Below, piece by piece: positions 1 through 64,000 of a stretch of 64,000 nucleotides of DNA. Made by a program: the position numbers and the translations under genes. The notes beneath the pieces were generated by a model. It ran no database searches. It had not been told where the DNA came from and was given only the letters and a program-made list of their open reading frames with translations. The stretch covers positions 62,001 to 126,000 of the forward strand of contig NZ_SMGI01000005.1 of assembly GCF_004346845.1 (NCBI RefSeq), read 5' to 3'. Origin of the DNA: Winogradskyella wandonensis. Lineage in GTDB: Bacteria > Bacteroidota > Bacteroidia > Flavobacteriales > Flavobacteriaceae. Within the stretch, counting starts at the first letter, position 1, and every line of letters starts with the position of its first letter.

Positions 1-2
1 CT

Positions 3-971
3 AGTAGCACATCCCAGATTATACAAACCAACGAAAAAACTTTCTCAGCCAGAACCTCAGAGCGCAATAAGCACATTATTGCCTTACACGAAAAATACGC
101 TTTAGGCTTTGCTTGTGTTATCTTATTTTTTGTGGGAGCACCACTTGGCGCATTAATCCGTAAGGGTGGTATTGGATTACCAATGGTTATTGCAATTTTA
201 TTGTTCCTTACCTACCATTTTATTGGTATATTTTTAAAGAACAATGCCAAATCAGATGCTATCAATCCAGCCATTGCCACCTGGCTGTCCACATTAATTA
301 TGCTTCCGCTAAGTATATATCTCACACATCGTGCTACAAACGACAAAGGCTTAATTAATTTAGATATTATTACAGTTCCGCTAAAGAAATTGTTTTCAGT
401 TAAGTCTAGTTCGGAAATAAACGATATTAAATCAGTGCAATCCTATAGCTATTATAACAAGCACAGTATAGATGACCTTGTTGCTGTTGTAAAAAATCAT
501 AACGACTATGATTTGGATAAAAAGCCAAAGCAAATTGCACTTCAGCATTTAACAGACCGAAACGTAACTTTAAATCAATTAGAAGAAAAAGGTCTTACGG
601 TACCCGCTAATATTAAAAAAGCAAAGTCAGAACTAAAAGACTATTTAGACTATTCTAATACAAACTTAGTAACGTTTAGCTTGGGTGCTATTTTTCTTGT
701 TCTTCATTTTGTATTTAAAAATAATAAGCTCCCAGAACTCTCTGAAATTGTAAAAACCCTTAGCTTTATTTCCTTTGGCATTTACTTTCTTTATGTCATT
801 GTTTCCTCTGTTTACTACTCGCGTTTTTACAAATCTATAGGTCAGGCCGAAAAGCGAATCAACCCACTACTTATTCTTTTAAGTCTTCCGTTCTACCCTA
901 TTAAATATATCTTTTTAAAATCTAGAGTAAAAGAAGACTTCCACCTAAGTTGTCTTAACCAAATAAAATAA
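3..971 (+). CDS. LptF/LptG-type permease (YjgP/YjgQ family), 5' end outside window
   Basis: The frame is open from base 3 and 322 residues are visible; the true start lies before the window. A membrane segment runs into the family motif GAPLGALIRKGG, followed by a second helix and a conserved NPAIATWLS stretch. These are the C-terminal membrane helices of LptF/LptG, the inner-membrane permeases that extract lipopolysaccharide for the Lpt export bridge. A GTG at 132 lies inside the conserved motif and is not a start. After the usual family end there is an unusual tail of about 190 residues, with a charged region (about residues 125-215 of the visible part) and two or three more predicted helices. 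LptF versus LptG cannot be decided from this fragment. Confidence 0.8.
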   Translation, partial: SSTSQIIQTNEKTFSARTSERNKHIIALHEKYALGFACVILFFVGAPLGALIRKGGIGLPMVIAILLFLTYHFIGIFLKNNAKSDAINPAIATWLSTLIMLPLSIYLTHRATNDKGLINLDIITVPLKKLFSVKSSSEINDIKSVQSYSYYNKHSIDDLVAVVKNHNDYDLDKKPKQIALQHLTDRNVTLNQLEEKGLTVPANIKKAKSELKDYLDYSNTNLVTFSLGAIFLVLHFVFKNNKLPELSEIVKTLSFISFGIYFLYVIVSSVYYSRFYKSIGQAEKRINPLLILLSLPFYPIKYIFLKSRVKEDFHLSCLNQIK

Positions 972-974
972 GTT

Positions 975-982
975 TATCTTTG
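975..982 (+). promoter_or_regulatory. Bacteroidota -7 element before ribB
   Basis: TATCTTTG matches the flavobacterial -7 consensus TAnnTTTG and sits 20 bp before the ribB ATG. A TTG lies 22 bp upstream (950-952), a little further than the usual spacing. Only 31 bp separate ribB from the preceding stop codon, so there is no room for an FMN riboswitch. Confidence 0.55.
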
Positions 983-1002
983 CAGTATCAAAAAATCTAA
1001 TC

Positions 1003-2151
1003 ATGATTGCAGAAACTGTGAGCCATACAATCGTTTTAAATACAATAGAAGAAGCCATTGAAGATATTCGCCAAGGTAAAGTGATTATCGTAGTAGATGA
1101 TGAAAATAGGGAAAATGAAGGTGACTTTCTTGCTGCCGCAGAAACTGTGACGCCAGAGATGATTAATTTTATGGCTACTCACGGAAGAGGTCTTATCTGC
1201 ACGCCTTTAACAGAACAACGTTGCAAAGAATTAGACCTTAATATGATGGTTCGCAACAACACTGACCCTATGGAAACTGCGTTTACCGTGTCCGTAGATT
1301 TAAGAGGACATGGTGTTACTACAGGGATTTCTGCAAGTGACCGTTCTAAAACTGTAAAAGCTCTTGTCTCAAAAGATACAAAGGCATTCGATTTAGCACG
1401 TCCTGGCCATATTTTTCCGTTAGTTGCAAAAGAAGGCGGTGTATTAAGACGCACAGGTCATACAGAAGCTGCGATAGATTTTGCGCGTCTTGCTGGTTTT
1501 GAGCCTGCTGGATGTATCGTTGAAATTATGAATGAAGACGGTACAATGGCGCGTTTGCCGCAGCTTGTAGATGTTGCTAAAAAGTTTGACTTAAAAATTG
1601 TTTCTATCGAAGACCTTGTTGCCTATCGTATGGAACATGATTCGCTAATTGAGAAAAAAGAAGATTTCGATATCGAAACACGCTTTGGACGGTATAGATT
1701 ACGTGCATACGAGCAAACGACAAATAACCAAATTCATATTGCATTAACAAAAGGAAGCTGGAACAGCGGAGACGAGGTATTGACTAGAATTAATTCGACA
1801 TTAGTTAATAACGATATTTTGGGTACGCTAACGAACAATGCCGACCAAAAGCTAGATGACATGTTTAATGTTATTAACCAATCTGGTAAAGGTGCTATTG
1901 TTTTTATAAACCAGCAAAACCAGTCTACCAATCTTCTTAATAGGTTAGCTATCTTAAAAGATACACAAAAGACTGGCGAAATCGTGAAAGCTCCAAGTAT
2001 AGCAATGGACTCTAAAGATTTTGGTATTGGTGCACAAATTTTACACGACTTAAACATCAGTAAAATTAAACTAATATCTAATAGTGCTCAAACCAAACGC
2101 GTTGGTATGATTGGTTATGGACTAGAAATCGTCGAGTACGTTAACTATTAA
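1003..2151 (+). CDS. ribB: 3,4-dihydroxy-2-butanone 4-phosphate synthase with degenerate GTP cyclohydrolase II-like domain
   Basis: Residues 1-205 form a complete DHBP synthase: the acidic DDENRENEGD loop (residues 32-41), THGRG (59-63) and GHTEAA (152-157). This domain converts ribulose 5-phosphate to the four-carbon unit of riboflavin. Residues 208-382 keep the GTP cyclohydrolase II fold, for example FGIGAQILHDL and GYGLEIVE near the end. The zinc-binding cysteines are gone: where RibA has SLRCDCG this protein has TLTNNAD, and the catalytic RQEGRGIGL segment reads NQQNQSTNL. The second half is therefore very likely inactive for GTP hydrolysis and a separate RibA should exist elsewhere. The 3' end overlaps the convergent aminotransferase gene by 4 bp. 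Confidence 0.9.
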   Translation: MIAETVSHTIVLNTIEEAIEDIRQGKVIIVVDDENRENEGDFLAAAETVTPEMINFMATHGRGLICTPLTEQRCKELDLNMMVRNNTDPMETAFTVSVDLRGHGVTTGISASDRSKTVKALVSKDTKAFDLARPGHIFPLVAKEGGVLRRTGHTEAAIDFARLAGFEPAGCIVEIMNEDGTMARLPQLVDVAKKFDLKIVSIEDLVAYRMEHDSLIEKKEDFDIETRFGRYRLRAYEQTTNNQIHIALTKGSWNSGDEVLTRINSTLVNNDILGTLTNNADQKLDDMFNVINQSGKGAIVFINQQNQSTNLLNRLAILKDTQKTGEIVKAPSIAMDSKDFGIGAQILHDLNISKIKLISNSAQTKRVGMIGYGLEIVEYVNY

Positions 2152-3341
2152 AGATTTTCTTTAATAAGTTTTGCCATTTTTTTGGCTCTTTCTTTTACTT
2201 CATCTTCGGTCCAAGATAATTTTATAAGACAAGATAGATTTCTAGCTATGTAATTATCTGATTGCTCGAAAGTTTTTGTTTCTAAATATTGAAGACCTTT
2301 CCTAACCTCCTCAGAAATTGGGAATAAAGATTTTAAGTTCTTTAAATGGTCCCATTTTCTAATGTAATGCCAATTGTTATCGTAATAATGAAAACAAGCA
2401 TCAATGCCGTTTTCTTTGAAGGCTTTAGATACCTTACGAGCGATTTCTAAGTTTGGTAAAAAGAAATTTAAAAATGCGCAACTTTCTTCGCCACCTTCTG
2501 GAACTGTTCTAAATTCTACTTCTGAAATTTGACTTAACTCTTCTCTAATAATATCAAAATTTCGTTTCTGTATCGCTAAAAAATCTGGCAGACGTTTTAC
2601 CTGAGCTAAACCAACTGCCGCGTGCAGTTCAGAAATTCTAAAATTGTAACCTAAAAAAGGATGTGTTTCGGCGCCTCTATCATTCCCTACATGGTCATGT
2701 CCATGGTCGCTATAATGGTCGGCATTTAAATAATAATCTTTGTTGTTAGTAACCACTGCGCCACCTTCGCCACAGGTAATCGTTTTCACAAAATCGAACG
2801 AAAAACAACCAACATCTGCGATACTTCCCAGAGGTTTACCTTTGTACGTACCTCCAATTGCCTGACACGCATCTTCCACAAAAACTAAATTATGTTTTTC
2901 GCAAATCGATTTAAGTGCATCCATATCTCCCATACTCCCACACATTTGCACCACCATAACTGCTTTTGTTCTAGGCGTAATAGCTGCTTCTACTGCTTTT
3001 GGGTCTAGAGTTAATGTACTATCTATATCTACCAACACTGGAATTGCACCTAGCATCATAATAGCCTCGAAGCTTGCTACAAACGTAAAGGTTGGCATAA
3101 TAACCTCGTCTCCTGCTCCTACACCCGCAGAAGCTAGAGCTACAGAAACCGCAGCCGTTCCACTTGATACTAATTGTACGTGTTTGGACTTAAATGTATT
3201 TTGAAGTTCGCTTTCGAGCGCTTTTGCTTTCCAATGACCTTTGCGCATACCATCAAATCCGTAGCGCATTAAAACACCATTATCCAATACATCACTAACG
3301 CTTTGACGCTCAGCGTCACCAAATAACTCAAATCCTGGCAT
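2148..3341 (-). CDS. DegT/DnrJ/EryC1/StrS family PLP-dependent aminotransferase
   Basis: A 397-residue fold-type I aminotransferase of the sugar-aminotransferase family. Visible signatures are SSGTAAVSVAL (PLP phosphate contact, about residue 59), VEDACQAIGG with D157 for the pyridine nitrogen, and SFDFVKTITCGEGG with K186 as the Schiff-base lysine. The family transfers an amino group to keto-sugars used for surface polysaccharides or secondary products; the substrate cannot be read from sequence. It follows the thioredoxin-like gene by 3 bp on the same strand, so the two are probably cotranscribed. No glycan cluster is adjacent. Confidence 0.85.
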   Translation of the reverse strand: MPGFELFGDAERQSVSDVLDNGVLMRYGFDGMRKGHWKAKALESELQNTFKSKHVQLVSSGTAAVSVALASAGVGAGDEVIMPTFTFVASFEAIMMLGAIPVLVDIDSTLTLDPKAVEAAITPRTKAVMVVQMCGSMGDMDALKSICEKHNLVFVEDACQAIGGTYKGKPLGSIADVGCFSFDFVKTITCGEGGAVVTNNKDYYLNADHYSDHGHDHVGNDRGAETHPFLGYNFRISELHAAVGLAQVKRLPDFLAIQKRNFDIIREELSQISEVEFRTVPEGGEESCAFLNFFLPNLEIARKVSKAFKENGIDACFHYYDNNWHYIRKWDHLKNLKSLFPISEEVRKGLQYLETKTFEQSDNYIARNLSCLIKLSWTEDEVKERAKKMAKLIKENL

Positions 3342-3344
3342 GTG

Positions 3345-3770
3345 CTATTTTAAATTTTTTAGGGTTTTAAAAAAGAGTTTTATGCCTGCGTCATCGAACT
3401 TTGTAAATAGTTCTGGCGCGTTGTAAGAGGGCACTACAGCTACTTTTATAGCAGGGAAAACGCGATTATAATTATAAGATGAAATTAATCGCTCATTGTA
3501 TCTAGAATCTCGAGAATTAGTGTTCGTATCTATCTTATAGATTATAAAATCGTTAGCTAAAGATTTTAGCTCATCTGATTTAAAGATGTCTTGATTAATC
3601 TTACGCTCAGCTTCTTTATCTACGCCATTTACAAAATAAATCAATAACATTTTATCGGTGTTCCTTGTAAGCTCAAGAGCTTTGGCATAATTGTTTTCCC
3701 ATTTAATTTTTTGCGAGAAACCCAAAAGCGTAACGCAACAAAAAATAACTGAAAGACTATAATATTTCAT
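3345..3770 (-). CDS. secreted thioredoxin-like protein without CXXC
   Basis: About 141 residues from the ATG at 3770. An N-terminal signal peptide (YYSLSVIFCCVTLLGFSQ) targets it to the periplasm. The body has the layout of thioredoxin-fold proteins of the DUF255/thioredoxin_7 type: KMLLIYFVNG in the first strand and a VFPAIKVAV strand at the cis-proline side. Where an active thioredoxin has CXXC this protein has NGVDKE, so it should not be a dithiol oxidoreductase. An upstream TTG would lie inside the -7 promoter element at 3789-3796, which supports the ATG chosen. It is first in a likely two-gene unit with the aminotransferase. Confidence 0.55.
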   Translation of the reverse strand: MKYYSLSVIFCCVTLLGFSQKIKWENNYAKALELTRNTDKMLLIYFVNGVDKEAERKINQDIFKSDELKSLANDFIIYKIDTNTNSRDSRYNERLISSYNYNRVFPAIKVAVVPSYNAPELFTKFDDAGIKLFFKTLKNLK

Positions 3771-3788
3771 AAGATGACGTTTATATAA

Positions 3789-3796
3789 CAAATATA
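3789..3796 (-). promoter_or_regulatory. -7 promoter element for the thioredoxin-like/aminotransferase pair
   Basis: On the minus strand the bases read TATATTTG, a perfect TAnnTTTG, 18 bp before the ATG at 3770. No clear -33 TTTG lies 19 bp further upstream. Confidence 0.45.
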
Positions 3797-3825
3797 GTAC
3801 TTTGAACGCTTAAGGCGTTGTATTA

Positions 3826-4455
3826 TTACAATTCTATAATTGTTTCGTTTATGGGCTTTCTAACCTTCTTAAAATCTGCAAACATATCATCTTTAGCGCG
3901 TTTCCCTACAGGTAGTAACAATACTGATTTTAATCCTTTTTCGCTTAGCTGAAGTGCTTTATCAAAAGCGTCTGGAACAAAACCTTCCATAGGGCAACTA
4001 TCAATCTCTTCGATCGCACAAACGGTCATAAGATTACCTAATGCAATATAAGCCTGTCTAATAGCCCAATCTTCTTTTTTGTCTTTGGGCATTGCTTCGA
4101 TTGTAGCATTAAGTTGATTTTTAAAAGGCTCTAAAATAGCTCTTGGTGTGTTTCTTATTTCAACTATATTATCAAAATGGTTATCTACATCTTTCGTATC
4201 TATTTCATTCTGAATACATAAAATTAATAAGTGAGACGCATCAGCCACTTGTCGCTGACCGTAAGCGTGGGATACTAAAGCTTCCCTTTTTTCTCTATCG
4301 CTTATTATTATAAGTTTTAACGTTTGTAAACCGTAGGATAAGGCAGTAAGATTAAATGCCTCTTTAAGTGTATTTAATTTAGAATCTGATAATACGACTT
4401 TAGTATCGAATTTCTTAGTCGCATAGCGCCATTTTAGCTGCTTAATAACATTCAT
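3826..4455 (-). CDS. NAD(P)H-dependent nitroreductase family protein
   Basis: A 209-residue FMN-dependent oxidoreductase of the NfsB/YodC type. The N-terminus MNVIKQLKWRYATKKFD is the typical RRA-like FMN phosphate region. PMEGFVPDAFDKAL and LLLPVGKRAKDD are the usual C-terminal flavin contacts. Such enzymes reduce nitro compounds or quinones with NAD(P)H in the cytoplasm. The ATG at 4455 is chosen because the in-frame TTG at 4473 lies within the probable -7 promoter element. It is a single gene between unrelated neighbours. Confidence 0.85.
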   Translation of the reverse strand: MNVIKQLKWRYATKKFDTKVVLSDSKLNTLKEAFNLTALSYGLQTLKLIIISDREKREALVSHAYGQRQVADASHLLILCIQNEIDTKDVDNHFDNIVEIRNTPRAILEPFKNQLNATIEAMPKDKKEDWAIRQAYIALGNLMTVCAIEEIDSCPMEGFVPDAFDKALQLSEKGLKSVLLLPVGKRAKDDMFADFKKVRKPINETIIEL

Positions 4456-4470
4456 AGCTTTCTTTTTTTG

Positions 4471-4478
4471 CAAAAATA
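4471..4478 (-). promoter_or_regulatory. -7 promoter element for the nitroreductase gene
   Basis: Minus-strand TATTTTTG matches TAnnTTTG and lies 15 bp before the ATG at 4455. No convincing -33 box was found. Confidence 0.4.
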
Positions 4479-4591
4479 AGGAATGTTACTTTGAATTCTA
4501 TTATCTATACGCTCCGAAAAGGCAAGGAACTATTGAAAATGTATCTTTCGCTAAAACGTATTTAAAGTTGAAGTACTTTTAAACTACAATT

Positions 4592-5269
4592 CTATTGCTG
4601 AATGTTATTTGGATTATCTTCTATTAACTCTGATTTAGGTGAAATAAAGTTCATTTCTTCCAAGGATAGAATAACGACATTTACGTATCGTTTAATCGTC
4701 TTTGTTATTTCTTTTTGGTTTGGGTCCGTAATATCAATATAACCTTTCCATAAGAGCTCTCTGTCTTTGCTTGGACAAATACAATACATAGCAGTTTCTG
4801 CATGATATACCGTATACTCGTTATAGTATTCTGGATTATAATAAATATCCTGATATCTTAAGTAATCGTCTTTAAAACGTCTATAGGTTTGGTCATAATT
4901 TTTATAGTCGTTTCGGTAAACAATTTTATCTTCTACGCCAATAACTTTACTAAGAATAATAGTATCGAAATAGTCATCGAGTAGCTTATCCTCTAACTTA
5001 TCTAGTTGTTCTTCGGTGATTTGCCCAGTATCTAACGACAATTCCTTAATATCTGCACTGGTTTGTACCTCAACACCTCTTAATTCTAGTTCAGTTTTCA
5101 TTTGGTTTTCAAACTCCAATCGCGCTTTCTCATCGGCTGTTAAGCCCACTACTAAGACCTTTATGGGACTATAAGTATCAGCGTCAGGGCTTTTCCAATA
5201 ATCTACCAATTGTATGTCCGAACAGCTTACAACAAAGAGTATGGTTAATAAAAATGCAACTCGTTTCAT
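4592..5269 (-). CDS. putative lipoprotein, function unknown
   Basis: 225 residues. The N-terminus MKRVAFLLTILFVVSCSD is a lipoprotein signal with cysteine at residue 16. The mature part begins with VDYWKSPDAD and KVLVVGLTADEKARLEFE, reminiscent of lipoproteins that compute a stress- or metal-related GNA1162/DUF4136-like fold, but I cannot assign a family. A tyrosine-rich segment occupies the middle (about residues 115-155). It starts 6 bp after the coiled-coil gene, and both lie behind hsp20 on the same strand, so it may belong to the same stress unit by read-through. Confidence 0.6.
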   Translation of the reverse strand: MKRVAFLLTILFVVSCSDIQLVDYWKSPDADTYSPIKVLVVGLTADEKARLEFENQMKTELELRGVEVQTSADIKELSLDTGQITEEQLDKLEDKLLDDYFDTIILSKVIGVEDKIVYRNDYKNYDQTYRRFKDDYLRYQDIYYNPEYYNEYTVYHAETAMYCICPSKDRELLWKGYIDITDPNQKEITKTIKRYVNVVILSLEEMNFISPKSELIEDNPNNIQQ

Positions 5270-5274
5270 ATCTT

Positions 5275-5718
5275 TTATTTTAAAAATCGTTTTTGCTTGC
5301 TCTCTTTAATCACCGTCTTGATTAAATTAAAAAGCTCCTTCTTAATTGATTGGTAACGCTTTTTAAACTCACTTATGAGTTCTATTAAATTTCTATGTTC
5401 TTTTTTATACTCAGCTTCTTCTTCTAACTGATTTATTCCATCTACCATAATTGAGAGCTCCTTTTCGTGAGATTTTACCGCGTTGATTAGCGTTTGTGTT
5501 TGCTTAACAATAACTGAGAGTCTGTCTATTATGGATTTACTATCTTCAAAATGATTTTTATCTATTAATTGTAGTGTATTCGATTTAATCAAATCTTCGA
5601 AAAAGATTTGTTCTTCTTTATAAAATGATAACTCAGATAACCATAATTTTGAAGAATTATGCATTTCCTCTGCACTCAACCATTCGGTATGTTTTGCATA
5701 TGTGTGTATTGTTTTCAT
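5275..5718 (-). CDS. hypothetical helical/coiled-coil protein
   Basis: 147 residues, soluble, no signal peptide. Residues 75-145 are rich in E, K, L and I in heptad-like spacing and likely form a long coiled coil or helical bundle. No family is recognised. The ATG at 5718 is 70 bp after the hsp20 stop, with a terminator hairpin in the gap, so it is either reached by read-through from hsp20 or has a promoter I cannot see. The stop is 6 bp before the lipoprotein ATG, suggesting translational coupling. Confidence 0.55.
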   Translation of the reverse strand: MKTIHTYAKHTEWLSAEEMHNSSKLWLSELSFYKEEQIFFEDLIKSNTLQLIDKNHFEDSKSIIDRLSVIVKQTQTLINAVKSHEKELSIMVDGINQLEEEAEYKKEHRNLIELISEFKKRYQSIKKELFNLIKTVIKESKQKRFLK

Positions 5719-5734
5719 GATTAAACCTATTTTG

Positions 5735-5770
5735 AAAAAGCAGGGCGTGAAACACTTTGAACACCCTGCT
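5735..5770 (-). terminator. terminator after hsp20
   Basis: Minus-strand hairpin AGCAGGGTG / CACGCCCTGCT (one mismatch) followed by TTTTTC, 18 bp after the hsp20 stop. Confidence 0.7.
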
Positions 5771-5787
5771 GAATTTGATTTTTTGAT

Positions 5788-6240
5788 TTAGATAACTTCA
5801 ATTACTTTTTTCGGTGTTTCCTTAGTCGATTCTTTTTTCTGAAGATTAAGTCTAAGAATACCATCATTGTATACGGCCTTAATATCAGCCTTATCGTTAA
5901 CAGTTTCTGGTAATCTTAGTGTTCTTTTAAATGCATTGTAGCTAAATTCTTTGCGCATGTAGTCCTTATTTCCTTCTTCTTTCTCGGTCTCTTTTTTAGC
6001 AGAGACGTTAAGGACATGATTTTCTAAAGTAACTTCGAAATCGGATTTCTTAAAGCCAGGTGCCGCAAATTCTACTTCGAATTCTTTGTCTAATTCTTTA
6101 ACATTCATTGCAGGCATTAAAGAATCGTCATCAAAAAAGTCATCGCTAAACAAAAAATCATCTGAGCTAAAAAAATCTTTTAACTGATTGTTATTCCATG
6201 GGATTAATCTGTTTCGATTGTTAAATTTAATTAGTGACAT
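5788..6240 (-). CDS. small heat-shock protein, Hsp20/alpha-crystallin family
   Basis: 150 residues. The alpha-crystallin domain spans about residues 45-145: MNVKELDKEFEVEFAAPGF, then the loop with DYMRKEFSYNAFKRTLRLPE and the signature NDGILRLNLQKKE. The N-terminus is acidic and phenylalanine-rich (a run of F and D around residues 23-40). These ATP-independent chaperones hold unfolded proteins in soluble complexes. Upstream is one of the twelve CRP-like boxes at the standard promoter distance, giving a predicted leader of about 35 nt. A terminator follows the gene. Confidence 0.93.
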   Translation of the reverse strand: MSLIKFNNRNRLIPWNNNQLKDFFSSDDFLFSDDFFDDDSLMPAMNVKELDKEFEVEFAAPGFKKSDFEVTLENHVLNVSAKKETEKEEGNKDYMRKEFSYNAFKRTLRLPETVNDKADIKAVYNDGILRLNLQKKESTKETPKKVIEVI

Positions 6241-6279
6241 AATCGTAAAATTTTTGATGTTAAACTTCTTGTAACATCT

Positions 6280-6323
6280 GTAATTTACTTATAACTATCA
6301 CCTTACGAAATGATTTTAATCAG
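6280..6323 (-). promoter_or_regulatory. CRP-like box and -7 element, hsp20 promoter
   Basis: Box ATGATTTTAATCAG at 6310-6323. Read on the minus strand, TAAATTAC (6287 down to 6280) starts 22 bp after it. This is the weakest -7 match of the twelve (six of eight bases). Predicted start of transcription is near 6275, before hsp20. Confidence 0.7.
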
Positions 6324-6329
6324 TTTACA

Positions 6330-7703
6330 CTAAATAATAAGCTGCTCTACATCCGTAATCTTAGGAACTTTCACAAGCCAATTATATTTTGTTTCTAGCT
6401 TAACTCTAAAAGCGTTAAGCGATGAGGCTTCGCCATGAATCAAGTACACCTTTTCTGGTACATTTTTAATTGTACTTAACCATTCGAGAAGTTCTTCTTG
6501 ATCTGCATGAGCAGATAAACTTTCGATATGATGTATTTCTGCATTAACTGGATAATATTTACCAAAAAACTTAAGTTCGTGAACGCCATCTAAAAGTTGA
6601 CGTCCTCGTGTACCTTCGGCCTGATAACCTACCAAGAGTACTGTGGTAGTTGGCTCGTCTATTAATTGCTGTAAATATGTTAGAACTCTGCCTCCGGTAA
6701 CCATGCCACTGCCAGCGATGACTACTTTAGGCCTTTTATCGTCTATAGTTTTCCAAGTTTCTCTATACGAGCTAATAATATTTACGTGATTACACATGGC
6801 GTAATAATCAGAAGTCGATAATCGGTGCCATTTTGGGAATCTTTTGAAAACATCCAAAACATTATTTCCCATAGGACTATCTATAAAAATAGGAATATTA
6901 GGGATTTTGTGCGCTTTGTATAATTTCCACAATATGTACATTAATGTTTGAAGACGCTCTACAGCAAAACTTGGTATAATAAGATTGCCCTTGTTATAAA
7001 TGGTTTTTGTAATAAGGTCTATAAGTATGGCTTCTACATCTTGTTCTGGATGCTTTTTATCGCCATAAGTACTTTCTACAAACAGATAATCTGCCCATTC
7101 TGGTTTTTTTGGGTCATCCAATAGATAATCATTAGTTCTGCCAATATCTCCAGAAAACACAAAGCGTTTTCCATTAATATTTATTTCTATAAACGTTGCC
7201 CCAATAATATGCCCATTATACTGAAACCTTGTAGATATATTGTCTGACAGAAGAACCCATTTATCTTCTTGAATCACTTCAAAAAATGTGATTGTTTTTT
7301 CAGCTTCTTCAATTGTATAGAAAGGTAAAGCTGGATTATGTTTGGTGTACTTTTCTTTATTCGCCTTCTTGGCTTCTTCTTCATGAATTTTGGCACTATC
7401 CAATAATATAATTTGAGCTATTGCAAGTGTTGGCGCAGTACCGTATACTTTTCCTTTAAAACCTTGCTTTATTAATCTTGGTAAGTAGCCTACGTGGTCT
7501 AAGTGACCATGAGTTAATAGTACTACATCGATGGAAGGCACATCTACAGGTAAATCAACCCAATTTAAAGTTCTTAACTCTTTTAGACCTTGGAACATTC
7601 CGCAATCTACAAGAATATTGCATTCTGAAGTTTCTATCAAAAATTTAGAACCAGTTACAGTACCTGCACCACCCAAAAAATTAACTTTTACTATTGGTTT
7701 CAT
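6330..7703 (-). CDS. MBL-fold, beta-CASP RNA metallohydrolase
   Basis: 457 residues. The metallo-beta-lactamase motif HGHLDH (H65, H67, D69, H70) supplies the two-zinc site. Further motifs are GHIIGA with a metal histidine, FSGDIGR with a metal aspartate, and the beta-CASP domain with SGMVTGG and SAHADQEELLEWL near residue 400. This is the architecture of Ysh1/CPSF73-like RNases found in bacteria (for example TTHA0252), so RNA cleavage or 5'-end processing is the likely activity. It is the last gene of a five-gene run starting at the stress-protein gene at 11124 and overlaps the preceding nuclease-like gene by 4 bp, implying coupling. RNA turnover during stress fits the context but is inferred. 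Confidence 0.85.
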   Translation of the reverse strand: MKPIVKVNFLGGAGTVTGSKFLIETSECNILVDCGMFQGLKELRTLNWVDLPVDVPSIDVVLLTHGHLDHVGYLPRLIKQGFKGKVYGTAPTLAIAQIILLDSAKIHEEEAKKANKEKYTKHNPALPFYTIEEAEKTITFFEVIQEDKWVLLSDNISTRFQYNGHIIGATFIEININGKRFVFSGDIGRTNDYLLDDPKKPEWADYLFVESTYGDKKHPEQDVEAILIDLITKTIYNKGNLIIPSFAVERLQTLMYILWKLYKAHKIPNIPIFIDSPMGNNVLDVFKRFPKWHRLSTSDYYAMCNHVNIISSYRETWKTIDDKRPKVVIAGSGMVTGGRVLTYLQQLIDEPTTTVLLVGYQAEGTRGRQLLDGVHELKFFGKYYPVNAEIHHIESLSAHADQEELLEWLSTIKNVPEKVYLIHGEASSLNAFRVKLETKYNWLVKVPKITDVEQLII

Positions 7704-8557
7704 TGCTTTTGTATTGAGTAATCACAGAGCAGCTCTATCTCGTTAAAGATTTTTTCTTTTCGTTCTTCCGATATCCCTAGATGATCTAAATAAAAAACAT
7801 CTCCGATAAGCTGCTTACACAAAACAATACTTCTACTTAATAAAAACTGTTTCTCTCGTTCTGTTAGTAATGTAGATACGGTTATTGGGTAAAGTCCCAA
7901 ACTGTCTATACGTTCTCGTAAACTTTCTCCATTTGGGTAATCCCAGCTTAGCAAGTACAAACCACAACAGCGACCGTATTTTACTGCATCTTCGGTAAAA
8001 CGTGTATTGGTTACTACCCATCCAGCGGTAAGCGTTGTCCCGTTATCACTTACACTATTCCAATGTTCTTTTACATCTTGAAACCTTGAATTAATGTACA
8101 ACGGAACTTTAACATTACAATTTAATCCTTCTTCTCCGTGAAATTTACATTCGATAATTGTTGTTTTATTTCCTTTATGCGCAACAACATCAATTTCGTG
8201 AGACACACATTTTCCTTGAAGTATTTCACCAACATAGGCATCGTAGCCAGAATGCTGTAATAATTCTTTTATAAATCTTTCGAACGGGAAACCCGTAGGA
8301 CCTAACTCGTATATGGCTTTTTTAAGCCGATACTTAGATGCCATATAGCTTTTCTTTTTTTTAAGCATGGCATAGGCTCTGTTATAAATTTCTTTTGTAG
8401 ATATTCCTTGATACAACTCGTCTCTTACCGTATCAATGATAGCGTTAATGGTCTCTCTATTTGCGCCAATTCGCTCTAAAGACGAGCGTAATTTATTTAT
8501 AGAGAATTTAACCTTTTCTCCACTAGATTTAATGATATCTATCTTATTTTTTTCCAT
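7700..8557 (-). CDS. ATP-cone domain fused to a Mrr-like restriction-endonuclease-fold nuclease
   Basis: 285 residues. Residues 5-88 form an ATP-cone, the nucleotide-sensing domain of ribonucleotide reductases and NrdR: IIKSSGEKVKFSINKLRSSL at the start and SYMASKYRLKKAI at its end. Residues 90-210 resemble PD-(D/E)xK nucleases of the Mrr type, with E121/D123 (HEIDVVA) and E136-x-K138 (IIECKF) as probable metal and catalytic residues. The tail is unassigned. It lies 13 bp after a universal stress protein gene and overlaps the RNase-like gene. I infer a DNA or RNA nuclease gated by ATP/dATP level; no methylase is present, so classical restriction is unlikely. Confidence 0.75.
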   Translation of the reverse strand: MEKNKIDIIKSSGEKVKFSINKLRSSLERIGANRETINAIIDTVRDELYQGISTKEIYNRAYAMLKKKKSYMASKYRLKKAIYELGPTGFPFERFIKELLQHSGYDAYVGEILQGKCVSHEIDVVAHKGNKTTIIECKFHGEEGLNCNVKVPLYINSRFQDVKEHWNSVSDNGTTLTAGWVVTNTRFTEDAVKYGRCCGLYLLSWDYPNGESLRERIDSLGLYPITVSTLLTEREKQFLLSRSIVLCKQLIGDVFYLDHLGISEERKEKIFNEIELLCDYSIQKQ

Positions 8558-8570
8558 TCTATTTAAAAAA

Positions 8571-9401
8571 TTATGCTGGTATAACTAAAAAAGGTATAAC
8601 TGGCTGTAAACCAATTCTTTTCACAACTGGCTCATTCATAATTCTTTCTATTAAACTTCTTTTGTAGTAAACCATAACCAGTAGGTCAATACTCAAGTCA
8701 GCTATAAACTCATTTATTTCGGCTTCTTTACTATCGTAATCGGGCATCCAATGAAAGCTTAGTTTAAGATTTCTAAGTCGCTCTTTTAGTACGTCATGAT
8801 TGCGTTTTTGTTCGATGCTAAGTTCTTCTTCTTCATTAATATGAAGTATTCTTATTTTAGAATCATACAATTCTGCTACTAATTTTAAAGTGTCTAACTC
8901 ATTATCTTTAAAAGGTCTTTTAAAATCAGTCGGGAAGGTAATTTGTCTTGGTACAATATAATCGTATTCGTCCGGAACTATAAGAACGGGGCAGTTTTTA
9001 ATTTTCTTTATAACTTTAATGGTATTACTACCTAAGAAAATTTCTTTGGCACCAGTGGCTCCTTTTGTTCCCATTACAATTAAATCAATATTGTTCTGTT
9101 TTATTTCAAACTTAATGGCATCGTATAAGTCTTGTGTGCTAAGCACGTTATAAAACTCATGGTTTGCATTGGCATCAGCGGTTTCTATTTGCTTTTTTAG
9201 AGCATCTAATTCTTTCATTGCGTTTTCTTTCATAACCTTTAAAAGACTATTTGAAAAATTAGAAATTGTAGATGCTTTTAAAGCAACTGAGTTTAAAAGG
9301 TAAAAGATACATTCTTCATCCTTAAAGAGTTTAAGTGCATAAACTATGGCACTCCAAGAATTATCTGAGAAATCGGTGGGTAAAAGGATTCGGCGTTTCA
9401 T
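8571..9401 (-). CDS. universal stress protein, two UspA domains
   Basis: 276 residues, starting with the UspA strand RRILLPTDFSDNSWSAIVYAL. Domain 1 (about 1-145) has the ATP-binding loop GTKGATGAKEIFLGSNT. Domain 2 (about 150-276) begins ITFPTDFK and lacks an intact nucleotide loop. Tandem UspA proteins of this kind sense adenine nucleotides and are induced in stasis or low oxygen in other bacteria. Third of three adjacent paralogues (gaps 11 and 14 bp), followed by the ATP-cone nuclease at 13 bp. Confidence 0.9.
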   Translation of the reverse strand: MKRRILLPTDFSDNSWSAIVYALKLFKDEECIFYLLNSVALKASTISNFSNSLLKVMKENAMKELDALKKQIETADANANHEFYNVLSTQDLYDAIKFEIKQNNIDLIVMGTKGATGAKEIFLGSNTIKVIKKIKNCPVLIVPDEYDYIVPRQITFPTDFKRPFKDNELDTLKLVAELYDSKIRILHINEEEELSIEQKRNHDVLKERLRNLKLSFHWMPDYDSKEAEINEFIADLSIDLLVMVYYKRSLIERIMNEPVVKRIGLQPVIPFLVIPA

Positions 9402-9415
9402 GACTTAAGATTTAA

Positions 9416-10255
9416 CTATTGAGATGGAATTACTAAAAGTGGAATATGAAGATGAAAACCTATTTGACTTAATGTGGACTTAAAAAACAAGTTTTCGAAA
9501 AACGAATGTTTATTATTAAGCATAACCAATAGGTTAATTTTGTGCTTTATTTGAAATTTATCAATAGCATCTGTCACGTTTTCATTTCTAATATCATGAA
9601 ATAAAGGTGCTTGATTATTAAAGTATTTTTCTAAAAGACCCTTATTCTTAACCTGTTTATCAGAAAGGTCGTATCCGTACGATACGTGCATAATATTAAG
9701 CCTGCTGTTGTAAAGTTTAACTATATCTAAAATAGACTTTAGATGCTTGTCTTTAAACGCTACCTCGTAATCTGAAGGAAATAATATTTCTAACGGACGC
9801 TCAAACTCAAAACCATCAGGAACGGCAATAACTGGACATTTTACATTCTTAAAAACTTGTACTGTATTAGACCCAAAAAGGACTTCTTTAGCGCCTGTAG
9901 CGCCCTTTGTTCCCATAACTATATAATCAATACCCTTTATCTCTGCGATATGTTTTATCTCGGTAATAAGCGTACTAAAAACCGTAATTGTCTCAAACGT
10001 ATGCTTTGGGTTTTTAAAGTCTTTTTTAATCTTATCTAATAACTTAGTCATTTTAGCCTCTGCGGTATCTTTAATAGCATCCACTAAGCCATATTGTGCA
10101 GCGCCCATAGGCACATATTCTATTTGATAAACCACTGGTGTATAGGTGTTTAAAAAATAGAATTTACAATCCTCTTGTTTAAATAATTGTAATGCATAAA
10201 CTATCGCATTCCAAGAATTATCGGAAAAATCGGTAGGTAATAGTATCTTTTTCAT
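9416..10255 (-). CDS. universal stress protein, two UspA domains
   Basis: 279 residues; starts MKKILLPTDFSDNSWNAIVYAL. Domain 1 carries GTKGATGAKEVLFGSNT, the G-x2-G-x9-G-S ATP-binding signature. Domain 2 begins ILFPSDYEV and is degenerate in the loop, ending with HIPLLVIPSQ. It is the middle of three adjacent paralogues that share the layout of a competent first and a degenerate second domain, which suggests local duplication followed by divergence. Cytoplasmic. Confidence 0.9.
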   Translation of the reverse strand: MKKILLPTDFSDNSWNAIVYALQLFKQEDCKFYFLNTYTPVVYQIEYVPMGAAQYGLVDAIKDTAEAKMTKLLDKIKKDFKNPKHTFETITVFSTLITEIKHIAEIKGIDYIVMGTKGATGAKEVLFGSNTVQVFKNVKCPVIAVPDGFEFERPLEILFPSDYEVAFKDKHLKSILDIVKLYNSRLNIMHVSYGYDLSDKQVKNKGLLEKYFNNQAPLFHDIRNENVTDAIDKFQIKHKINLLVMLNNKHSFFENLFFKSTLSQIGFHLHIPLLVIPSQ

Positions 10256-10266
10256 GACTCTAGATA

Positions 10267-11124
10267 TTATATGTTGCGTCTAATATTCTGCAATGCCAAA
10301 AACGGAATTTTGGTGTGTAAACAAAAATCATCTACCTTAGACCTAAAGAGCATATCCTCTAAAAAAGAATGTCTTGTATTAACCATGACCAGCAAGTCTG
10401 TCTCGTGGTCTTTAGCATAATTAGCAATAGATTTAGAGACATTTTTACTTTCTATATGTTTAAAATTTAATTCTAGATTAGCTAAGCCTTCTTCTAAGAA
10501 CGATTTATTATCTCTTTGTCTTTTGGACAGGTATTTACTTTTTGATATGTATAACAAATCTATGACTGACCTAAATGGAGATAGCAGCGTGTTTAATAGC
10601 TTTATTTCGCGTCTGCTATAAGGAATTAAGTAATTTGATGCGAAAAGAACGTTGTGAGGCTGTTTATATTCGTAAGAATGTGGGATGGCTAAAACTGGGC
10701 AAGACACATACTTTAAAACTTGAAGCGTATTACTACCAAACACGTATGTCTTAGAATAGGTTTCGCCTTTGGTACCCATTACTATGATATCTATATTTTT
10801 ACCAATAACTAATTTATCTACCTCATCTACTATAGAATTATAAGCAGAGACTAAGTGGTATTTAAATCTAGGATGCGGCGCTAATTTCTGCACCTCTTTC
10901 AGCAGCATATCCAACTTAAGCTTAGACCTGTTTTTGGCCATTTCAATTACCTCATCAAATGGCTCTTCTTCTAACAATTCGTGATTACTGTAAACTTCAT
11001 CTTCGTAAGCATTCAGAAAATAAAACTCTGTTTTTTCGTACTTAAAAAGTTGTAATGCATAGCGTATTGCATTCATTGAGTTCTCTGAAAAATCTGTTGG
11101 TATTAGTACGTTTTTCATAGCCAT
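10267..11124 (-). CDS. universal stress protein, two UspA domains
   Basis: 285 residues. Domain 1 has GTKGETYSKTYVFGSNT; the second domain begins VLFASNYLIPYS and is degenerate. First gene of the run 11124 to 6330 (three stress proteins, ATP-cone nuclease, beta-CASP RNase). The predicted transcription start from the upstream CRP-like promoter is near 11136, leaving a leader of only about 12 nt. A second ATG at 11118 (MKNVLIPTDFS) aligns better with its paralogues and may be the real start. Confidence 0.9.
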   Translation of the reverse strand: MAMKNVLIPTDFSENSMNAIRYALQLFKYEKTEFYFLNAYEDEVYSNHELLEEEPFDEVIEMAKNRSKLKLDMLLKEVQKLAPHPRFKYHLVSAYNSIVDEVDKLVIGKNIDIIVMGTKGETYSKTYVFGSNTLQVLKYVSCPVLAIPHSYEYKQPHNVLFASNYLIPYSRREIKLLNTLLSPFRSVIDLLYISKSKYLSKRQRDNKSFLEEGLANLELNFKHIESKNVSKSIANYAKDHETDLLVMVNTRHSFLEDMLFRSKVDDFCLHTKIPFLALQNIRRNI

Positions 11125-11140
11125 AGGTGTTTAATATCTA

Positions 11141-11184
11141 TAAATTTATGCACTAATAAGAGCTTAAACAATGATATATATCAG
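11141..11184 (-). promoter_or_regulatory. CRP-like box and -7 element, usp/nuclease operon promoter
   Basis: Box ATGATATATATCAG at 11171-11184. Minus-strand TAAATTTA (11148 to 11141) starts 22 bp after it and fits TAnnTTTA exactly. It drives the operon beginning at 11124. Confidence 0.8.
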
Positions 11185-11263
11185 ACTGATTTCTGACTTA
11201 CAGCAGTGTGTTTTAATGAAATAAAAAAAAGATGTAGTTCCTTGGTTGCAAGACCTTTAACTG

Positions 11264-11305
11264 AAAAAACAGAAAGCTAGATTTTTATAAAAAATCTAGC
11301 TTTCT
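11264..11305 (-). terminator. strong intrinsic terminator (end of candidate small RNA)
   Basis: Perfect 16-bp inverted repeat AGAAAGCTAGATTTTT with a 3-nt loop (11271-11305), followed on the minus strand by GTTTTTTC. It also insulates the downstream usp operon from the gene at 11410. Confidence 0.85.
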
Positions 11306-11355
11306 AGCTTATCAATTATTAATAATATTAAGGCTTCCCCCAAACCTAAATACTT
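11264..11355 (-). ncRNA. candidate small RNA of the CRP-like regulon
   Basis: The promoter at 11360-11403 has no open reading frame behind it on the minus strand and no ATG before the terminator. If transcription starts 41.5 bp from the box centre (about 11355), the RNA is about 92 nt. It would have a 5-bp hairpin GGUUU/AAGCC closing a loop of five G (11332-11346), an AU-rich linker with the palindrome TTAATATTATTAA, and a 16-bp terminator hairpin with a U run. No function can be assigned from sequence. Confidence 0.5.
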
Positions 11356-11359
11356 GTAG

Positions 11360-11403
11360 TAAATGTAATAATACGATAGTATTTAAAAACTGATTAAAAT
11401 CAG
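11360..11403 (-). promoter_or_regulatory. CRP-like box and -7 element, candidate small RNA promoter
   Basis: Box CTGATTAAAATCAG at 11390-11403, within the perfect 20-bp inverted repeat 11387-11406. Minus-strand TACATTTA (11367 to 11360) starts 22 bp after it. It lies directly behind the stop codon of the gene at 11410 and points away from it. Confidence 0.7.
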
Positions 11404-11409
11404 TTTTAA

Positions 11410-11796
11410 TTAATATGGGATTAATTGATAAGCCCTATTTAATAAAAACAGTCCCACTAAAAATAGAAGGGTATAAATAACTTGGACAAACTTTACATTT
11501 GTTATTTGAAGCCAATTAACAGTAGACTTTGGAAAAATAAATAAAGCCAGACCAATAAAAAGAGAAAACCAACCAATAAGGGTAAGAACTATCTTATAAT
11601 TGAGCTCCCAGATATTGTGAAATATTATGCTAATAAGCCCTACGATTATAGCAATAAAAGAACTTAATATTAAAAATTTTTCGTCTTTAAGATCATCGAA
11701 TATTTGTTTTATTCGCTTTGGATTTAAACTTAATATCAAAAAGAAAATAATGAGATACCAGCCCCAAAATTTTGCAAAAGTTAGTGAAACGTCCAT
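11410..11796 (-). CDS. small integral membrane protein, unknown function
   Basis: 128 residues with four predicted transmembrane helices (about residues 10-25, 42-62, 68-88, 103-123) joined by short loops; the first cytoplasmic loop is basic and acidic (NPKRIKQIFDDLKDEK). No family recognised. It starts 5 bp after the stop of the stress-protein gene at 11802, so the two are almost surely cotranscribed from the CRP-like promoter at 12667-12710. Confidence 0.6.
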   Translation of the reverse strand: MDVSLTFAKFWGWYLIIFFLILSLNPKRIKQIFDDLKDEKFLILSSFIAIIVGLISIIFHNIWELNYKIVLTLIGWFSLFIGLALFIFPKSTVNWLQITNVKFVQVIYTLLFLVGLFLLNRAYQLIPY

Positions 11797-11801
11797 GGCA
11801 G

Positions 11802-12647
11802 TTATGTTTTTTCGTGAAGTACCAAGAATGGTATCTCTGTGTGATACGTTATTTTTTCTACTCTTGTGTGAAATAAAATCTGTTGAAAATAATTTAGATT
11901 TTTTGCAACCATAGCAATCATATCAACTCCTCTACTCTCTATAAAACATTGAATAGCCTCCTCTAAATGCGTATTTGTTAAATAATAACATTTGGTATTA
12001 AAATCAGTAAAGAAATCCTCTAAAATATCTTTATTTTTTTGCTGCTCGTAGTTTAACTTAGGCTTAGACTTAGTTACATGTAAAAAGCTGAGTTTGGCAT
12101 TAAAAGCCTCAATAATACTTAGTAGTGGTTTTAGAGTGTTAAAACTATTGAATGAAGAAAAATCCGTCGGAAAAGCAATTTCTTCAATATGTTTATAGGT
12201 ACAATCTTCTGGTACAACAAGTGTAGGGCATTTTACTTTTACCACGACGTCTCCCGCATTACTACCAATTATAATTTGTTTTAAGCCCGAGGCGCCTTTA
12301 GTGCCCATTACAATCAAATCAATATTTTTCTCAACAACCTGTTTCCTTATAGAATCTATGAAAAAACCATAATCTACTACGGTGTAAAACTTATGTAAAT
12401 TGGTATTTGAAAATTGTGAAATACGCTTTAAGATAGAACGAAGCTTTACTTTGGACGGTTTGATGTAAATGTCATTAATATCACTTTCGGAAGCAATAAA
12501 AGATGGGTCGTTTAAGGTTGTAAAACTTAGTGTGTTGATATGTAAAATATAAAAAACGCATTTTTTATCTTTTAAAAACTCCAAAGCATATTTAATAGCA
12601 TTCCATGAATTATCTGAAAAATCTGTTGGTAATAATACACTTGTCAT
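11802..12647 (-). CDS. universal stress protein, two UspA domains
   Basis: 281 residues; begins MTSVLLPTDFSDNSWNAIKYAL. The first domain carries GTKGASGLKQIIIGSNA; the second begins IAFPTDFSSFNSFN and ends ITYHTEIPFLVLHEK. Fourth tandem UspA protein of the window, separated from the other three by a membrane-protein gene and the candidate small RNA. It heads its own unit under a CRP-like promoter, with a leader of about 15 nt. Confidence 0.9.
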   Translation of the reverse strand: MTSVLLPTDFSDNSWNAIKYALEFLKDKKCVFYILHINTLSFTTLNDPSFIASESDINDIYIKPSKVKLRSILKRISQFSNTNLHKFYTVVDYGFFIDSIRKQVVEKNIDLIVMGTKGASGLKQIIIGSNAGDVVVKVKCPTLVVPEDCTYKHIEEIAFPTDFSSFNSFNTLKPLLSIIEAFNAKLSFLHVTKSKPKLNYEQQKNKDILEDFFTDFNTKCYYLTNTHLEEAIQCFIESRGVDMIAMVAKNLNYFQQILFHTRVEKITYHTEIPFLVLHEKT

Positions 12648-12666
12648 AACTCACCACTTTGAAAAC

Positions 12667-12710
12667 CAAATTTATAGGCTTTAAAAAAGGTTTAAAATGA
12701 CCTGTGTCAT
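12667..12710 (-). promoter_or_regulatory. CRP-like box and -7 element, usp/membrane-protein promoter
   Basis: Box ATGACCTGTGTCAT at 12697-12710, within AAAATGAC-N4-GTCATTTT. Minus-strand TAAATTTG (12674 to 12667) starts 22 bp after it, a perfect TAnnTTTG. Confidence 0.82.
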
Positions 12711-12725
12711 TTTCAAGGTATCCAT

Positions 12726-13775
12726 TTATGTAATTTGCTTTAATCCTTCTAAATCTAGCACAACAATATTTCGGCCTTCTGATTTAATAAGTCCGCTGCT
12801 TTTAAAGTTGGTAAGCGTTCTAATAAAAGTTTCCGTTGCAACACCAGCCACACTAGCCAAATCGTTTCTAGAAATTTTTATAGGATCATTTGTATGTCGA
12901 TTAATTTTTTCTGCAAACTGAATAATAGTATTGGCGGTTTTTTTATTTACAGAGCTATATGCCATTTCTAAAAGCTGATCTTTAACATTAGACAAATCAT
13001 CTGTTAGTAAGTCGATAAGCGCTACAGCAACTTTATGGTTATTGTTGAGTATTTCCGAAAGCTGATTAATGGAAACTCCCATAAGTTGCGTTTTTTCTAT
13101 TGCGGTTGCAGTTTCTTTATGCGCTATGGTATGTGTAAAAGAGGTATAACCAAATAAGTCATCTTCTTTATATAATGCAGTTGTTAACTCTTTACCATGC
13201 TCATCTAGCTTATGACATTTTACAGCGCCTTTAGAGATTAGATAAATTTGGTTAGAGTGGTCACCTTCGTTATAGATAATTTCATTTTTATCAAAACTTA
13301 ACTCCAAACCGTTATTATCAAAGTAGTTTTTTAAATCGTTTAAAGACCGAAGTTCTTCATTTTCTACCACTTTTTTTTCGAGTTTTCTTTGCTCTTTAAG
13401 TATCGCCACTTTTGCCAATCTGCTTTTTATGGCACTCACTAGTTCATCTTCTGTAAAGGGTTTTGTTATGTAGTCGTCCGCACCCATATTCATACCTTTT
13501 CGAATGTCTTGATGTTCTGTTTTAGCAGAAAGGAAAATAAAGGGTATATGACTTGTTTTAGAGTTTGCAGAGAGTTGTTCCAATACCTTATATCCGTCCA
13601 TTTTTGGCATCATAATATCACAAATAATTATATCTGGAGTTTCAGCTGCTGCAATTATTAAACCTTTCTTACCATTAGAGGCGGTAATAACCTGATAGTT
13701 TAAAAGCTCTAATAATTCCGCAGTATTATCTCTTAACACAATATCATCTTCTATAAGTAAAACTTTAGTCTGCAT
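12726..13775 (-). CDS. response regulator with CRP/FNR-type DNA-binding output
   Basis: 349 residues in three parts. A receiver (1-120) has D10/D11, phospho-acceptor D53 in IICDIMMPKMDG and K105. A linker helix follows (120-150). The cyclic-nucleotide-binding-like beta roll (about 153-260) includes IIYNEGDHSNQIYLISKG. The CRP helix-turn-helix (285-349) has recognition helix residues TETFIR, keeping the E315 and R319 that read TGA in CRP and FNR. Only two cysteines are present (52 and 187), so there is no FNR-type Fe-S cluster. It overlaps the kinase gene by 11 bp. It is the best candidate to bind the twelve TGA-N6-TCA boxes around it; that link is inferred from helix residues, site geometry and location. 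Confidence 0.9.
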   Translation of the reverse strand: MQTKVLLIEDDIVLRDNTAELLELLNYQVITASNGKKGLIIAAAETPDIIICDIMMPKMDGYKVLEQLSANSKTSHIPFIFLSAKTEHQDIRKGMNMGADDYITKPFTEDELVSAIKSRLAKVAILKEQRKLEKKVVENEELRSLNDLKNYFDNNGLELSFDKNEIIYNEGDHSNQIYLISKGAVKCHKLDEHGKELTTALYKEDDLFGYTSFTHTIAHKETATAIEKTQLMGVSINQLSEILNNNHKVAVALIDLLTDDLSNVKDQLLEMAYSSVNKKTANTIIQFAEKINRHTNDPIKISRNDLASVAGVATETFIRTLTNFKSSGLIKSEGRNIVVLDLEGLKQIT

Positions 13776-15648
13776 GAGAAGTTGGTATTTGTAATATCAC
13801 TGTTGTGCCTTTATTTTCTTTACTCGTTATAGATATATTGCCGCCTAAATTTTCTGTATGCGTTTTAGCAATGTTAAGACCAATCCCTGTTCCTTGCATA
13901 TGAAGTACATTTTCGGCTCTAAAGTATCTTGTAAATATGTTTTCTAAATCTTTCTCGGGAATACCAATGCCCTGGTCCTTTACTGCTATTTGCGTAAAGC
14001 CATTTTCTAGCGTTATTTTTATATCTATTTCAGAGTTTTCGTTTGAATACTTTACTGCATTTAAGACAATATTGGTTAGTACTAACTCTAAAATTCTTTC
14101 GTCTTGATACATGGCTATATCATCGATATTATCAGGGTAATTTATGCGTTGACCTTCTTTTAATAGCATATTTGCATTGTAAACCACCTCATTAATTACT
14201 TTACTAAGATTAAAATGACTAAACTTATAGTTTACTGCCCCAGCTTCTAAACGTTCTAAAGATAAAAAGTCGTTAAGAATATTATTGAGATAATGTACCT
14301 TATCTTTTATAATTCCCAAGTGTTTGTTTCTTTTATCCTGTTCTTTTTCTTGATTATACTTCTCTAGAAGCATTACGGACGTAGATATACCACTTAAAGG
14401 CGTTTTAAACTCATGAGAAACCAAGGATAAAAATTTTGTTTTAAGCTCATTAAGTTCTTTTTCTTTACTCAGAGCAATTTGTAATTGTTCTGTTCTCTCT
14501 TTTACCTTATTTTCTAACCTGTTTAAATAGTCTTTCTGCTCTGTAATATCGGCAATTATAGAGGTAAATACAGGTTTTTCGTTAAGATAAGATAACTGCA
14601 GATGGACGTTTACAGGATAGGTTGTACCATCTTTTCTTTTGTGTTCTGTTTCAAATTCTATCTTTTCTTTTTCTTTATTAAGTAGTGGCTGAATGTAATT
14701 TGTCTTAAAGTCTTTTTCTTCGATAGTTATTTTTAAATCTAAAGGTGACATTGTTTCTAGCTCTTCTAAAGAATAGCCTATATTTTCTATGGCGCCTCGA
14801 TTTACAGATATAAACTTTAAACTGTAAGCATCAAAAACATAAATTTCGTTTAAAGACTCATTAAAAATTGTAGCTAAGTGACTACGCTCTTCCTCGGCTC
14901 TAATACGCTTGGTTACATCATTTTGTATGCCAATAAAGTTGGTAATAACACCACGTCTGTTTGTAATTGGTGTTATGTATAAATCGTTCCAAAACAAAGT
15001 ACCATCTTTTCTGTAATTACGAAGAGTTACCAAACAACTCTCTCCAAGTTTAATTGCTTTTCTAAGTTTATCGAGCTCTTCTTGCTTTCGGTCTTCTCCT
15101 TGCAAAAACCTACAGTTTTTACCTATAACCTCTTCTCTAGAATAGCCAGTTAGCTCAATAAAGGCATTATTGCAGTAAATTATTGGATTATCCGGTTTCT
15201 GCGCATCGGTAATTAAAATACCGTTGCTTGCAGATTCTAGAGCTTTACTACGTAGCATAAAATCGTATTCGCTCTTTTTTTGTTCAGAAACATCCCTTAT
15301 TAATGCCATGACGTAAGTTTTGTCATAGATTTTAAAAGGATTAAGTTCTACCTCTATAGGGATAATATCTCCTGATTTTGTTAGACCGTACACATCCGTG
15401 GTCTTAGCCATTCGACGCTGTGTATTAACTTCGATAAATTCTTTTACATATTCGGCATGTTTACCATGATAATTTTGAGGAATAAGAATATCTAAATGTT
15501 TATTCTTAATATCTAATTTATTGTAACCAAATACCGTTTCCGCTACGCCATTAATTTCCATTATATTCTGATTTTCATCAACAATAACTACGGCTTCTGA
15601 AACTGTCTCTAGAAGAATATTGAATATTTCTTGGTCTTGCCCTATCAT
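13765..15648 (-). CDS. PAS-LOV-PAS sensor histidine kinase
   Basis: 627 residues, no transmembrane segment, so cytoplasmic. PAS 1 spans about 10-120. The second sensor domain (about 132-250) has the full LOV signature: GKNCRFLQG with C179, then N211 (RNYRKDG), N221 (FWND) and Q242 (FIGIQNDVT), the residues that bind FMN and form the light-induced cysteinyl adduct. PAS 3 is about 258-370, then a coiled coil, HisKA with H412 in SHEFKTPLSG, and HATPase with DQGIGIPE and GTGIGLNIAK. It overlaps the CRP-type regulator gene. Blue-light or flavin-redox sensing is the likely input; other PAS domains may bind haem or small ligands. Confidence 0.93.
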   Translation of the reverse strand: MIGQDQEIFNILLETVSEAVVIVDENQNIMEINGVAETVFGYNKLDIKNKHLDILIPQNYHGKHAEYVKEFIEVNTQRRMAKTTDVYGLTKSGDIIPIEVELNPFKIYDKTYVMALIRDVSEQKKSEYDFMLRSKALESASNGILITDAQKPDNPIIYCNNAFIELTGYSREEVIGKNCRFLQGEDRKQEELDKLRKAIKLGESCLVTLRNYRKDGTLFWNDLYITPITNRRGVITNFIGIQNDVTKRIRAEEERSHLATIFNESLNEIYVFDAYSLKFISVNRGAIENIGYSLEELETMSPLDLKITIEEKDFKTNYIQPLLNKEKEKIEFETEHKRKDGTTYPVNVHLQLSYLNEKPVFTSIIADITEQKDYLNRLENKVKERTEQLQIALSKEKELNELKTKFLSLVSHEFKTPLSGISTSVMLLEKYNQEKEQDKRNKHLGIIKDKVHYLNNILNDFLSLERLEAGAVNYKFSHFNLSKVINEVVYNANMLLKEGQRINYPDNIDDIAMYQDERILELVLTNIVLNAVKYSNENSEIDIKITLENGFTQIAVKDQGIGIPEKDLENIFTRYFRAENVLHMQGTGIGLNIAKTHTENLGGNISITSKENKGTTVILQIPTSHAD

Positions 15649-15710
15649 GATGCTACATGTTAAGCGTATTCCTTTAAAGATACGAAATTTGGGCCTAATA
15701 TTCTATGACT

Positions 15711-15754
15711 CTGACGAATATCATTCTTTAATTAGTGCTATTAAAATAAATTAG
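15711..15754 (+). promoter_or_regulatory. CRP-like box and -7 element, terB-like/thioredoxin promoter
   Basis: Box CTGACGAATATCAT at 15711-15724. TAAATTAG (15747-15754) starts 22 bp after it, seven of eight to TAnnTTTG. It lies in the divergent gap with the kinase gene, whose own -7 candidate (minus-strand TATCTTTA, 15682-15675) is 6 bp off the standard spacing. Autoregulation of the kinase operon is possible but less certain. Confidence 0.68.
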
Positions 15755-15778
15755 CAAAGCCATATTTTTATTCAGAAA

Positions 15779-16147
15779 ATGACTAAAGAATTATCACAAA
15801 AACTAGGATGCTTATTCTATGCTATTGCCAATGCAGATGGTAAGCTGAGTAATGAAGAATACGACCGTTTTATTAGTTTTACAAAAAAGAAATGGAAGCA
15901 CCTTGGCGCGGAAGACTATAAATACATGAAAGATGCGTTTAACGAGTTAAAAGCATCAAACGCCAATCCAAACGACTGTTATAGTGATTTTGTAGAATAC
16001 TTAAAACACAACCCATCTCTTTTTTCCGAAGAATTAAAAAGACTTATCTTAAAAACAGCTAATAAAATTGCTTATTCCTTTGCTGGTATAAATAAATCCG
16101 AACTTATTATGTTAGCAAAACTTAGTCTTGAATTTAAAAAATATTAG
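15779..16147 (+). CDS. TerB-like helical protein
   Basis: 122 residues. The first helix pair contains AIANADGKLSNEEYDRF, the acidic ADGxxxxEE motif of TerB/DjlA-type domains that bind metal or form part of membrane stress complexes. The rest is predicted all-helical. No other tellurite-resistance gene is nearby, so the name refers to fold only. It is 3 bp from the thioredoxin gene and behind a CRP-like promoter with a leader of about 20 nt, divergent from the LOV kinase. Confidence 0.65.
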   Translation: MTKELSQKLGCLFYAIANADGKLSNEEYDRFISFTKKKWKHLGAEDYKYMKDAFNELKASNANPNDCYSDFVEYLKHNPSLFSEELKRLILKTANKIAYSFAGINKSELIMLAKLSLEFKKY

Positions 16148-16150
16148 AAC

Positions 16151-16450
16151 ATGAAGAGTAACTTTAATTCTATAATAAAATCAAACACACCTGTACTATT
16201 AGACTTTTACGCCGATTGGTGTGGTCCTTGCAAAGCTCTTGCTCCCATATTAAAAACTGTGAAAGACGAGATGGGAGAATCTGTAAAAATTATAAAAATT
16301 GATGTGGATAAGAATCAGCCTTTGGCAAATAAGTTTCAAGTAAGAGGCGTACCAACTTTAATTCTCTTTAATAACGGAAAACAAGTCTGGAGACAATCTG
16401 GCGTATTACAAAAAGAAAACCTTATTGCCATAATTAAAAAACATAGCTAA
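16151..16450 (+). CDS. trxA: thioredoxin
   Basis: 99 residues, the normal length of thioredoxin. Active site WCGPCK at residues 23-28 (C24, C27), preceded by LLDFYAD, and the cis-proline segment RGVPTLILF. No signal peptide, so a cytoplasmic dithiol reductase. It is cotranscribed with the TerB-like gene 3 bp upstream and therefore probably under the CRP-like promoter. A genome of this type should also have a housekeeping thioredoxin, so this may be a stress-specific copy. Confidence 0.9.
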   Translation: MKSNFNSIIKSNTPVLLDFYADWCGPCKALAPILKTVKDEMGESVKIIKIDVDKNQPLANKFQVRGVPTLILFNNGKQVWRQSGVLQKENLIAIIKKHS

Positions 16451-16463
16451 GCTACATTTTATA

Positions 16464-16507
16464 TTGACCAATATCATTTTGAAAACTCTAAGTAGATACT
16501 ACATTTA
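16464..16507 (+). promoter_or_regulatory. CRP-like box and -7 element, WG-repeat gene promoter
   Basis: Box TTGACCAATATCAT at 16464-16477. TACATTTA (16500-16507) starts 22 bp after it. Predicted leader to the ATG at 16534 is about 22 nt. Confidence 0.78.
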
Positions 16508-16533
16508 TGCTATAAATTTTAAAACGTTGTATC

Positions 16534-17142
16534 ATGAAAAGACTAGTGTTACTATTAGCTACTTTATTATTAAGTTCTACAAAAATTAATGCTCAAAAGC
16601 TAAACGACATAAGTTTTATTTCGCCATATAATGATGGTGTCGCTGCAATACAAAAAAATAATCAATGGGCCTTTATTAATGTCGAAGGCAAAATAGTGGT
16701 TGACTATAGAGATGATTTAGTGTTAACGACTTTTGAAAAGAATAACTATCCCGTATTTAATTCTGGACGCTGTTTAATTAAAGAAGTAAAGGACGGTATA
16801 TCGTATTTTGGTTACATAGACAAAGACGGAAATACAATCGTAAAACCTCAATACTTAAATGCTACAAATTTTGAAAATGGACTGGCAATTATACTAGAGC
16901 TACATAAAAACAATATTGGCAAAAACGATGTGTTAGACAAGAAAATGATTGATTATAGCTACACGGAATCAGCAATAAATCCAAACGGAAAAATAGTTCA
17001 TTTTCTATCAGATAAACCAACCCATATCACACTATCCAAAGATTATATAAAAATCCCTCCAGAAATTAAATCTAAGTTTATTTCTGAAACCCTTGTCGCA
17101 CAAAAGAATGGGGATAAAACATGGTCTATAAAGGCTTTATAA
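16534..17142 (+). CDS. secreted WG-repeat protein
   Basis: 202 residues with an N-terminal signal peptide (KRLVLLLATLLLSSTKINAQ). Two WG/KWG-type repeats are visible: NDGVAAIQKNNQWAFINVEGK (residues about 34-54) and the stretch with FGYIDKDGNTIVKPQY, FENGLAII. Such repeats form beta hairpins and occur in exported proteins of Bacteroidota; their role is unknown. The C-terminal 60 residues have no recognised domain. It is a single gene in the regulon, with its own box and the next box right behind it. Confidence 0.7.
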   Translation: MKRLVLLLATLLLSSTKINAQKLNDISFISPYNDGVAAIQKNNQWAFINVEGKIVVDYRDDLVLTTFEKNNYPVFNSGRCLIKEVKDGISYFGYIDKDGNTIVKPQYLNATNFENGLAIILELHKNNIGKNDVLDKKMIDYSYTESAINPNGKIVHFLSDKPTHITLSKDYIKIPPEIKSKFISETLVAQKNGDKTWSIKAL

Positions 17143-17185
17143 ACTCAATAAGGTATAGTATTTCCAGAAAGTTAGACTATTAAAA

Positions 17186-17229
17186 CTGATTAAGGTCATT
17201 CTTATTCTACATAAATTAAAATATTTTTA
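17186..17229 (+). promoter_or_regulatory. CRP-like box and -7 element, flavin-binding protein promoter
   Basis: Box CTGATTAAGGTCAT at 17186-17199. TATTTTTA (17222-17229) starts 22 bp after it. Predicted leader is about 15 nt. Confidence 0.75.
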
Positions 17230-17248
17230 GTTCAAAACCATATATACC

Positions 17249-17707
17249 GTGATTAGAGCTTTAAAAGATATTGAAAGTAAACATCTACTATCCTATAACT
17301 ATATAGGACACTTATCTTATTTATTTAAAGACAAGCCTTATGTACTTCCTATTACTTATTATTACGATGTTTTAAATAATATAATCATTGGATATTCTGG
17401 AAAAGGACATAAAATAAGAGCTTTGCGCATTAATAATCAAGTAGCTATGGAAGTCTCCGAAATAGAATCGGTAAACAATTGGAAATCCATTTTGGTACAA
17501 GGTTCTTATAAAGAGTTTGAAGGTAGTACAGCAAAAATAAACCTTCATAAATTCTCAGAAGGTGTTAAAGAAGTTATTAGCAAAAAAGAAGGCAAAGATC
17601 TGAAATATCTTAGCGAATTTTCGAGTAAAATATATAAAGAAGGTCCGCCAATAGTTTTTAAAATTAATGTTGAAGAAATAACAGGAAGAGAAAGAAAGCA
17701 TAGTTAA
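17249..17707 (+). CDS. pyridoxamine 5'-phosphate oxidase-like flavin-binding protein
   Basis: 152 residues with a GTG start; no ATG lies near, and the predicted transcription start at about 17234 supports it. The split-barrel fold of the PNPOx-like/NimA family is seen in GHLSYLFKDKPYVLPITYYYD, IIGYSGKGHKIRALRINNQVAMEVSE and the WKSILVQGSYKEFE strand. Members bind FMN or related flavins and reduce or detoxify small molecules; homologues occur in dormancy regulons of other phyla. Monocistronic under a CRP-like promoter. Confidence 0.8.
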   Translation: MIRALKDIESKHLLSYNYIGHLSYLFKDKPYVLPITYYYDVLNNIIIGYSGKGHKIRALRINNQVAMEVSEIESVNNWKSILVQGSYKEFEGSTAKINLHKFSEGVKEVISKKEGKDLKYLSEFSSKIYKEGPPIVFKINVEEITGRERKHS

Positions 17708-17893
17708 AATAGAAAATGATTACTAAACAATCGCTTAACTTTTTGATAAATCAATCCCGCGACACCTTCTGCTTTTAATTAAGTTTTGAGTTCTCTCATT
17801 TTTAATCCTCTAACTTTGGAGCCTACAGCAAGGCTTTAGACACATCCTTAAAAACATAATCTTACATAAAATTTAAAAATAATCTAACTTAAA

Positions 17894-17937
17894 TTGATGA
17901 ATATCATTGTTCTACGTTTGCATATTCTCTTCCTTTG
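17894..17937 (+). promoter_or_regulatory. CRP-like box and -7 element, ytfI/gerW-like promoter
   Basis: Box TTGATGAATATCAT at 17894-17907. TTCCTTTG (17930-17937) starts 22 bp after it, seven of eight to TAnnTTTG. A TTG codon at 17935 lies inside the -7 element, so translation must start later, at the ATG at 17953. The gap 17708-17893 shows nothing else I can support. Confidence 0.7.
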
Positions 17938-17952
17938 AGCAAAACTGAAACC

Positions 17953-18462
17953 ATGATATGGCTAGTTATCATACTGCTATTACTATCAATCCTTTTGTAT
18001 CTGCTATTAGTACCAATAATTGTGGTAATAGACACGATTAACAACACGTATTATTTAGAATTAAAAGGTTTAGCTAAAGCTAGTGTGATTGAAGATAATA
18101 TTGAAGTTTTAAAGATAAAAATGAGAATATTATTCTTCAAATTTTATATGTATCCTCTAAAGAAGATGGCCATTAAAAAATCAAAAAAGACTAAAGTCTT
18201 AAAACCAAAAAATGAGAGATTTATTAACTCTAAAAACTTAAAAAGAGTATTACGAGTTATAAAGTCCTTTAACATTAAAAAATTCTATATGAATTTAGAT
18301 ACTGGGGATTACGCAGCAAACGCGAAGCTTTATCCTGTCTTTAGTTTTTTAAACTTTTACAAAGCAACAAATTGCAATGTAAACTTTGTCGGAGAAAACA
18401 ACGTGCAGCTTATTATACAAAACAGGCCTGTACGGATTATAAAATCATTTATTAATCTTTAA
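17953..18462 (+). CDS. DUF2953-like (YtfI-type) membrane-anchored protein
   Basis: 169 residues from the ATG at 17953. An N-terminal transmembrane helix (WLVIILLLLSILLYLLLVPI) is followed by a basic soluble domain with LELKGLAKASV and a LDTGDYAANAKLYPVFSF stretch that resembles the TGDpa motif of DUF2953. In Bacillus, ytfI (DUF2953) stands directly before ytfJ/gerW; here the next gene, 11 bp away, is a GerW-family protein. This matching synteny supports a call that the sequence alone makes only moderately. Confidence 0.6.
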   Translation: MIWLVIILLLLSILLYLLLVPIIVVIDTINNTYYLELKGLAKASVIEDNIEVLKIKMRILFFKFYMYPLKKMAIKKSKKTKVLKPKNERFINSKNLKRVLRVIKSFNIKKFYMNLDTGDYAANAKLYPVFSFLNFYKATNCNVNFVGENNVQLIIQNRPVRIIKSFINL

Positions 18463-18473
18463 ATAATAAAATT

Positions 18474-18842
18474 ATGGAACTACATTTAGAAGAATTACTA
18501 ACAAAAATCACAGATTTTATGAAAACAGAAGCCAACACTGAAACTGTTGTTGGTAAAGAATTTCAATTAGGCGAATTTAAAATTGTACCTGTTATTAAAG
18601 TAGGTATGGGATTTGGTTCAGGTGGTGCCGAAGGTTCCGAAACAAAAGGAAAGAAAGGTGAAGGCTTAGGTGCTGGAGCTGGTATGGGTATAGAACCAAT
18701 TGGCTTTTTAGCTACTAAAGGAGATGAGATATCATTTATTGAAGCAGGTAAGGCGCACGGATTAGCAGCTGCATTTGAAAAAATGCCAGAAGTAATCGAA
18801 AAGATAATAGAAAGTAGAAATAGAGAAACTATGACTACTTAA
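18474..18842 (+). CDS. GerW family (YtfJ-like) protein
   Basis: 122 residues. The family core is plain: a conserved start (LLTKITDFMKTEANTETVVGK), then GEFKIVPVIKVGMGFGSGGAEG, a glycine-rich low-complexity loop (about residues 42-72) and the closing VEPIGF-like MGIEPIGFLATKGDEISFI. YtfJ/GerW is needed for spore germination in Bacillus, yet its family is widespread in non-sporulating bacteria, where its role is unknown. It is second gene after the YtfI-like protein, in the CRP-like regulon, and is followed by a strong terminator. Confidence 0.85.
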   Translation: MELHLEELLTKITDFMKTEANTETVVGKEFQLGEFKIVPVIKVGMGFGSGGAEGSETKGKKGEGLGAGAGMGIEPIGFLATKGDEISFIEAGKAHGLAAAFEKMPEVIEKIIESRNRETMTT

Positions 18843-18862
18843 CCTAGTTTGGTGAGTTTATT

Positions 18863-18898
18863 AAGCCGAGTAGATTTAATAATCTACTCGGCTTTTAT
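18863..18898 (+). terminator. terminator between gerW-like and mlaD-like genes
   Basis: Perfect 14-bp inverted repeat AAGCCGAGTAGATT with TAAT loop (18863-18894), then TTATTA. It serves the plus-strand gene and may also act on the convergent minus-strand transport operon. Confidence 0.8.
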
Positions 18899-18900
18899 TA

Positions 18901-19884
18901 TTAATCTAATTGCTTCTTTTTCTCAAGTCGCTCTAGTTTTCTAAAATAAGCTCGAGTTAAAAAATTATGTTTTAAAGCTTCCATATTCTGATTAAACTTA
19001 TCTGTTCCTTCATTAATGTTCTTAATAGTAGATTTTAAGCTATTAACCAACGATGTATCATTAAGTATATAGTTTACAGCGCCTTCATTAGAGTTAATAT
19101 TATTAATTAAATCATTAGAATTCTTAAGTAAACTTTCTATTTCTATACTTGAGGCTTCAAGATTGGACACAATATTTTTTAGTTTTCTTCCAGATATCGT
19201 ATCATTAATCATTTGACCCAAAAGTGTATTCTCATTTGTTTTAATATCTGTAAGAATTGCATTAAGCTCATTAACCGATTCAGTTGCTTTAAAAGATGTT
19301 ACCTTAAGATTATAAATAGATTGGCTTAAATTTTTAGCTACTAATGTATCGTTTATAAGCATACCTATTGTTCCTTTTCCCTCTATTATAGCATTAGTAA
19401 TTTTAAGAAGGTCTGAAGCCAAAATCGCAATGTTTTCTGAACTTGAACCCAACGTAGTTAAAATATCATCTGCTCCAATTTTGCTGTACGATTCAATAAT
19501 ATCTCCATTTTCAACAGATGCTTCTGTACCTTTGCCAGGTACAATATTTACTATCATATTACCTACCAAACCATCAGAGCCAATAGTAGCAATAGCGTCT
19601 TTTTTAATATGAGAAATTATTTTCTCCTCTATAGTCATATCAACCTTTATAGTTGAATCATTAATCATTGATATGTTTTTTACCGTACCAATATCAATAC
19701 CTGAATAACGTACATTATTTCCTTTTTGTAGCCCTATCACATTCTGAAAATAAGAGCTTATCGTAAATGTTTTCTTAAACATATCTTGTCGTTGGCCAAT
19801 AAGATATATTCCGGTTACAAATAAGATAGTACTAATGATTACAAATAAGCCTAGCCGTATTTTTTGGGATTTTGATTGTTTCAT
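18901..19884 (-). CDS. MlaD/MCE family lipid-transport protein
   Basis: About 327 residues from the ATG at 19884, chosen because it lies 5 bp after the ATPase stop and directly before the N-terminal helix; longer in-frame starts would overlap that gene. One transmembrane helix (LGLFVIISTILFVTGIYLIG) is followed by an MCE domain with GNNVRYSGIDIGTVKNI and GSDGLVGNMIVNIVPG. After it comes a long helical region with repeated NDT-x-L motifs, typical of the pore-lining tail of MCE proteins. It is the periplasmic substrate-binding part of a phospholipid transporter with the two genes upstream. Confidence 0.9.
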   Translation of the reverse strand: MKQSKSQKIRLGLFVIISTILFVTGIYLIGQRQDMFKKTFTISSYFQNVIGLQKGNNVRYSGIDIGTVKNISMINDSTIKVDMTIEEKIISHIKKDAIATIGSDGLVGNMIVNIVPGKGTEASVENGDIIESYSKIGADDILTTLGSSSENIAILASDLLKITNAIIEGKGTIGMLINDTLVAKNLSQSIYNLKVTSFKATESVNELNAILTDIKTNENTLLGQMINDTISGRKLKNIVSNLEASSIEIESLLKNSNDLINNINSNEGAVNYILNDTSLVNSLKSTIKNINEGTDKFNQNMEALKHNFLTRAYFRKLERLEKKKQLD

Positions 19885-19888
19885 CTCT

Positions 19889-20671
19889 CTAATGTTTAAA
19901 AAATGCTTTAATCTTAGGGTCTTTAGAAATAGACAGTTGTGCATAAGCGCCTTCCGCATAATTAATTCCATCTATTAATAAAATCATACGGTCAGAAATC
20001 ACTCTTGCACAATCAACATCATGCGTAATAATTAGTGAAGACGTTCCATATTTTTTCTGAATTTCCTGCATTAATATTATTATTTCCTTAGCCGTAATTG
20101 GGTCTAATCCACTCGTAGGCTCATCGTATAAAATTATTTTGGGCTGTAGAATCAAGGTTCTAGCCAAAGCTACGCGTCGTTTCATACCGCCAGATAATTC
20201 AGAAGGCATTAAATCTATAGCTTCAGCTAGTCCAACATTTTCTAAAGCCTTAATAACCAAAGAATTTGTATCTACATTACCATCAAATTTTTCTGAGTGA
20301 CGTCGCAAAGGAAATTCTAAATTTTCTCTCACCGTCATAGAATCATACAGAGCACTTCCTTGAAATAAAAAGCCAATATCTGCTCTAAGGATATCAAGCG
20401 TTTCTTGATTCAAAGTTGTAATATCTTTACCCATTACAGAAATAGAACCTTTATCTGCTTCCATTAAACCTACTAGACACTTAATCATTACAGATTTCCC
20501 TGACCCTGATTTCCCCATGATCACTAAGTTTTCACCTTTGTGCAAAGTCATATTAAAACCGTTAAGCACACGATTATCTCCAAAACTCTTGTGTAAATCT
20601 TTAATTTGAAGAACTATGTCTTTTTGATTCATAGTATTAGTATGCTTTGATATGTGTTCACCTTCACTCAT
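19889..20671 (-). CDS. ABC transporter ATPase, MlaF-like
   Basis: 260 residues. Walker A GKSGSGKS (53-60), Q-loop around FLFQGSALYDSMTVREN, signature LSGGMKRRVALAR, Walker B IILYDEPTSGLDP and switch histidine in ITHDV. The SALYDSMTV segment is characteristic of MlaF, the ATPase of the MlaFEDB phospholipid transporter. It overlaps the permease gene by 4 bp (ATGA). A shorter start at MNQKD (residue 14) is possible. Confidence 0.93.
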   Translation of the reverse strand: MSEGEHISKHTNTMNQKDIVLQIKDLHKSFGDNRVLNGFNMTLHKGENLVIMGKSGSGKSVMIKCLVGLMEADKGSISVMGKDITTLNQETLDILRADIGFLFQGSALYDSMTVRENLEFPLRRHSEKFDGNVDTNSLVIKALENVGLAEAIDLMPSELSGGMKRRVALARTLILQPKIILYDEPTSGLDPITAKEIIILMQEIQKKYGTSSLIITHDVDCARVISDRMILLIDGINYAEGAYAQLSISKDPKIKAFFKH

Positions 20672-21450
20672 AAATCATAAAAAATATCGGTTACAAACAC
20701 AGCAATAAAATCAATAACAAAGAGTAATAAGGACGTAAAAACTACTGCAGAATTAGCTGCTTTACCTACTCCTGCCGTACCTTTTTTACAGTAGTAACCT
20801 TTAAAACAACCAACTAAACCAATGGCAAAACCAAAGAAAAAAGACTTTATAGTGGCTGGTATTATATCTCCAAACTCTAATGAATTAAAAACTTGATTAA
20901 AGTATAAAGTGAAAGAAACGTTTCCTTTTAAAATTTCTACTAAAAATGAGCCATATAACGCCACTGCATCTCCGATAATTACCAAAAGCGGTAACATTAT
21001 TGTAGTTGCTACTATTCTTGTAACCACTAAATATTTAAATGGGTTGGTACCTGAAACTTCCATGGCATCGATTTGCTCCGTAACTCGCATAGAACCAAGT
21101 TCAGCTCCGATACCAGAGCCTATTCTACCTGCACAAACTAATGCTGTTATCATGGGGCCAATTTCACGCACAATCGAAATGCCAACCATAGATGGCATCC
21201 AAGATACTGCCCCAAATTCCATTAAAGTAGGTCTTGTTTGCAGAGTTAAGACAAGTCCAATGATAAAACCTGTAATTATTACTAACAATAAAGAGCGGTT
21301 ACCCATGCTATAGCATTGACGTAACAGCTCTTTAAACTCAAATGGTGGCTTTACCGACTCCTTAAAGTAGCGTCCTGCAAAATAAGATAGCTCTCCAATT
21401 TCTATAAAAAAGGAATCTATTTGCTGTCTTAAGCTTTGGATACTTAGCAT
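20668..21450 (-). CDS. ABC transporter permease, MlaE-like
   Basis: 260 residues with five to six membrane helices. Family landmarks: GFIIGLVLTLQTRPTLMEFGA, REIGPMITALVCAGRIGSGIGAELGSM and ATIKSFFFGFAIGLVGCFKGY, all hallmarks of MlaE/TTG2 permeases that move phospholipids between the membranes of Gram-negative cells. First gene of mlaEFD-like operon; no MlaB or MlaC partner is adjacent. A CRP-like promoter stands upstream with a predicted leader of about 15 nt, which places membrane-lipid trafficking in the regulon. Confidence 0.93.
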   Translation of the reverse strand: MLSIQSLRQQIDSFFIEIGELSYFAGRYFKESVKPPFEFKELLRQCYSMGNRSLLLVIITGFIIGLVLTLQTRPTLMEFGAVSWMPSMVGISIVREIGPMITALVCAGRIGSGIGAELGSMRVTEQIDAMEVSGTNPFKYLVVTRIVATTIMLPLLVIIGDAVALYGSFLVEILKGNVSFTLYFNQVFNSLEFGDIIPATIKSFFFGFAIGLVGCFKGYYCKKGTAGVGKAANSAVVFTSLLLFVIDFIAVFVTDIFYDL

Positions 21451-21469
21451 TATTTGTGACCATTTTCAT

Positions 21470-21513
21470 CAAATTTATAGGAATATACTTGCTCCAGAAA
21501 TGATTATAATCAT
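21470..21513 (-). promoter_or_regulatory. CRP-like box and -7 element, mlaEFD-like operon promoter
   Basis: Box ATGATTATAATCAT at 21500-21513, a perfect palindrome. Minus-strand TAAATTTG (21477 to 21470) starts 22 bp after it. It lies in the 74-bp gap between the DsrE-like gene and the permease gene. Confidence 0.85.
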
Positions 21514-21524
21514 TTAACAAGCAA

Positions 21525-21998
21525 CTAGATAAACAATATCTGAGTACCTTCTTGATCTGCTCTATTATAGAAGTCTCCAATGGTTAAAATACCATCTAAG
21601 TCGTCAATAAAATCCTCCTCTTCTAGATGAAACATTTCTACAGCTAGCTTACATGCCCAAAGCTTACATCCAGAATCTGAAAGTATCTCCAAGAATTCTC
21701 CTATTGGTGGCATGTCTAGTTTTTCCATTTCTTTTTTCATCATTTTGGTAGCTAATGCCTCTACCCCAGGTAAACCACCCAACATTGTAGGTATGTGCAT
21801 TGCAGGGTTACCAACTGTTGCAACATGAAGGTGTTCTAGTTTTTTCTTCTGTATGGCTTCTAATCCAAAAAAGGTGAAAAATATCTCTGACTCTATACCT
21901 TCCATACGTGCGCCATTAGCCATGACAAAAGCCGCGTAAGCATTCTCAATTGTAGCTTTAGACAGTATAAAAAGCATTTTTTTAACTTTAGTGCTCAT
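21525..21998 (-). CDS. DsrE/DsrF/DrsH-like sulfur-carrier family protein
   Basis: 157 residues. The opening KKMLFILSKATIENAYAAFVMANGARMEG is the typical DsrE-like Rossmannoid strand-helix pair, and the tail has DSGCKLWACKLAVEMFHL with the two cysteines of the large DsrE2/DrsH type. Such proteins bind persulfide sulfur. Its position 18 bp behind a DsrC/TusE-type gene and an SQR-like oxidoreductase supports persulfide relay. Last gene of that operon; the next gene has its own promoter. Confidence 0.8.
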   Translation of the reverse strand: MSTKVKKMLFILSKATIENAYAAFVMANGARMEGIESEIFFTFFGLEAIQKKKLEHLHVATVGNPAMHIPTMLGGLPGVEALATKMMKKEMEKLDMPPIGEFLEILSDSGCKLWACKLAVEMFHLEEEDFIDDLDGILTIGDFYNRADQEGTQILFI

Positions 21999-22016
21999 GA
22001 TTTATTAATTTAAGTT

Positions 22017-22325
22017 TTAGATACAACTTTTAGGTTTTGGAATACCTGCTATTAAAGTAGATTTTTTTAAAGGTCCTCCTGGAAATAGATTATAAAACTC
22101 TTTAATGTTTATAACACCACTACGCTTTATACCTCTTATAGATAAAGGTTCTTCTTTGCGATGCTTATCTTGGAGATACTCTATAACTTCCCAATGCTTT
22201 TCCGTCATAACAACATTACATTCGCCCGCTATACATTCACAAACTTCTCGGTCCCATTGCTTAAAGTCTATTAAATAGCCTTCTTCATTTACGTCTATTT
22301 CTCTATTTGCAATTAACTTTTTCAT
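22017..22325 (-). CDS. TusE/DsrC/DsvC family sulfur-relay protein
   Basis: 102 residues, the usual family length. The start IANREIDVNEEGYLIDFKQWD and the C-terminus AGIPKPKSCI match TusE/DsrC, with the penultimate cysteine C101 that carries persulfide. The second C-terminal cysteine of true DsrC, about ten residues earlier, is absent (K/S/T there), so it resembles TusE-type carriers rather than the dissimilatory DsrC. Extra cysteines at 29, 31 and 36 are unusual. No sirohaem sulfite reductase is nearby. Middle gene of the SQR-DsrC-DsrE operon. Confidence 0.85.
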   Translation of the reverse strand: MKKLIANREIDVNEEGYLIDFKQWDREVCECIAGECNVVMTEKHWEVIEYLQDKHRKEEPLSIRGIKRSGVINIKEFYNLFPGGPLKKSTLIAGIPKPKSCI

Positions 22326-22364
22326 GATTTCTAAATTTTTGATTCTATATTTATTTTAAACTTA

Positions 22365-23600
22365 CTATTCAAAATTCTTTCCTTTCAGAGACATCTTGGA
22401 GGGTACAAATGGTATAGGGATGCCTTTTAAAAGCATATTCCAATAAATCCATCGAAAAGCCAACTTACCCCAATGATTCATACGGTTTTCCTTTAGTAAA
22501 CTCATCGGACCGATACCTTGAAATGGAAACTTTCCTTCTACTGGCTCATGGTCGTAATTAAAGTCTATGAGTAAGGCTTTATTATTTCCTGTTTCTACAA
22601 AACAGTTGGCATGACCATCAAATTCTTCTTTTAAAGGCTTTCCTTCAATATATCTAAGGATGTTTTCTTCAAGTATTTCAGCTTCAAAATGCGCTACAGA
22701 GCCTGCTTTTGATGTTGGTAAGTTGGTAGCATCTCCGATGACAAAAATATTTTCATGATTCTTAGACTGTAACGTGGTCTTATGTGTAGGGATAAAATTT
22801 AGCTCATCACCTAAACCAGAGCGCTCTATAAGTTCATCACCCATATTTGTAGGTACTGTAACAAGCAAATCATACTCAACTTCAACATCTGCATAGTCAA
22901 CGATTTTGTTGTTCTTATAATCCACACGCTCTATATTAAAGTCAACCACTTCTTTAATGCCTTTTTCTTCTAATAAATGGTGTAATGCTTTAGTAGCTTT
23001 TGGCTTAGTAAATGCACCACTTAGTGGCGTAATATAGGTTATATCTACTTTGTCACGCATCCCTTTTTTTCTAAAATAGGAATCCGCTAAAAATGCAAAT
23101 TCTAGAGGCGCAACAGGGCATTTTATTGGCATTTCTGTAATATGCACAACAAGTTTTCCGCCTTTCCAATCACGCAGTTTATCTCGTAGAGCTTTAGCGC
23201 CTTCATAAGTATAAAAATCAAAAATGGTTTTGTACCAATCCGGCCCAGACATTCCATCAATCTCTTCTGGGGCAGTCTTAGAGCCAGTAGCTACTACGAG
23301 TATATCATAGGGCAGTATTTCATCACCTTCTAGTTCTATAGTATTAGCGTCTGGATTGATAAGCTCTATCTGCTTCTGCACATAATTAACACCGCTAGGG
23401 ATAAACTTTTTACCTTCTTTTTTTACTTGCTTCTCAGTGTAAATATCAAAAGGCAAAAACAAAAATCCTGGCTGATAATAATGCGTTTTGTATTGGTCTA
23501 TGATGGTAATTTTCCAGTCTTTCTTTGGAAGCTTTTTTACTAAATGATTAGCCATCATTGTACCAGCTGTACCTGCTCCTAATATGATTAAATTTTTCAT
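22365..23600 (-). CDS. sulfide:quinone oxidoreductase-like FAD flavoprotein
   Basis: 411 residues. FAD-binding GAGTAGTMMANHL at residues 8-20, second dinucleotide motif near 98-108 (YDILVVATGS) and NIFVIGDATNLPTSKAGS. The only two cysteines, C161 (in KCPVAPLEFAF) and C333, sit where SQRs have their redox pair, and the C-terminal amphipathic helices (from about 375) suit membrane attachment. SQR oxidises sulfide to persulfide and feeds the quinone pool. It heads the operon with DsrC- and DsrE-type carriers, under a CRP-like promoter with a leader of about 43 nt. Confidence 0.85.
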   Translation of the reverse strand: MKNLIILGAGTAGTMMANHLVKKLPKKDWKITIIDQYKTHYYQPGFLFLPFDIYTEKQVKKEGKKFIPSGVNYVQKQIELINPDANTIELEGDEILPYDILVVATGSKTAPEEIDGMSGPDWYKTIFDFYTYEGAKALRDKLRDWKGGKLVVHITEMPIKCPVAPLEFAFLADSYFRKKGMRDKVDITYITPLSGAFTKPKATKALHHLLEEKGIKEVVDFNIERVDYKNNKIVDYADVEVEYDLLVTVPTNMGDELIERSGLGDELNFIPTHKTTLQSKNHENIFVIGDATNLPTSKAGSVAHFEAEILEENILRYIEGKPLKEEFDGHANCFVETGNNKALLIDFNYDHEPVEGKFPFQGIGPMSLLKENRMNHWGKLAFRWIYWNMLLKGIPIPFVPSKMSLKGKNFE

Positions 23601-23647
23601 TGCTAATATTCTTTAAATATGACTAAGCATATGATTTTAACTATGAA

Positions 23648-23691
23648 TAAAGTTACTGTGATACAGCAGAAACTCGCATGACATCTGTCAT
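23648..23691 (-). promoter_or_regulatory. CRP-like box and -7 element, SQR operon promoter
   Basis: Box ATGACATCTGTCAT at 23678-23691. Minus-strand TAACTTTA (23655 to 23648) starts 22 bp after it. It is one of two boxes in the divergent 323-bp gap before the porin gene; each box has its own -7 element. Confidence 0.82.
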
Positions 23692-23784
23692 GTTCTTATG
23701 TAGCAAATGTTACATATCGTAACTATATAAAAAACAGTATTTTACGACGGTTTTAAAGACTCATAAACGCAGCAATTTTCATCT

Positions 23785-23828
23785 ATGATAATTGTCATGT
23801 ATCCCTCATTATTCTGCCCGTAATTTTG
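23785..23828 (+). promoter_or_regulatory. CRP-like box and -7 element, FadL-like porin promoter
   Basis: Box ATGATAATTGTCAT at 23785-23798. TAATTTTG (23821-23828) starts 22 bp after it, a perfect TAnnTTTG. Predicted start of transcription is near 23833, giving a leader of about 91 nt before the ATG at 23924. Confidence 0.82.
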
Positions 23829-23879
23829 TGAATATCACATAGCTCAGACATCGATTTTTTAGAAAAAAAAATAAACAGT

Positions 23880-23906
23880 CATTCAGCATGATTTTTTTGC
23901 TGAATG
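23880..23906 (+). promoter_or_regulatory. 5'-leader hairpin before the FadL-like gene
   Basis: Inverted repeat CATTCAGCA / TGCTGAATG with a 9-nt loop, inside the predicted leader and 17 bp before the ATG at 23924. It overlaps an alternative ATG at 23888. It has no U run, so it is more likely an mRNA-stability or translation element than a terminator. Confidence 0.45.
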
Positions 23907-23923
23907 CCATAAAAACTCTCATC

Positions 23924-25321
23924 ATGAAAACAACTCTTCTTAAATTTTTTGCCTTGTTATTCTCAACGGCTCTATTTTCACAAGCGGGTCATATTATGCA
24001 AGGTGTAGGGAATGTGAATATGTCTATGGGTGGAGCAGCTACTGCACAACCTCTAGATATTTCTGGTGCTTTGCATTGGAATCCAGCATCGATATCAACT
24101 TTTGACGATAAGATTATACGCTTTGATATTGGATTTTTCTTCTCGTCCCCAGAGTTAAGTGCCAGTTTACCTGAAGGTTTATTATTTCAGGCTGGAGATA
24201 TGGGGCCAGGTTCACCAGCCTCACCTCCTGTTTTTGGTACTACAAAAGATGATAGAGGTGTTTCTGCTCTACCTGCTTTGGCTATGGTTTGGGGTAAAGA
24301 AAATAGTAAGCATACTTTTGGTGCTTCTGCTTTTGGCATTAGTGGATTTGGGGTTACTTTTCCTCAAGAAACCAACTTACCTTTTGACCAAAATGGAATG
24401 CCAAACACTAACTGGAATCCAAACAACTCAAACCCTGTGACTTGGCCACAAGCCTTAAGAGGTTTTGGGCATATAGAATCTGAATACATACTCTTACAAA
24501 TAGGTTTTACGTGGGCATACGAGATTTCAGACAAACTTTCTTTTGGTATACAACCTACATTTAACTATGCAAATCTTGAGTTAATGCCAAATCCTACGGC
24601 TAATCCGACTATGGCAGGTTATCCAAGCACAAACAAGGCTAATGCCACAGGTTATGGTGCACAGTTTGGACTATTTTATGACTCTGGAAAAGGATTTAAG
24701 GCAGGTGCATCTTATAAGACAACACAAACATTTAGCGATTTTGAATTTGACAACACCTACTTAGATAATTCTACAGGTACTAACTCCTTTAATATGGATT
24801 ACCCTTCAATATTATCCTTTGGGCTCGGATATTCTACTGATAAGTTTGACTTTGCTTTAGATTATCGTTTAGTGGATTATGAAAACACTGATGGGTTTTC
24901 AGAAACAGGGTGGACACAAACGGGTTCTGTAGCTGGCTTTGGTTGGGAGAATATTTCCATTATCTCTGCTGGTCTACAATACAAAGGCTTTAATAAGTTA
25001 CCATTGCGTATGGGTTATACATACAGTTCTAACCCCATTAATAGTGATGTAGCTTTTTTCAATATTCCCGCTACAGCAGTTATTAAAAACGCCTTCCAAC
25101 TTGGTTTAAGTTATCAACTTTCTGATAGACTTTCGTTAGATAGCACATTCCATTATGGGTTTAGTGGAGACGCTACTGAGGGACAAATATTAGACCCTAT
25201 GCAAGTTTCTCCTACAAATCCGCTTGGTGCTATTCCTGGCACATCTGTCTCTTATGATATGAAGACATCTATGATTATGGTTGGTGTGAACTATATATTT
25301 AATAAAAAGGCTGATGAATAG
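23924..25321 (+). CDS. outer-membrane FadL/OmpP1-family porin
   Basis: 465 residues from the ATG at 23924, which begins a normal signal peptide (KTTLLKFFALLFSTALFSQ). The mature N-terminus has the FadL hatch pattern: GVGNVNMSMGGAATAQPLDISGALHWNPAS. The rest is amphipathic beta strands ending in MVGVNYIFNK. FadL proteins import hydrophobic compounds through the outer membrane. It is divergent from the SQR operon and has its own CRP-like promoter; in Bacteroidota such porins often carry diverse nonpolar substrates, so the cargo is unknown. Confidence 0.88.
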   Translation: MKTTLLKFFALLFSTALFSQAGHIMQGVGNVNMSMGGAATAQPLDISGALHWNPASISTFDDKIIRFDIGFFFSSPELSASLPEGLLFQAGDMGPGSPASPPVFGTTKDDRGVSALPALAMVWGKENSKHTFGASAFGISGFGVTFPQETNLPFDQNGMPNTNWNPNNSNPVTWPQALRGFGHIESEYILLQIGFTWAYEISDKLSFGIQPTFNYANLELMPNPTANPTMAGYPSTNKANATGYGAQFGLFYDSGKGFKAGASYKTTQTFSDFEFDNTYLDNSTGTNSFNMDYPSILSFGLGYSTDKFDFALDYRLVDYENTDGFSETGWTQTGSVAGFGWENISIISAGLQYKGFNKLPLRMGYTYSSNPINSDVAFFNIPATAVIKNAFQLGLSYQLSDRLSLDSTFHYGFSGDATEGQILDPMQVSPTNPLGAIPGTSVSYDMKTSMIMVGVNYIFNKKADE

Positions 25322-25494
25322 TATGTTGTGTTGTATTATTTAAAATTCATCCTTTTGCACAAATGTGCCAATCTAATTTTCAAAATTTGGGTTGTCACAT
25401 TTGTTTAATCGATATTTATAAATGAAATCCCTAAAACAGCTAAAATTTATGGTAGCTTAAGGGAAAAGGGTAATTTAGATTTCTAATAAAAAAG

Positions 25495-25524
25495 AAAAAA
25501 CCGTAACATTTGTTACGGTTTTTT
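25495..25524 (-). terminator. bidirectional terminator after tRNA-Ser
   Basis: Stem AAAAAACCGTAACA with a 2-nt loop and U runs on both strands. It begins 3 bp beyond the tRNA 3' end and could also stop transcripts from the porin gene. The 170 bp before it (25322-25494) show only a short palindrome GCACAAATGTGC near 25358. Confidence 0.88.
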
Positions 25525-25527
25525 TTG

Positions 25528-25612
25528 CGGAGAAAGAGGGATTCGAACCCCCGGAGGTGTGACCCTCAACAGTTTTCAAGACTGCCGCATTCGACCACTC
25601 TGCCATTTCTCC
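25528..25612 (-). tRNA. tRNA-Ser (anticodon TGA)
   Basis: Acceptor stem GGAGAAA/TTTCTCC with discriminator G, anticodon loop CTTGAAA giving TGA, a long variable arm and the T loop GGTTCGAATCC. Length 85 nt as usual for serine class II tRNA. The CCA is not encoded (GCAA follows). Confidence 0.95.
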
Positions 25613-25650
25613 TTGAGTGCCTCATCAAGGTATTCCCTTGAATGCGGGTG

Positions 25651-25681
25651 CAAATATAAAATCCTTTTTGCGTTAGCCAAA
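25651..25681 (-). promoter_or_regulatory. tRNA-Ser promoter
   Basis: Minus-strand TTTG, 19 bp, TATATTTG: the complete flavobacterial consensus, ending 38 bp before the tRNA. Confidence 0.8.
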
Positions 25682-25804
25682 GGTTTTTTTCTAATTTTTT
25701 TATCTAATTAATTTCTTTTTTAAAAAATTCGTAGCTTTTCTCAAAGCATTGTATTTTCGGCACAATAAATGCTTATTAAAGCGTTATAATCAAAATCTTT
25801 TTAC

Positions 25805-26584
25805 ATGAAGCATTTACTTCTTTTTGTAATATCCTTAATTTCTTTTTTTGGATACTCCCAGAACAATACCATTGCATTTGGAGAAAAACTGGTGTTTACC
25901 GCATCTTACAACATGTCTGGACTATTAACTGATATCGCTGAGGTTAAAATGGAGACAAGTAAGATAAGTACATCTTCCAGTACGCTTATGCGACTTAAAT
26001 GTACAGCTGCAACTTACAGTAATTTTGATAGTTTTTTTAAAGTAAGAGATTTGTACGAGAGTTATGTTAGCCCAAAAAGTTTAACACCTTACCTATATAA
26101 GAGAGATATAAACGAAGGTGGCTATTATAAATTTATGCAATATAAATATCGTAGAAAAGCAAAGAGTGTAGAAAGCATCAAGAAAAAAAGAAGAAGCGAC
26201 GGCACTATTTGGGAAGAAAAAAAACAAATTAGTATCGGTAGCAATACAAAAGATTTAGTAGCAACGCTATACACACTACGCAACTTAGATATACACAAAG
26301 CTAATGTTGGTGATGCATCTAGCTTTAAAGTGCTGTTTGATAACCAGGAATCTACTGTTGTGTTTAAATATTTAGGAAAAGAAACCATTTCAACAGCTAT
26401 TGGTAGAAAAGAATGCTATAAAATTGCAATTAGCCTTCGAGACTCTGATGTACTTAAAGGAAATAATTCTAATATAATTTGGCTTACTGCAGATGCTAAT
26501 AAAGTACCTGTTTTTGCCAAGTTTAAAATTCCTGTCGGTAACGGTGAATTAAAAATTAAATCGGCAACTGGGCTTAAAAACTAA
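25805..26584 (+). CDS. secreted DUF3108 protein
   Basis: 259 residues with signal peptide KHLLLFVISLISFFGYSQ. The fold of DUF3108 is visible in FGEKLVFTASYNMSGLLTDIAEVKME, then SFFKVRDLYESYVSPKSLTPYLYKRDINEGG and the closing ECYKIAISL ... WLTADANKVPVFAKFKIPVGNGELKI. These periplasmic beta-rich proteins have no known activity. It is followed 4 bp later by a small membrane protein gene. Confidence 0.85.
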   Translation: MKHLLLFVISLISFFGYSQNNTIAFGEKLVFTASYNMSGLLTDIAEVKMETSKISTSSSTLMRLKCTAATYSNFDSFFKVRDLYESYVSPKSLTPYLYKRDINEGGYYKFMQYKYRRKAKSVESIKKKRRSDGTIWEEKKQISIGSNTKDLVATLYTLRNLDIHKANVGDASSFKVLFDNQESTVVFKYLGKETISTAIGRKECYKIAISLRDSDVLKGNNSNIIWLTADANKVPVFAKFKIPVGNGELKIKSATGLKN

Positions 26585-26588
26585 TATC

Positions 26589-26918
26589 ATGAAAAACGTA
26601 TTTGTCATATTCGGTTTTATTTCTTCAATACTAGCGGTTATTCTTTCTATAACGCCGCTTTATAAATTAGCCTTATTCCCCGTAATTATAGCATTTTTGT
26701 GTGGTTTAGGCTTAGTTTTCTTGTCACGTAAAAAGCAAATAAAGACCAAAGCTATTCAATATATATTCTTGCTAAGTATCATCGCTCTATCTTTCACTAT
26801 ATACAAAAGTATATTTCAAAAAGCTGAAGTTGGTAATACCGAAGAATTAGAAAAACGTGATGAATCTTCTGAAGAGGAAGCCATAAAAGAATTAGAGGAT
26901 ATCGAAATAGACATCTAA
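26589..26918 (+). CDS. small membrane protein with acidic tail
   Basis: 109 residues, three predicted helices (about 3-23, 27-47, 58-75), then a strongly acidic soluble tail (EELEKRDESSEEEAIKELED). No family recognised. Starts 4 bp after the DUF3108 gene, so the pair is probably cotranscribed. Confidence 0.6.
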   Translation: MKNVFVIFGFISSILAVILSITPLYKLALFPVIIAFLCGLGLVFLSRKKQIKTKAIQYIFLLSIIALSFTIYKSIFQKAEVGNTEELEKRDESSEEEAIKELEDIEIDI

Positions 26919-26946
26919 TTTTCTTACAAAAGTTTTATTTTTCTCT

Positions 26947-26954
26947 TATTTTTG
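26947..26954 (+). promoter_or_regulatory. -7 promoter element before the M28 peptidase gene
   Basis: TATTTTTG fits TAnnTTTG and ends 18 bp before the ATG at 26973. No clear -33 TTTG. Confidence 0.4.
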
Positions 26955-26972
26955 AAGCCTAATCTTTAGAAA

Positions 26973-28004
26973 ATGAGAATACTAGTAGCATCTCTCCTTC
27001 TTTTAGTAGGTACATGTTCTAATAAAAGGCATAGCGAGAGAGTCAGTGACTTAAAAGCATCTATCGAATTTAACGATAAATCTAGTGTAGAAACTTATTT
27101 AAATACCATCACAGAAAATGACTTAGAGCGTCATCTAGTTGAAATAGCTTCTGACAAATACGGCGGAAGAATGACAGGCGAAGATGGCCACAATCAAATC
27201 TGCGATTATATAAGGTCTCACTATCAAAATTTAGAGCTCGAAGCGCCAGTAGCATATCAAGATTATTACCAAAGAATTCCTGCTGTCTTTTTACCTGAAA
27301 ATCTTAAAGATTCGCAAAATGTTATTGCCTTTATAGAAGGCTCAGAATTTCCAGAAGAGTACATTATCATTTCTGCACATTCAGATCATTTAGGCATAGA
27401 ATATGGAGAAATTTTTAATGGTGCCGACGATAATGGTTCTGGGACATCTGCAATTCTAGAAATAGCAGAAGCTTTTAAATTAGCAGAGAAAAACGGCGTT
27501 AGACCAAGAAGAAGTATTGTTTTTCTGCACGTCACAGCCGAAGAACATGGACTAATTGGTTCTCGTTTCTACACGGAAAATCCAGCGTTTCCTTTAGAAT
27601 TTACCGTAGCAAATCTTAATATGGACATGATTGGACGCGTAGACGAAAAGCATCTAAATAACCCTGATTACGTCTATTTAATAGGCTCTGATAGAATAAG
27701 TACCGAACTCGATTATATTGTAAGAAAGGCTAATGACGAGTTTGCCAAGCTTGAATTAGATTATAAATACAATGACCGAAACGATTCTAACAGATATTAC
27801 AATCGCTCTGACCATTATAATTTTGCTTTAAAGAACATTCCTGTTATTTTCTTTTTTAATGGAGAACATAGCGATTATCATAAAGCTAGTGATACCATAG
27901 ATAAAATTAATTTTAATGTTTTAAAGAAAAGAACACAACTTATCTTTGCAACAGCATGGTATATCGCAAACTCTGATAATGCGCCATCTAAAGAAATTCT
28001 TTAA
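26973..28004 (+). CDS. M28 family zinc metallopeptidase, lipoprotein, short form
   Basis: 343 residues. The signal ends in a lipobox-like GTCSN with cysteine 15. The peptidase motifs are complete: HSDHLG and GADDNGSGT (zinc ligands), AEEHGLIGS (catalytic and zinc glutamates), NMDMIGR and SDHYNF. It lacks the PA insert carried by its neighbour. The two genes are clear paralogues over their catalytic domains. The probable role is removal of N-terminal residues from peptides in the periplasm or at the cell surface. Confidence 0.9.
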   Translation: MRILVASLLLLVGTCSNKRHSERVSDLKASIEFNDKSSVETYLNTITENDLERHLVEIASDKYGGRMTGEDGHNQICDYIRSHYQNLELEAPVAYQDYYQRIPAVFLPENLKDSQNVIAFIEGSEFPEEYIIISAHSDHLGIEYGEIFNGADDNGSGTSAILEIAEAFKLAEKNGVRPRRSIVFLHVTAEEHGLIGSRFYTENPAFPLEFTVANLNMDMIGRVDEKHLNNPDYVYLIGSDRISTELDYIVRKANDEFAKLELDYKYNDRNDSNRYYNRSDHYNFALKNIPVIFFFNGEHSDYHKASDTIDKINFNVLKKRTQLIFATAWYIANSDNAPSKEIL

Positions 28005-28106
28005 TGTTAAAATGTGTTAAACAGTTTATAGAGAATTAGGTTTATCGTTTAATGCATTAATTTTAAGCACATATTTTTAATACAAGACATATAATTAAAC
28101 TTTGAA

Positions 28107-29678
28107 ATGAAAAAAACAATATTTGCCTTAAGTATTGCTGCAACGCTTGTTTCCTGTGGTAGTGGAAAAAATAGCAGCTCTATCACACCGAAAAAAGAAG
28201 CTAATCCTGTAGATTATGCACAAACCATTACTCAAGACGAGTTAAAAGACATGTTATATACTTATGCTTCAGATGAGTTCGAAGGTAGAAATACAGGCGA
28301 AAAAGGTCAGAAAATGGCTGTAGAATATCTGAAAAACCAATATTTATCTATGGGCATCGCGTCTCCATATTCTGGTGACGATTACTTTCAAGAAGTTCCT
28401 CTAGAAAAACAGAGCGTTTCAAAAGCAGAACTAAGTGTAAATGGTAAAAATTTCGACGCGTTTAAAAATCATATTGTTCTTGTACTTTCAAAAAGTCTAG
28501 ATGTAAATGCTTCAGAAATTGTTTATGTTGGATATGGTATTGATTCAGAAAACTATTCGGATTACAAGGATATCGACGTAAAAGGAAAAATCGTTCTAGC
28601 AAAAGCAGGAGAACCAAAAGACACTAACGGTAATTATGTAACTTCTGGTAAACCAGAAGATACTAAGTGGACAAACGGCCGCCAATCTTTATCGAGTAAA
28701 AGAAACGCTGCTAGTGATAATGGTGCAAAAGCGCTACTTTACTTAGACAATGATTTATTTTCTAGATATGCACCATTTTACCAAAGACAGGCAGAAAGCG
28801 GGTTTTCGGGTAGATTATCACTTAAAACAGGTTCAGAAGATTTTGCTTTTATTATGATTAATGACGAACTGGCGAAAGCGTTACTACCTACTATTGAAAA
28901 TGATAACACCTCAAAATCAATAAATACAGATTTAGTATTAAAGTCTGAAAGAGTTGCCGAAGAGGTTATGTCGGAAAATGTGGTTGCTTTTATCAAAGGT
29001 TCCGAAAAACCGGATGAAATTGTTGTGCTCTCTGCGCATTTAGATCACGAGGGTATTAAAAACGGTGAGGTTTATAATGGAGCTGATGATGACGGTTCTG
29101 GTACTATAGCTATTTTAGAAATTGCCGAAGCGTTCCAACAAGCCGTTAAAGATGGTTACCAACCAAAACGCTCAATATTATTTTTACATGTTACTGGAGA
29201 AGAAAAAGGACTTTTAGGTTCTAGATATTATACGGATATCGACCCTATATTTCCACTAGAAAATACAGTGGCAGATTTAAATATAGATATGATAGGACGT
29301 ACGGACCCAAAACGTAAAGAAGGCGACAGAAACTATGTTTATCTCATTGGTAGCGATAAATTAAGTACAGAATTACACAACCTGTCAGAAGAGGTTAATA
29401 AAAAGTATACGAATATAGAACTAGATTATACGTATAACGACGAAAACGATCCCAACCGCTATTACTACCGCTCAGACCATTATAACTTTGCTAAAAATAA
29501 TGTTCCTGTAATCTTCTATTTTAACGGTACTCACGACGATTATCATAGACCTAGTGATACACCAGATAAAATTGAATACGATTTATTAGAAAACCGATCG
29601 CGATTAGTATTCTATACGGCATGGGAATTAGCTAACAGAGAAAATCGAGTGGTTGTGGATAAGGCTGAAGAAAACTAA
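28107..29678 (+). CDS. M28 family zinc metallopeptidase with PA domain, lipoprotein
   Basis: 523 residues. Lipoprotein signal LVSCGSG with cysteine 17. A protease-associated region (about residues 115-290) is inserted before the catalytic domain, with IVYVGYGIDSENYSDYKDIDVKGKIVLAKAGEP and ASDNGAKALLYLDN. Peptidase motifs: HLDHEG, GADDDGSGT, GEEKGLLGS, NIDMIGR, SDHYNF. Its catalytic half matches the upstream 343-residue enzyme closely, so the pair arose by duplication with gain or loss of the PA insert. A strong terminator follows. Confidence 0.92.
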   Translation: MKKTIFALSIAATLVSCGSGKNSSSITPKKEANPVDYAQTITQDELKDMLYTYASDEFEGRNTGEKGQKMAVEYLKNQYLSMGIASPYSGDDYFQEVPLEKQSVSKAELSVNGKNFDAFKNHIVLVLSKSLDVNASEIVYVGYGIDSENYSDYKDIDVKGKIVLAKAGEPKDTNGNYVTSGKPEDTKWTNGRQSLSSKRNAASDNGAKALLYLDNDLFSRYAPFYQRQAESGFSGRLSLKTGSEDFAFIMINDELAKALLPTIENDNTSKSINTDLVLKSERVAEEVMSENVVAFIKGSEKPDEIVVLSAHLDHEGIKNGEVYNGADDDGSGTIAILEIAEAFQQAVKDGYQPKRSILFLHVTGEEKGLLGSRYYTDIDPIFPLENTVADLNIDMIGRTDPKRKEGDRNYVYLIGSDKLSTELHNLSEEVNKKYTNIELDYTYNDENDPNRYYYRSDHYNFAKNNVPVIFYFNGTHDDYHRPSDTPDKIEYDLLENRSRLVFYTAWELANRENRVVVDKAEEN

Positions 29679-29702
29679 GAATGAATTAAAATTCTTAAAA
29701 TC

Positions 29703-29747
29703 AATAAATAAGCCTTCTAATATATCTTGGAAGGCTTATTTATTTTA
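29703..29747 (+). terminator. terminator after the M28 peptidase
   Basis: Perfect 15-bp inverted repeat AATAAATAAGCCTTC (29703-29744) with a 12-nt loop, closing into TTATTTATTTT. Confidence 0.8.
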
Positions 29748-29766
29748 AAATTACTTTAAAAAACCT

Positions 29767-29797
29767 TTTGCAAAAAAATAGAATTAAATTACATTTG
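29767..29797 (+). promoter_or_regulatory. tRNA-His promoter
   Basis: TTTG (29767-29770), 19 bp, TACATTTG (29790-29797): complete consensus, 17 bp before the tRNA. Confidence 0.8.
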
Positions 29798-29814
29798 CAC
29801 TCCTAATCAAAAAT

Positions 29815-29889
29815 GGTGGTTGTAGCTCAGTTGGTTAGAGCGCTGGTTTGTGGTACCAGATGTCGTGGGTTCGAGTCCCATCTTCCACC
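29815..29889 (+). tRNA. tRNA-His (anticodon GTG)
   Basis: Anticodon loop TTGTGGT between CTGGT/ACCAG; D and T arms are normal, and the extra G-1 typical of tRNA-His is encoded and pairs with C73. The acceptor stem GTGGTTG/CTTCCAC has two adjacent T-T mismatches (5-68 and 6-67), which is unusual. CCA follows at 29890-29892 but is shared with a hairpin, so it may be coincidental. Confidence 0.9.
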
Positions 29890-29941
29890 CCAAGACGATT
29901 GACATAGTCAATGTCTTGGTGCTGACCGAAGCGTCAGTACC
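29890..29941 (+). other. two tandem hairpins downstream of tRNA-His
   Basis: First: CCAAGAC / GTCTTGG enclosing ATTGAC / GTCAAT (29890-29919). Second: GGT-CTGAC / GTCAG-ACC with one mismatch (29918-29941). They abut the tRNA 3' end, so they may guide 3' processing, and they precede the terminator. Confidence 0.6.
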
Positions 29942-29951
29942 AATAATTACT

Positions 29952-29985
29952 AACCTACCCTGACGGGTAGGTTTTCTTTTTTTTA
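29952..29985 (+). terminator. terminator of the tRNA-His unit
   Basis: 9-bp stem AACCTACCC / GGGTAGGTT with TGAC loop, followed by TTTCTTTTTTTT. Confidence 0.9.
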
Positions 29986-29994
29986 TGATAAATA

Positions 29995-30240
29995 ATGGAT
30001 TATTACGTTTATATTATTTATTCAGAGTCGAAAGACACCTATTACAAAGGCATAACTAATAACTCTAAAAGAAGGTTATACGAGCATAATTCAAAATCTA
30101 ACTCAGGATATACAAAATCTGGAAAGCCATGGGTTGAAACTTTAGTCATTAAGAAACCAAATAAGGATAAAGCGTACTTACTTGAAAAAAAATTAAAAAA
30201 CCTTAATAGAAAAAGGCTTGAAGATTTTATAGAAAAATGA
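29995..30240 (+). CDS. small GIY-YIG domain protein
   Basis: 81 residues, a bare GIY-YIG nuclease domain of the UPF0213/YhbQ type: YVYIIYS in place of GIY, YYKGIT in place of YIG, the catalytic arginine in SKRRLYEHN and the metal glutamate in YLLEKKLK. It starts 9 bp after the tRNA-His terminator, so its promoter must overlap that region or it depends on read-through. GIY-YIG genes are often found beside tRNA genes in this phylum. Activity is not established; a free-standing DNA nuclease or binding protein are both possible. Confidence 0.85.
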   Translation: MDYYVYIIYSESKDTYYKGITNNSKRRLYEHNSKSNSGYTKSGKPWVETLVIKKPNKDKAYLLEKKLKNLNRKRLEDFIEK

Positions 30241-30243
30241 AAA

Positions 30244-30960
30244 TTATTTTAAATCAAATAAACTATCTACAGCCGCATAACGCTCTGTTGTAAATCCTTC
30301 TGCATATTCTACACCTATAAGTCTTCCTAAGTTTCTAGCTCTATACGCTATACTATCTGTAAAATTTTTACTGGATATTGGTGTTTCTGGTTCGCTGCTC
30401 TTTGGATTGTAAAATTGCGTTTTATAAGCCAAAACGGCTTCCATTTTTTTATCCATAAAACCAGAGACATCCACTACAAAATCTGGCTTAATGTCTTTCC
30501 ACTGGATATAATGATAAACTACCTTTGGCCTCCAATTGTCTTGAATAACGGCATCTAGCTCAGTTTCAATCTTAACTAACCCACTTAAAAAACAAGCATC
30601 ACTAACAAGTTTACTACCTTTTCCGTGATCTATGTGCCTGTCTTCAATTGCGTTGCAAAGCACAATTTCTGGTCGATACTTACGAATCATTTTTATGATT
30701 TCTATCTGGTGCTTTTCATCATTAACAAAAAAACCATCTGCAAATCCTAAATTTTCTCTAACGGCAATTCCTAGTATTTTAGCGGAATTCGTCGCTTCCT
30801 CATCTCTGGTTTGTTCTGTGCCTCGCGTACCTAATTCGCCTCGAGTTAAATCTATAATTCCAACGCTCTTACCGTTTTCAACTTCTTTGGCAAGAACAGC
30901 CCCACAACCTAATTCCACATCATCAGGATGTGCGCCAAAAGCTAATATGTCTAGTTTCAT
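30244..30960 (-). CDS. bshB1: bacillithiol biosynthesis N-acetylglucosaminyl-malate deacetylase
   Basis: 238 residues, PIG-L/LmbE-type zinc deacetylase. AHPDDVELG (residues 10-18) and the DRHIDHGK segment near 108 supply the zinc ligands. The stretch LTRGELGTRGT and the C-terminal FTTERYAAVDSLF are typical of BshB1, which deacetylates GlcNAc-malate to GlcN-malate in bacillithiol synthesis. This fits a thiol-buffer biology alongside the persulfide cluster. It converges with the GIY-YIG gene with a gap of 3 bp. The 276-bp gap to the next gene holds only the CRP-like promoter. Confidence 0.93.
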   Translation of the reverse strand: MKLDILAFGAHPDDVELGCGAVLAKEVENGKSVGIIDLTRGELGTRGTEQTRDEEATNSAKILGIAVRENLGFADGFFVNDEKHQIEIIKMIRKYRPEIVLCNAIEDRHIDHGKGSKLVSDACFLSGLVKIETELDAVIQDNWRPKVVYHYIQWKDIKPDFVVDVSGFMDKKMEAVLAYKTQFYNPKSSEPETPISSKNFTDSIAYRARNLGRLIGVEYAEGFTTERYAAVDSLFDLK

Positions 30961-31167
30961 TAATTATATTTTCAATAAGAAATCGATTAATTTTTATAAA
31001 AAACTATGGTTTTTTTATCGATTTAACCAAAGTTCATTGTCAAAAGTATTAAAAAGAATAGAGATAACAGGTTTCTTTTTATTACGCAAACGGTTTCGCT
31101 TAACAAAATGATGATTTTATCTATCCAATTCTACATAAAATTGAAAACTTCGTAATTCAATCCTATC

Positions 31168-31211
31168 ATGACATTCGTCATAATAATTAGGTGCTATAGC
31201 CTGTAATTTTA
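31168..31211 (+). promoter_or_regulatory. CRP-like box and -7 element, SLC13/pckA promoter
   Basis: Box ATGACATTCGTCAT at 31168-31181. TAATTTTA (31204-31211) starts 22 bp after it. It is 7 kb from the main cluster of boxes. Predicted leader about 21 nt. Confidence 0.8.
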
Positions 31212-31236
31212 TACCATAATTAAAAGGTTTCCTCCT

Positions 31237-33075
31237 ATGAGCTTAATGCTAATAATTTTATCTATTACAATCCTACTTTTCATATGGGGAAAATTTACAC
31301 CAGATATTATTGCACTCTTGTCTATGCTAAGTCTTTTCCTATTCGGGATTCTAGACTTAAATGAGACGTTGAGCGGTTTTAGTAATCCTACAGTAATTAT
31401 GATTGCCGCTCTTTTTATTATTGGAGAAGGCTTGTCTCAAACCGGTTGGACAGCTTTAGCTGGAGAAAAATTTATGCAACTAGCAGGAAAAAGTATTACG
31501 CGTCTGCTGGTTATAACTAGTTTGGGTGCTGGCGTTCTGTCTGGTATCGTAAGTAATACAGGTACTGTGGCTACACTAATGCCAGTGACTATTTCTTCTG
31601 CTTGGAGTATTGGCACATTACCATCAAAATTACTAATGCCAATTGCTTTTGGTTCTAATACTGGTGGTCTTTTAACCTTAACAGGTACACCACCAAATAT
31701 TATTGTAAATAACACGATGATAGATAGCGGGCTAGAGGGTTTTTCTTTCTTTGAGTTTGGATTAATTGGTCTTCCGTTACTTATTATAGCGCTACTCTAT
31801 TTTAGATATATTGGGTATAAACTATTACCAAGCAACAAAACAAACAATAAACCCGTTGATATTAGCTCAACACTACACAAGTGGATAGAAGCCTACAAAG
31901 TCGATGACAACTATTACAGGCTAAGAGTTCGTTCTGTGTCGCCTCTACTAAATACAAAAATCGGAGATTGGGATTTCGAAAAAGAGCATCGTGTTGCTAT
32001 CATCAGGATTAAAAGAAGACATCCAAATTTCTTAAAAGGTAATGAGGCATTTATTGAGTTTCCGACCAATTCTACAGAGTTTCTCTATCATGATATTATT
32101 ACTGTAAAAGGCGATACTGAGGCTATTAATGCGCTAATGATAAAATTTAGACTTGGCCTACTACCACTTGAACCTATTGAAGAAGAATTAAAAACAAATC
32201 TTATCAACCAAGAAGTTGGTATGGCCGAGATATTGGTAACTCCAAAATCTGTTTTAGTTGGCCGAAAGATTAAACTAGGGAATTTCTTTCAACGTTTTGG
32301 TGTACAACTAATGGCAGCTTCTAGAAATAATAAACCTTTTACAGAGCGTGAAATAACTGTAAAAGCAGGTGATGCTTATCTTGTTAGAGGTATCTGGAGT
32401 GACATAGAACAGTTAAAAGAACATCACGAAAATTTAGTGATTTGTGGTAGCCCAGAAGGTATAGCAAAAACAGTAACGCAACTGTCTATAAAATCATACA
32501 TCGCGTTATTCGCGTTGGTGCTTATGATTACCTTATTAGTATTTAAAATTGTTCCTGGTGCAGTTGCCGCATTAATTTCTGCCGGAATAGTATTAATCTC
32601 TGGTAGCGTGCCAATTGCCAAAGCTTATAAAGGTATAAGTTGGATAAGCGTGGTGATGATTGCCGCTATGATACCTATGGGTATCGCATTACAAAAAACA
32701 GGTACAGCCCAATTAATTGCAAGTGGTCTGGTTAAAACACTCGGTAGCTTTCATCCAGTGGCATTACTCGCAGGAGTTTTTCTACTGACTACAACGTTTA
32801 GCCAAGTGATTAATAACTCGGCAACCGCAGTACTTATGGCACCAATTGTTTTAATAGCTGCTAAAACCCTAAATCTATCTGCAGCACCATTTATGATTGC
32901 TGTTGCCATAAGTGCATCTACAGCATTTTTAACACCTGTAGGCACTACAACAAATGCTATGGTAATGACAGCTGGCGGATACAAATTCCAAGACTATTTA
33001 AAAGTAGGTGCGCCTTTGCTTCTACTATTTCTAATAACAACGCTATTACTAGTGCCATTGATTTGGCCATTTTAA
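31237..33075 (+). CDS. SLC13-family (DASS/CitM-like) anion permease with two RCK_C domains
   Basis: 612 residues. N-terminal helices lead to the SNTGTVATLMPV hairpin motif and NTGGLLTLTGTPPNI; the C-terminal half repeats it with NNSATAVLMAPIV and PVGTTTNAMVMTAGGY. A cytoplasmic insert at about residues 205-395 carries two TrkA-C (RCK_C) ligand-sensing domains. Such SLC13 proteins move sulfate, dicarboxylates or related anions with sodium or protons. It is followed by PEP carboxykinase 26 bp later, both behind a CRP-like promoter; a dicarboxylate feeding gluconeogenesis is a reasonable inference, and sulfate is the main alternative. Confidence 0.88.
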   Translation: MSLMLIILSITILLFIWGKFTPDIIALLSMLSLFLFGILDLNETLSGFSNPTVIMIAALFIIGEGLSQTGWTALAGEKFMQLAGKSITRLLVITSLGAGVLSGIVSNTGTVATLMPVTISSAWSIGTLPSKLLMPIAFGSNTGGLLTLTGTPPNIIVNNTMIDSGLEGFSFFEFGLIGLPLLIIALLYFRYIGYKLLPSNKTNNKPVDISSTLHKWIEAYKVDDNYYRLRVRSVSPLLNTKIGDWDFEKEHRVAIIRIKRRHPNFLKGNEAFIEFPTNSTEFLYHDIITVKGDTEAINALMIKFRLGLLPLEPIEEELKTNLINQEVGMAEILVTPKSVLVGRKIKLGNFFQRFGVQLMAASRNNKPFTEREITVKAGDAYLVRGIWSDIEQLKEHHENLVICGSPEGIAKTVTQLSIKSYIALFALVLMITLLVFKIVPGAVAALISAGIVLISGSVPIAKAYKGISWISVVMIAAMIPMGIALQKTGTAQLIASGLVKTLGSFHPVALLAGVFLLTTTFSQVINNSATAVLMAPIVLIAAKTLNLSAAPFMIAVAISASTAFLTPVGTTTNAMVMTAGGYKFQDYLKVGAPLLLLFLITTLLLVPLIWPF

Positions 33076-33101
33076 ATAAAGACAATAAAAATAATTTACT
33101 C

Positions 33102-34739
33102 ATGGAAACATTATTAAAACAACCGATTATGAAAACAAGAGACCTTACCAAGTATGGACTGAAAGACACCAATGCCCATTGGAATCTTTCACCCGAAGAG
33201 CTACAAGCCATTACTATTGCAAAAGGAATGGGAAGAGAAACTGCTAATGGGACATTGGCTATAAATACAGGAAAATTTACTGGACGCTCACCACAGGACC
33301 GTTTTCTAGTAAAAGACGATTATACGACAGACCGCGTTTGGTGGGGAAAAACAAATAAAGGTATTTCTCCTGAAAACTTCGATTATTTACAATCTGAAAT
33401 CGAAAATTACCTAAGCGGAAAAGAAATCTATGTAAGAGACGGCTACGTATGTGCTGACCCAGCTTACAAAATGAATGTAAGAACTATAACAGAATACCCA
33501 TGGTCTAATATGTTTATTTACAACATGTTTTTAAGACCTACTGCGGAAGAATTAGAAAATTTTGAAGAAGAATGGTTAGTCCTTTGCGCTCCAGGATATG
33601 TATGCGAAGAACCATCAAAATACGGTCTTAGACAAGGTAACTTTTCTATCTTAAACTTTACTAAAAAGATAGCATTAGTTGGAGGCTCTGCATATACAGG
33701 TGAAATGAAAAAAGGTATTTTCTCTGCATTAAACATGATTCTTCCTGTAGATAAAAATGTCTTACCAATGCACTGTTCTGCTAATGTTGGCGAGGATGGC
33801 GATACTGCCATTTTCTTTGGACTTTCTGGAACAGGAAAAACAACACTTTCTGCAGACCCAGACCGTAAACTAATCGGAGATGACGAGCATGGTTGGACCG
33901 CAGAAAACCGCATTTTTAATTTTGAAGGTGGATGTTACGCAAAAGTTATTGACCTTACTGAAGAGAAAGAACCAGACATCTACAGAGCTATTAAACCTGG
34001 TGCTATTCTAGAAAATGTTGTTTTTAAAGACAACAATGAAGTTGATTATTTTGACAGTAGTATCACTCAAAATACACGCGTTAGCTACCCTATTTATCAT
34101 ATTGATAATATTCAGCAGCCATCTTACGCAGACAATCCTAAAAACATCTTCTTTTTAACTTGTGATGCTTTTGGTGTATTGCCTCCAGTTTCAAAATTAA
34201 CTCCTGGCCAAGCCGCCTACCATTTTATTTCTGGTTATACAGCTAAAGTCGCAGGTACAGAGGCAGGAATCACAGAGCCTGTACCTTCTTTCTCAGCATG
34301 TTTTGGTGAGCCTTTTATGCCATTGCATCCAACCAAATATGCAGAGATGCTAAGCAAAAAAATGCAAGAAGCTGGCGTTAATGTGTGGTTATTAAATACA
34401 GGCTGGAGTGGCGGTCCTTACGGCGTTGGCTCTCGTATAAAACTTAAGTACACAAGAGCTATGATTACAGCTATTTTAGAAGGCGAACTAGATAATGTTG
34501 AATTTGAACAACATCCAATCTTTGGATTATTTATGCCAAAGTATTGTCCTAATGTTCCAACAGAAATGTTAGACCCAATGAATACTTGGTTACAAAAAGG
34601 CGCTTATATTAGTAAGGCTATTCAGTTAGCACACTCTTTCCACTTAAATTTTGAAAAATTTGCAAGTGAGGCGTCAGAACAAATTATCGAAGGCGGTCCA
34701 CTAATTGATGAGCATCATCACTTAACCGACCACGTTTAA
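33102..34739 (+). CDS. pckA: phosphoenolpyruvate carboxykinase (ATP)
   Basis: 545 residues from the ATG at 33102; a shorter start at 33129 (MKTRDLTKYG) gives 536, closer to the usual 530-540. A TTG at 33063 would overlap the permease. The kinase P-loop GLSGTGKTTLSADPDR, the GDDEHGW metal-binding region, RVSYPIYHIDNI and NTGWSGGPYGVGSRI are all conserved. It converts oxaloacetate and ATP to PEP and CO2, the first step of gluconeogenesis. Cotranscription with the SLC13 permease from the CRP-like promoter is likely. A clear terminator follows. Confidence 0.95.
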   Translation: METLLKQPIMKTRDLTKYGLKDTNAHWNLSPEELQAITIAKGMGRETANGTLAINTGKFTGRSPQDRFLVKDDYTTDRVWWGKTNKGISPENFDYLQSEIENYLSGKEIYVRDGYVCADPAYKMNVRTITEYPWSNMFIYNMFLRPTAEELENFEEEWLVLCAPGYVCEEPSKYGLRQGNFSILNFTKKIALVGGSAYTGEMKKGIFSALNMILPVDKNVLPMHCSANVGEDGDTAIFFGLSGTGKTTLSADPDRKLIGDDEHGWTAENRIFNFEGGCYAKVIDLTEEKEPDIYRAIKPGAILENVVFKDNNEVDYFDSSITQNTRVSYPIYHIDNIQQPSYADNPKNIFFLTCDAFGVLPPVSKLTPGQAAYHFISGYTAKVAGTEAGITEPVPSFSACFGEPFMPLHPTKYAEMLSKKMQEAGVNVWLLNTGWSGGPYGVGSRIKLKYTRAMITAILEGELDNVEFEQHPIFGLFMPKYCPNVPTEMLDPMNTWLQKGAYISKAIQLAHSFHLNFEKFASEASEQIIEGGPLIDEHHHLTDHV

Positions 34740-34754
34740 TAATTCCATGATTTG

Positions 34755-34780
34755 GAGAGCCCATTTCTGGGCTCTCTTTT
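34755..34780 (+). terminator. terminator after pckA
   Basis: 8-bp stem GAGAGCCC / GGGCTCTC with ATTTCT loop, followed by TTTTCATTTT. It lies before the ATG at 34795, which supports that start for the next gene. Confidence 0.88.
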
Positions 34781-34794
34781 CATTTTATTTATTT

Positions 34795-35484
34795 ATGAAA
34801 GTTACCCTATCCTTAAGCCTTTTCTTATTCTCAACTTTTTTAATAGCCCAAAATCCTTCAGAAGATTATTTAGGTTCTTGGTACACCTACGGCAGCAATC
34901 ACAGACTTAGCGAAAGATTTAGTTTAAGTCCTTACGGGGAATTGCGCTTCTATGAGCCTTCTTCCAACTACAATCTTGCTTTTTTCTCTCTGCGAGGTAG
35001 TTACCATTTTAAGAACAATCAATCCGTAGGTTTGGGATACGCGTACTTGGATATTGATACCGTTTTTGAATTTGATAACGAGCCCAATGTTCATGAAAAC
35101 CGAATATTCGAGAATTACTCGGTACAAAAAACATTCGGAAAATTTTTGCTTACACACCGAGCACAATTAGAACAACGTCTTTTAGATTTTAAAGATAGAA
35201 ACGAAATTCAGAATAGATTAAGATATCGCATTGGCTTGAAATATGTTTTGAATAGCACTTTTTCTGTAAAAATAACTGAAGAACCTTTTATCAATTTTCA
35301 AGACCAAGTATTTCATGAAAACAGATTTTATGCTGGTTTAGATATAAAAATATTGAAACACTCTCAACTTCAAATAGGCTATCTAAAACAACATATTAGA
35401 AAAAATAACCTAAATAGAATACAAGTTGGTGTAAGTATAAAAACTGACCATAGAAAGCCTAAGCATTTAACAGCTGTTCTATAG
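34795..35484 (+). CDS. DUF2490 outer-membrane-like beta-barrel protein
   Basis: 229 residues from the ATG at 34795; an earlier in-frame ATG at 34747 would place the terminator inside the gene. Signal peptide KVTLSLSLFLFSTFLIAQ. The mature part alternates aromatic and charged strands (GSWYTYGSNHRLSERFSL, RAQLEQRLLDF, NRLRYRIGLKY), the DUF2490 pattern of an 8- to 10-strand barrel. Function unknown. Its last 26 bp overlap the convergent transsulfuration gene. No promoter is evident, so read-through past the pckA terminator may matter. Confidence 0.8.
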   Translation: MKVTLSLSLFLFSTFLIAQNPSEDYLGSWYTYGSNHRLSERFSLSPYGELRFYEPSSNYNLAFFSLRGSYHFKNNQSVGLGYAYLDIDTVFEFDNEPNVHENRIFENYSVQKTFGKFLLTHRAQLEQRLLDFKDRNEIQNRLRYRIGLKYVLNSTFSVKITEEPFINFQDQVFHENRFYAGLDIKILKHSQLQIGYLKQHIRKNNLNRIQVGVSIKTDHRKPKHLTAVL

Positions 35485-36616
35485 CTTGATTAATATCTGC
35501 TTTTAAGTCTTTAGCATTTTCTATTCCAACAGAGAAGCGTATCAATTGGTCACTAATTCCAACTGCCTTTCGTTCTTCTTCAGTTAATAAGGCATGCGAA
35601 GTTAAGTGCGGTGATATCATTGTACTCTCCACACCTGCTAAACTCATTGATGATTTAATGAGCTTTAAAGCCTTCTGAAACTTGTATGAGTCTAAATCTT
35701 CACTTAATTCAAAAGACAACATAGCACCATAACCTTGCATTTGTGCTTTGGCCAATTTATGTTCTGGATGCGATTTTAAACCTGGGTAATAAACTTTGGA
35801 GATTTTGGGATGTTTATGTAACCATTTTGCCAATTTCATCGCATTTTTGGTTTGCGCTTTTACACGCAAGCCCAAAGTTTTCATGCTGCGCTCTAGCATC
35901 CAAACCGTCATATCACTAAGGCTTCCGCCTAAATTTTTGGAGACATTCCAAATGCGCTCCATATTCGCTTTGGAACTGGCTACAGCACCAGCACAAATAT
36001 CACTATGTCCTCCGAAGTATTTTGTTGCAGAATGCATTACCATGTCAACTCCAAAGTCTATTGGTTTTTGATTTACAGGAGATGCAAACGTATTGTCAAT
36101 AGAAGTTAAAATCCCTTTAGTCTTAGCTAGTTGCGTAATGTCTCTTATATCTGTTATAGTTAACAATGGATTAGAAGGCGTTTCAATATGAATTAGTTTT
36201 GTATTTTCTTGAATAGCTGCTTCAAAATCTCTTGCTTTAAAACCATTAGTAAATGTATATTCTATACCATACTTTGGAAACTCTTCCTTTATAAAATTAA
36301 CCGTTCCGCCATATAACGTATTCTGCACCACCAAATGATCACCTTTTTGAAGAAAAGCCAAAAACATGTGACTTATGGCCGCCATACCAGAACCAAAAAT
36401 CATGGCCGATTCTGCACCTTCTAATGCTGCTATCTTTTTAGATAAATACTCTTGGTTTGGCGTATTAAAATACCGTGGATAGCGCTTGACATCGACATCC
36501 AGAAATTCGTAAGACGAACTTAAATACATTGGAGATACAGCGCCTTTAAACTGTTCGTCCTTAACTTCACCAACATGGGTGCAAATGGTATTTACACCTA
36601 ATTTATCTTTTGACAT
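35459..36616 (-). CDS. PLP-dependent transsulfuration enzyme (cystathionine gamma-synthase/lyase family)
   Basis: 385 residues. Family markers: YPRYFNTPNQEYL near the N-terminus, FGSGMAAISHMFLA for phosphate binding, DNTFASPVNQKPIDFGVD and the Schiff-base lysine in HSATKYFGGHSD. The C-terminal SMSLAGVESTMISPHLTSH is typical. Members interconvert cysteine, homocysteine and methionine or release thiols; synthase, lyase and methionine gamma-lyase cannot be separated by eye. It is a single gene. Confidence 0.88.
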   Translation of the reverse strand: MSKDKLGVNTICTHVGEVKDEQFKGAVSPMYLSSSYEFLDVDVKRYPRYFNTPNQEYLSKKIAALEGAESAMIFGSGMAAISHMFLAFLQKGDHLVVQNTLYGGTVNFIKEEFPKYGIEYTFTNGFKARDFEAAIQENTKLIHIETPSNPLLTITDIRDITQLAKTKGILTSIDNTFASPVNQKPIDFGVDMVMHSATKYFGGHSDICAGAVASSKANMERIWNVSKNLGGSLSDMTVWMLERSMKTLGLRVKAQTKNAMKLAKWLHKHPKISKVYYPGLKSHPEHKLAKAQMQGYGAMLSFELSEDLDSYKFQKALKLIKSSMSLAGVESTMISPHLTSHALLTEEERKAVGISDQLIRFSVGIENAKDLKADINQAIEQLLNA

Positions 36617-36666
36617 AGCTTAATTATTAACTCGCATAAAAATAATGAAAACTAGATAAAGCTTCT

Positions 36667-38073
36667 TTAAACTTTAATAGATTTCCAATACCCTTTTTTA
36701 AACCAAACTATGCCTATAATCACGATTAAAACCTCAGCTAATGTTATAGCCATAAACACACCCAAAGGACCAAGGTTAAAAGTTAGTGCCATTAAGTACG
36801 CAAAGGGTAATTGAAATAGCCAAAAGCATATAAAGTTAATCCATGTTGGCGTCTTAGTATCTCCTGCACCATTAAAAGCATTAATTACCACCATACCGTA
36901 TCCATAAAAGACATAACCAGCAGCAATAATTCTTAGACATAACGCACCATTCTTTACAACTTCTGATTCTTGAGAGAATAGTTGTATAATCTGAGGTGCA
37001 AATAATAAGTAAACAATGGAAACTATACCCATAAAAATAGCACTATACTTTCCAGTTTTCCAAACGGATTGTTCTGCACGTTCAGGTTTTTGAGCACCTA
37101 AATTCTGACCAACTAAGGTCGCTGCTGCATTACTCATACCCCAAGCAGGCATTAACGTAAACATCATAACACGAATAGCTATAGTATAACCTGCTAAAAC
37201 TTCACTCCCAAACTCACTCATAATACGCATTAAAAACACCCAAGACGACGTTCCTATTAAAAACTGCCCAATACCTCCGAGTGAAACTTTTATAAGATTA
37301 AACATCACGGCAACTCTTATGACCAAATCTTTTAGTCCAACCTTAATACGACTCCAACCATAAAACAATACAAAAAGCTGAAAAACAACTGCTGTACCTC
37401 TTCCTATGGTTGTGGCTATTGCAGCGCCTTTAACACCGTATGCTGGAATTGGGCCAAATCCAAAAATAAATAATGGGTCCAAAATAATATTAAGACCATT
37501 TGAAACTATTAAAGCCCACATGGCTACCGAGGCATCACCTGCACCTCTAAATATGGCATTAATTAGAAAAAGTAACATAATGGTTACGTTTCCGCCCATG
37601 AGTATCTGCGTGTAGCCATAACCTTCTTCAATAAGGTCGGCTTCGCCACCCATTAGACTCAGAATCTCTTTAGGATATATAATACCTATGACGCTAATAA
37701 AAGCGGCTACAACAACACCCAAGAATATGACTTGCACCGCGGCTTGTGAGGCGCCTTCTTTGTCTTTTTCACCAATTCTTCGTGCAACTATGGCTGTGGC
37801 TGCCATACTCAGTCCAATAGCCACAGCATAAACCAGTGTAATTACAGACTCCGTTAAACCAATTGTAGCCACTGCATTAACACTAACTTTTGAAACATAG
37901 AAAATATCTACAATGGCGAAGATAGATTCCATCAACATTTCTAAAATCATAGGTATTGATAGCATAAAAACTGCACGACGGATACTACCTGTTGTAAAAT
38001 CTTGCTCCTTCCCGGAGACAGCGATTTTTAAATTTTTAAAAAATTGTTTTATTGAAATTTTATTGGATTGCAT
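36667..38073 (-). CDS. MATE family multidrug efflux transporter
   Basis: 468 residues and 12 predicted helices in two similar halves. Each half has the MATE-type start with SIPMILEMLMESIFAIVDIFYVSKV in the first and GIGQFLIGTSSWVFLMRIMSEFG in the second, and the family stretch FRGAGDASVAMWALIVSNGLNIILDPLFIFGFG plus NAFNGAGDTKTPTWIN. These inner-membrane antiporters export cationic drugs or toxic metabolites using sodium or protons. It is transcribed alone. The 130 bp before it show a short hairpin ATTCTA/TAGAAT at 38101-38117 of unclear meaning. Confidence 0.92.
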   Translation of the reverse strand: MQSNKISIKQFFKNLKIAVSGKEQDFTTGSIRRAVFMLSIPMILEMLMESIFAIVDIFYVSKVSVNAVATIGLTESVITLVYAVAIGLSMAATAIVARRIGEKDKEGASQAAVQVIFLGVVVAAFISVIGIIYPKEILSLMGGEADLIEEGYGYTQILMGGNVTIMLLFLINAIFRGAGDASVAMWALIVSNGLNIILDPLFIFGFGPIPAYGVKGAAIATTIGRGTAVVFQLFVLFYGWSRIKVGLKDLVIRVAVMFNLIKVSLGGIGQFLIGTSSWVFLMRIMSEFGSEVLAGYTIAIRVMMFTLMPAWGMSNAAATLVGQNLGAQKPERAEQSVWKTGKYSAIFMGIVSIVYLLFAPQIIQLFSQESEVVKNGALCLRIIAAGYVFYGYGMVVINAFNGAGDTKTPTWINFICFWLFQLPFAYLMALTFNLGPLGVFMAITLAEVLIVIIGIVWFKKGYWKSIKV

Positions 38074-38205
38074 AATATTGAACTGTATAATAAACTTAGC
38101 ATTCTAGAGTATAGAATACTTTAAACCGCTGAAGTCTTAGCGATAATTTTTCTTTTCCGAAGTGGGCTTATGCAATCATAATGTCACAAATATGCACATT
38201 ATTTT

Positions 38206-38622
38206 TTAAATAGAAAGAAAATATAACATACTGGTTAGAAATAGTATGGTCCAAAGACATGTTCTATACCAATTGTAATTTACCAGCTTTTTACAAACGT
38301 TATTCACAGGTTTATTGTTGTCTATACTTTGATGTAGCGGCACAAAAACGAGAAATGTTAAAAGCCAAAGTGTGACAATTATACCTAAGCTTAAAATACT
38401 GTACCAATTTTGAACTTGGTATAAATGTATTATTCCCAAAATGAGTTGACTAAACATTAATGGTAACACGATTATGGTAACTCGCTTTGTATAAATGCGA
38501 TGCCATAACAATAAATTAGATTGAGAATAGTATGCAAAACTTGGATAGATTACCAATTGTACTGCCCAAATAAGTACCAGGAAACCAGCATCAACTAATA
38601 ATCGGACTAACTCTAAACTCAT
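38206..38622 (-). CDS. integral membrane protein, unknown function
   Basis: 138 residues with four predicted helices (about 5-25, 45-65, 72-92, 115-135) and a LVDAGFLVLIWAVQLVIYPSFAYY start that recalls DUF4149-like membrane proteins of flavobacteria. No catalytic motif. It is the last of five small membrane genes on the minus strand; its start overlaps the DoxX-like stop by 4 bp, indicating translational coupling. Confidence 0.6.
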   Translation of the reverse strand: MSLELVRLLVDAGFLVLIWAVQLVIYPSFAYYSQSNLLLWHRIYTKRVTIIVLPLMFSQLILGIIHLYQVQNWYSILSLGIIVTLWLLTFLVFVPLHQSIDNNKPVNNVCKKLVNYNWYRTCLWTILFLTSMLYFLSI

Positions 38623-39008
38623 ACCTTATTTGTTTTTCTTACTGACCAAGCCCATAGAATGAGCAAAGGATGAATTAGAACTAACCTCACCCAAGCTACC
38701 CAAAGCGGTACGCATAGCGACTCAGACATACAACCGCCTTCGGTTATAAAATAGATGTGAGAAGGTATAAAAGCGATGAGCATTAAAATAATACCTTTTA
38801 CGGCTAACAACCTTGTCTTTTGGATGGCAACACCAATAGCTAAAATAATCTCAACAAAACCACTGAGGTAATTTATAAGCTCAGGAAATGGTAAATAATC
38901 TGGAATTAATGGATAGTAGAATTCAGGATTTATAAAATGATAAATTCCAGCAAAAGCATAAAAAGTAATTAGTAAAACACGAAGAACTATAATCACGATA
39001 ATTTCCAT
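38619..39008 (-). CDS. DoxX-like membrane protein
   Basis: 129 residues, four helices. The first helix and loop ITFYAFAGIYHFINPEFYYPLIPDYLPFPELINYLSGFVEIILAIGVA match the DoxX/DoxD-like family, which includes thiosulfate:quinone oxidoreductase subunits and many proteins of unknown function. Overlaps the genes on both sides (4 bp downstream, 16 bp upstream), so it belongs to a tight operon of small membrane proteins. Confidence 0.7.
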   Translation of the reverse strand: MEIIVIIVLRVLLITFYAFAGIYHFINPEFYYPLIPDYLPFPELINYLSGFVEIILAIGVAIQKTRLLAVKGIILMLIAFIPSHIYFITEGGCMSESLCVPLWVAWVRLVLIHPLLILWAWSVRKTNKV

Positions 39009-39376
39009 TTATAATCTGTATGGACTTTCTTCAGAATTAAAAAGAAAGGTATCCACCAGATAAAATCGTTTGTAATTAGTGTGTATATAAATTCAAAAGG
39101 GACATCTCCTTTTAAGTAATTAAAAATAAAACCTAAAGGACCAAAAATTTTACCTAAAAAACCAACAGCTACAATTGGCCAATGCGTCATAGGGTTATAA
39201 GATGCCCACCAATAACCTAAGCCATAAACACCAATAACCATACCCATACCTTGCCAAACCATAGGATGATTTAGCGGTTGCATGCCTACCAAATTAAAAA
39301 AATGATTAGGGAATAAAACGACCCAAGCTCCCCATAAAATATTGTAAATAGCTGCTAAGCGAAGTGTTAATCTCAT
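38993..39376 (-). CDS. small integral membrane protein, unknown function
   Basis: 127 residues with four helices, tryptophan-rich: YNILWGAWVVLFPNHFFNLVG, then MVWQGMGMVIGVYGLGYWWASYNPMTHWPI and a FGPLGFIFNY segment. Similar proteins are sometimes labelled alkyl hydroperoxide reductase in databases, but no peroxiredoxin feature is present and that label would be wrong here. It overlaps the DoxX-like gene by 16 bp. Confidence 0.6.
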   Translation of the reverse strand: MRLTLRLAAIYNILWGAWVVLFPNHFFNLVGMQPLNHPMVWQGMGMVIGVYGLGYWWASYNPMTHWPIVAVGFLGKIFGPLGFIFNYLKGDVPFEFIYTLITNDFIWWIPFFLILKKVHTDYKWKLS

Positions 39377-39431
39377 AACTGTAATTTTATGTAAAATTAA
39401 GACTTGCTATTAGTCAAATTAAAGCATTTAA

Positions 39432-39539
39432 CTAATCTTTACCAATGTTGTTATAAGCTCTTATAATTATAATAGCCCAAAGCGCCACTAATGCAGAAAC
39501 AATAATGGAAAACCAAAATACGATATCATCTGCCTCCAT
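39432..39539 (-). CDS. 35-residue single-helix membrane protein
   Basis: A short frame of 35 codons: an acidic start MEADD, one hydrophobic helix (IVFWFSIIVSALVALWAIIII) and a basic end RAYNNIGKD. It overlaps the stop of the 62-residue gene by 14 bp and precedes the next membrane gene by 55 bp. The single clean helix and the overlap, as elsewhere in this operon, support a real gene. No known family; a subunit or regulator of its membrane neighbours is possible. Confidence 0.5.
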   Translation of the reverse strand: MEADDIVFWFSIIVSALVALWAIIIIRAYNNIGKD

Positions 39540-39714
39540 TATTAATGATTTTAAGGTAAATCATTACACCAAGTAAAGTCGGAGCCCAGAGACCTACAAA
39601 AATACCGTGTAATCTATCACCAGTTAAAAATAAGTACTCTGCGACAATAATTATGACTGCACATAACGCTAACATAAGAAAGTTGGCAGTCCCTAATTTT
39701 TTGAAGTAATTCAT
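39526..39714 (-). CDS. 62-residue two-helix membrane protein
   Basis: 62 residues with two helices (about 11-30 and 38-56) around a short loop TGDRLHGIF. First gene of the small-membrane-protein operon that ends at 38206. No family recognised. No CRP-like box is upstream (39715-39792). The promoter could not be located with confidence. Confidence 0.55.
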   Translation of the reverse strand: MNYFKKLGTANFLMLALCAVIIIVAEYLFLTGDRLHGIFVGLWAPTLLGVMIYLKIINNGGR

Positions 39715-39792
39715 CTAAAAGGTTGGTTTAACGGTAACAAGTTACACAAAATAGAATTTGATTGTATACAATCTGCTATAAAATTTATGCTA

Positions 39793-42700
39793 TTAATAAT
39801 GAGCTTTATATTTACGATAAGCAAAAAATGAAATAACCGCAATAATAAATAGGGTGATTGCTATAAACTGAAAACTAATAATTTGGTCTCCACTTGCATA
39901 AGCATGGAGTCCCGAAAGGTAAAAGTTAACACCAAAATATGTCATTAAAATACTTCCGAAAGTTAAAACTGAAAGTACATTATATAGCCATTTACTTCGT
40001 AAACCTGGAATTAAGCGCATGTGTATTACAAAAGCATAAAGCATAATACTAATTAATGCCCAGGTTTCTTTTGGGTCCCAACCCCAATAACGTCCCCAAC
40101 TTTCGTTTGCCCACATGCCGCCAAGGAAGTTTCCTATAGTAAGCATAACCAAACCTACCGTTAGAGCCAATTCATTTATAATAGTAATTTCTTTGATATT
40201 GATTTTAATTCGCTCTTTGTTCTCATTATTAGTCATTATCATTAAGAATAAAGCCACAAGACCTAAAATCATTCCTATAGCAAAAGGACCATAACTTGCT
40301 ACGATTACAGATACATGAATCATCAGCCAATAACCTTGTAATACAGGTTGAAGATTACCAATAGCTGGGTCCATCCAATTCCAATGGGCTACCATTAAAA
40401 TTACGGATACAACAAAAGCAGACGCAGCTATCGTTAATCTACTTTTTCTACCAAATAATAATCCAAACAACATCGTTGCCCAAGACACATAAATCATAGA
40501 TTCATAAGCGTCACTCCAAGGTGCATGTCCTGATAAATACCAACGTGCTATTAATCCTCCTATATGAAGAACAAATAAAAATATAATGATACCAACTAAG
40601 ATTTTAACTGCAATTTCTAGAGCCTTACTCCTATGCTTCAATATTTGCCATATTAGCAAGATAAAAAGTAAGGTGCTAGCGTACACGTACCAGCTAAAAA
40701 GCCGTTTGAAAATATCATATTTATTATAAGCGATTTCTGTTTCTACTTTAGCGTCAGAAAGCATAACTTCACTGCCGTATTTTTTCTGTGTGGATTTAAA
40801 ATCCTCTAAAAGTCTGTTGGCATTGGTAAAATCGTTTTTCTGCTTTGCAGCGTTCAACGTCATTAAATAATAACTAAATCCGTTTCTAATAAAATTACCG
40901 TAAAGCGAATCTGTTTCTTTTATCTCTTTATTAAAACGCCCAGATTTATACTCGAAAGGCGAAATCCAAGTATTATTTTCGTCGTTAGGAACAGGAAATA
41001 TTTTAAGAGAACGTCCCTCAATAATGCCTGATAGTAAGCTAAGACGCTCATAAGCCATCTTTATTTCTTTTTGCGAACCGTTTGGTATGGCAGCGCTAAA
41101 GGCTTCCTCTAGATAAGGGTCTAGTTTATTTGTTCCGTTTGGATTAATAAAATCCAATAAACTCACATATTTTTCTGATGCCCCAACACCTATAATACTT
41201 CTAACCGTATCTGCCTTTCTTGGTGTAAGATAAATTACAGGCATATTATACCAAAGCTGCGGACTTTCCTGTATTGATAAGAAAATCTGAGTTGCGCTAA
41301 AGTCTTCATAAGTATCTTTTTTACTGAGCTTTCTTAAAACCTCAGACGCAAAGGTGTGCATAGGCATCATACGACCGCTAACATCTTGTATCACCATTTT
41401 TGCAAACTTATCTGCATGTTCTTGTGGTGTTATATTAGCTCTTAAAATAGAATCAAGCAGCGCTTTCTGAGGTCGTTCAATAGCAGCTCCATGGTCGTGA
41501 CCATCATCAGCCGAATGCTCTTGCGAAAAGCTAAACAGACCAAAGCTTAAAAATAGAACTGTTAGGAGTTTAGCCTTTTTCTTTTTTAACTTTTCGAGTT
41601 GCTTTCGTAAATCATCAAAACGGGTATGCTTGGCAAACATAATGGCTAATAACCCAAAATAAAGTAACAGATATCCGGCATAAGTAATGTAGGTTCCCCA
41701 CATATCATGATTTACGGATAAGATAGTTCCTTTTTCATCTGGGTCATAACCTGATTGAAAAAAACGGTAACCACCATAATCTAGAACATGATTCATGTAG
41801 ATTCTGTAATCAAAATCGCCTTTATCTTCATCAAAAACAGTGACTTTACTTTCAAAGGATTTAGGAACATTCTGGGTACCTGGATATTTTTCTGCTATAA
41901 AATCGTTTAGTTTTATTGAAAATGGCAAATCTATAATTTTGGAACCATAAAGTAGTTCGATATCTAAACCACCAACATTTATGTTTTCAAAACCATTATA
42001 AGACCCTTGTCCGCCTAATAAACCAATTTCTTTTGTTTCTCCATTGGCAGTAATATCTAAAACCACACCATCTTCATCGTTCTTGAGAATTTTAGATTTT
42101 TTTACAACGCCAAACTTTCCTTTCACCACAGGTTTAGGGAATACGATTTGCATATTTTCTATAACATAGCGAGAACGTAAGGCCAAAGGTTGCAGACTAT
42201 CCTTAACCAATTTGCCTTGGGTCATAGTTGCCATGGTTAAATACTCGCCATCGTAAGGTGATTGTATAAACAGTCCTTCGTTAGTATTTGTAATGTTTAT
42301 AGCTCCTTCTTGAAATCTATTAAGTGTAAAGAGAATATTATGAATGTTTTCAATCTCACCTTCTTTCAAGAAATGATTATGAGGTTTTCCGTTACCCGCT
42401 TCAACGATTTTAAGATAGGCCTCGCCATTTTCATCTGGAATAATATCTTTTTCGGCACCAACTATAAACTCCTTTAATGCAATGGTAACTTCTGTATCGC
42501 CATAATCATACGTTTTATTAAAATCGTTATCTAATCTTGGCGAAAAATCAACTTCTTCTTCTATATTTCTTTGCTGAAATTGCCCATTAACCTGATAGTC
42601 TCCCACGATGCGTCCCTTGATGTAAGTTTTAAGCGAAAGCATTTGGCTTGCGGTTTCACCTTCACGAATTGGCATTGCACCCTCGTAGCCAATATAGCGT

Positions 42701-42996
42701 GTTACGGCTGCACCAAGAATAATAAGTATCCATGACAGATGTAAGATTAAAGTTGCCCATTTTTCTTTTCGCCATAATCGGTATCTGCCAATATTTCCAA
42801 TAAAGTTAATAAGAAAAAAGACCATGATTGCCTCGAACCACCAAGCATTATAGATAAGCTGCCTAGTGTAAGGTGTTGGAGAGGTTTCCATATTACGGTC
42901 TAAAATGGTTCCTACTGCCATAGCAACAGCAAAAACAATAAATAAAACACCTGTAAGTCTTGTTGAAAATAGGAAATTAGCGATTTTCTTTTGCAT
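39793..42996 (-). CDS. ccsBA: cytochrome c biogenesis fusion protein CcsBA
   Basis: 1067 residues. The N-terminal ResB/CcsB part has membrane helices and a large periplasmic domain (about residues 130-430). Then comes a middle periplasmic region (about 470-760) with a His-rich HSADDGHDHGA stretch. The C-terminal CcsA part has many helices and the haem-handling WGRYWGWDPKETW motif near residue 970. CcsBA exports haem and attaches it to apocytochromes c. Fusions of this type are usual in Bacteroidota; the long middle segment between the halves is the part least explained. A perfect -7 element lies just upstream. Confidence 0.92.
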   Translation of the reverse strand: MQKKIANFLFSTRLTGVLFIVFAVAMAVGTILDRNMETSPTPYTRQLIYNAWWFEAIMVFFLINFIGNIGRYRLWRKEKWATLILHLSWILIILGAAVTRYIGYEGAMPIREGETASQMLSLKTYIKGRIVGDYQVNGQFQQRNIEEEVDFSPRLDNDFNKTYDYGDTEVTIALKEFIVGAEKDIIPDENGEAYLKIVEAGNGKPHNHFLKEGEIENIHNILFTLNRFQEGAINITNTNEGLFIQSPYDGEYLTMATMTQGKLVKDSLQPLALRSRYVIENMQIVFPKPVVKGKFGVVKKSKILKNDEDGVVLDITANGETKEIGLLGGQGSYNGFENINVGGLDIELLYGSKIIDLPFSIKLNDFIAEKYPGTQNVPKSFESKVTVFDEDKGDFDYRIYMNHVLDYGGYRFFQSGYDPDEKGTILSVNHDMWGTYITYAGYLLLYFGLLAIMFAKHTRFDDLRKQLEKLKKKKAKLLTVLFLSFGLFSFSQEHSADDGHDHGAAIERPQKALLDSILRANITPQEHADKFAKMVIQDVSGRMMPMHTFASEVLRKLSKKDTYEDFSATQIFLSIQESPQLWYNMPVIYLTPRKADTVRSIIGVGASEKYVSLLDFINPNGTNKLDPYLEEAFSAAIPNGSQKEIKMAYERLSLLSGIIEGRSLKIFPVPNDENNTWISPFEYKSGRFNKEIKETDSLYGNFIRNGFSYYLMTLNAAKQKNDFTNANRLLEDFKSTQKKYGSEVMLSDAKVETEIAYNKYDIFKRLFSWYVYASTLLFILLIWQILKHRSKALEIAVKILVGIIIFLFVLHIGGLIARWYLSGHAPWSDAYESMIYVSWATMLFGLLFGRKSRLTIAASAFVVSVILMVAHWNWMDPAIGNLQPVLQGYWLMIHVSVIVASYGPFAIGMILGLVALFLMIMTNNENKERIKINIKEITIINELALTVGLVMLTIGNFLGGMWANESWGRYWGWDPKETWALISIMLYAFVIHMRLIPGLRSKWLYNVLSVLTFGSILMTYFGVNFYLSGLHAYASGDQIISFQFIAITLFIIAVISFFAYRKYKAHY

Positions 42997-43022
42997 AGCG
43001 TTTGGCTTATTTTAAGCTCGTG

Positions 43023-43030
43023 CAAAGATA
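43023..43030 (-). promoter_or_regulatory. -7 promoter element for ccsBA
   Basis: Minus-strand TATCTTTG, a perfect TAnnTTTG, 26 bp before the ATG at 42996. No clear -33 TTTG was found. Confidence 0.5.
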
Positions 43031-43091
43031 CAGTTTTTCACTTGTTTTATATAGTCTAAAACTATCCAAAACGATGTTAAATTTCTTTCAA

Positions 43092-43526
43092 TTATTTTGA
43101 AGCATTCAAAGTCTTTAAAATTTTGTTCTGCTCCTCCATTAATTCTGTTAATTGACTTAATAATTCAATGTCCTTGGGCGTGCTTACGGACGTATCGTTA
43201 GAGTCTTGTGCTTTCCGTTTTAATCGATTCATTGCTTTTATAACCACAAAAACAGTAAAGCCGATAATTAAAAAATCTAAAAAGACCTCTGCAAGTTTGC
43301 CGTAGGCAATTGCAACCTCGTCTACATTCGTAGCGGCTTCTCTAAGAATAAATTTCTGATTTTCTAAATTTACATCTTCCGATAATAGTGATAACGGTGG
43401 CAACAACACTTGTTTTGCTAAAACATCGATAACTTTATTAAATGCAGCACCAATGATAATACCTATGGCCATATCCATCATATTCCCTTTTACTGCAAAT
43501 TCTTTAAACTCTTTTAGTAACTTCAT
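43092..43526 (-). CDS. mscL: large-conductance mechanosensitive channel
   Basis: 144 residues. N-terminal FKEFAVKGNMMDMAIGIIIGAAFNKVIDVLA is the MscL pore helix with its glycine and alanine pattern. A second helix (about 80-100, VFLDFLIIGFTVFVVIKAMN) and a charged C-terminal coil follow. The channel opens under membrane tension to release solutes during osmotic downshock. Single gene, divergent from the next operon. Confidence 0.95.
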   Translation of the reverse strand: MKLLKEFKEFAVKGNMMDMAIGIIIGAAFNKVIDVLAKQVLLPPLSLLSEDVNLENQKFILREAATNVDEVAIAYGKLAEVFLDFLIIGFTVFVVIKAMNRLKRKAQDSNDTSVSTPKDIELLSQLTELMEEQNKILKTLNASK

Positions 43527-43590
43527 TTTCTTGTTTTTTTAATAGTACAAAATAAATTCTTTTAATATCCAATTAGAATAAGTTTCAAGT

Positions 43591-43620
43591 TTTGTCATGC
43601 TATAATTCTTAGTATTTTAG
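43591..43620 (+). promoter_or_regulatory. promoter of the 43.6-46.8 kb operon
   Basis: TTTG (43591-43594), 18 bp, TATTTTAG (43613-43620): close to the flavobacterial consensus, ending 4 bp before the ATG at 43625. Confidence 0.5.
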
Positions 43621-43624
43621 CAAT

Positions 43625-44431
43625 ATGATTTCAGTTGTGTTAATTGGCGCTGGTAATGTCGCTTCGCATTTATATAACGCATTTTTTAATGCCGAGACAG
43701 TAGTTGTAAAACAATGGTACAATCGTACGTTTGAAGCTGTTAAATCATTTCAAAATGACACAGAAGTTATCGACGATATTTCTGAGTTAAAAGAAGCTGA
43801 CGTGTATATCCTAGCTGTTTCTGATGATGCTATTGTAAATGTTTCTAAATCTTTTCCTTTTGATAATCGGTTTGTAGTACACACATCAGGTAGTGTTGGT
43901 TTACATGACTTAGACAAAAGGCAAAAACGCGGCGTTTTTTATCCGCTTCAAAGTTTTTCTAAAGATGCCACCATGGATTTTGTAAATGTTCCTATTTGCA
44001 TAGAGACAGAAGACAAATCTAACCTACAATTGCTAAAAGATTTGGCAGAAGCTATTGGTAGTAAACATTATAAAATATCGACTGAACAAAGACAAACACT
44101 TCATCTTTCTGCGGTTTTTGTAAATAATTTTACCAATCAGCTATACAGAATTGCTCACGAAATTAGTGATGCAAAAAGTATTAACTTCGATATACTAAAA
44201 CCTCTTATCTTGGAAACAGCTAAAAAGGTACAAGACATGTCGCCTTTTAAAGCGCAAACTGGACCCGCAAAGCGCAACGATAAGAAAACATTAAAAAGAC
44301 ATTTAAAATTAATTGAAAAGGAAGAGCATCGTGATATCTATGAATTATTAACCAAATCCATTCAGAAAACACACGGCACTTCGAAAAGCTCAGTGACCAA
44401 AAACCATTTTAGAATTAAAAATAAATCCTAA
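43625..44431 (+). CDS. Rossmann-fold / DUF2520 protein
   Basis: 268 residues. The N-terminus MISVVLIGAGNVASHLYNAFF is a G-x-G-x2-A/G dinucleotide-binding turn, followed by DVYILAVSDDAIVNVS and VHTSGSVG as in short-chain NADP reductases. The C-terminal half (about 120-230) is the all-helical DUF2520 domain: FYPLQSFSKDA and AVFVNNFTNQLYRIAHEI. The substrate is unknown. First gene of a five-gene operon with KdsC, UbiA-family and Maf, with a gap of 2 bp to kdsC. Confidence 0.8.
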   Translation: MISVVLIGAGNVASHLYNAFFNAETVVVKQWYNRTFEAVKSFQNDTEVIDDISELKEADVYILAVSDDAIVNVSKSFPFDNRFVVHTSGSVGLHDLDKRQKRGVFYPLQSFSKDATMDFVNVPICIETEDKSNLQLLKDLAEAIGSKHYKISTEQRQTLHLSAVFVNNFTNQLYRIAHEISDAKSINFDILKPLILETAKKVQDMSPFKAQTGPAKRNDKKTLKRHLKLIEKEEHRDIYELLTKSIQKTHGTSKSSVTKNHFRIKNKS

Positions 44432-44433
44432 GT

Positions 44434-44964
44434 ATGAGCGATAAAAGCTACAAAGAGTACCTTAACGATATTACCACGTTTATTTTCGATGTTGATGGTG
44501 TACTTACCGATGGAACGGTAACTGTAACAACAGATGGCGAAATGCTTAGAACCATGAATATAAAAGACGGATACGCTTTAAAAACTGCGGTGGATAGAGG
44601 TTATAACGTTTGTATAATTTCTGGAGGCTCTAATGAAGGTGTTAGAAAACGATTAGAGGGCTTAGGTATTACAGATATTTACCTTGGCGCACAAAACAAA
44701 ATAGAACAACTAGAAGATTACTTTAATAAAAAGAATATTAAGTATTCGCAAACCCTTTATATGGGAGATGACATCCCAGATTATCCTGTAATGAAATTAG
44801 CTGTGCTGCCTTGTTGTCCACAAGATGCTGTGCCAGAAATAAAAAATATTTCTAAATATATCTCTCATAAAAATGGTGGCAAAGGCGCGGCTAGAGATGT
44901 TATTGAACAAGTTTTAAAAGTTCAAGGCCAATGGTTTGGAAACTTTAATGCAAAACACGATTAA
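44434..44964 (+). CDS. kdsC: 3-deoxy-D-manno-octulosonate 8-phosphate phosphatase (KdsC), HAD family
   Basis: 176 residues. HAD motif I FDVDGVLTDGTV near residue 18, motif II IISGGSNEGVRKRLE and motif IV MGDDIPDYPVM. These are characteristic of KdsC, which removes the phosphate of KDO 8-phosphate to give KDO for lipopolysaccharide. A paralogue acting on sialic acid intermediates cannot be excluded. It lies 2 bp after the DUF2520 gene and 2 bp before the next. Confidence 0.88.
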   Translation: MSDKSYKEYLNDITTFIFDVDGVLTDGTVTVTTDGEMLRTMNIKDGYALKTAVDRGYNVCIISGGSNEGVRKRLEGLGITDIYLGAQNKIEQLEDYFNKKNIKYSQTLYMGDDIPDYPVMKLAVLPCCPQDAVPEIKNISKYISHKNGGKGAARDVIEQVLKVQGQWFGNFNAKHD

Positions 44965-44966
44965 TA

Positions 44967-45278
44967 ATGGCTAGAGGAAGAAGACATAGCACAGGATTTG
45001 GCTATATAGGTTTTGGAAACAGTCAAGCGACTTTTAACCAAAATTCTAAGAAACCCTTTTCTTCTTATAAAGAGAAACTAGACCTTGAGGCACATTTGCA
45101 TTACAAAATGGACTTTCTTCATAAAGATTTAAGCAAAAGTGACAAACAAAAAATTAAGGATAAAATTAGAAAACAAGAACGAATCGCGAACCAACGTACA
45201 GCTATTGTTACAGTAATATTATTTAGTGGTCTGGCCTATTCTGTTTATCACCTTATCGAACAAATAATGTCGCGTTAA
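44967..45278 (+). CDS. small C-terminally anchored membrane protein
   Basis: 103 residues: an N-terminal basic segment with glycine and serine (RGRRHSTGFGYIGFGNSQ), a charged helical middle (KSDKQKIKDKIRKQERI) and one C-terminal helix (IVTVILFSGLAYSVYHLI). No family recognised. Homologous small proteins in this operon position occur in flavobacteria and are sometimes labelled riboflavin synthase subunit beta without support. It sits between kdsC and the UbiA-family gene. Confidence 0.6.
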   Translation: MARGRRHSTGFGYIGFGNSQATFNQNSKKPFSSYKEKLDLEAHLHYKMDFLHKDLSKSDKQKIKDKIRKQERIANQRTAIVTVILFSGLAYSVYHLIEQIMSR

Positions 45279-45284
45279 TCTTTT

Positions 45285-46214
45285 ATGATACCATTTCTAA
45301 AACTTATTCGTTGGAAAAATTTACTATTACTCATTTTAGCGCAAACCCTGATAAAATACGCCTTACTTGAGCCTTTAAAACTAGAATACGGTTTCGACAC
45401 TGCTTTGACTAATTTAGGATTTGCCCTTTTAGTTATTGCCACCGTAAGTATTGCTGCTGGCGGTTATATTATTAATGATATTGAAGACGTAGAGGCAGAT
45501 AAAGTTAATAAACCTAACCATGTTATTATAGGCAAGCACATCAGCGAAAAATTTGCGACTTACCTCTTTATTGCATTAAATTTCATTGGCGTAATTGCAG
45601 GATTCTTTTTATCTAATGCTATAGATAAACCTAGCTTTTTTGTGTTATTTATATTAGTATCTAGCGTACTTTACTTATATGCGACCTACTTAAAAAAAAT
45701 AATAGTAATAGGAAATGTAATAATTGCAGCACTCGTTAGTTTTAGTCTTTTAATTGTTGGTGTGTTCGATTTAATTCCAGTAGTAAGCATAACAAATGCA
45801 TCTTCGCAATACTTTTTTCTAGACCTAATTAAAGATTATGCACTTTTTGCGTTTATGCTTAATTTTTTAAGAGAACTTATTAAAGATATCGAAGATATCG
45901 ATGGTGATTATAAAATCGGCGTAAACAGTATTCCAATTGTGTTTGGTAGACAATGTGCTACAAAATTGGTGTTCGGCTTATCATTAATTCCGCTTGTACT
46001 AATTATCATTTATCTCACTAAAAACCTATATCAGCAAACGCTGGCGTTAATTTATGTTTTAGTATTTATTATTGCCCCTATGATATATAGCAGTATTAAA
46101 ATATATAATGCAGAACATAAAACCGATTACAAGCACGTAAGCAGCATTCTAAAACTGGTAATGTTATTTGGTGTTTTATCGCTTCTCTTATTTCAATTTA
46201 TATTATTAAACTAA
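45285..46214 (+). CDS. UbiA family prenyltransferase
   Basis: 309 residues, 8-9 helices. The two aspartate motifs that bind prenyl diphosphate through magnesium are seen: NDIEDVEADKVN (near residue 65) and KDIEDIDGDYKIGVNSIP (near 205). In flavobacteria this gene is commonly named geranylgeranylglycerol-phosphate geranylgeranyltransferase, but the acceptor cannot be known from sequence; a quinone or other lipid is possible. Overlaps the Maf gene start by 1 bp. Confidence 0.85.
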   Translation: MIPFLKLIRWKNLLLLILAQTLIKYALLEPLKLEYGFDTALTNLGFALLVIATVSIAAGGYIINDIEDVEADKVNKPNHVIIGKHISEKFATYLFIALNFIGVIAGFFLSNAIDKPSFFVLFILVSSVLYLYATYLKKIIVIGNVIIAALVSFSLLIVGVFDLIPVVSITNASSQYFFLDLIKDYALFAFMLNFLRELIKDIEDIDGDYKIGVNSIPIVFGRQCATKLVFGLSLIPLVLIIIYLTKNLYQQTLALIYVLVFIIAPMIYSSIKIYNAEHKTDYKHVSSILKLVMLFGVLSLLLFQFILLN

Positions 46215-46807
46215 TGCTGAAAGAACATCTTAAATCGCAACGAATTATTTTGGCCTCGGGTTCTCCAAGACGGCATGAGTTTTTCAAAGCACTAGACTTA
46301 GAATTTGAAGTAAGACTAAAGCCTGTTGAAGAGATATATCCAGAGCATCTTCAAAGAGAAGACATAACAGATTACCTTTCTAAACTTAAAGCAGAACCTT
46401 TTCTTCCAGAATTAAAACAGAATGACATATTGGTAACAAGCGACACGATTGTTTGGCATAATAATAAGGCGCTTGGCAAGCCGAAAGATGAAAACGAGGC
46501 TTACAAAATGATAAAATCTTTGAGCAATGCCACACACAGTGTAATATCGTCTGCTTGTTTCACGACTTTAACGCAACAAATTGTAGTCAATACAACAACA
46601 TGGGTTACGTTTAAACGGTTGTCTGATGAGGAAATTTGGTACTACATCAACAACTTTAAACCCTTTGATAAAGCTGGCGCTTATGGCATACAAGAATGGA
46701 TTGGTGCAGTAGGTATAACAGCCATAAAAGGCTCTTACAACAACGTCGTTGGTTTACCCACACATTTAGTTTACGAAACGTTAATACGCATGGCTAACGA
46801 TAAATAA
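46214..46807 (+). CDS. Maf family nucleotide pyrophosphatase
   Basis: 197 residues. N-terminal LASGSPRRHEFFKAL is the Maf substrate loop, followed by the invariant TSDTIVWHNNKALGKPKDENEA and the DKAGAYGIQEW segment. Maf proteins hydrolyse dTTP, UTP or modified NTPs to monophosphates, a house-cleaning function. It shares its first base with the stop of the UbiA-family gene and is the last of the operon. Confidence 0.92.
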   Translation: MLKEHLKSQRIILASGSPRRHEFFKALDLEFEVRLKPVEEIYPEHLQREDITDYLSKLKAEPFLPELKQNDILVTSDTIVWHNNKALGKPKDENEAYKMIKSLSNATHSVISSACFTTLTQQIVVNTTTWVTFKRLSDEEIWYYINNFKPFDKAGAYGIQEWIGAVGITAIKGSYNNVVGLPTHLVYETLIRMANDK

Positions 46808-46836
46808 CATCGTATCTTTATGTCAAAACTAGAAAA

Positions 46837-47784
46837 ATGAATAATCCGATAAAAAGCATGACCGTTTTTACGAGCTTATTATCCTTACTTGTCATTGCAT
46901 TTTCATGCAAAGAAGAGCAAAAACCTATAGACAAGCAATTAGCAGTTACCGATAATACAATTAAAACCGAGATACTTAAATCTGCGGAACCACTTAGCAA
47001 AGAATTTAATGACTATTGGTATGCCGGAGAGGCTGAAATATCGTCTTACAAACTCGAGCAAGCGCGTTATGGCGAAATGCGAGACGGTACGGCTGTTTTG
47101 GTATATGTGACCGAAGATTTTTTACCAGAAGAGCAAGTAAAGGCAGATAACTACAGTAAAGACAATACCTCTGTTCTAAAGCTTAATGCAACTAAAAACT
47201 TTAATACAGGAATATATCCTTACTCAATAATGCAGAGTACGTTTTATCCTGTGGCAAATAACCAACATGCTCTAAAAGTAACGGCATCTATCCAAGAATG
47301 GTGCGGACATGTTTACGCGCAATTAAATAATAGAGATAATTTTGAAATTAAAGCTCACTCCTACTTCGAGACCGAAGCAGACCAAAATTTAAATTTAGAA
47401 AAGTCAATTACAGAAAATGAAATTTGGACACAATTACGAGTTAATCCTAAATCACTCCCAACGGGAGAACTAAAAATTTTACCATCGTTAGAATTTTTAA
47501 GATTAAAACACTTAAAATTTAAAGCCTTAAACGCAGAAGCGACTTTAAATGACGATTCGTATAAAATCCACTATCCTGAAATAAACAGAACGCTAAAAAT
47601 TAACTTCAATCCTAATTTTCCATTTGATATTATTAGCTGGGAAGAAACATATCCAGATGGTTATGGGCCAAATGCCAAACTTTTAACGACAAAGGCTAAT
47701 AAAATAAAAACCATTAAATCTGCCTACTGGAGTAAAAATTCAAATTCAGACGAAAATTTAAGAAATACACTTGGGTTAGAATAA
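46837..47784 (+). CDS. putative lipoprotein, unknown function
   Basis: 315 residues. Signal segment MTVFTSLLSLLVIAFSCKEE with cysteine near residue 24. The mature part starts EFNDYWYAGEAEISSYKLEQARYGE and includes IQEWCGHVYAQLNNRDNF; it is beta-rich with no catalytic motif. Flavobacterial homologues are sometimes labelled as septum-formation inhibitor Maf because of their neighbour; the sequence does not resemble Maf. A TATCTTTA -7-like element lies at about 46809-46816, so it may have its own promoter. Confidence 0.65.
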   Translation: MNNPIKSMTVFTSLLSLLVIAFSCKEEQKPIDKQLAVTDNTIKTEILKSAEPLSKEFNDYWYAGEAEISSYKLEQARYGEMRDGTAVLVYVTEDFLPEEQVKADNYSKDNTSVLKLNATKNFNTGIYPYSIMQSTFYPVANNQHALKVTASIQEWCGHVYAQLNNRDNFEIKAHSYFETEADQNLNLEKSITENEIWTQLRVNPKSLPTGELKILPSLEFLRLKHLKFKALNAEATLNDDSYKIHYPEINRTLKINFNPNFPFDIISWEETYPDGYGPNAKLLTTKANKIKTIKSAYWSKNSNSDENLRNTLGLE

Positions 47785-47801
47785 TTGAGTAAAAACTAAA
47801 C

Positions 47802-47809
47802 TATATTTG
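47802..47809 (+). promoter_or_regulatory. -7 promoter element for the MscS-like gene
   Basis: TATATTTG, a perfect TAnnTTTG. A GTG codon at 47809 would be at its last base, so the gene start must be the ATG at 47833. Confidence 0.5.
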
Positions 47810-47832
47810 TGTTAAACAGATTAACGTTAGTT

Positions 47833-48366
47833 ATGCTCAATTTTTTTAATATATATAAGACAGAAATTATATATACCATTATTCTGCTTATCATCCTCTT
47901 AATCATTAGAGCGTTTATAGTAATTGCAGTAAAAAAGATTGGAAAAACAAGTGGTACTACTGAAGCAAGGGCAAATCTCATTGGCCGCTATGTCACTGTT
48001 ACAATTTTTCTCTTAGGTGCGCTCATTGAAGCCTTTGTGCTAGGTGCAAATTTTGGGGATATTTCTCTTTTATTTTCTTCCGTTTTTGCTGTAATTGGCA
48101 TTGCGCTATTTGCAATTTGGTCGATTTTAAGCAATATTACATCTGGCGTAATTATGTTTTTTTCATTTCCCTACAAGGTAGGAGACAAAATTAAAATTCA
48201 CGATAAAGATTTCCCCGTTGTAGCTATTATTGAAGATATTCGCGCGTTTCAACTTATTCTAAGAGAAGATAATGGCGATTTAGTCACTTACCCAAACAAC
48301 CTAATATTACAAAAACCTGTAACGCTTATCCAAAAGGATGCCTTAGATGATAGTAGTATTTTGTAA
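47833..48366 (+). CDS. short MscS-type mechanosensitive channel
   Basis: 177 residues from the ATG at 47833. Three helices, then the pore segment FAVIGIALFAIWSILSNITSGVIMFF and the beta domain FPYKVGDKIKIHDKDFPVVAIIEDIRAFQLILREDNGDLVTYPNNLIL, as in MscS. The C-terminal alpha/beta domain of MscS is missing, so the protein ends just after the beta domain. Such short forms are found in Bacteroidota. It probably senses osmotic downshock. It is 11 bp before the corA-like gene, so both ion channels may be cotranscribed. Confidence 0.85.
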   Translation: MLNFFNIYKTEIIYTIILLIILLIIRAFIVIAVKKIGKTSGTTEARANLIGRYVTVTIFLLGALIEAFVLGANFGDISLLFSSVFAVIGIALFAIWSILSNITSGVIMFFSFPYKVGDKIKIHDKDFPVVAIIEDIRAFQLILREDNGDLVTYPNNLILQKPVTLIQKDALDDSSIL

Positions 48367-48377
48367 ATTGAAGCATT

Positions 48378-49445
48378 ATGGGTAAAAAACGTACAGAAAA
48401 TTACAAAAAACACGTTGGGCAGGTACCAGGCTCTGTTATATATACTGGAAAAAAAACAAATAAAAAACTTCACATTCATTCTTTTGACTATACAAAGGAA
48501 AGTATTGAAGAAACCGTACTTCTTAACATAGAAGATGCATCTGCCTATAAAGAAACATCATCCGTTACTTGGATAAACATCAATGGACTAAATTATACGC
48601 AAGAAATCTCTAATATCGGCAATCAATACAATCTTCATCCTCTTGTCTTAGAAGATATTACGCATACAAGCCAGCGTCCTAAGATAGACGAATACGAAGA
48701 TTACATCTTCGTAGTTTTAAAAATGCTGTACTATGACGAAAAAGAACAAATCGTTGTAGAACAGGTAAGCTTTATTTTAGGCAAAAACTATGTATTAACC
48801 TTTCAAGAAGCAGAAGGCGATGTTTTCGATACGATTAGAGAACGACTTCGTGAGAACAAAGGCCGCATAAGAGGATTAAAATCCGATTATCTTATGTATG
48901 CATTAATAGATGCTGTTGTCGATAATTATTTTAGCGTTATCGAAACCCTAGGTAATAAAATTGAAGATTTAGAAACAGAACTTTTTTCTGGAAATACAAG
49001 AGAAGATATTAATATTGAAATTCAGCAACTAAAACGCGAAATCCTAAAAGTTAGACGTGCTATTTTTCCGCTTAGAGAGATTATAAGTCGTATTGAAAAG
49101 TCTGAAAATTCGCTAATAAACAAACGCACAATTACCTATTACAGAGATGTTTACGACCATTTAATTCAAGTGTCAGAAAATATAGATATTTATCGCGAAA
49201 TGATTTGGAGTTTAATGGACATGTACATGACAACAATTAGTAATAAGATGAATGAAGTCATGAAAGTACTGACCATTATCGCCACTATCTTTATTCCTTT
49301 GACCTTTATCGCTGGTATTTATGGAATGAATTTCGAATACATCCCAGAGCTTGACTATAGGTATAGTTATTTTATTCTTTGGGGCATAATGATAGTTCTT
49401 TTTGTTGGTATGCTTTATTACTTCAGAAGAAAAAAGTGGTTATAA
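48378..49445 (+). CDS. corA: CorA-type magnesium/cobalt transporter
   Basis: 355 residues. A large cytoplasmic N-terminal domain, a long stalk helix (about residues 215-290), then two membrane helices at the end with the selectivity motif YGMNFEYIPEL (GMN) between them and the basic tail FRRKKW. CorA forms pentameric magnesium channels. It follows the MscS-like gene closely and precedes a membrane protein gene at 64 bp. Confidence 0.95.
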   Translation: MGKKRTENYKKHVGQVPGSVIYTGKKTNKKLHIHSFDYTKESIEETVLLNIEDASAYKETSSVTWININGLNYTQEISNIGNQYNLHPLVLEDITHTSQRPKIDEYEDYIFVVLKMLYYDEKEQIVVEQVSFILGKNYVLTFQEAEGDVFDTIRERLRENKGRIRGLKSDYLMYALIDAVVDNYFSVIETLGNKIEDLETELFSGNTREDINIEIQQLKREILKVRRAIFPLREIISRIEKSENSLINKRTITYYRDVYDHLIQVSENIDIYREMIWSLMDMYMTTISNKMNEVMKVLTIIATIFIPLTFIAGIYGMNFEYIPELDYRYSYFILWGIMIVLFVGMLYYFRRKKWL

Positions 49446-49509
49446 AATCTTAATTCTTTTTTTATTTATTGTCATAATTTACTTACTTGTGATCTTTAAA
49501 TTTTTAATC

Positions 49510-50190
49510 ATGACAAGACAAGAGCATCTTAAATTCTGTAAAACCTGTACTAATCGAGAAATGGATATGAAAGTGGGCATAGTATGTAAACTAACTAATA
49601 GCATAGCCGATTTCGAAGATGAATGCAAAGATTATACTATTGATAATGATGCCGTAGCAAGTATAAATAATGAAGACACTTTGGAGCATACCGAGGTGTT
49701 AGGTAAGATTTCTAACGAACATTTAGAAAAATTTAGAGCAGAACAAAACTTAAAGGCGGGCATATTTGCCAGTATTTTAGTCGGAGTCATTGCAGCATTA
49801 GGATGGGCAGCGATAACCGTAATGACAGAGTTACAAATAGGTATAGTAGCTATTGCTATTGGTGCTGCTGTTGGATTAACAATGCGTTTTATCGGTAAAG
49901 GTATAGACCAAGTTTTTGGAATTTCTGGAGCCATTATAGCATTATTAAGCTGTGTCCTAGGAAACTTTTTAAGCATTCTCGGATTCATAGCTAATCAATA
50001 CGAGTTAGGATACTTAGAAACATTATTATCGTTCGACTACTCAATGACGTTTGCTATAATGAGTGAAACTGCAAGCCCTATGGACTTAGTTTTTTACGCT
50101 ATTGCAGGATACGAAGGGTATAAATTTTCATTTAGAGCCTTTACCGAAAGAGATATTCATGATTTAGCGCATAAAGACTCTAACCGTTAA
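49510..50190 (+). CDS. zinc-ribbon-like/membrane protein, unknown function
   Basis: 226 residues from the ATG at 49510; a longer frame to 49402 overlaps corA and has only a hydrophobic lead, so it is less likely. The first 40 residues hold four cysteines (FCKTCTNREMDMKVGIVCKL ... DECKDY) in a CxxC-x13-C-x14-C pattern, probably a small zinc site. Then a hydrophilic linker and three to four helices from about residue 85 follow. The pattern is a cytoplasmic zinc-binding head on a membrane domain. No family name is known to me. Confidence 0.6.
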   Translation: MTRQEHLKFCKTCTNREMDMKVGIVCKLTNSIADFEDECKDYTIDNDAVASINNEDTLEHTEVLGKISNEHLEKFRAEQNLKAGIFASILVGVIAALGWAAITVMTELQIGIVAIAIGAAVGLTMRFIGKGIDQVFGISGAIIALLSCVLGNFLSILGFIANQYELGYLETLLSFDYSMTFAIMSETASPMDLVFYAIAGYEGYKFSFRAFTERDIHDLAHKDSNR

Positions 50191-50228
50191 ATAAATCTAA
50201 AATCCCACATACAGCATAGTAACTTTTT

Positions 50229-50236
50229 TACCTTTG
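50229..50236 (+). promoter_or_regulatory. -7 promoter element for the PIG-L/symporter operon
   Basis: TACCTTTG, a perfect TAnnTTTG, 22 bp before the ATG at 50259. Confidence 0.45.
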
Positions 50237-50258
50237 AGAAGCAACTAACTGAAAAACT

Positions 50259-52784
50259 ATGCATCGCATAAAACAAGGTATTCTATTACTTTTCGTTTTT
50301 ACATTCTCTGTAAATGCGCAACAACCAAAAAAACTAAATTCATCAGAAATTTACGAAGCAATTCAGAAGCTAAACGTTTTAGCTTCGGTGCTTTACGTGG
50401 CAGCACATCCTGATGACGAAAATACGAGGCTCATATCGTATATGTCCAATCATGTAAAAGCCCGCACTGCTTACTTATCCTTAACGCGAGGCGATGGTGG
50501 ACAAAATTTAATAGGACCAGAACTACGAGAATTATTAGGTATTATGCGTACCCAAGAATTACTTGCCGCTAGACGTGTTGATGGTGGTGAGCAACGCTTT
50601 ACACGAGCTAATGATTTTGGGTATTCTAAACACCCTGATGAAACATTAAGTATTTGGAATAAAGACGAGGTTCTAGCCGATGTTGTATGGAATATAAGAC
50701 AGTTTAAACCAGACATTATCATCAATCGTTTTGACCATAGAACGCCAGGTCGTACACACGGCCATCACACAAGTTCTGCAATGCTTAGTTTAGAAGCGTT
50801 CGATTTGGTTGGTGATGCTACAAAATATCCTGCTCAACTAAAATATGTAGATACATGGCAACCTCAGCGCATATTCTTTAATACGTCCTGGTGGTTTTAC
50901 GGTAGTCAAGAAAAATTTGAAGAAGCGGACAAAAGCAATATGGCCAGCTTTGATATAGGTGTTTATTACCCATTAAAAGGTTTATCTAATAACGAGGTAG
51001 CTTCCATTGCGAGTAGCCAGCATTTGTGTCAAGGCTTTGGGCGTTTATCCACACGTGGAACGCAACAAGAATACATTGAATTGCTAAAAGGTGAGTCTTT
51101 AAATAGTACAAACAATCCGTTTGAAGGCATAGACATCTCTTGGAATAGAATTGAAGGCGGTAAGGCTATTGGTGAACTTCTAAAGACGGTAGAAAACAAT
51201 TTCAATTTTGCAAATCCATCAGTGCATATTCCTGATTTGCTTAGAGCTTATCAACTGCTTCAAACTATAAAAAATGAACACTGGAAACAAATAAAAACTG
51301 AAGAACTAAAAACCATTATTCAGGCATGTGCCGGACTATATTTAGAAGTTTCTGCAAATAGTCCTTCGGCTACTAAAAATGAAGCAGTAAAACTTCAAAT
51401 TGAAGCCTTAAACCGCAGTGCTATTAATATAGAATTAGACTCTTACAAGATGACTTCTATAGATAATACCATTTCAAAAAATATTCAGCTTTTACCAAAC
51501 CAACGCATTAATATAGAAGAAGGCATAACCATCCCTAGTACTATAAACTACACCAACGCCTACTGGTTAAACGAGAAAGGGAGCTTAGGCATGTACAAGG
51601 TTAACGACCAAGCCCTAATTGGTAAACCAGAAACGCCTAGAGCTATAAATATGACATTTAATTTAAATATCGAAGGCGTTATAATTCCATTTACAAAACC
51701 TGTCGTTTACCGTTATTCAGAACCTGATAAAGGCGAATTGTATCGTCCGTTTGAGATTGTACCTCCAGTTTCTGCAAGCCTAAAGGATAAGGTATTTATT
51801 TTCGAGAATGACAAACAGCGAGATATCGAAGTAAGTGTTAAAGCAGGTAGAAATAATATAGATGGTTATGTTCAGCTTGCGTATCCTAACGATTGGAACG
51901 TCTATCCAGAAAAACAGAAAGTAACGATTAAAAATAAAGGTGATGAGCAAACTTTGGTGTTCACAGTAATCCCACCTAAAAATCAGAGCGAAGGCTTAAT
52001 TTCTCCGATGGTTAATATAGATGGCGAATTCTACACAAGAGAGCTCGTAGAGATAGACTACAGCCACATTCCCTACCAGACCGTTTATTTACCTAGTGAG
52101 AGTAAGTTAGTGCGTTTAAATATTCAGAAAAAAGGCAATAACATTGGTTACATAGAAGGCGCAGGTGACGTTGTTCCAGAGAGTCTTAGACAAATTGGCT
52201 ATAACGTAACCATCATACAGCCAGAACAAATTAATTCTGACAATTTAAAAGATTTTGATGCTATAGTTGTTGGTATTAGAGCTTACAATATTTTGGATGA
52301 CTTAAAGTTTAAGCAAAAATACCTGCTGGATTATGTAAAAGAAGGCGGAAATCTAGTTGTGCAATACAATACAAGCAGACGTCTCAAAGTCGACGATTTA
52401 GCACCTTACGAATTACATCTATCTCGAGATAGAGTGACAGATGAAAATGCCGAAGTTAGAATTCTTGAGCCTAATCATCCGCTTCTAAACTTTCCAAATA
52501 AAATCACAGAAAAAGATTTTGAAGGTTGGGTACAAGAGCGCGGCTTATATTTCCCCAACAAATGGGCAAAAGAGTTTACACCTATATTATCTGCAAATGA
52601 TAAAGGCGAATCGGCCAAAGACGGTGGTCTTTTAATAGCTAAATATGGTAAAGGCAACTATATTTATACAGGTTTAAGTTTCTTTAGAGAATTCCCTGCT
52701 GGTGTTTCAGGAGCCTATCGCCTATTTGCCAATATGCTTTCAGCTGGAAAAGAAGATATCCCAAACAAAAAATTAAACGACTAA
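50259..52784 (+). CDS. secreted PIG-L family deacetylase, large form
   Basis: 841 residues. Signal peptide, then a PIG-L/LmbE zinc deacetylase domain (about 40-290) with AHPDDENT (residues 49-56) and the DHRTPGRTHGHHTSS metal region. The middle (about 300-600) is beta-rich and includes NPSVHIPDLLRAYQLL. The C-terminal part (about 620-830) resembles a class I glutamine-amidotransferase-like or ThuA-like fold (DAIVVGIRAYNIL, GGNLVVQYNTS). It likely removes acetyl groups from amino sugars outside the cytoplasm. It is followed by a small protein and a sodium symporter, which suggests uptake of the product. Confidence 0.88.
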   Translation: MHRIKQGILLLFVFTFSVNAQQPKKLNSSEIYEAIQKLNVLASVLYVAAHPDDENTRLISYMSNHVKARTAYLSLTRGDGGQNLIGPELRELLGIMRTQELLAARRVDGGEQRFTRANDFGYSKHPDETLSIWNKDEVLADVVWNIRQFKPDIIINRFDHRTPGRTHGHHTSSAMLSLEAFDLVGDATKYPAQLKYVDTWQPQRIFFNTSWWFYGSQEKFEEADKSNMASFDIGVYYPLKGLSNNEVASIASSQHLCQGFGRLSTRGTQQEYIELLKGESLNSTNNPFEGIDISWNRIEGGKAIGELLKTVENNFNFANPSVHIPDLLRAYQLLQTIKNEHWKQIKTEELKTIIQACAGLYLEVSANSPSATKNEAVKLQIEALNRSAINIELDSYKMTSIDNTISKNIQLLPNQRINIEEGITIPSTINYTNAYWLNEKGSLGMYKVNDQALIGKPETPRAINMTFNLNIEGVIIPFTKPVVYRYSEPDKGELYRPFEIVPPVSASLKDKVFIFENDKQRDIEVSVKAGRNNIDGYVQLAYPNDWNVYPEKQKVTIKNKGDEQTLVFTVIPPKNQSEGLISPMVNIDGEFYTRELVEIDYSHIPYQTVYLPSESKLVRLNIQKKGNNIGYIEGAGDVVPESLRQIGYNVTIIQPEQINSDNLKDFDAIVVGIRAYNILDDLKFKQKYLLDYVKEGGNLVVQYNTSRRLKVDDLAPYELHLSRDRVTDENAEVRILEPNHPLLNFPNKITEKDFEGWVQERGLYFPNKWAKEFTPILSANDKGESAKDGGLLIAKYGKGNYIYTGLSFFREFPAGVSGAYRLFANMLSAGKEDIPNKKLND

Positions 52785-52787
52785 ATC

Positions 52788-52898
52788 ATGGATAAACAAA
52801 CACACGAAAAACAGCCATGGTTAAAGTCATACACTTTAGTTCTAGTGGCAAACTTAATTTATATCATTCTATTTTATTTTATAACTCAAGCATTTTAG
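52788..52898 (+). CDS. 36-residue single-helix protein before a sodium symporter
   Basis: 36 residues: a polar start (MDKQTHEKQPWLKSY) and one helix (TLVLVANLIYIILFYFI). It starts 3 bp after the PIG-L stop and ends 1 bp before the symporter ATG, so it is translationally coupled to the transporter. Short proteins of this kind precede SSS-family symporters in several bacteria and are thought to be accessory subunits; no function is proven here. Confidence 0.65.
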   Translation: MDKQTHEKQPWLKSYTLVLVANLIYIILFYFITQAF

Positions 52899-52899
52899 C

Positions 52900-54696
52900 A
52901 TGGTATTAAGTTGGATAGATTGGACGGTACTTTCAGCAACACTTTTAACCATCGTGGGTTATGGTACTTGGGTTACAAGACATAATAAAAGCGCACAAGA
53001 TTACATAAAAGGCGGAAACACAACACGTTGGTGGACAATAGGTTTGTCCGTTATGGCCACTCAAGCTAGCGCCATTACCTTTTTGTCTACAACAGGACAG
53101 GCGTTTTCTGATGGTATGGGCTTTGTACAATTCTATTTTGGCTTACCAATAGCCATGGTTATTATTTGTGCTGTTTTTATACCATTATATCATCGCTTAA
53201 AAGTGTATACAGCTTACGAATTCTTAGAAAATCGTTTCGATTTAAAAACCCGTAGTCTTACTGCTATTTTATTTTTAATTCAGCGCGGATTAGCAGCAGG
53301 AATTACCATTTTTGCTCCGGCTATTATTCTTTCAATTGTATTAGGAATAAACATTATTTATCTTAACGTTATCATTGGTTTTCTAGTAATTATATACACA
53401 GTTTCTGGTGGTACAAAGGCAGTAACTGTAACACAAAAGCAACAAATGTTTGTGATTTTTGCTGGAATGTTAGCTGCATTATTTATCACTTTAAATTTAA
53501 TTCCTGACGAGGTATCCTTTACGGATGCTTTGGAGATTGCTGGTTCAAGTGGTCGTATGGAAGTTTTGGACTTTTCGTTCGATTTAGAAAATAGATATAC
53601 CGTTTGGTCTGGACTTATAGGCGGAACATTTTTAGCACTCTCTTACTTCGGAACTGACCAAAGTCAAGTACAACGCTACTTGTCTGGGAAAAGCATGAAA
53701 CAAATGCAAATGGGACTTATCTTTAATGGTCTTCTAAAAGTTCCAATGCAATTTTTTATACTACTCGTTGGAGTTATGGTATTTGTATTTTATCAATTTA
53801 ACCCAGCGCCATTAAATTTTATTGACGCATCAACCGAGACTGTGTTAGCTTCAGAATATGGCGACGAATACAGAACGCTTCAGAAAAAACAAAATATCCT
53901 TTTTAATGAGAAAAAAGCACTAAGCCTTTTAATGGCTAAAGAGAATAATGAGAGTTTAAAAACACAAGCTTATAGGTTAGATAGCATAGAAAAAGCATAT
54001 CGATTAGAGTCTAAATTCTTAATAAAAAAAGCTATTGACTCTGATTATACAATAGCATACAACAATTTGAAGTCGGAGGTTGATAAACTCTCTGCAAACC
54101 CTAAAAGTGAAGATTACATAGCAAAATCCGAAGAATTAGATACTTTGTATAAGTCTTCAGCAAAAGACACCCAAACAAATGATAGGGATTACATGTTTAT
54201 CCGATTTATACTTAACCATTTACCCGTTGGACTCATTGGCCTGTTACTTGCGGTAATTCTGTCTGCCGCCATGTCTTCGACTGCTTCTGAGATAAATGCA
54301 TTGGCTACAATTACATCAATAGATTTATACGGCAGAAACGTTAAAGGCGAAAAAGACGAAGCACACATGGTTAAAGTCACTAAATTATTTACATTGGCTT
54401 GGGGCATCGTAGCAATAATTATTGCCTGCTTTGCTAATTTGGCAGAGAATCTTATTCAGCTAGTAAATATTATTGGTTCTATTTTCTATGGAAATGTGCT
54501 AGGCATATTCTTATTGGCCTTTTTCTTTAAACATATAAAAGGGAATGCCGTTTTTACCGGAGCTCTTATTACTCAGGTAATCATAATTATTGGTTGGTGG
54601 TACGATTGGATGCCTTACTTATGGCTCAATTTATTTGGTTGCGTATTGGTTATTCTTATTGCCAATATGCTTCAATTATTAAGAAATAAAGACTAA
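52900..54696 (+). CDS. sodium:solute symporter (SSS family)
   Basis: 598 residues with about 13 helices. Family stretches: GYGTWVTRHNKSAQDYIKGGNTTRWWTIGLSVMATQASAITFLS and SYFGTDQSQVQRYLSGKS (SSS family), then AVILSAAMSSTASEINALATITSIDLY. A soluble insert of about 120 residues (about 310-430, charged and likely coiled coil) sits between two helices where most relatives have a short loop. The substrate is unknown; an amino sugar or polyol fits the deacetylase neighbour. A strong terminator follows. Confidence 0.9.
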   Translation: MVLSWIDWTVLSATLLTIVGYGTWVTRHNKSAQDYIKGGNTTRWWTIGLSVMATQASAITFLSTTGQAFSDGMGFVQFYFGLPIAMVIICAVFIPLYHRLKVYTAYEFLENRFDLKTRSLTAILFLIQRGLAAGITIFAPAIILSIVLGINIIYLNVIIGFLVIIYTVSGGTKAVTVTQKQQMFVIFAGMLAALFITLNLIPDEVSFTDALEIAGSSGRMEVLDFSFDLENRYTVWSGLIGGTFLALSYFGTDQSQVQRYLSGKSMKQMQMGLIFNGLLKVPMQFFILLVGVMVFVFYQFNPAPLNFIDASTETVLASEYGDEYRTLQKKQNILFNEKKALSLLMAKENNESLKTQAYRLDSIEKAYRLESKFLIKKAIDSDYTIAYNNLKSEVDKLSANPKSEDYIAKSEELDTLYKSSAKDTQTNDRDYMFIRFILNHLPVGLIGLLLAVILSAAMSSTASEINALATITSIDLYGRNVKGEKDEAHMVKVTKLFTLAWGIVAIIIACFANLAENLIQLVNIIGSIFYGNVLGIFLLAFFFKHIKGNAVFTGALITQVIIIIGWWYDWMPYLWLNLFGCVLVILIANMLQLLRNKD

Positions 54697-54708
54697 AAAA
54701 TCAAAACA

Positions 54709-54754
54709 AAAAAGCGACTGGTCACTGAGATTCTCGAAGTGCAGTCGCTTTTTT
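54709..54754. terminator. bidirectional terminator between symporter and DUF2911 genes
   Basis: Stem AAAAGCGACTG / CAGTCGCTTTT with an inner CACT/AGTG pair and A/T runs on both sides. It serves the two convergent genes. Confidence 0.9.
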
Positions 54755-54773
54755 GTTTTAATAGCACTGTAAA

Positions 54774-55622
54774 TTACATTGCGCCCCATTCTTTTAATGA
54801 GTCTTTATTCATTTTTACGTATCCAGCATTACCAGATGCCTCAGCATCAGCAAGTGAAGCTTTTGCAGCTTTTATAGCTCCAGCTTTATCGCCAGCTGCA
54901 GCATAAATCAATGATTTTTGTCTTAAATGCCAGAAACGTGGCTTTTCAATCATACTTAAAGCTTTGTCCATCCATTCTTTGGCTTTATTTATGTCTTTTC
55001 CTGCGTTCATGTAGTACACAGCCGAAGCATATAAATCATTTGCAGATGGGCCATTCATTACTCTATCAATTGCAGCGCTAACCGTTTTATCTGTTGGTAC
55101 TGTAAAAGGTATACCTGCATAAGATTTCTCCCAAATTAACTCAAGCGTTCCTCCATTGTCAGTAATGTTGTTAATATCAATAGCAAATGTTTCTACATTA
55201 AAAGGAATTTCCTCAACATCAACCTTTGCTGTTGCTACGACCTTGCTATCGTCCCATTTTTGTGGTGCTCCCCAGTTTTCAGTATCGCTATATAACATAA
55301 CATCCCATTGCTTTGCAGAATTAAGCTTTGTAAAGATGGCATACGTTCCTGCTTTAACATCTTGTCCAGCGAAAGTAACATCGTCACTAAATGTTATGGT
55401 AGTATTCTTATTAGCACCTGTACGCCAAATAGAGCCCCATGGCTCTAACTCTCCAAATATTGTTCTTCCTTTTACTCCAGGTCTTGAATATTCTATAGTA
55501 ATATCAGTTAACCCCACCTTTTGTTCCAATTTTGCACTTGGACTTGGCTGTGGTGTTTCAATCTGTGCATTGACACTAAACATTAGTGCTAGGGCAAATG
55601 CAAATAATACGATTTTTTTCAT
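54774..55622 (-). CDS. secreted DUF2911 protein
   Basis: 282 residues. Signal peptide KKIVLFAFALALMFSVNAQ. DUF2911 core: EYSRPGVKGRTIFGELEPWGSIWRTGANKNTTITFSDDV, then AGTYAIFTKLN and ELIWEKSYAGIPFTV. The C-terminal 90 residues add tetratricopeptide-like helices with AKEWMDKALSMIEKPRFWHLRQKSLIYAAAGDK. Beta-sandwich periplasmic protein of unknown role, common in flavobacteria. Confidence 0.85.
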   Translation of the reverse strand: MKKIVLFAFALALMFSVNAQIETPQPSPSAKLEQKVGLTDITIEYSRPGVKGRTIFGELEPWGSIWRTGANKNTTITFSDDVTFAGQDVKAGTYAIFTKLNSAKQWDVMLYSDTENWGAPQKWDDSKVVATAKVDVEEIPFNVETFAIDINNITDNGGTLELIWEKSYAGIPFTVPTDKTVSAAIDRVMNGPSANDLYASAVYYMNAGKDINKAKEWMDKALSMIEKPRFWHLRQKSLIYAAAGDKAGAIKAAKASLADAEASGNAGYVKMNKDSLKEWGAM

Positions 55623-55751
55623 TTTAATATGGTGTTAGTGTTTAATTTTTCACCGTAAAATTACGACTTCAATACTCCTACTAATGTTAAGAAAGACTTA
55701 AAATAGGTACCTATAATAATTACCAATTCTGTCCTTTTTTAAAGATAAATC

Positions 55752-55786
55752 TTGTTTAGAAAAATACTTAATCGTAATATTGCAAT
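55752..55786 (+). promoter_or_regulatory. ars operon promoter and possible ArsR operator
   Basis: TTG (55752-55754), 20 bp, TAATATTG (55775-55782; seven of eight to TAnnTTTG). A palindrome ATTGCAAT (55779-55786) overlaps the -7 element and is a plausible ArsR binding half-site core. ArsR starts at 55806. Confidence 0.4.
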
Positions 55787-55805
55787 AAACAAATAAAGTA
55801 GCCAT

Positions 55806-56135
55806 ATGGGACTTGTCAGATCTGAAATATTTACAGACCAACAAAACAAGATTTCGCTTTTAGCAAAAGCATTTGCGCATCCGGCAAGAGTCGCCATTTT
55901 ACAACATATTTTTAACACAGACACTTGTATATGTGGTGATTTAGTTGATGAAATCGGTTTGGCGCAATCCACTATTTCTCAACATCTCAAGGAATTAAAA
56001 ACTATTGGATTAATCAAAGGTAACATCGAAGGCACTAGCGTGTGCTATTGCATAGATAAAGAACAATGGACTGAAATGAAATCTATCATAAATCAGTTTT
56101 TGAATCAAGACATAACGAATACTAATTGCTGTTAA
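55806..56135 (+). CDS. arsR: ArsR-family metalloregulator
   Basis: 109 residues. A winged helix-turn-helix with LAKAFAHPARVAILQHIFNTDTCICGDLV (the C-x-C metal-sensing alpha3 motif of ArsR/SmtB) and the recognition helix IGLAQSTISQHLKELKTIGL. A vicinal cysteine pair at the C-terminus (NTNCC) may add another arsenic or metal site. It represses the operon until arsenite binds. Starts the four-gene ars unit with a gap of 1 bp to the next gene. Confidence 0.9.
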   Translation: MGLVRSEIFTDQQNKISLLAKAFAHPARVAILQHIFNTDTCICGDLVDEIGLAQSTISQHLKELKTIGLIKGNIEGTSVCYCIDKEQWTEMKSIINQFLNQDITNTNCC

Positions 56136-56136
56136 A

Positions 56137-56610
56137 ATGACACTTTCAGAAATAAAAAAACACCTCGAAACGCTTGAAACGATTGAATTCAAACTCCCAA
56201 ATGGCGAGTTAGTGCCTAGTCATTTTCATGTCACAGAAGTAGGGAAAATTTCAAAAACTTTTATAGACTGTGGTGGAACACTGCGTCAAGAAAGTGTGAT
56301 TAACTTTCAACTTTGGGAAGCTAACGATTACGACCATCGTTTGCACCCAGAAAAACTACTAAATATTATAACGCTTTCTGAAGAAAAATTAAAGTTAAGA
56401 GACGTAGATATCGAAGTCGAGTATCAATCGGACACCATCGGAAAATACGGATTAGGCTTTGATGGCAAAAGCTTTTTATTGACCTCTAAGCAAACCGATT
56501 GCTTAGCAAAAGATAATTGTGGAATACCAACCCTAAAACCTAAACTAAAACTTTCAGAATTACAAAATCAAGCAACATCTTGTTGTACACCAGATTCTGG
56601 TTGTTGTTAA
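56137..56610 (+). CDS. DUF6428 family protein of the arsenic operon
   Basis: 157 residues. The start TLSEIKKHLETLETIEFKLPNGELVPSHFHVTEVG and TFIDCGGTLRQESVINFQLWEANDYDHRL are characteristic of the family, which lies in arsenic operons of Bacteroidota. The C-terminus is cysteine-rich (TSCCTPDSGCC), suitable for binding thiophilic metal. It is tightly coupled to arsR (1 bp) and to the arsenate reductase (10 bp). Role unknown; an arsenite or metal chaperone is a guess. Confidence 0.75.
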   Translation: MTLSEIKKHLETLETIEFKLPNGELVPSHFHVTEVGKISKTFIDCGGTLRQESVINFQLWEANDYDHRLHPEKLLNIITLSEEKLKLRDVDIEVEYQSDTIGKYGLGFDGKSFLLTSKQTDCLAKDNCGIPTLKPKLKLSELQNQATSCCTPDSGCC

Positions 56611-56620
56611 AATCGAATAA

Positions 56621-57238
56621 ATGGATATGAACGAAAAATTAAATCATCTGATTGAAACTCTAGAGCCATCTACAATATCAGAAGAAAGAAAAGGTATACT
56701 TAATGAGCTAGTAGAATTCATTCAATCAAAAAAGGATAAAAATCTTCCAGTAAACCTTAATTTTATTTGTACACACAATTCGCGACGAAGTCACTTATCA
56801 CAGATTTGGGCACAAACCATGGCTTACAAATTCAATATAACTGAAGTGTTTTGTTATTCTGGAGGAACGGAAGCCACAGCGATGTTTCCCGTTGTTGGAG
56901 ATACACTTGTAAAACAAGGGTTTCAAATTAATAAAATATCAAACGAAAAAAATCCGGTTTATGCTGTAAAATACGCTGAAGACCGCCATCCTATCGTGTG
57001 TTTTTCAAAAACCTTTGATGCTGATTTTAATCCCAAAAACAGCTTTGCTGCAGTAATGACTTGCTCGCATGCCGACGAGAATTGTCCTTTTATTGCTGGT
57101 GCAGAACAACGTATTCCTGTGAGGTATGACGACCCAAAAGCGTATGATAATACACCGCTTCAACTTGAAAAATACGAAGAGCGTAGTCTTCAAATTGCTA
57201 CAGAAATGAAATATGTGTTCTCAAAAATCAAATCCTAA
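56621..57238 (+). CDS. arsC: low-molecular-weight phosphatase-type arsenate reductase
   Basis: 205 residues. After an N-terminal helical extension of about 45 residues comes the CX5R active-site loop CTHNSRRS (C50 to R56), then [13 protein letters not shown] and the acidic [17 protein letters not shown] near residue 165, which holds the general acid. This fold is shared by arsenate reductases of the thioredoxin-coupled type and by protein tyrosine phosphatases; the operon context favours arsenate. It is 1 bp before the ACR3 gene start. Confidence 0.85.
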
Positions 57239-57239
57239 A

Positions 57240-58286
57240 ATGGCACAAAAAAAATTAAGTTTTCTTGATAAAAATCTAACACTTTGGATTTTTGCAGCGA
57301 TGCTAGTAGGCGTTGCAATTGGCTATTTTATACCCTCTTTTCCAGAAATCTTAAATACATTCAACAGCGGTACAACTAATATTCCTATTGCCATTGGTTT
57401 AATTTTAATGATGTATCCTCCTTTGGCTAAGGTCAATTATGCGTTGTTGCCAAAGGTTTTTAGAAATACAAAGATTCTTTCGATTTCTCTTATTCTTAAT
57501 TGGGTGATTGGTCCTGTATTAATGTTTGTTTTGGCCATAACATTTTTGAGAGACTACCCGGAATACATGGTAGGACTTATTTTAATTGGATTGGCACGCT
57601 GTATAGCCATGGTGTTGGTTTGGAATGATCTAGCCGAAGGAAATACCGAATATGGTGCTGGATTAGTTGCTTTAAATAGTGTTTTTCAAGTATTTGCTTA
57701 CAGTTTTTATGCATGGATTTTTATTACTATACTACCTCCATATTTTGGCTTTCAAGGTGCAATTGTAGATATTTCCATAGTAACGATTGCAGAAAGTGTT
57801 GCAATTTATTTAGGCATTCCGTTTGCATTAGGAATATTGAGTAGACTCATATTAGTTGAACTAAAAGGTGAAGATTGGTATAGGACCAAATTTATTCCAA
57901 CAATTTCTCCCTTAACTTTAATAGCGCTATTATTCACCATTGTAATCATGTTTTCATTAAAAGGTGAATTAATTGTTCAAATTCCTTTTGATGTTCTAAT
58001 TATTGCCATTCCTTTGCTCATCTATTTTGCGTTAATGTTTATAGTTGGCTTTTTTGTTACAAAAGCTATGGGAGCGGAATATGATAAAACGGCATCAGTA
58101 GCTTTTACCGCAGCAGGAAATAATTTTGAGTTGGCTATTGCCGTAGCTATTGCTGTTTTTGGGCTAAACTCTGGTCAGGCCTTTGCTGGAGTCATTGGTC
58201 CATTGGTCGAAGTACCTGCACTAATCTTATTAGTTCGTGTATCGTTTTGGCTGCGAAAAAGGTTTTATTTAGGAGATGTATCATAG
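57240..58286 (+). CDS. acr3: ACR3-family arsenite efflux permease
   Basis: 348 residues from the ATG at 57240; an earlier in-frame start would overlap arsC. Ten predicted helices. The conserved segment [19 protein letters not shown] contains the cysteine essential for arsenite transport in ACR3, and [18 protein letters not shown] is the second family motif. It exports arsenite from the cell, completing ArsR, DUF6428, arsenate reductase. A short hairpin ATAGAAT/ATTCTAT follows at 58283-58299. Confidence 0.93.
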
Positions 58287-58311
58287 AATCTAATTCTATA
58301 AGTTAAATTTT

Positions 58312-58339
58312 GTTTAACTGTACATTAAAATAGTTAAAC
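58312..58339 (+). promoter_or_regulatory. candidate TetR operator
   Basis: Inverted repeat GTTTAACT / AGTTAAAC with 12-nt spacer, plus a third copy AGTTAAAT at 58301. It lies 7 bp before the -7-like TATCTTTA at 58346-58353 and 33 bp before the TetR start, so a bound dimer would block the promoter. Confidence 0.55.
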
Positions 58340-58371
58340 AAATAGTATCTTTACATTGTAAAATCAATACA

Positions 58372-59028
58372 ATGGCAAAGAAAAAATCAATCTCACAAAC
58401 AGACCTAATCACATTTTACATGGATTACGTGCTCATGCACGACCATAAACCAAAATCTGTCTATGCATTTGCTAAAGACAATAATTTTGAAGAGTCTAAA
58501 TTCTATGAGCATTTTGGGTCGTTTGAAGCTTTAGAACAATCTATTTTTAAAGTATTTTTCGATAATACACTCACTGCTTTAGAAAAAAGCGAAGACTATC
58601 AGTCTTTTGATGCGCGTAACAAACTACTTAGTTTTTACTACACCTTTTTTGAAAACTTAACAGCAAACAGAAGTTATGTGGTTCATGCTTTAGGAAACCA
58701 AAAAGAAGGTATGAAATCTTTAAAAGTACTTTCGCACTTAAAGAAAAGTTTTAATAACTACATAGAACGTCTTGGTATAAATACTATAGATTTAAAGCAA
58801 GAACAATTCGAAAAACTTCAAAATAGAGGTTTAAAGGAATCAGCATGGTTTCAATTATTAGTAACTATGAAATTCTGGTTAGATGACACCTCACCGTCTT
58901 TTGAAAAGACCGACATTTTTATAGAGAAATCTGTAAAAGCAAGTTTCGATTTAATAGATACAACACCACTTAAAAGCATTATTGACTTTGGCAAATTCTT
59001 GTTCAAAGAAAGAATGCATAACAACTAA
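58372..59028 (+). CDS. TetR-family transcriptional regulator
   Basis: 218 residues. The N-terminal helix-turn-helix reads SVYAFAKDNNFEESKFYEHFGSFEALEQSIFK, the TetR pattern in a diverged form. The C-terminal ligand domain is helical and resembles that of regulators found next to ABC1-kinase genes. No ligand is known. It heads the operon of ABC1 kinase, flavin reductase, SDR, DUF2256, cryptochrome and photolyase-like genes, and has an inverted repeat over its own promoter, so autorepression is likely. Confidence 0.8.
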   Translation: MAKKKSISQTDLITFYMDYVLMHDHKPKSVYAFAKDNNFEESKFYEHFGSFEALEQSIFKVFFDNTLTALEKSEDYQSFDARNKLLSFYYTFFENLTANRSYVVHALGNQKEGMKSLKVLSHLKKSFNNYIERLGINTIDLKQEQFEKLQNRGLKESAWFQLLVTMKFWLDDTSPSFEKTDIFIEKSVKASFDLIDTTPLKSIIDFGKFLFKERMHNN

Positions 59029-59048
59029 TACTGATACCTTCAGCATAA

Positions 59049-60359
59049 ATGAAAACCATAGACAGCATACCCATTAGTAAAATTTCTCGAGCAACTAAAC
59101 TAGTTTCTACGGGTGCAAAAGTTGGTGTTAATTATCTAAAATATTACGGAGACAAAATGGTAAATTCTAAAGAAGATGCCAAAGAACGTCTCAATCAAAA
59201 TAACGCAGAAGACATTTACGATAGCCTTAAAAAGCTTAAAGGAAGTGCGCTTAAAGTAGCGCAAATGCTTAGCATGGAAAAAAGTATTTTGCCAAAGGCG
59301 TATGTCGAAAAGTTCTCATTATCACAATTTTCGGTTCCCCCATTATCACCTCCATTGGTGCTAAAAACGTTCAAAAAATATTTTGGGAAGCATCCCGAAG
59401 ATTTGTTCGATACTTTCAACGCAACCTCAGTAAATGCTGCCAGTATAGGGCAGGTCCACCTTGCAGAAAAGGATGGGAAAAAATTTGCTGTGAAAATTCA
59501 ATACCCTGGGGTTGCAGAAAGTATTGCATCAGATTTGGCACTGGTAAAACCAATTGCTATTAAAATGTTTAATATAAAAGGTAAAGATTCTGATAAATAT
59601 TTCAAGGAAGTAGAAAATAAGCTTACCGAAGAAACCAACTATTTACTAGAAATTGAACAAAGTAAAGCGGTTGTAGAGGCTTGTAAGCACATTCCAAATC
59701 TCGAGTTTCCTAATTATTATGAAGACTTATCATCCGAGCGCATCATTACGATGGATTACATGAAAGGTGAGCACCTATCTGAATTTGTTGCACACAATAC
59801 AAATCAAGAGGTCTCAAACAAGTTAGGTCAAGCGCTGTGGGACTTTTATATGTATCAAATCCATAAGCTTAGAAAAGTTCATGCAGACCCGCACCCTGGT
59901 AATTTCCTAATTTCTGAAGAAGGAAAATTAATCGCTTTAGATTTTGGTTGTATGAAGGAAATTCCAGAATCGTTTTACGTGCCTTATTTTGAATTAGCCA
60001 AAAAAGAAAGTTTAGAGGACGAGACATTTTTCACTAAAAAATTATACGAATTAGAAATTTTACGTGAAGATGACTCAAAAGAAGAAATAGAATTTTTTAG
60101 CGCCATGTTTCATGACTTGCTGAGCTTATTTACACAACCATTTCATAATGAAACTTTTGATTTTTCAGACCCAAATTTCTTCAATCAAGTTGCAGAAATG
60201 GGACAACGCTATTCAAAGAGTACAGAGCTTAGAAACATGAATGGTAATCGAGGCTCTAAACACTTTATTTATATTAATCGTACATTTTTTGGATTGTATA
60301 ATCTCATGTTCGATTTAAAAGCTGAAAATGTAAAAATCAACAACTTTATCAATCTTTAA
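59049..60359 (+). CDS. ABC1/AarF/UbiB-family atypical kinase
   Basis: 436 residues. Family motifs KGSALKVAQMLSMEKSILP (KxGQ-like region), VNAASIGQVHLAEKDGKKFAVKIQYPGV, HADPHPGNFLI and LDFGCMKEIP. ABC1 (UbiB) kinases are ATPases that assist quinone or isoprenoid-lipid handling at membranes. Here it sits in a block with photolyase-type genes, which is a common grouping in flavobacteria. Gap of 20 bp to the TetR gene and 0 bp to the flavin reductase. Confidence 0.92.
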   Translation: MKTIDSIPISKISRATKLVSTGAKVGVNYLKYYGDKMVNSKEDAKERLNQNNAEDIYDSLKKLKGSALKVAQMLSMEKSILPKAYVEKFSLSQFSVPPLSPPLVLKTFKKYFGKHPEDLFDTFNATSVNAASIGQVHLAEKDGKKFAVKIQYPGVAESIASDLALVKPIAIKMFNIKGKDSDKYFKEVENKLTEETNYLLEIEQSKAVVEACKHIPNLEFPNYYEDLSSERIITMDYMKGEHLSEFVAHNTNQEVSNKLGQALWDFYMYQIHKLRKVHADPHPGNFLISEEGKLIALDFGCMKEIPESFYVPYFELAKKESLEDETFFTKKLYELEILREDDSKEEIEFFSAMFHDLLSLFTQPFHNETFDFSDPNFFNQVAEMGQRYSKSTELRNMNGNRGSKHFIYINRTFFGLYNLMFDLKAENVKINNFINL

Positions 60360-60995
60360 ATGGCAGAATTCAGTTTAGAAGACATAAACAAAATGCATCA
60401 TTTGTACCGTATCAACTTAATTAACAGTTGTTCTGGTTACAAATCTGCAAATCTTATTGGTACCAAAGATGCTGCTGGCAATTCCAATCTCGCTGTTTTT
60501 AGCTCGTTAACCCACATGGGGTCTAATCCAGGATTATTAGGTGTTTTTATGCGGCCTACAACTGTAATTAGACATACGTATGAAAATTTAAAAAACACAG
60601 GATATTACACCGTAAACCATATCCACGAGCAAATTATAGCAGATGCGCATCATACCTCTGCCAAATATGATAAATCTATTTCTGAGTTTGACGTCACTGA
60701 ATTGCAAGAAGAATATAAAGACCATTTTCATGCACCATTTGTGGCAGGGTGCCCAATACAAATTGCCATGAGTTTTGTTGAAGAATATCACATCAAAGCC
60801 AACAATACCATTTTGGTTGTTGGTAAAATCGAAAAGCTATATGTGCCAGATGAATTGATAGAGAAAGATGGTTTTATTAATTTGTCAAAAGGGAAAGTAG
60901 CAACTATTAATGGTTTGGATGGTTATGCCGTACCTGATTTAAAAACACGTTTAGAATACCAACGTCCAAAAGCTGGATTTGCACATAGAGATTAA
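60360..60995 (+). CDS. flavin reductase-like FMN-binding protein
   Basis: 211 residues. SGYKSANLIGTKDAAGNSNLAVFSSLTHMGSNPGLLGVFMRPTTVIRHTYENLKNTGYYTVN is the split-barrel FMN-binding core of the flavin reductase family. It likely reduces FMN or binds flavin for a partner; it could supply reduced flavin to the photolyase-type proteins downstream, though that is inferred. Starts directly after the ABC1 kinase stop codon. Confidence 0.85.
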   Translation: MAEFSLEDINKMHHLYRINLINSCSGYKSANLIGTKDAAGNSNLAVFSSLTHMGSNPGLLGVFMRPTTVIRHTYENLKNTGYYTVNHIHEQIIADAHHTSAKYDKSISEFDVTELQEEYKDHFHAPFVAGCPIQIAMSFVEEYHIKANNTILVVGKIEKLYVPDELIEKDGFINLSKGKVATINGLDGYAVPDLKTRLEYQRPKAGFAHRD

Positions 60996-61018
60996 AATGC
61001 TTAAAAGCGCACACTATC

Positions 61019-62440
61019 ATGAAAATTCTACTTACCGGTACTACAGGTTACATAGCAAAGCGCCTTGCGCTACAGTTGCTAGAAGACGACCATGAACTAG
61101 TTTGCTGTGTAAGAGACATGGAGCGTATCCCAGATGAAATCGAAGACCATCCACAATGCACATTTATAAAAGTTGATTTTTTAGAGCCAGAACTTGCAGA
61201 AATCCCAGATGATATCGAGGTTGCTTATTATTTAATACACTCGATGTCTAATTCTAGTAATGACTTCGAGGAACTTGAAAAAAAATGTGCTCAAAACTTT
61301 AAAGAGCTCGTTAACAAGACTCAGTGCAAGCAAGTTATTTATCTAAGTGGTATTGTAAATGATGACTCGTTATCAAAGCATTTAAAATCGCGTCTTCAAG
61401 TTGAACAAACTTTAAAATCTGATAATTATGCCTTGACGACGTTCAGAGCTGGAATAATTGTAGGAAGTGGAAGTGCATCTTTCGAAATTATTAGAGACAT
61501 CGTAGAGAAATTACCCTTTATGATTACACCTAAATGGCTAAACACAAAAACACAACCCATTGGCATCCGAGATGTATTAACGTATTTGTCTGGGGCCTTA
61601 GGCAAAAAAGAACTTTACAACAATTCCTATGATATTTTTGGTCCGGAAATATTGACTTACAAACAAATGCTCCTGCAATTTGCAGAAGTAAGAGAGTTAA
61701 AACGATACATTGTTACACTTCCGGTTTTAACACCTAAGTTATCTTCGTATTGGCTTTATTTTGTGACATCAACGTCATTTCAATTGGCCTCGGCACTTGT
61801 GGATAGTATGAAAGTAGAAGTTATTGGTAAGGAAAGTGACATCAATGAGCATATCGATATTCAGCCAATGACCTACAAAACAGCGGTTGAGTTGGCTTTT
61901 CAAAAAATTGAACAAAATTCTGTGATTTCTAGTTGGAAAGATGCCGTAAGTAGCGGCGTTTTTAAAGACCAGCTTTCTAAGCATATCGAATTGCCACAAT
62001 ACGGCTGTTTTAAAGATGTAAGAAGCCGCGTTATTGAAGACGAAGAATTTACCATAAACCAAATCTGGAGTATCGGTGGACGTAACGGCTGGTATAGCTT
62101 TAACAGATTATGGAAAATTAGAGGTTATATAGACAAACTTTTTGGTGGTGTTGGTCTTAGACGCGGACGCACACATGACACGTATTTAGAACCTGGTGAC
62201 CCACTCGATTTTTGGCGTGTACTTTTTGCCGATAAAAAAGAGAAACGCCTTCTATTATTTGCTGAAATGAAACTACCTGGTGAAGCGTGGTTAGAGTTTA
62301 AAATCGTAAAAGACAAACTATTTCAGCGTGCTGTCTTTAGACCAAAAGGTGTTTGGGGTCGATTGTATTGGTATGCCGTTTTACCATTTCATGCCTTTGT
62401 ATTTAACGGAATGATTAACGCATTGGTAACTAAGAAATAA
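61019..62440 (+). CDS. SDR-type NAD(P)-binding protein with DUF2867 C-terminus
   Basis: 473 residues. Residues 1-230 are an atypical short-chain dehydrogenase: [32 protein letters not shown], then [12 protein letters not shown]. The C-terminal part (about 315-470) is DUF2867, with [21 protein letters not shown] and [21 protein letters not shown]. Such fusions are often found next to cryptochrome/photolyase genes in bacteria, as here. No substrate known; a role in a light-linked lipid or pigment step is inferred. Confidence 0.85.
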
Positions 62441-62441
62441 A

Positions 62442-62588
62442 ATGCCTAGAGGCGTAAAAAAAGAAAATCTACCAACAAAAGTATGCCCAATTTGTGAACG
62501 CCCGTTTACGTGGCGAAAAAAATGGGCAAAGGATTGGGATAATGTAAAATATTGTAGTGAAAGATGCAGAAAACAAAAAACAGTTTAG
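62442..62588 (+). CDS. DUF2256 small zinc-binding protein
   Basis: 48 residues. Four cysteines (15, 18, 38, 42) form a CPIC and CSERC pair, a treble-clef-like zinc site, with [12 protein letters not shown] between them. DUF2256 genes commonly precede photolyase/cryptochrome genes, as this one does: it overlaps the cryptochrome start by 25 bp. Start ATG 1 bp after the SDR stop. Confidence 0.85.
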
Positions 62589-63877
62589 TTTGGTTTAGAA
62601 ACGATTTACGCGTTAACGATAACGCTGTTCTCGCAAAAGCCTGCAACGAAAGTGATAGTGTTATTGCAGTCTATTGTTTAGACCCTAGACATTTTGAACA
62701 GGATAAATTTGGATTTAAAAAAACAGAAAAATTTAGAGCTAAATTTCTTCTAGAAACGCTAAACGATTTAAAAGAAAATTTAGCTAAAAAAAATATCGAT
62801 TTGCTCGTTTATTTCGATAAACCTGAAGCTGCGCTACCACAGCTTTGTGACACATACGAAATAGATGCTGTTTATTTTCAAAATGAATGGACCGAAGAAG
62901 AAAAAACTGCTGAAAATACTGTGGCTTCGCGTATCTCTGCCATCAATAAGAATATAATATTTCATTCAGTATACAATCAGTTTTTATATCATCCAGCGGA
63001 TATCAATTTCGAGATTGATAAAACACCTCAGGTATTTACGGTTTTCAGAAAAAAACTTGAGAAGTATGTAGATATCAGAGCAGAAGTACACATAGAAAAG
63101 AAACCAGATTCAAATCGTATTGAAAACACAACTCAAATCCCAACACTTTCCGACTTAGGTTTCGAGGATTTTGAAACGCATCCACATTCGGCTTTTCCTT
63201 TTAAAGGTGGCGAATCCGAAGCTTTTAAAAGACTAGAAAATTATTTTTTCGAAACTAAAAAATTAGGGTTTTACAAAAAAACGCGTAATGGCCTAGTTGG
63301 TGTAGACTACAGCTCTAAGTTTTCGCCATGGCTGGCTAATGGAAGTATTTCTGCCCGAACAATTTATTGGCAAATTAAAAAGTTTGAAGCGGAGCATTTC
63401 AAAAATCAATCGACCTATTGGTTAATTTTTGAGTTAATCTGGCGCGATTACTTTAAGTATGTATCGCTAAAACATGGCAACCAAATCTTTAAGCTCGAAG
63501 GCATCTTAAAGAAAGATTATGCATGGTCCAGAAACCAGAACAAGATAAACGCTTGGATTAACGGAGAAACCCATTCAGATTTTGTAAATGCCAACATGAT
63601 AGAACTTAAAGAAACTGGTTGGATGAGTAATCGTGGACGCCAAAACGTGGCATCTTATTTTGCGAAAGAATTAGAACTCGATTGGCGCATTGGCGCTGCC
63701 TATTTTGAGTCACTCCTACTCGACTACGACGTTCACAGTAATTACGGCAATTGGATGTATGTAGCTGGCGTTGGCAACGACCCGAGAGACCGAAAATTTA
63801 ATGTCGATTTACAGGCCGAACGCTATGACACCAATGGTAAATTTAGAAAGCGTTGGTTACAAACGTCTTTATTTTAA
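62564..63877 (+). CDS. cryD: DASH-family cryptochrome/photolyase
   Basis: 437 residues. N-terminal alpha/beta antenna domain with [20 protein letters not shown]-binding domain with [83 protein letters not shown] and [10 protein letters not shown]. This matches CRY-DASH, which repairs pyrimidine dimers in single-stranded DNA and may act in light sensing. It is the sixth gene in the TetR-headed block and is followed 3 bp later by a second photolyase-like gene. Confidence 0.93.
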
Positions 63878-63880
63878 TTT

Positions 63881-64000
63881 ATGAGCAAGAAACAAATTCA
63901 AATCATATTTCCACATCAACTCTTTAAAACATCAGAAGTTTTAGACCAGATTGATGCTGTCTATTTGGTAGAAGAGTATCTGTTTTTTAATCAATATAAA
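63881..64000 (+). CDS. photolyase-related protein (FeS-BCP/CryB type), 3' end outside window
   Basis: Only the first 40 residues are visible: MSKKQIQIIFPHQLFKTS, an aspartate-rich DQIDAVYLVEEYLFFNQYK. QLF in a FPHQLF context is the opening of deoxyribodipyrimidine-photolyase-related proteins, which carry a 4Fe-4S cluster in their C-terminal half. It continues past the right edge. Follows the CRY-DASH gene by 3 bp. Confidence 0.75.
   Translation, partial: MSKKQIQIIFPHQLFKTSEVLDQIDAVYLVEEYLFFNQYK

Follow-up and report, generated by a model that had tools for sequence, protein, structure and literature searches.

A sensor histidine kinase with both a predicted heme-type PAS domain and a LOV domain is encoded next to a response regulator with a CRP-type DNA-binding part in the window, i.e., the 64,000-nucleotide stretch of the Winogradskyella wandonensis genome (2.96 Mb) analyzed here. 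Taking the evidence as a whole, we give slightly better than even chances to the reading that a natural kinase here responds to both light and oxygen and drives a phosphorylation-controlled class II activator. The two genes overlap, as the first-pass annotation of this DNA had described, by 11 bp, and their features are as follows.

12726..13775, minus strand: response regulator, 349 aa, with receiver, cNMP-binding fold and Crp-type HTH (ORF, Pfam, residue check)
13617-13619, minus strand: codon for D53 of the receiver-CRP protein (codon checked)
13765..15648, minus strand: sensor histidine kinase, 627 aa, PAS1-LOV-PAS3-HisKA-HATPase (ORF, Pfam, residue check)
15271..15627, minus strand: PAS1, residues 8-126, predicted heme PAS of DosP/FixL type (solved-structure matches, H64 conservation)
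15457-15459, minus strand: codon for H64 of PAS1 (codon checked)
14887..15258, minus strand: LOV domain, residues 131-254 (structure matches, conserved residues)
15112-15114, minus strand: codon for C179, the reactive Cys of LOV (codon checked)
14494..14886, minus strand: PAS3, residues 255-385 (Pfam, domain comparison)
13780..14442, minus strand: HisKA (residues 403-470) and HATPase (516-623) of the kinase (Pfam)
14413-14415, minus strand: codon for H412 of HisKA (codon checked)

All of the residues named in the first-pass annotation (C179, N211, N221, Q242 and H412 in the kinase, D53 in its partner) were present as given, and the order PAS, LOV, PAS, HisKA-HATPase was confirmed by Pfam and structure matches. 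PAS_9 matched the kinase in three stretches (158 bits against a cut-off of 27), and the chain that carries LOV also has HisKA and HATPase. In the regulator, Pfam assigned Response_reg (residues 5-117), cNMP_binding (159-246) and HTH_Crp_2 (281-348), so its output is not of the NarL/FixJ HTH type found in FixJ. With C52 and C187 as the only cysteines, the FNR-type cluster-binding set is absent, in agreement with the earlier description of a CRP/FNR-type partner lacking Fe-S cysteines. Residues E9, D10, D53 and K105, as well as recognition residues E315 and R319, were invariant in all 61 orthologous regulator rows, and the protein is 89% identical to its Winogradskyella jejuensis counterpart. 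At 1e-30 the regulator was detected in 25 of the 37 genomes of genus group g1 (host included), whereas the remaining 23 genomes in the relatives set had none; a class-wide search at 1e-60 detected it in 193 of 395 genomes.

The LOV assignment was supported by solved structures and by residue conservation. Over about residues 134-254 the best structure matches were LOV proteins (E down to 3.8e-37), and when residues 1-256 were modeled (mean pLDDT 78), the LOV part resembled LOV crystal structures, while the top matches spanning both PAS domains were DosP. The kinase has the reactive Cys in GxNCRFLQ and the flavin-binding Asn, Asn and Gln. Among 42 aligned LOV rows from kinases adjoining receiver-CRP genes (39 distinct, as L078, L084 and L112 are second copies), C179, N211 and N221 were kept in all, Q242 in 40 and Q183 in 41; R180 is a variable place, with Arg in 36 of the 42. 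No Cys-less LOV relative was detected among kinase PAS domains matching this LOV at 1e-25, and the host genome has no second LOV match at 1e-22. The photoactive-type LOV with a complete residue set proposed at first pass is thus upheld, and we predict with high confidence that the domain is photoactive, in which case it would presumably bind FMN.

The distribution of LOV among relatives was profiled by mapping its presence on a tree of 60 orthologous operons from g1 relatives and named genomes; this set leaves out the second copies L078, L084 and L112, loci L089 and L104, loci in which no kinase was found, and kinases with a core identity below 50% other than seven outgroup rows. The architecture was PAS1-LOV-PAS3 in 28 operons, PAS1-PAS3 in 12 and PAS1 only in 20, i.e., 32 of the 60 kinases are without LOV. 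The best count of LOV changes on the tree was five, and at least three are forced by well-supported branches. Of the orthologous kinases in g1 relatives (n = 24), 13 have LOV and 11 do not; a gain unique to the host species was ruled out on these numbers, with which the tree agrees. In this system the receiver-CRP regulator stays constant and LOV varies. Since the 32 kinases without LOV keep PAS1, the regulator and often the boxes described below, LOV cannot be the basic sensor, and in the best reading it was added to an older pathway of oxygen type, which relatives operate in its absence.

Such coming and going (five changes) might also be expected if LOV had been inserted between PAS1 and PAS3 as a passenger, neutral or in decay. 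We regard a passenger LOV as very improbable, because the Cys and both Asn are invariant in 42/42 rows while neighboring residues vary, and because the distance from the end of PAS1 to the end of LOV is fixed at 125 residues in 28/28 kinases.

LOV was also detected in several kinases of 840-1100 aa and in one of 669 aa, adjoining paralogous regulators. Across 397 Flavobacteriaceae genomes we counted 59 LOV matches in 56 genomes, at a threshold that favors close relatives of this LOV, and at least 33 of the 59 adjoin a receiver-CRP gene. The coupling had been singled out at first pass as the special element of the window; these counts show it to be recurrent in the family. Paper searches, limited to open-licence PubMed Central, turned up no description of a LOV kinase coupled to a receiver-CRP regulator. 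Separately, a rhodopsin was present in 6 of 14 LOV-containing versus 0 of 11 LOV-lacking genomes with the receiver-CRP regulator (Fisher p 0.02, ignoring descent), and also in 6 of 12 genomes without this regulator, a hint of rhodopsin as a companion of LOV.

PAS1, to which the first-pass annotation gave no role, best matched solved structures of heme PAS domains, namely those of DosP and FixL. A profile built from 38 PAS1 rows matched DosP at 2.3e-22 and FixL at 2.5e-21; of the 14 entries at 5.4e-17 or better, 13 were DosP or FixL (the other was 10jx), and the next entry was a LOV protein at 1.1e-9. In a gap-free alignment H64 of PAS1 falls in the column of DosP H77 (printed chain numbering, which agrees with the structure title naming R97A), which we take to be the heme ligand. 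The structure model places H64 in a helix (residues 58-73), so that, by alignment and model together, the heme-ligand column is occupied by a His of helix F; model confidence is low in the loop that comes after this helix (below 50 for residues 76-84). H64 was kept in 64 of 66 aligned kinase rows and in all 38 rows of the profile alignment; the exceptions were L075, with a full-length LOV and Tyr at this column, and L118, without the His. Among 40 further kinases, six of which are outgroup rows shared with the 66 and four of which belong to the orthologous group (L078, L084, L104, L112), the PAS1 His was present in 35, and the five without it are all LOV-containing, 924-1105 aa long and weak PAS1 matches.

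The distal side of the putative pocket differs from both known types. The distal residue is Arg in FixL (R220) and Met in DosP, and DosP R97 presumably corresponds to FixL R220. In the ungapped alignment T84 of PAS1 faces DosP R97 and K82 lies at the place of the DosP distal Met, so that neither the FixL-type Arg nor the Met is present. For the PAS cluster treated in PMC10468136, an excerpt of that source gives the His as absent in 40%, which implies that members of this cluster do not all bind heme. These departures, together with the conservation of all residues for LOV photochemistry, would suit a kinase responding to light only or to flavin redox, in which LOV is the real sensor and PAS1 a spacer or a binder of another ligand. 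We give this possibility only a modest chance: the 32 of 60 orthologous kinases that lack LOV nonetheless keep PAS1, the regulator and often the boxes, and the His is kept in 64/66 rows. It is fairly likely that PAS1 binds heme, and oxygen is probably an input of the kinase.

The spacing between sensors and catalytic part is also constrained. Counting from the Asp at the end of the last PAS, the phospho-His is 45 residues away in 28/28 LOV-containing and 12/12 PAS1-PAS3 kinases, and 73 (n = 15) or 80 (n = 5) residues away in the 20 PAS1 kinases; the three spacings are equal modulo 7. Heptad periodicity was seen in engineered LOV-FixL kinases, according to an excerpt of PMC4469895. The pattern is suggestive of one coiled-coil register being kept while sensors are swapped.

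On the output side, the window contains 16 TGAYNNNNRTCA sites, and 12 of these are intergenic. In 500 mononucleotide shuffles of the intergenic sequence the motif turned up 0.43 times on average and never more than 3 times, which supports the earlier view that the boxes belong with the operon. The boxes are listed below, where x/6 is the number of matched bases of a TAnnTTTG element at +29 from the box.

12698..12709, minus strand: box TGACCTGTGTCA for the USP gene 11802-12647, with TAAATTTG at +29 (6/6)
15712..15723, no strand given: box TGACGAATATCA between the kinase and 15779-16147
11172..11183, minus strand: box for the USP operon beginning with 10267-11124 (5/6)
11391..11402, minus strand: second box before 10267-11124, 272 bp from the gene start (5/6)
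6311..6322, minus strand: box for the Hsp20-like gene 5788-6240 (4/6)
16465..16476, plus strand: box for 16534-17142, WG repeat (5/6)
17187..17198, plus strand: box for 17249-17707, pyridoxamine-phosphate-oxidase-like (5/6)
17895..17906, plus strand: box before 17935-18462 (5/6)
21501..21512, minus strand: box before 20668-21450, MlaE (6/6)
23679..23690, minus strand: box before 22365-23600, an FAD-type oxidoreductase gene that precedes a 102-aa gene and a DsrE-like gene (5/6)
23786..23797, plus strand: box before 23888-25321, outer-membrane FadL-like (6/6)
31169..31180, plus strand: box before 31237-35484, CitMHS/TrkA-C transporter, PEPCK, DUF2490 (5/6)

At the loci of relatives, 96 of 120 TGAYNNNNRTCA sites were intergenic in the LOV-containing group and 64 of 81 in the LOV-lacking group, versus 0-5 intergenic sites for each of seven control motifs per group. 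Individual relatives had 2 to 10 boxes (2 in L061, 3 in L060), and at paralogous receiver-CRP loci 61 of 69 boxes were intergenic. As the same boxes occur in relatives with and without LOV, the output side is independent of LOV. Loci with a box after the regulator gene number 27/28 in the LOV-containing, 13/13 in the PAS1-PAS3, 15/20 in the PAS1 and 2/7 in the outgroup set, and a box lies near the kinase start in 25/28, 10/13, 10/20 and 2/7, respectively (the PAS1-PAS3 group numbers 13 in these counts as L060 was entered twice, one entry being a paralog). The box at 15712..15723 is phased to the divergent plus-strand gene 15779-16147 (5/6) and not to the kinase (1/6); with near-kinase boxes missing from some loci, this indicates that autoregulation is not general.

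The position of the boxes relative to the promoter was similarly regular. TAnnTTT starts 29 nt from the box center in 139 of 214 box-to-gene orientations, and was found at +29 in either orientation for 71 of 96 boxes in the LOV-containing group, 50 of 64 in the LOV-lacking group and 9 of 12 in the window. An excerpt of PMC9723704 places the -7 element of Flavobacterium psychrophilum at -12 to -5, which together with the +29 spacing puts the box center at -41.5. This would be a class II position, with transcription starts deduced from TAnnTTTG, and it fits the class II activator proposed at first pass; class II activation by the receiver-CRP protein is, in our judgment, very probable. The ATP-cone gene 7700-8557 is a candidate marker of the regulon, with a close ortholog in 21 of 25 genomes that have the regulator and in 0 of 12 that do not (p 1e-6, ignoring descent); G008, one of these 12, has a 50% relative.

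The host also encodes an FNR-like protein (at C1:413 kb) with CESC at its start and a recognition helix nearly the same as that of the receiver-CRP protein. Its gene is divergent from a heavy-metal P-type ATPase gene and close to ccoN/ccoO and ccoP, and the same box type precedes the P-type ATPase, FNR-like, cbb3 oxidase, hemN, pfkA, SCO1 and PPK2 genes. Given this box type before oxygen-limitation genes, the two regulators may share sites, and with near-identical recognition helices some boxes may be the FNR-like protein's own or shared. The first-pass annotation had set control by phosphorylation apart from control by oxygen; a box type common to oxygen-limitation genes of the host such as cbb3 oxidase, hemN and the P-type ATPase neighboring the FNR-like gene, and a PAS1 of DosP/FixL heme type with a conserved ligand His, speak against that separation.

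It is accordingly worth weighing whether the boxes are mainly those of the FNR-like protein, with the receiver-CRP protein regulating other sites or only modulating FNR sites. The shared recognition helix and the boxes at the genes just named are in line with this, as is the +29 spacing at 6 of 18 boxes elsewhere in the genome (4 more at +28, 1 at +34 and 7 without the element), these 18 having been hand-picked as promoter-like among the matches listed and so not a fair genome sample. Nevertheless, the receiver-CRP locus is rich in boxes even though the genome-wide count is only 182, versus 152 for the reversed pattern (a comparison too noisy to serve as a test). Boxes are retained in G001 and G015, two genomes in which no FNR-like gene was detected (18 at the locus are intergenic, and 14 of these lie at +29), where FNR absence is not certain at 83% and 95% completeness, respectively. 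They also occur at paralogous receiver-CRP loci (61/69 intergenic), and the marker gene of the local cluster follows the receiver-CRP gene (21/25 versus 0/12 genomes). We therefore hold it unlikely that the boxes are mainly the FNR-like protein's.

In the light-and-oxygen reading that we prefer, PAS1 would most likely bind heme and report oxygen or another heme ligand, and LOV would bind flavin and report blue light through the C179 adduct. Both signals would reach H412 by way of PAS3 and the coiled coil, and H412 would phosphorylate D53 of the receiver-CRP protein. The phosphorylated protein would then bind TGAYNNNNRTCA boxes centered at -41.5 and, acting in class II fashion, switch on a local stress/redox cluster (USPs, Hsp20-like, FAD-type oxidoreductase and DsrE-like, transporter-PEPCK operon). 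Gene order, domains, conserved residues, the presence and absence of LOV among orthologs, and the enrichment and spacing of the boxes are observed; heme and FMN binding, phosphotransfer, binding of the boxes by the regulator, transcription starts and the direction of the light and oxygen effects are what we infer.

The system is built from known parts. LOV histidine kinases are known in LovK and Brucella LOV-HK, which likewise carry LOV with a reactive Cys on a soluble histidine kinase; the window kinase differs in an additional PAS domain of predicted heme type ahead of LOV and in a partner with a CRP-type DNA-binding part. FixL-FixJ-FixK, the rhizobial oxygen system, is similar in its heme-type PAS kinase (predicted here), its FNR/FixK-type box and the oxygen-limitation genes under that box, whereas here the receiver and CRP part are in one protein, the distal Arg is missing and LOV is present; the receiver-CRP protein may be viewed as if FixJ and FixK had been fused. 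With FNR and CRP it shares the CRP fold, the box type and the class II position, and differs in lacking the FNR cysteine set and in its predicted control by a receiver. The work of Moglich from 2009 and 2010 reportedly joined the YtvA LOV to FixL in YF1 and in engineered light-and-oxygen kinases. The likeness lies in a LOV joined to a FixL-type kinase; YF1-type kinases were designed, whereas the window kinase is natural, ordered PAS1-LOV-PAS3, and has a receiver-CRP output rather than FixJ (YF1 is described in excerpts of PMC4469895 and PMC6798134).

The value of the system lies in this likeness and in its natural pairs with and without LOV. As relatives of both kinds exist, the effect of light is directly testable: orthologous operons that differ in LOV and are otherwise alike are ready controls for what light adds to the oxygen response, and the fixed box position allows simple reporters. 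The chances seem to us evenly balanced that this is a widespread class of Flavobacteriaceae photoreceptor, bringing light and oxygen together in one kinase read out via a phosphorylation-controlled CRP-type class II activator, with LOV gained and lost repeatedly so that sister species share the regulon with or without light. If true, it would be a natural counterpart of the engineered LOV-FixL kinases, present in many marine flavobacteria.

Among the loci compared, the flavin-site glutamine of the LOV domain (Q242) was replaced by Leu in L114 and by His in L126, and L046 had FMHG in place of FLQG. In L075, a CSFLQ motif in the LOV domain was combined with loss of the PAS1 His, the putative heme ligand. 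In two genomes the regulator gene had beside it an open frame that contains LOV but is of unusual length, 508 aa in G511 (C1:4098956) and 832 aa in G488 (C4:763946); these probably represent other sensor combinations.

Three further features lie in the window:
6330-7703, beta-CASP metallo-beta-lactamase nuclease, a member of the USP operon
21525-23600, FAD-type oxidoreductase, 102-aa gene and DsrE-like protein, with boxes in front
39793-42996, 1067-aa protein

The top named model for the nuclease was type VII Cas14, but the score of 389 bits falls well short of that model's cut-off (800), and the gene was thus not called as a CRISPR gene. The 1067-aa protein may be a fusion involved in cytochrome c biogenesis, since its C-terminal part is similar to CcsB, with a score of 174 bits (cut-off 188). 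The box-led oxidoreductase group looks like one with a role in sulfur or persulfide handling.

Elsewhere in the W. wandonensis genome, another box-led group (L213) begins with a metallo-beta-lactamase/rhodanese protein, which we read as persulfide-dioxygenase-like. One of the two microbial rhodopsins of this genome (C1:190514-191236) lies ~110 bp downstream of this group; the other is at C1:128002-128649.

In a hand-picked set of boxes elsewhere in the genome (L213-L231), the distance from the box centre to the start of the -7 element (TAnnTTTG) was +28 as well as +29, whereas it was near-uniformly +29 at the receiver-CRP loci. The two candidate regulators, receiver-CRP and FNR-like, might be distinguishable by a one-base offset of the box.
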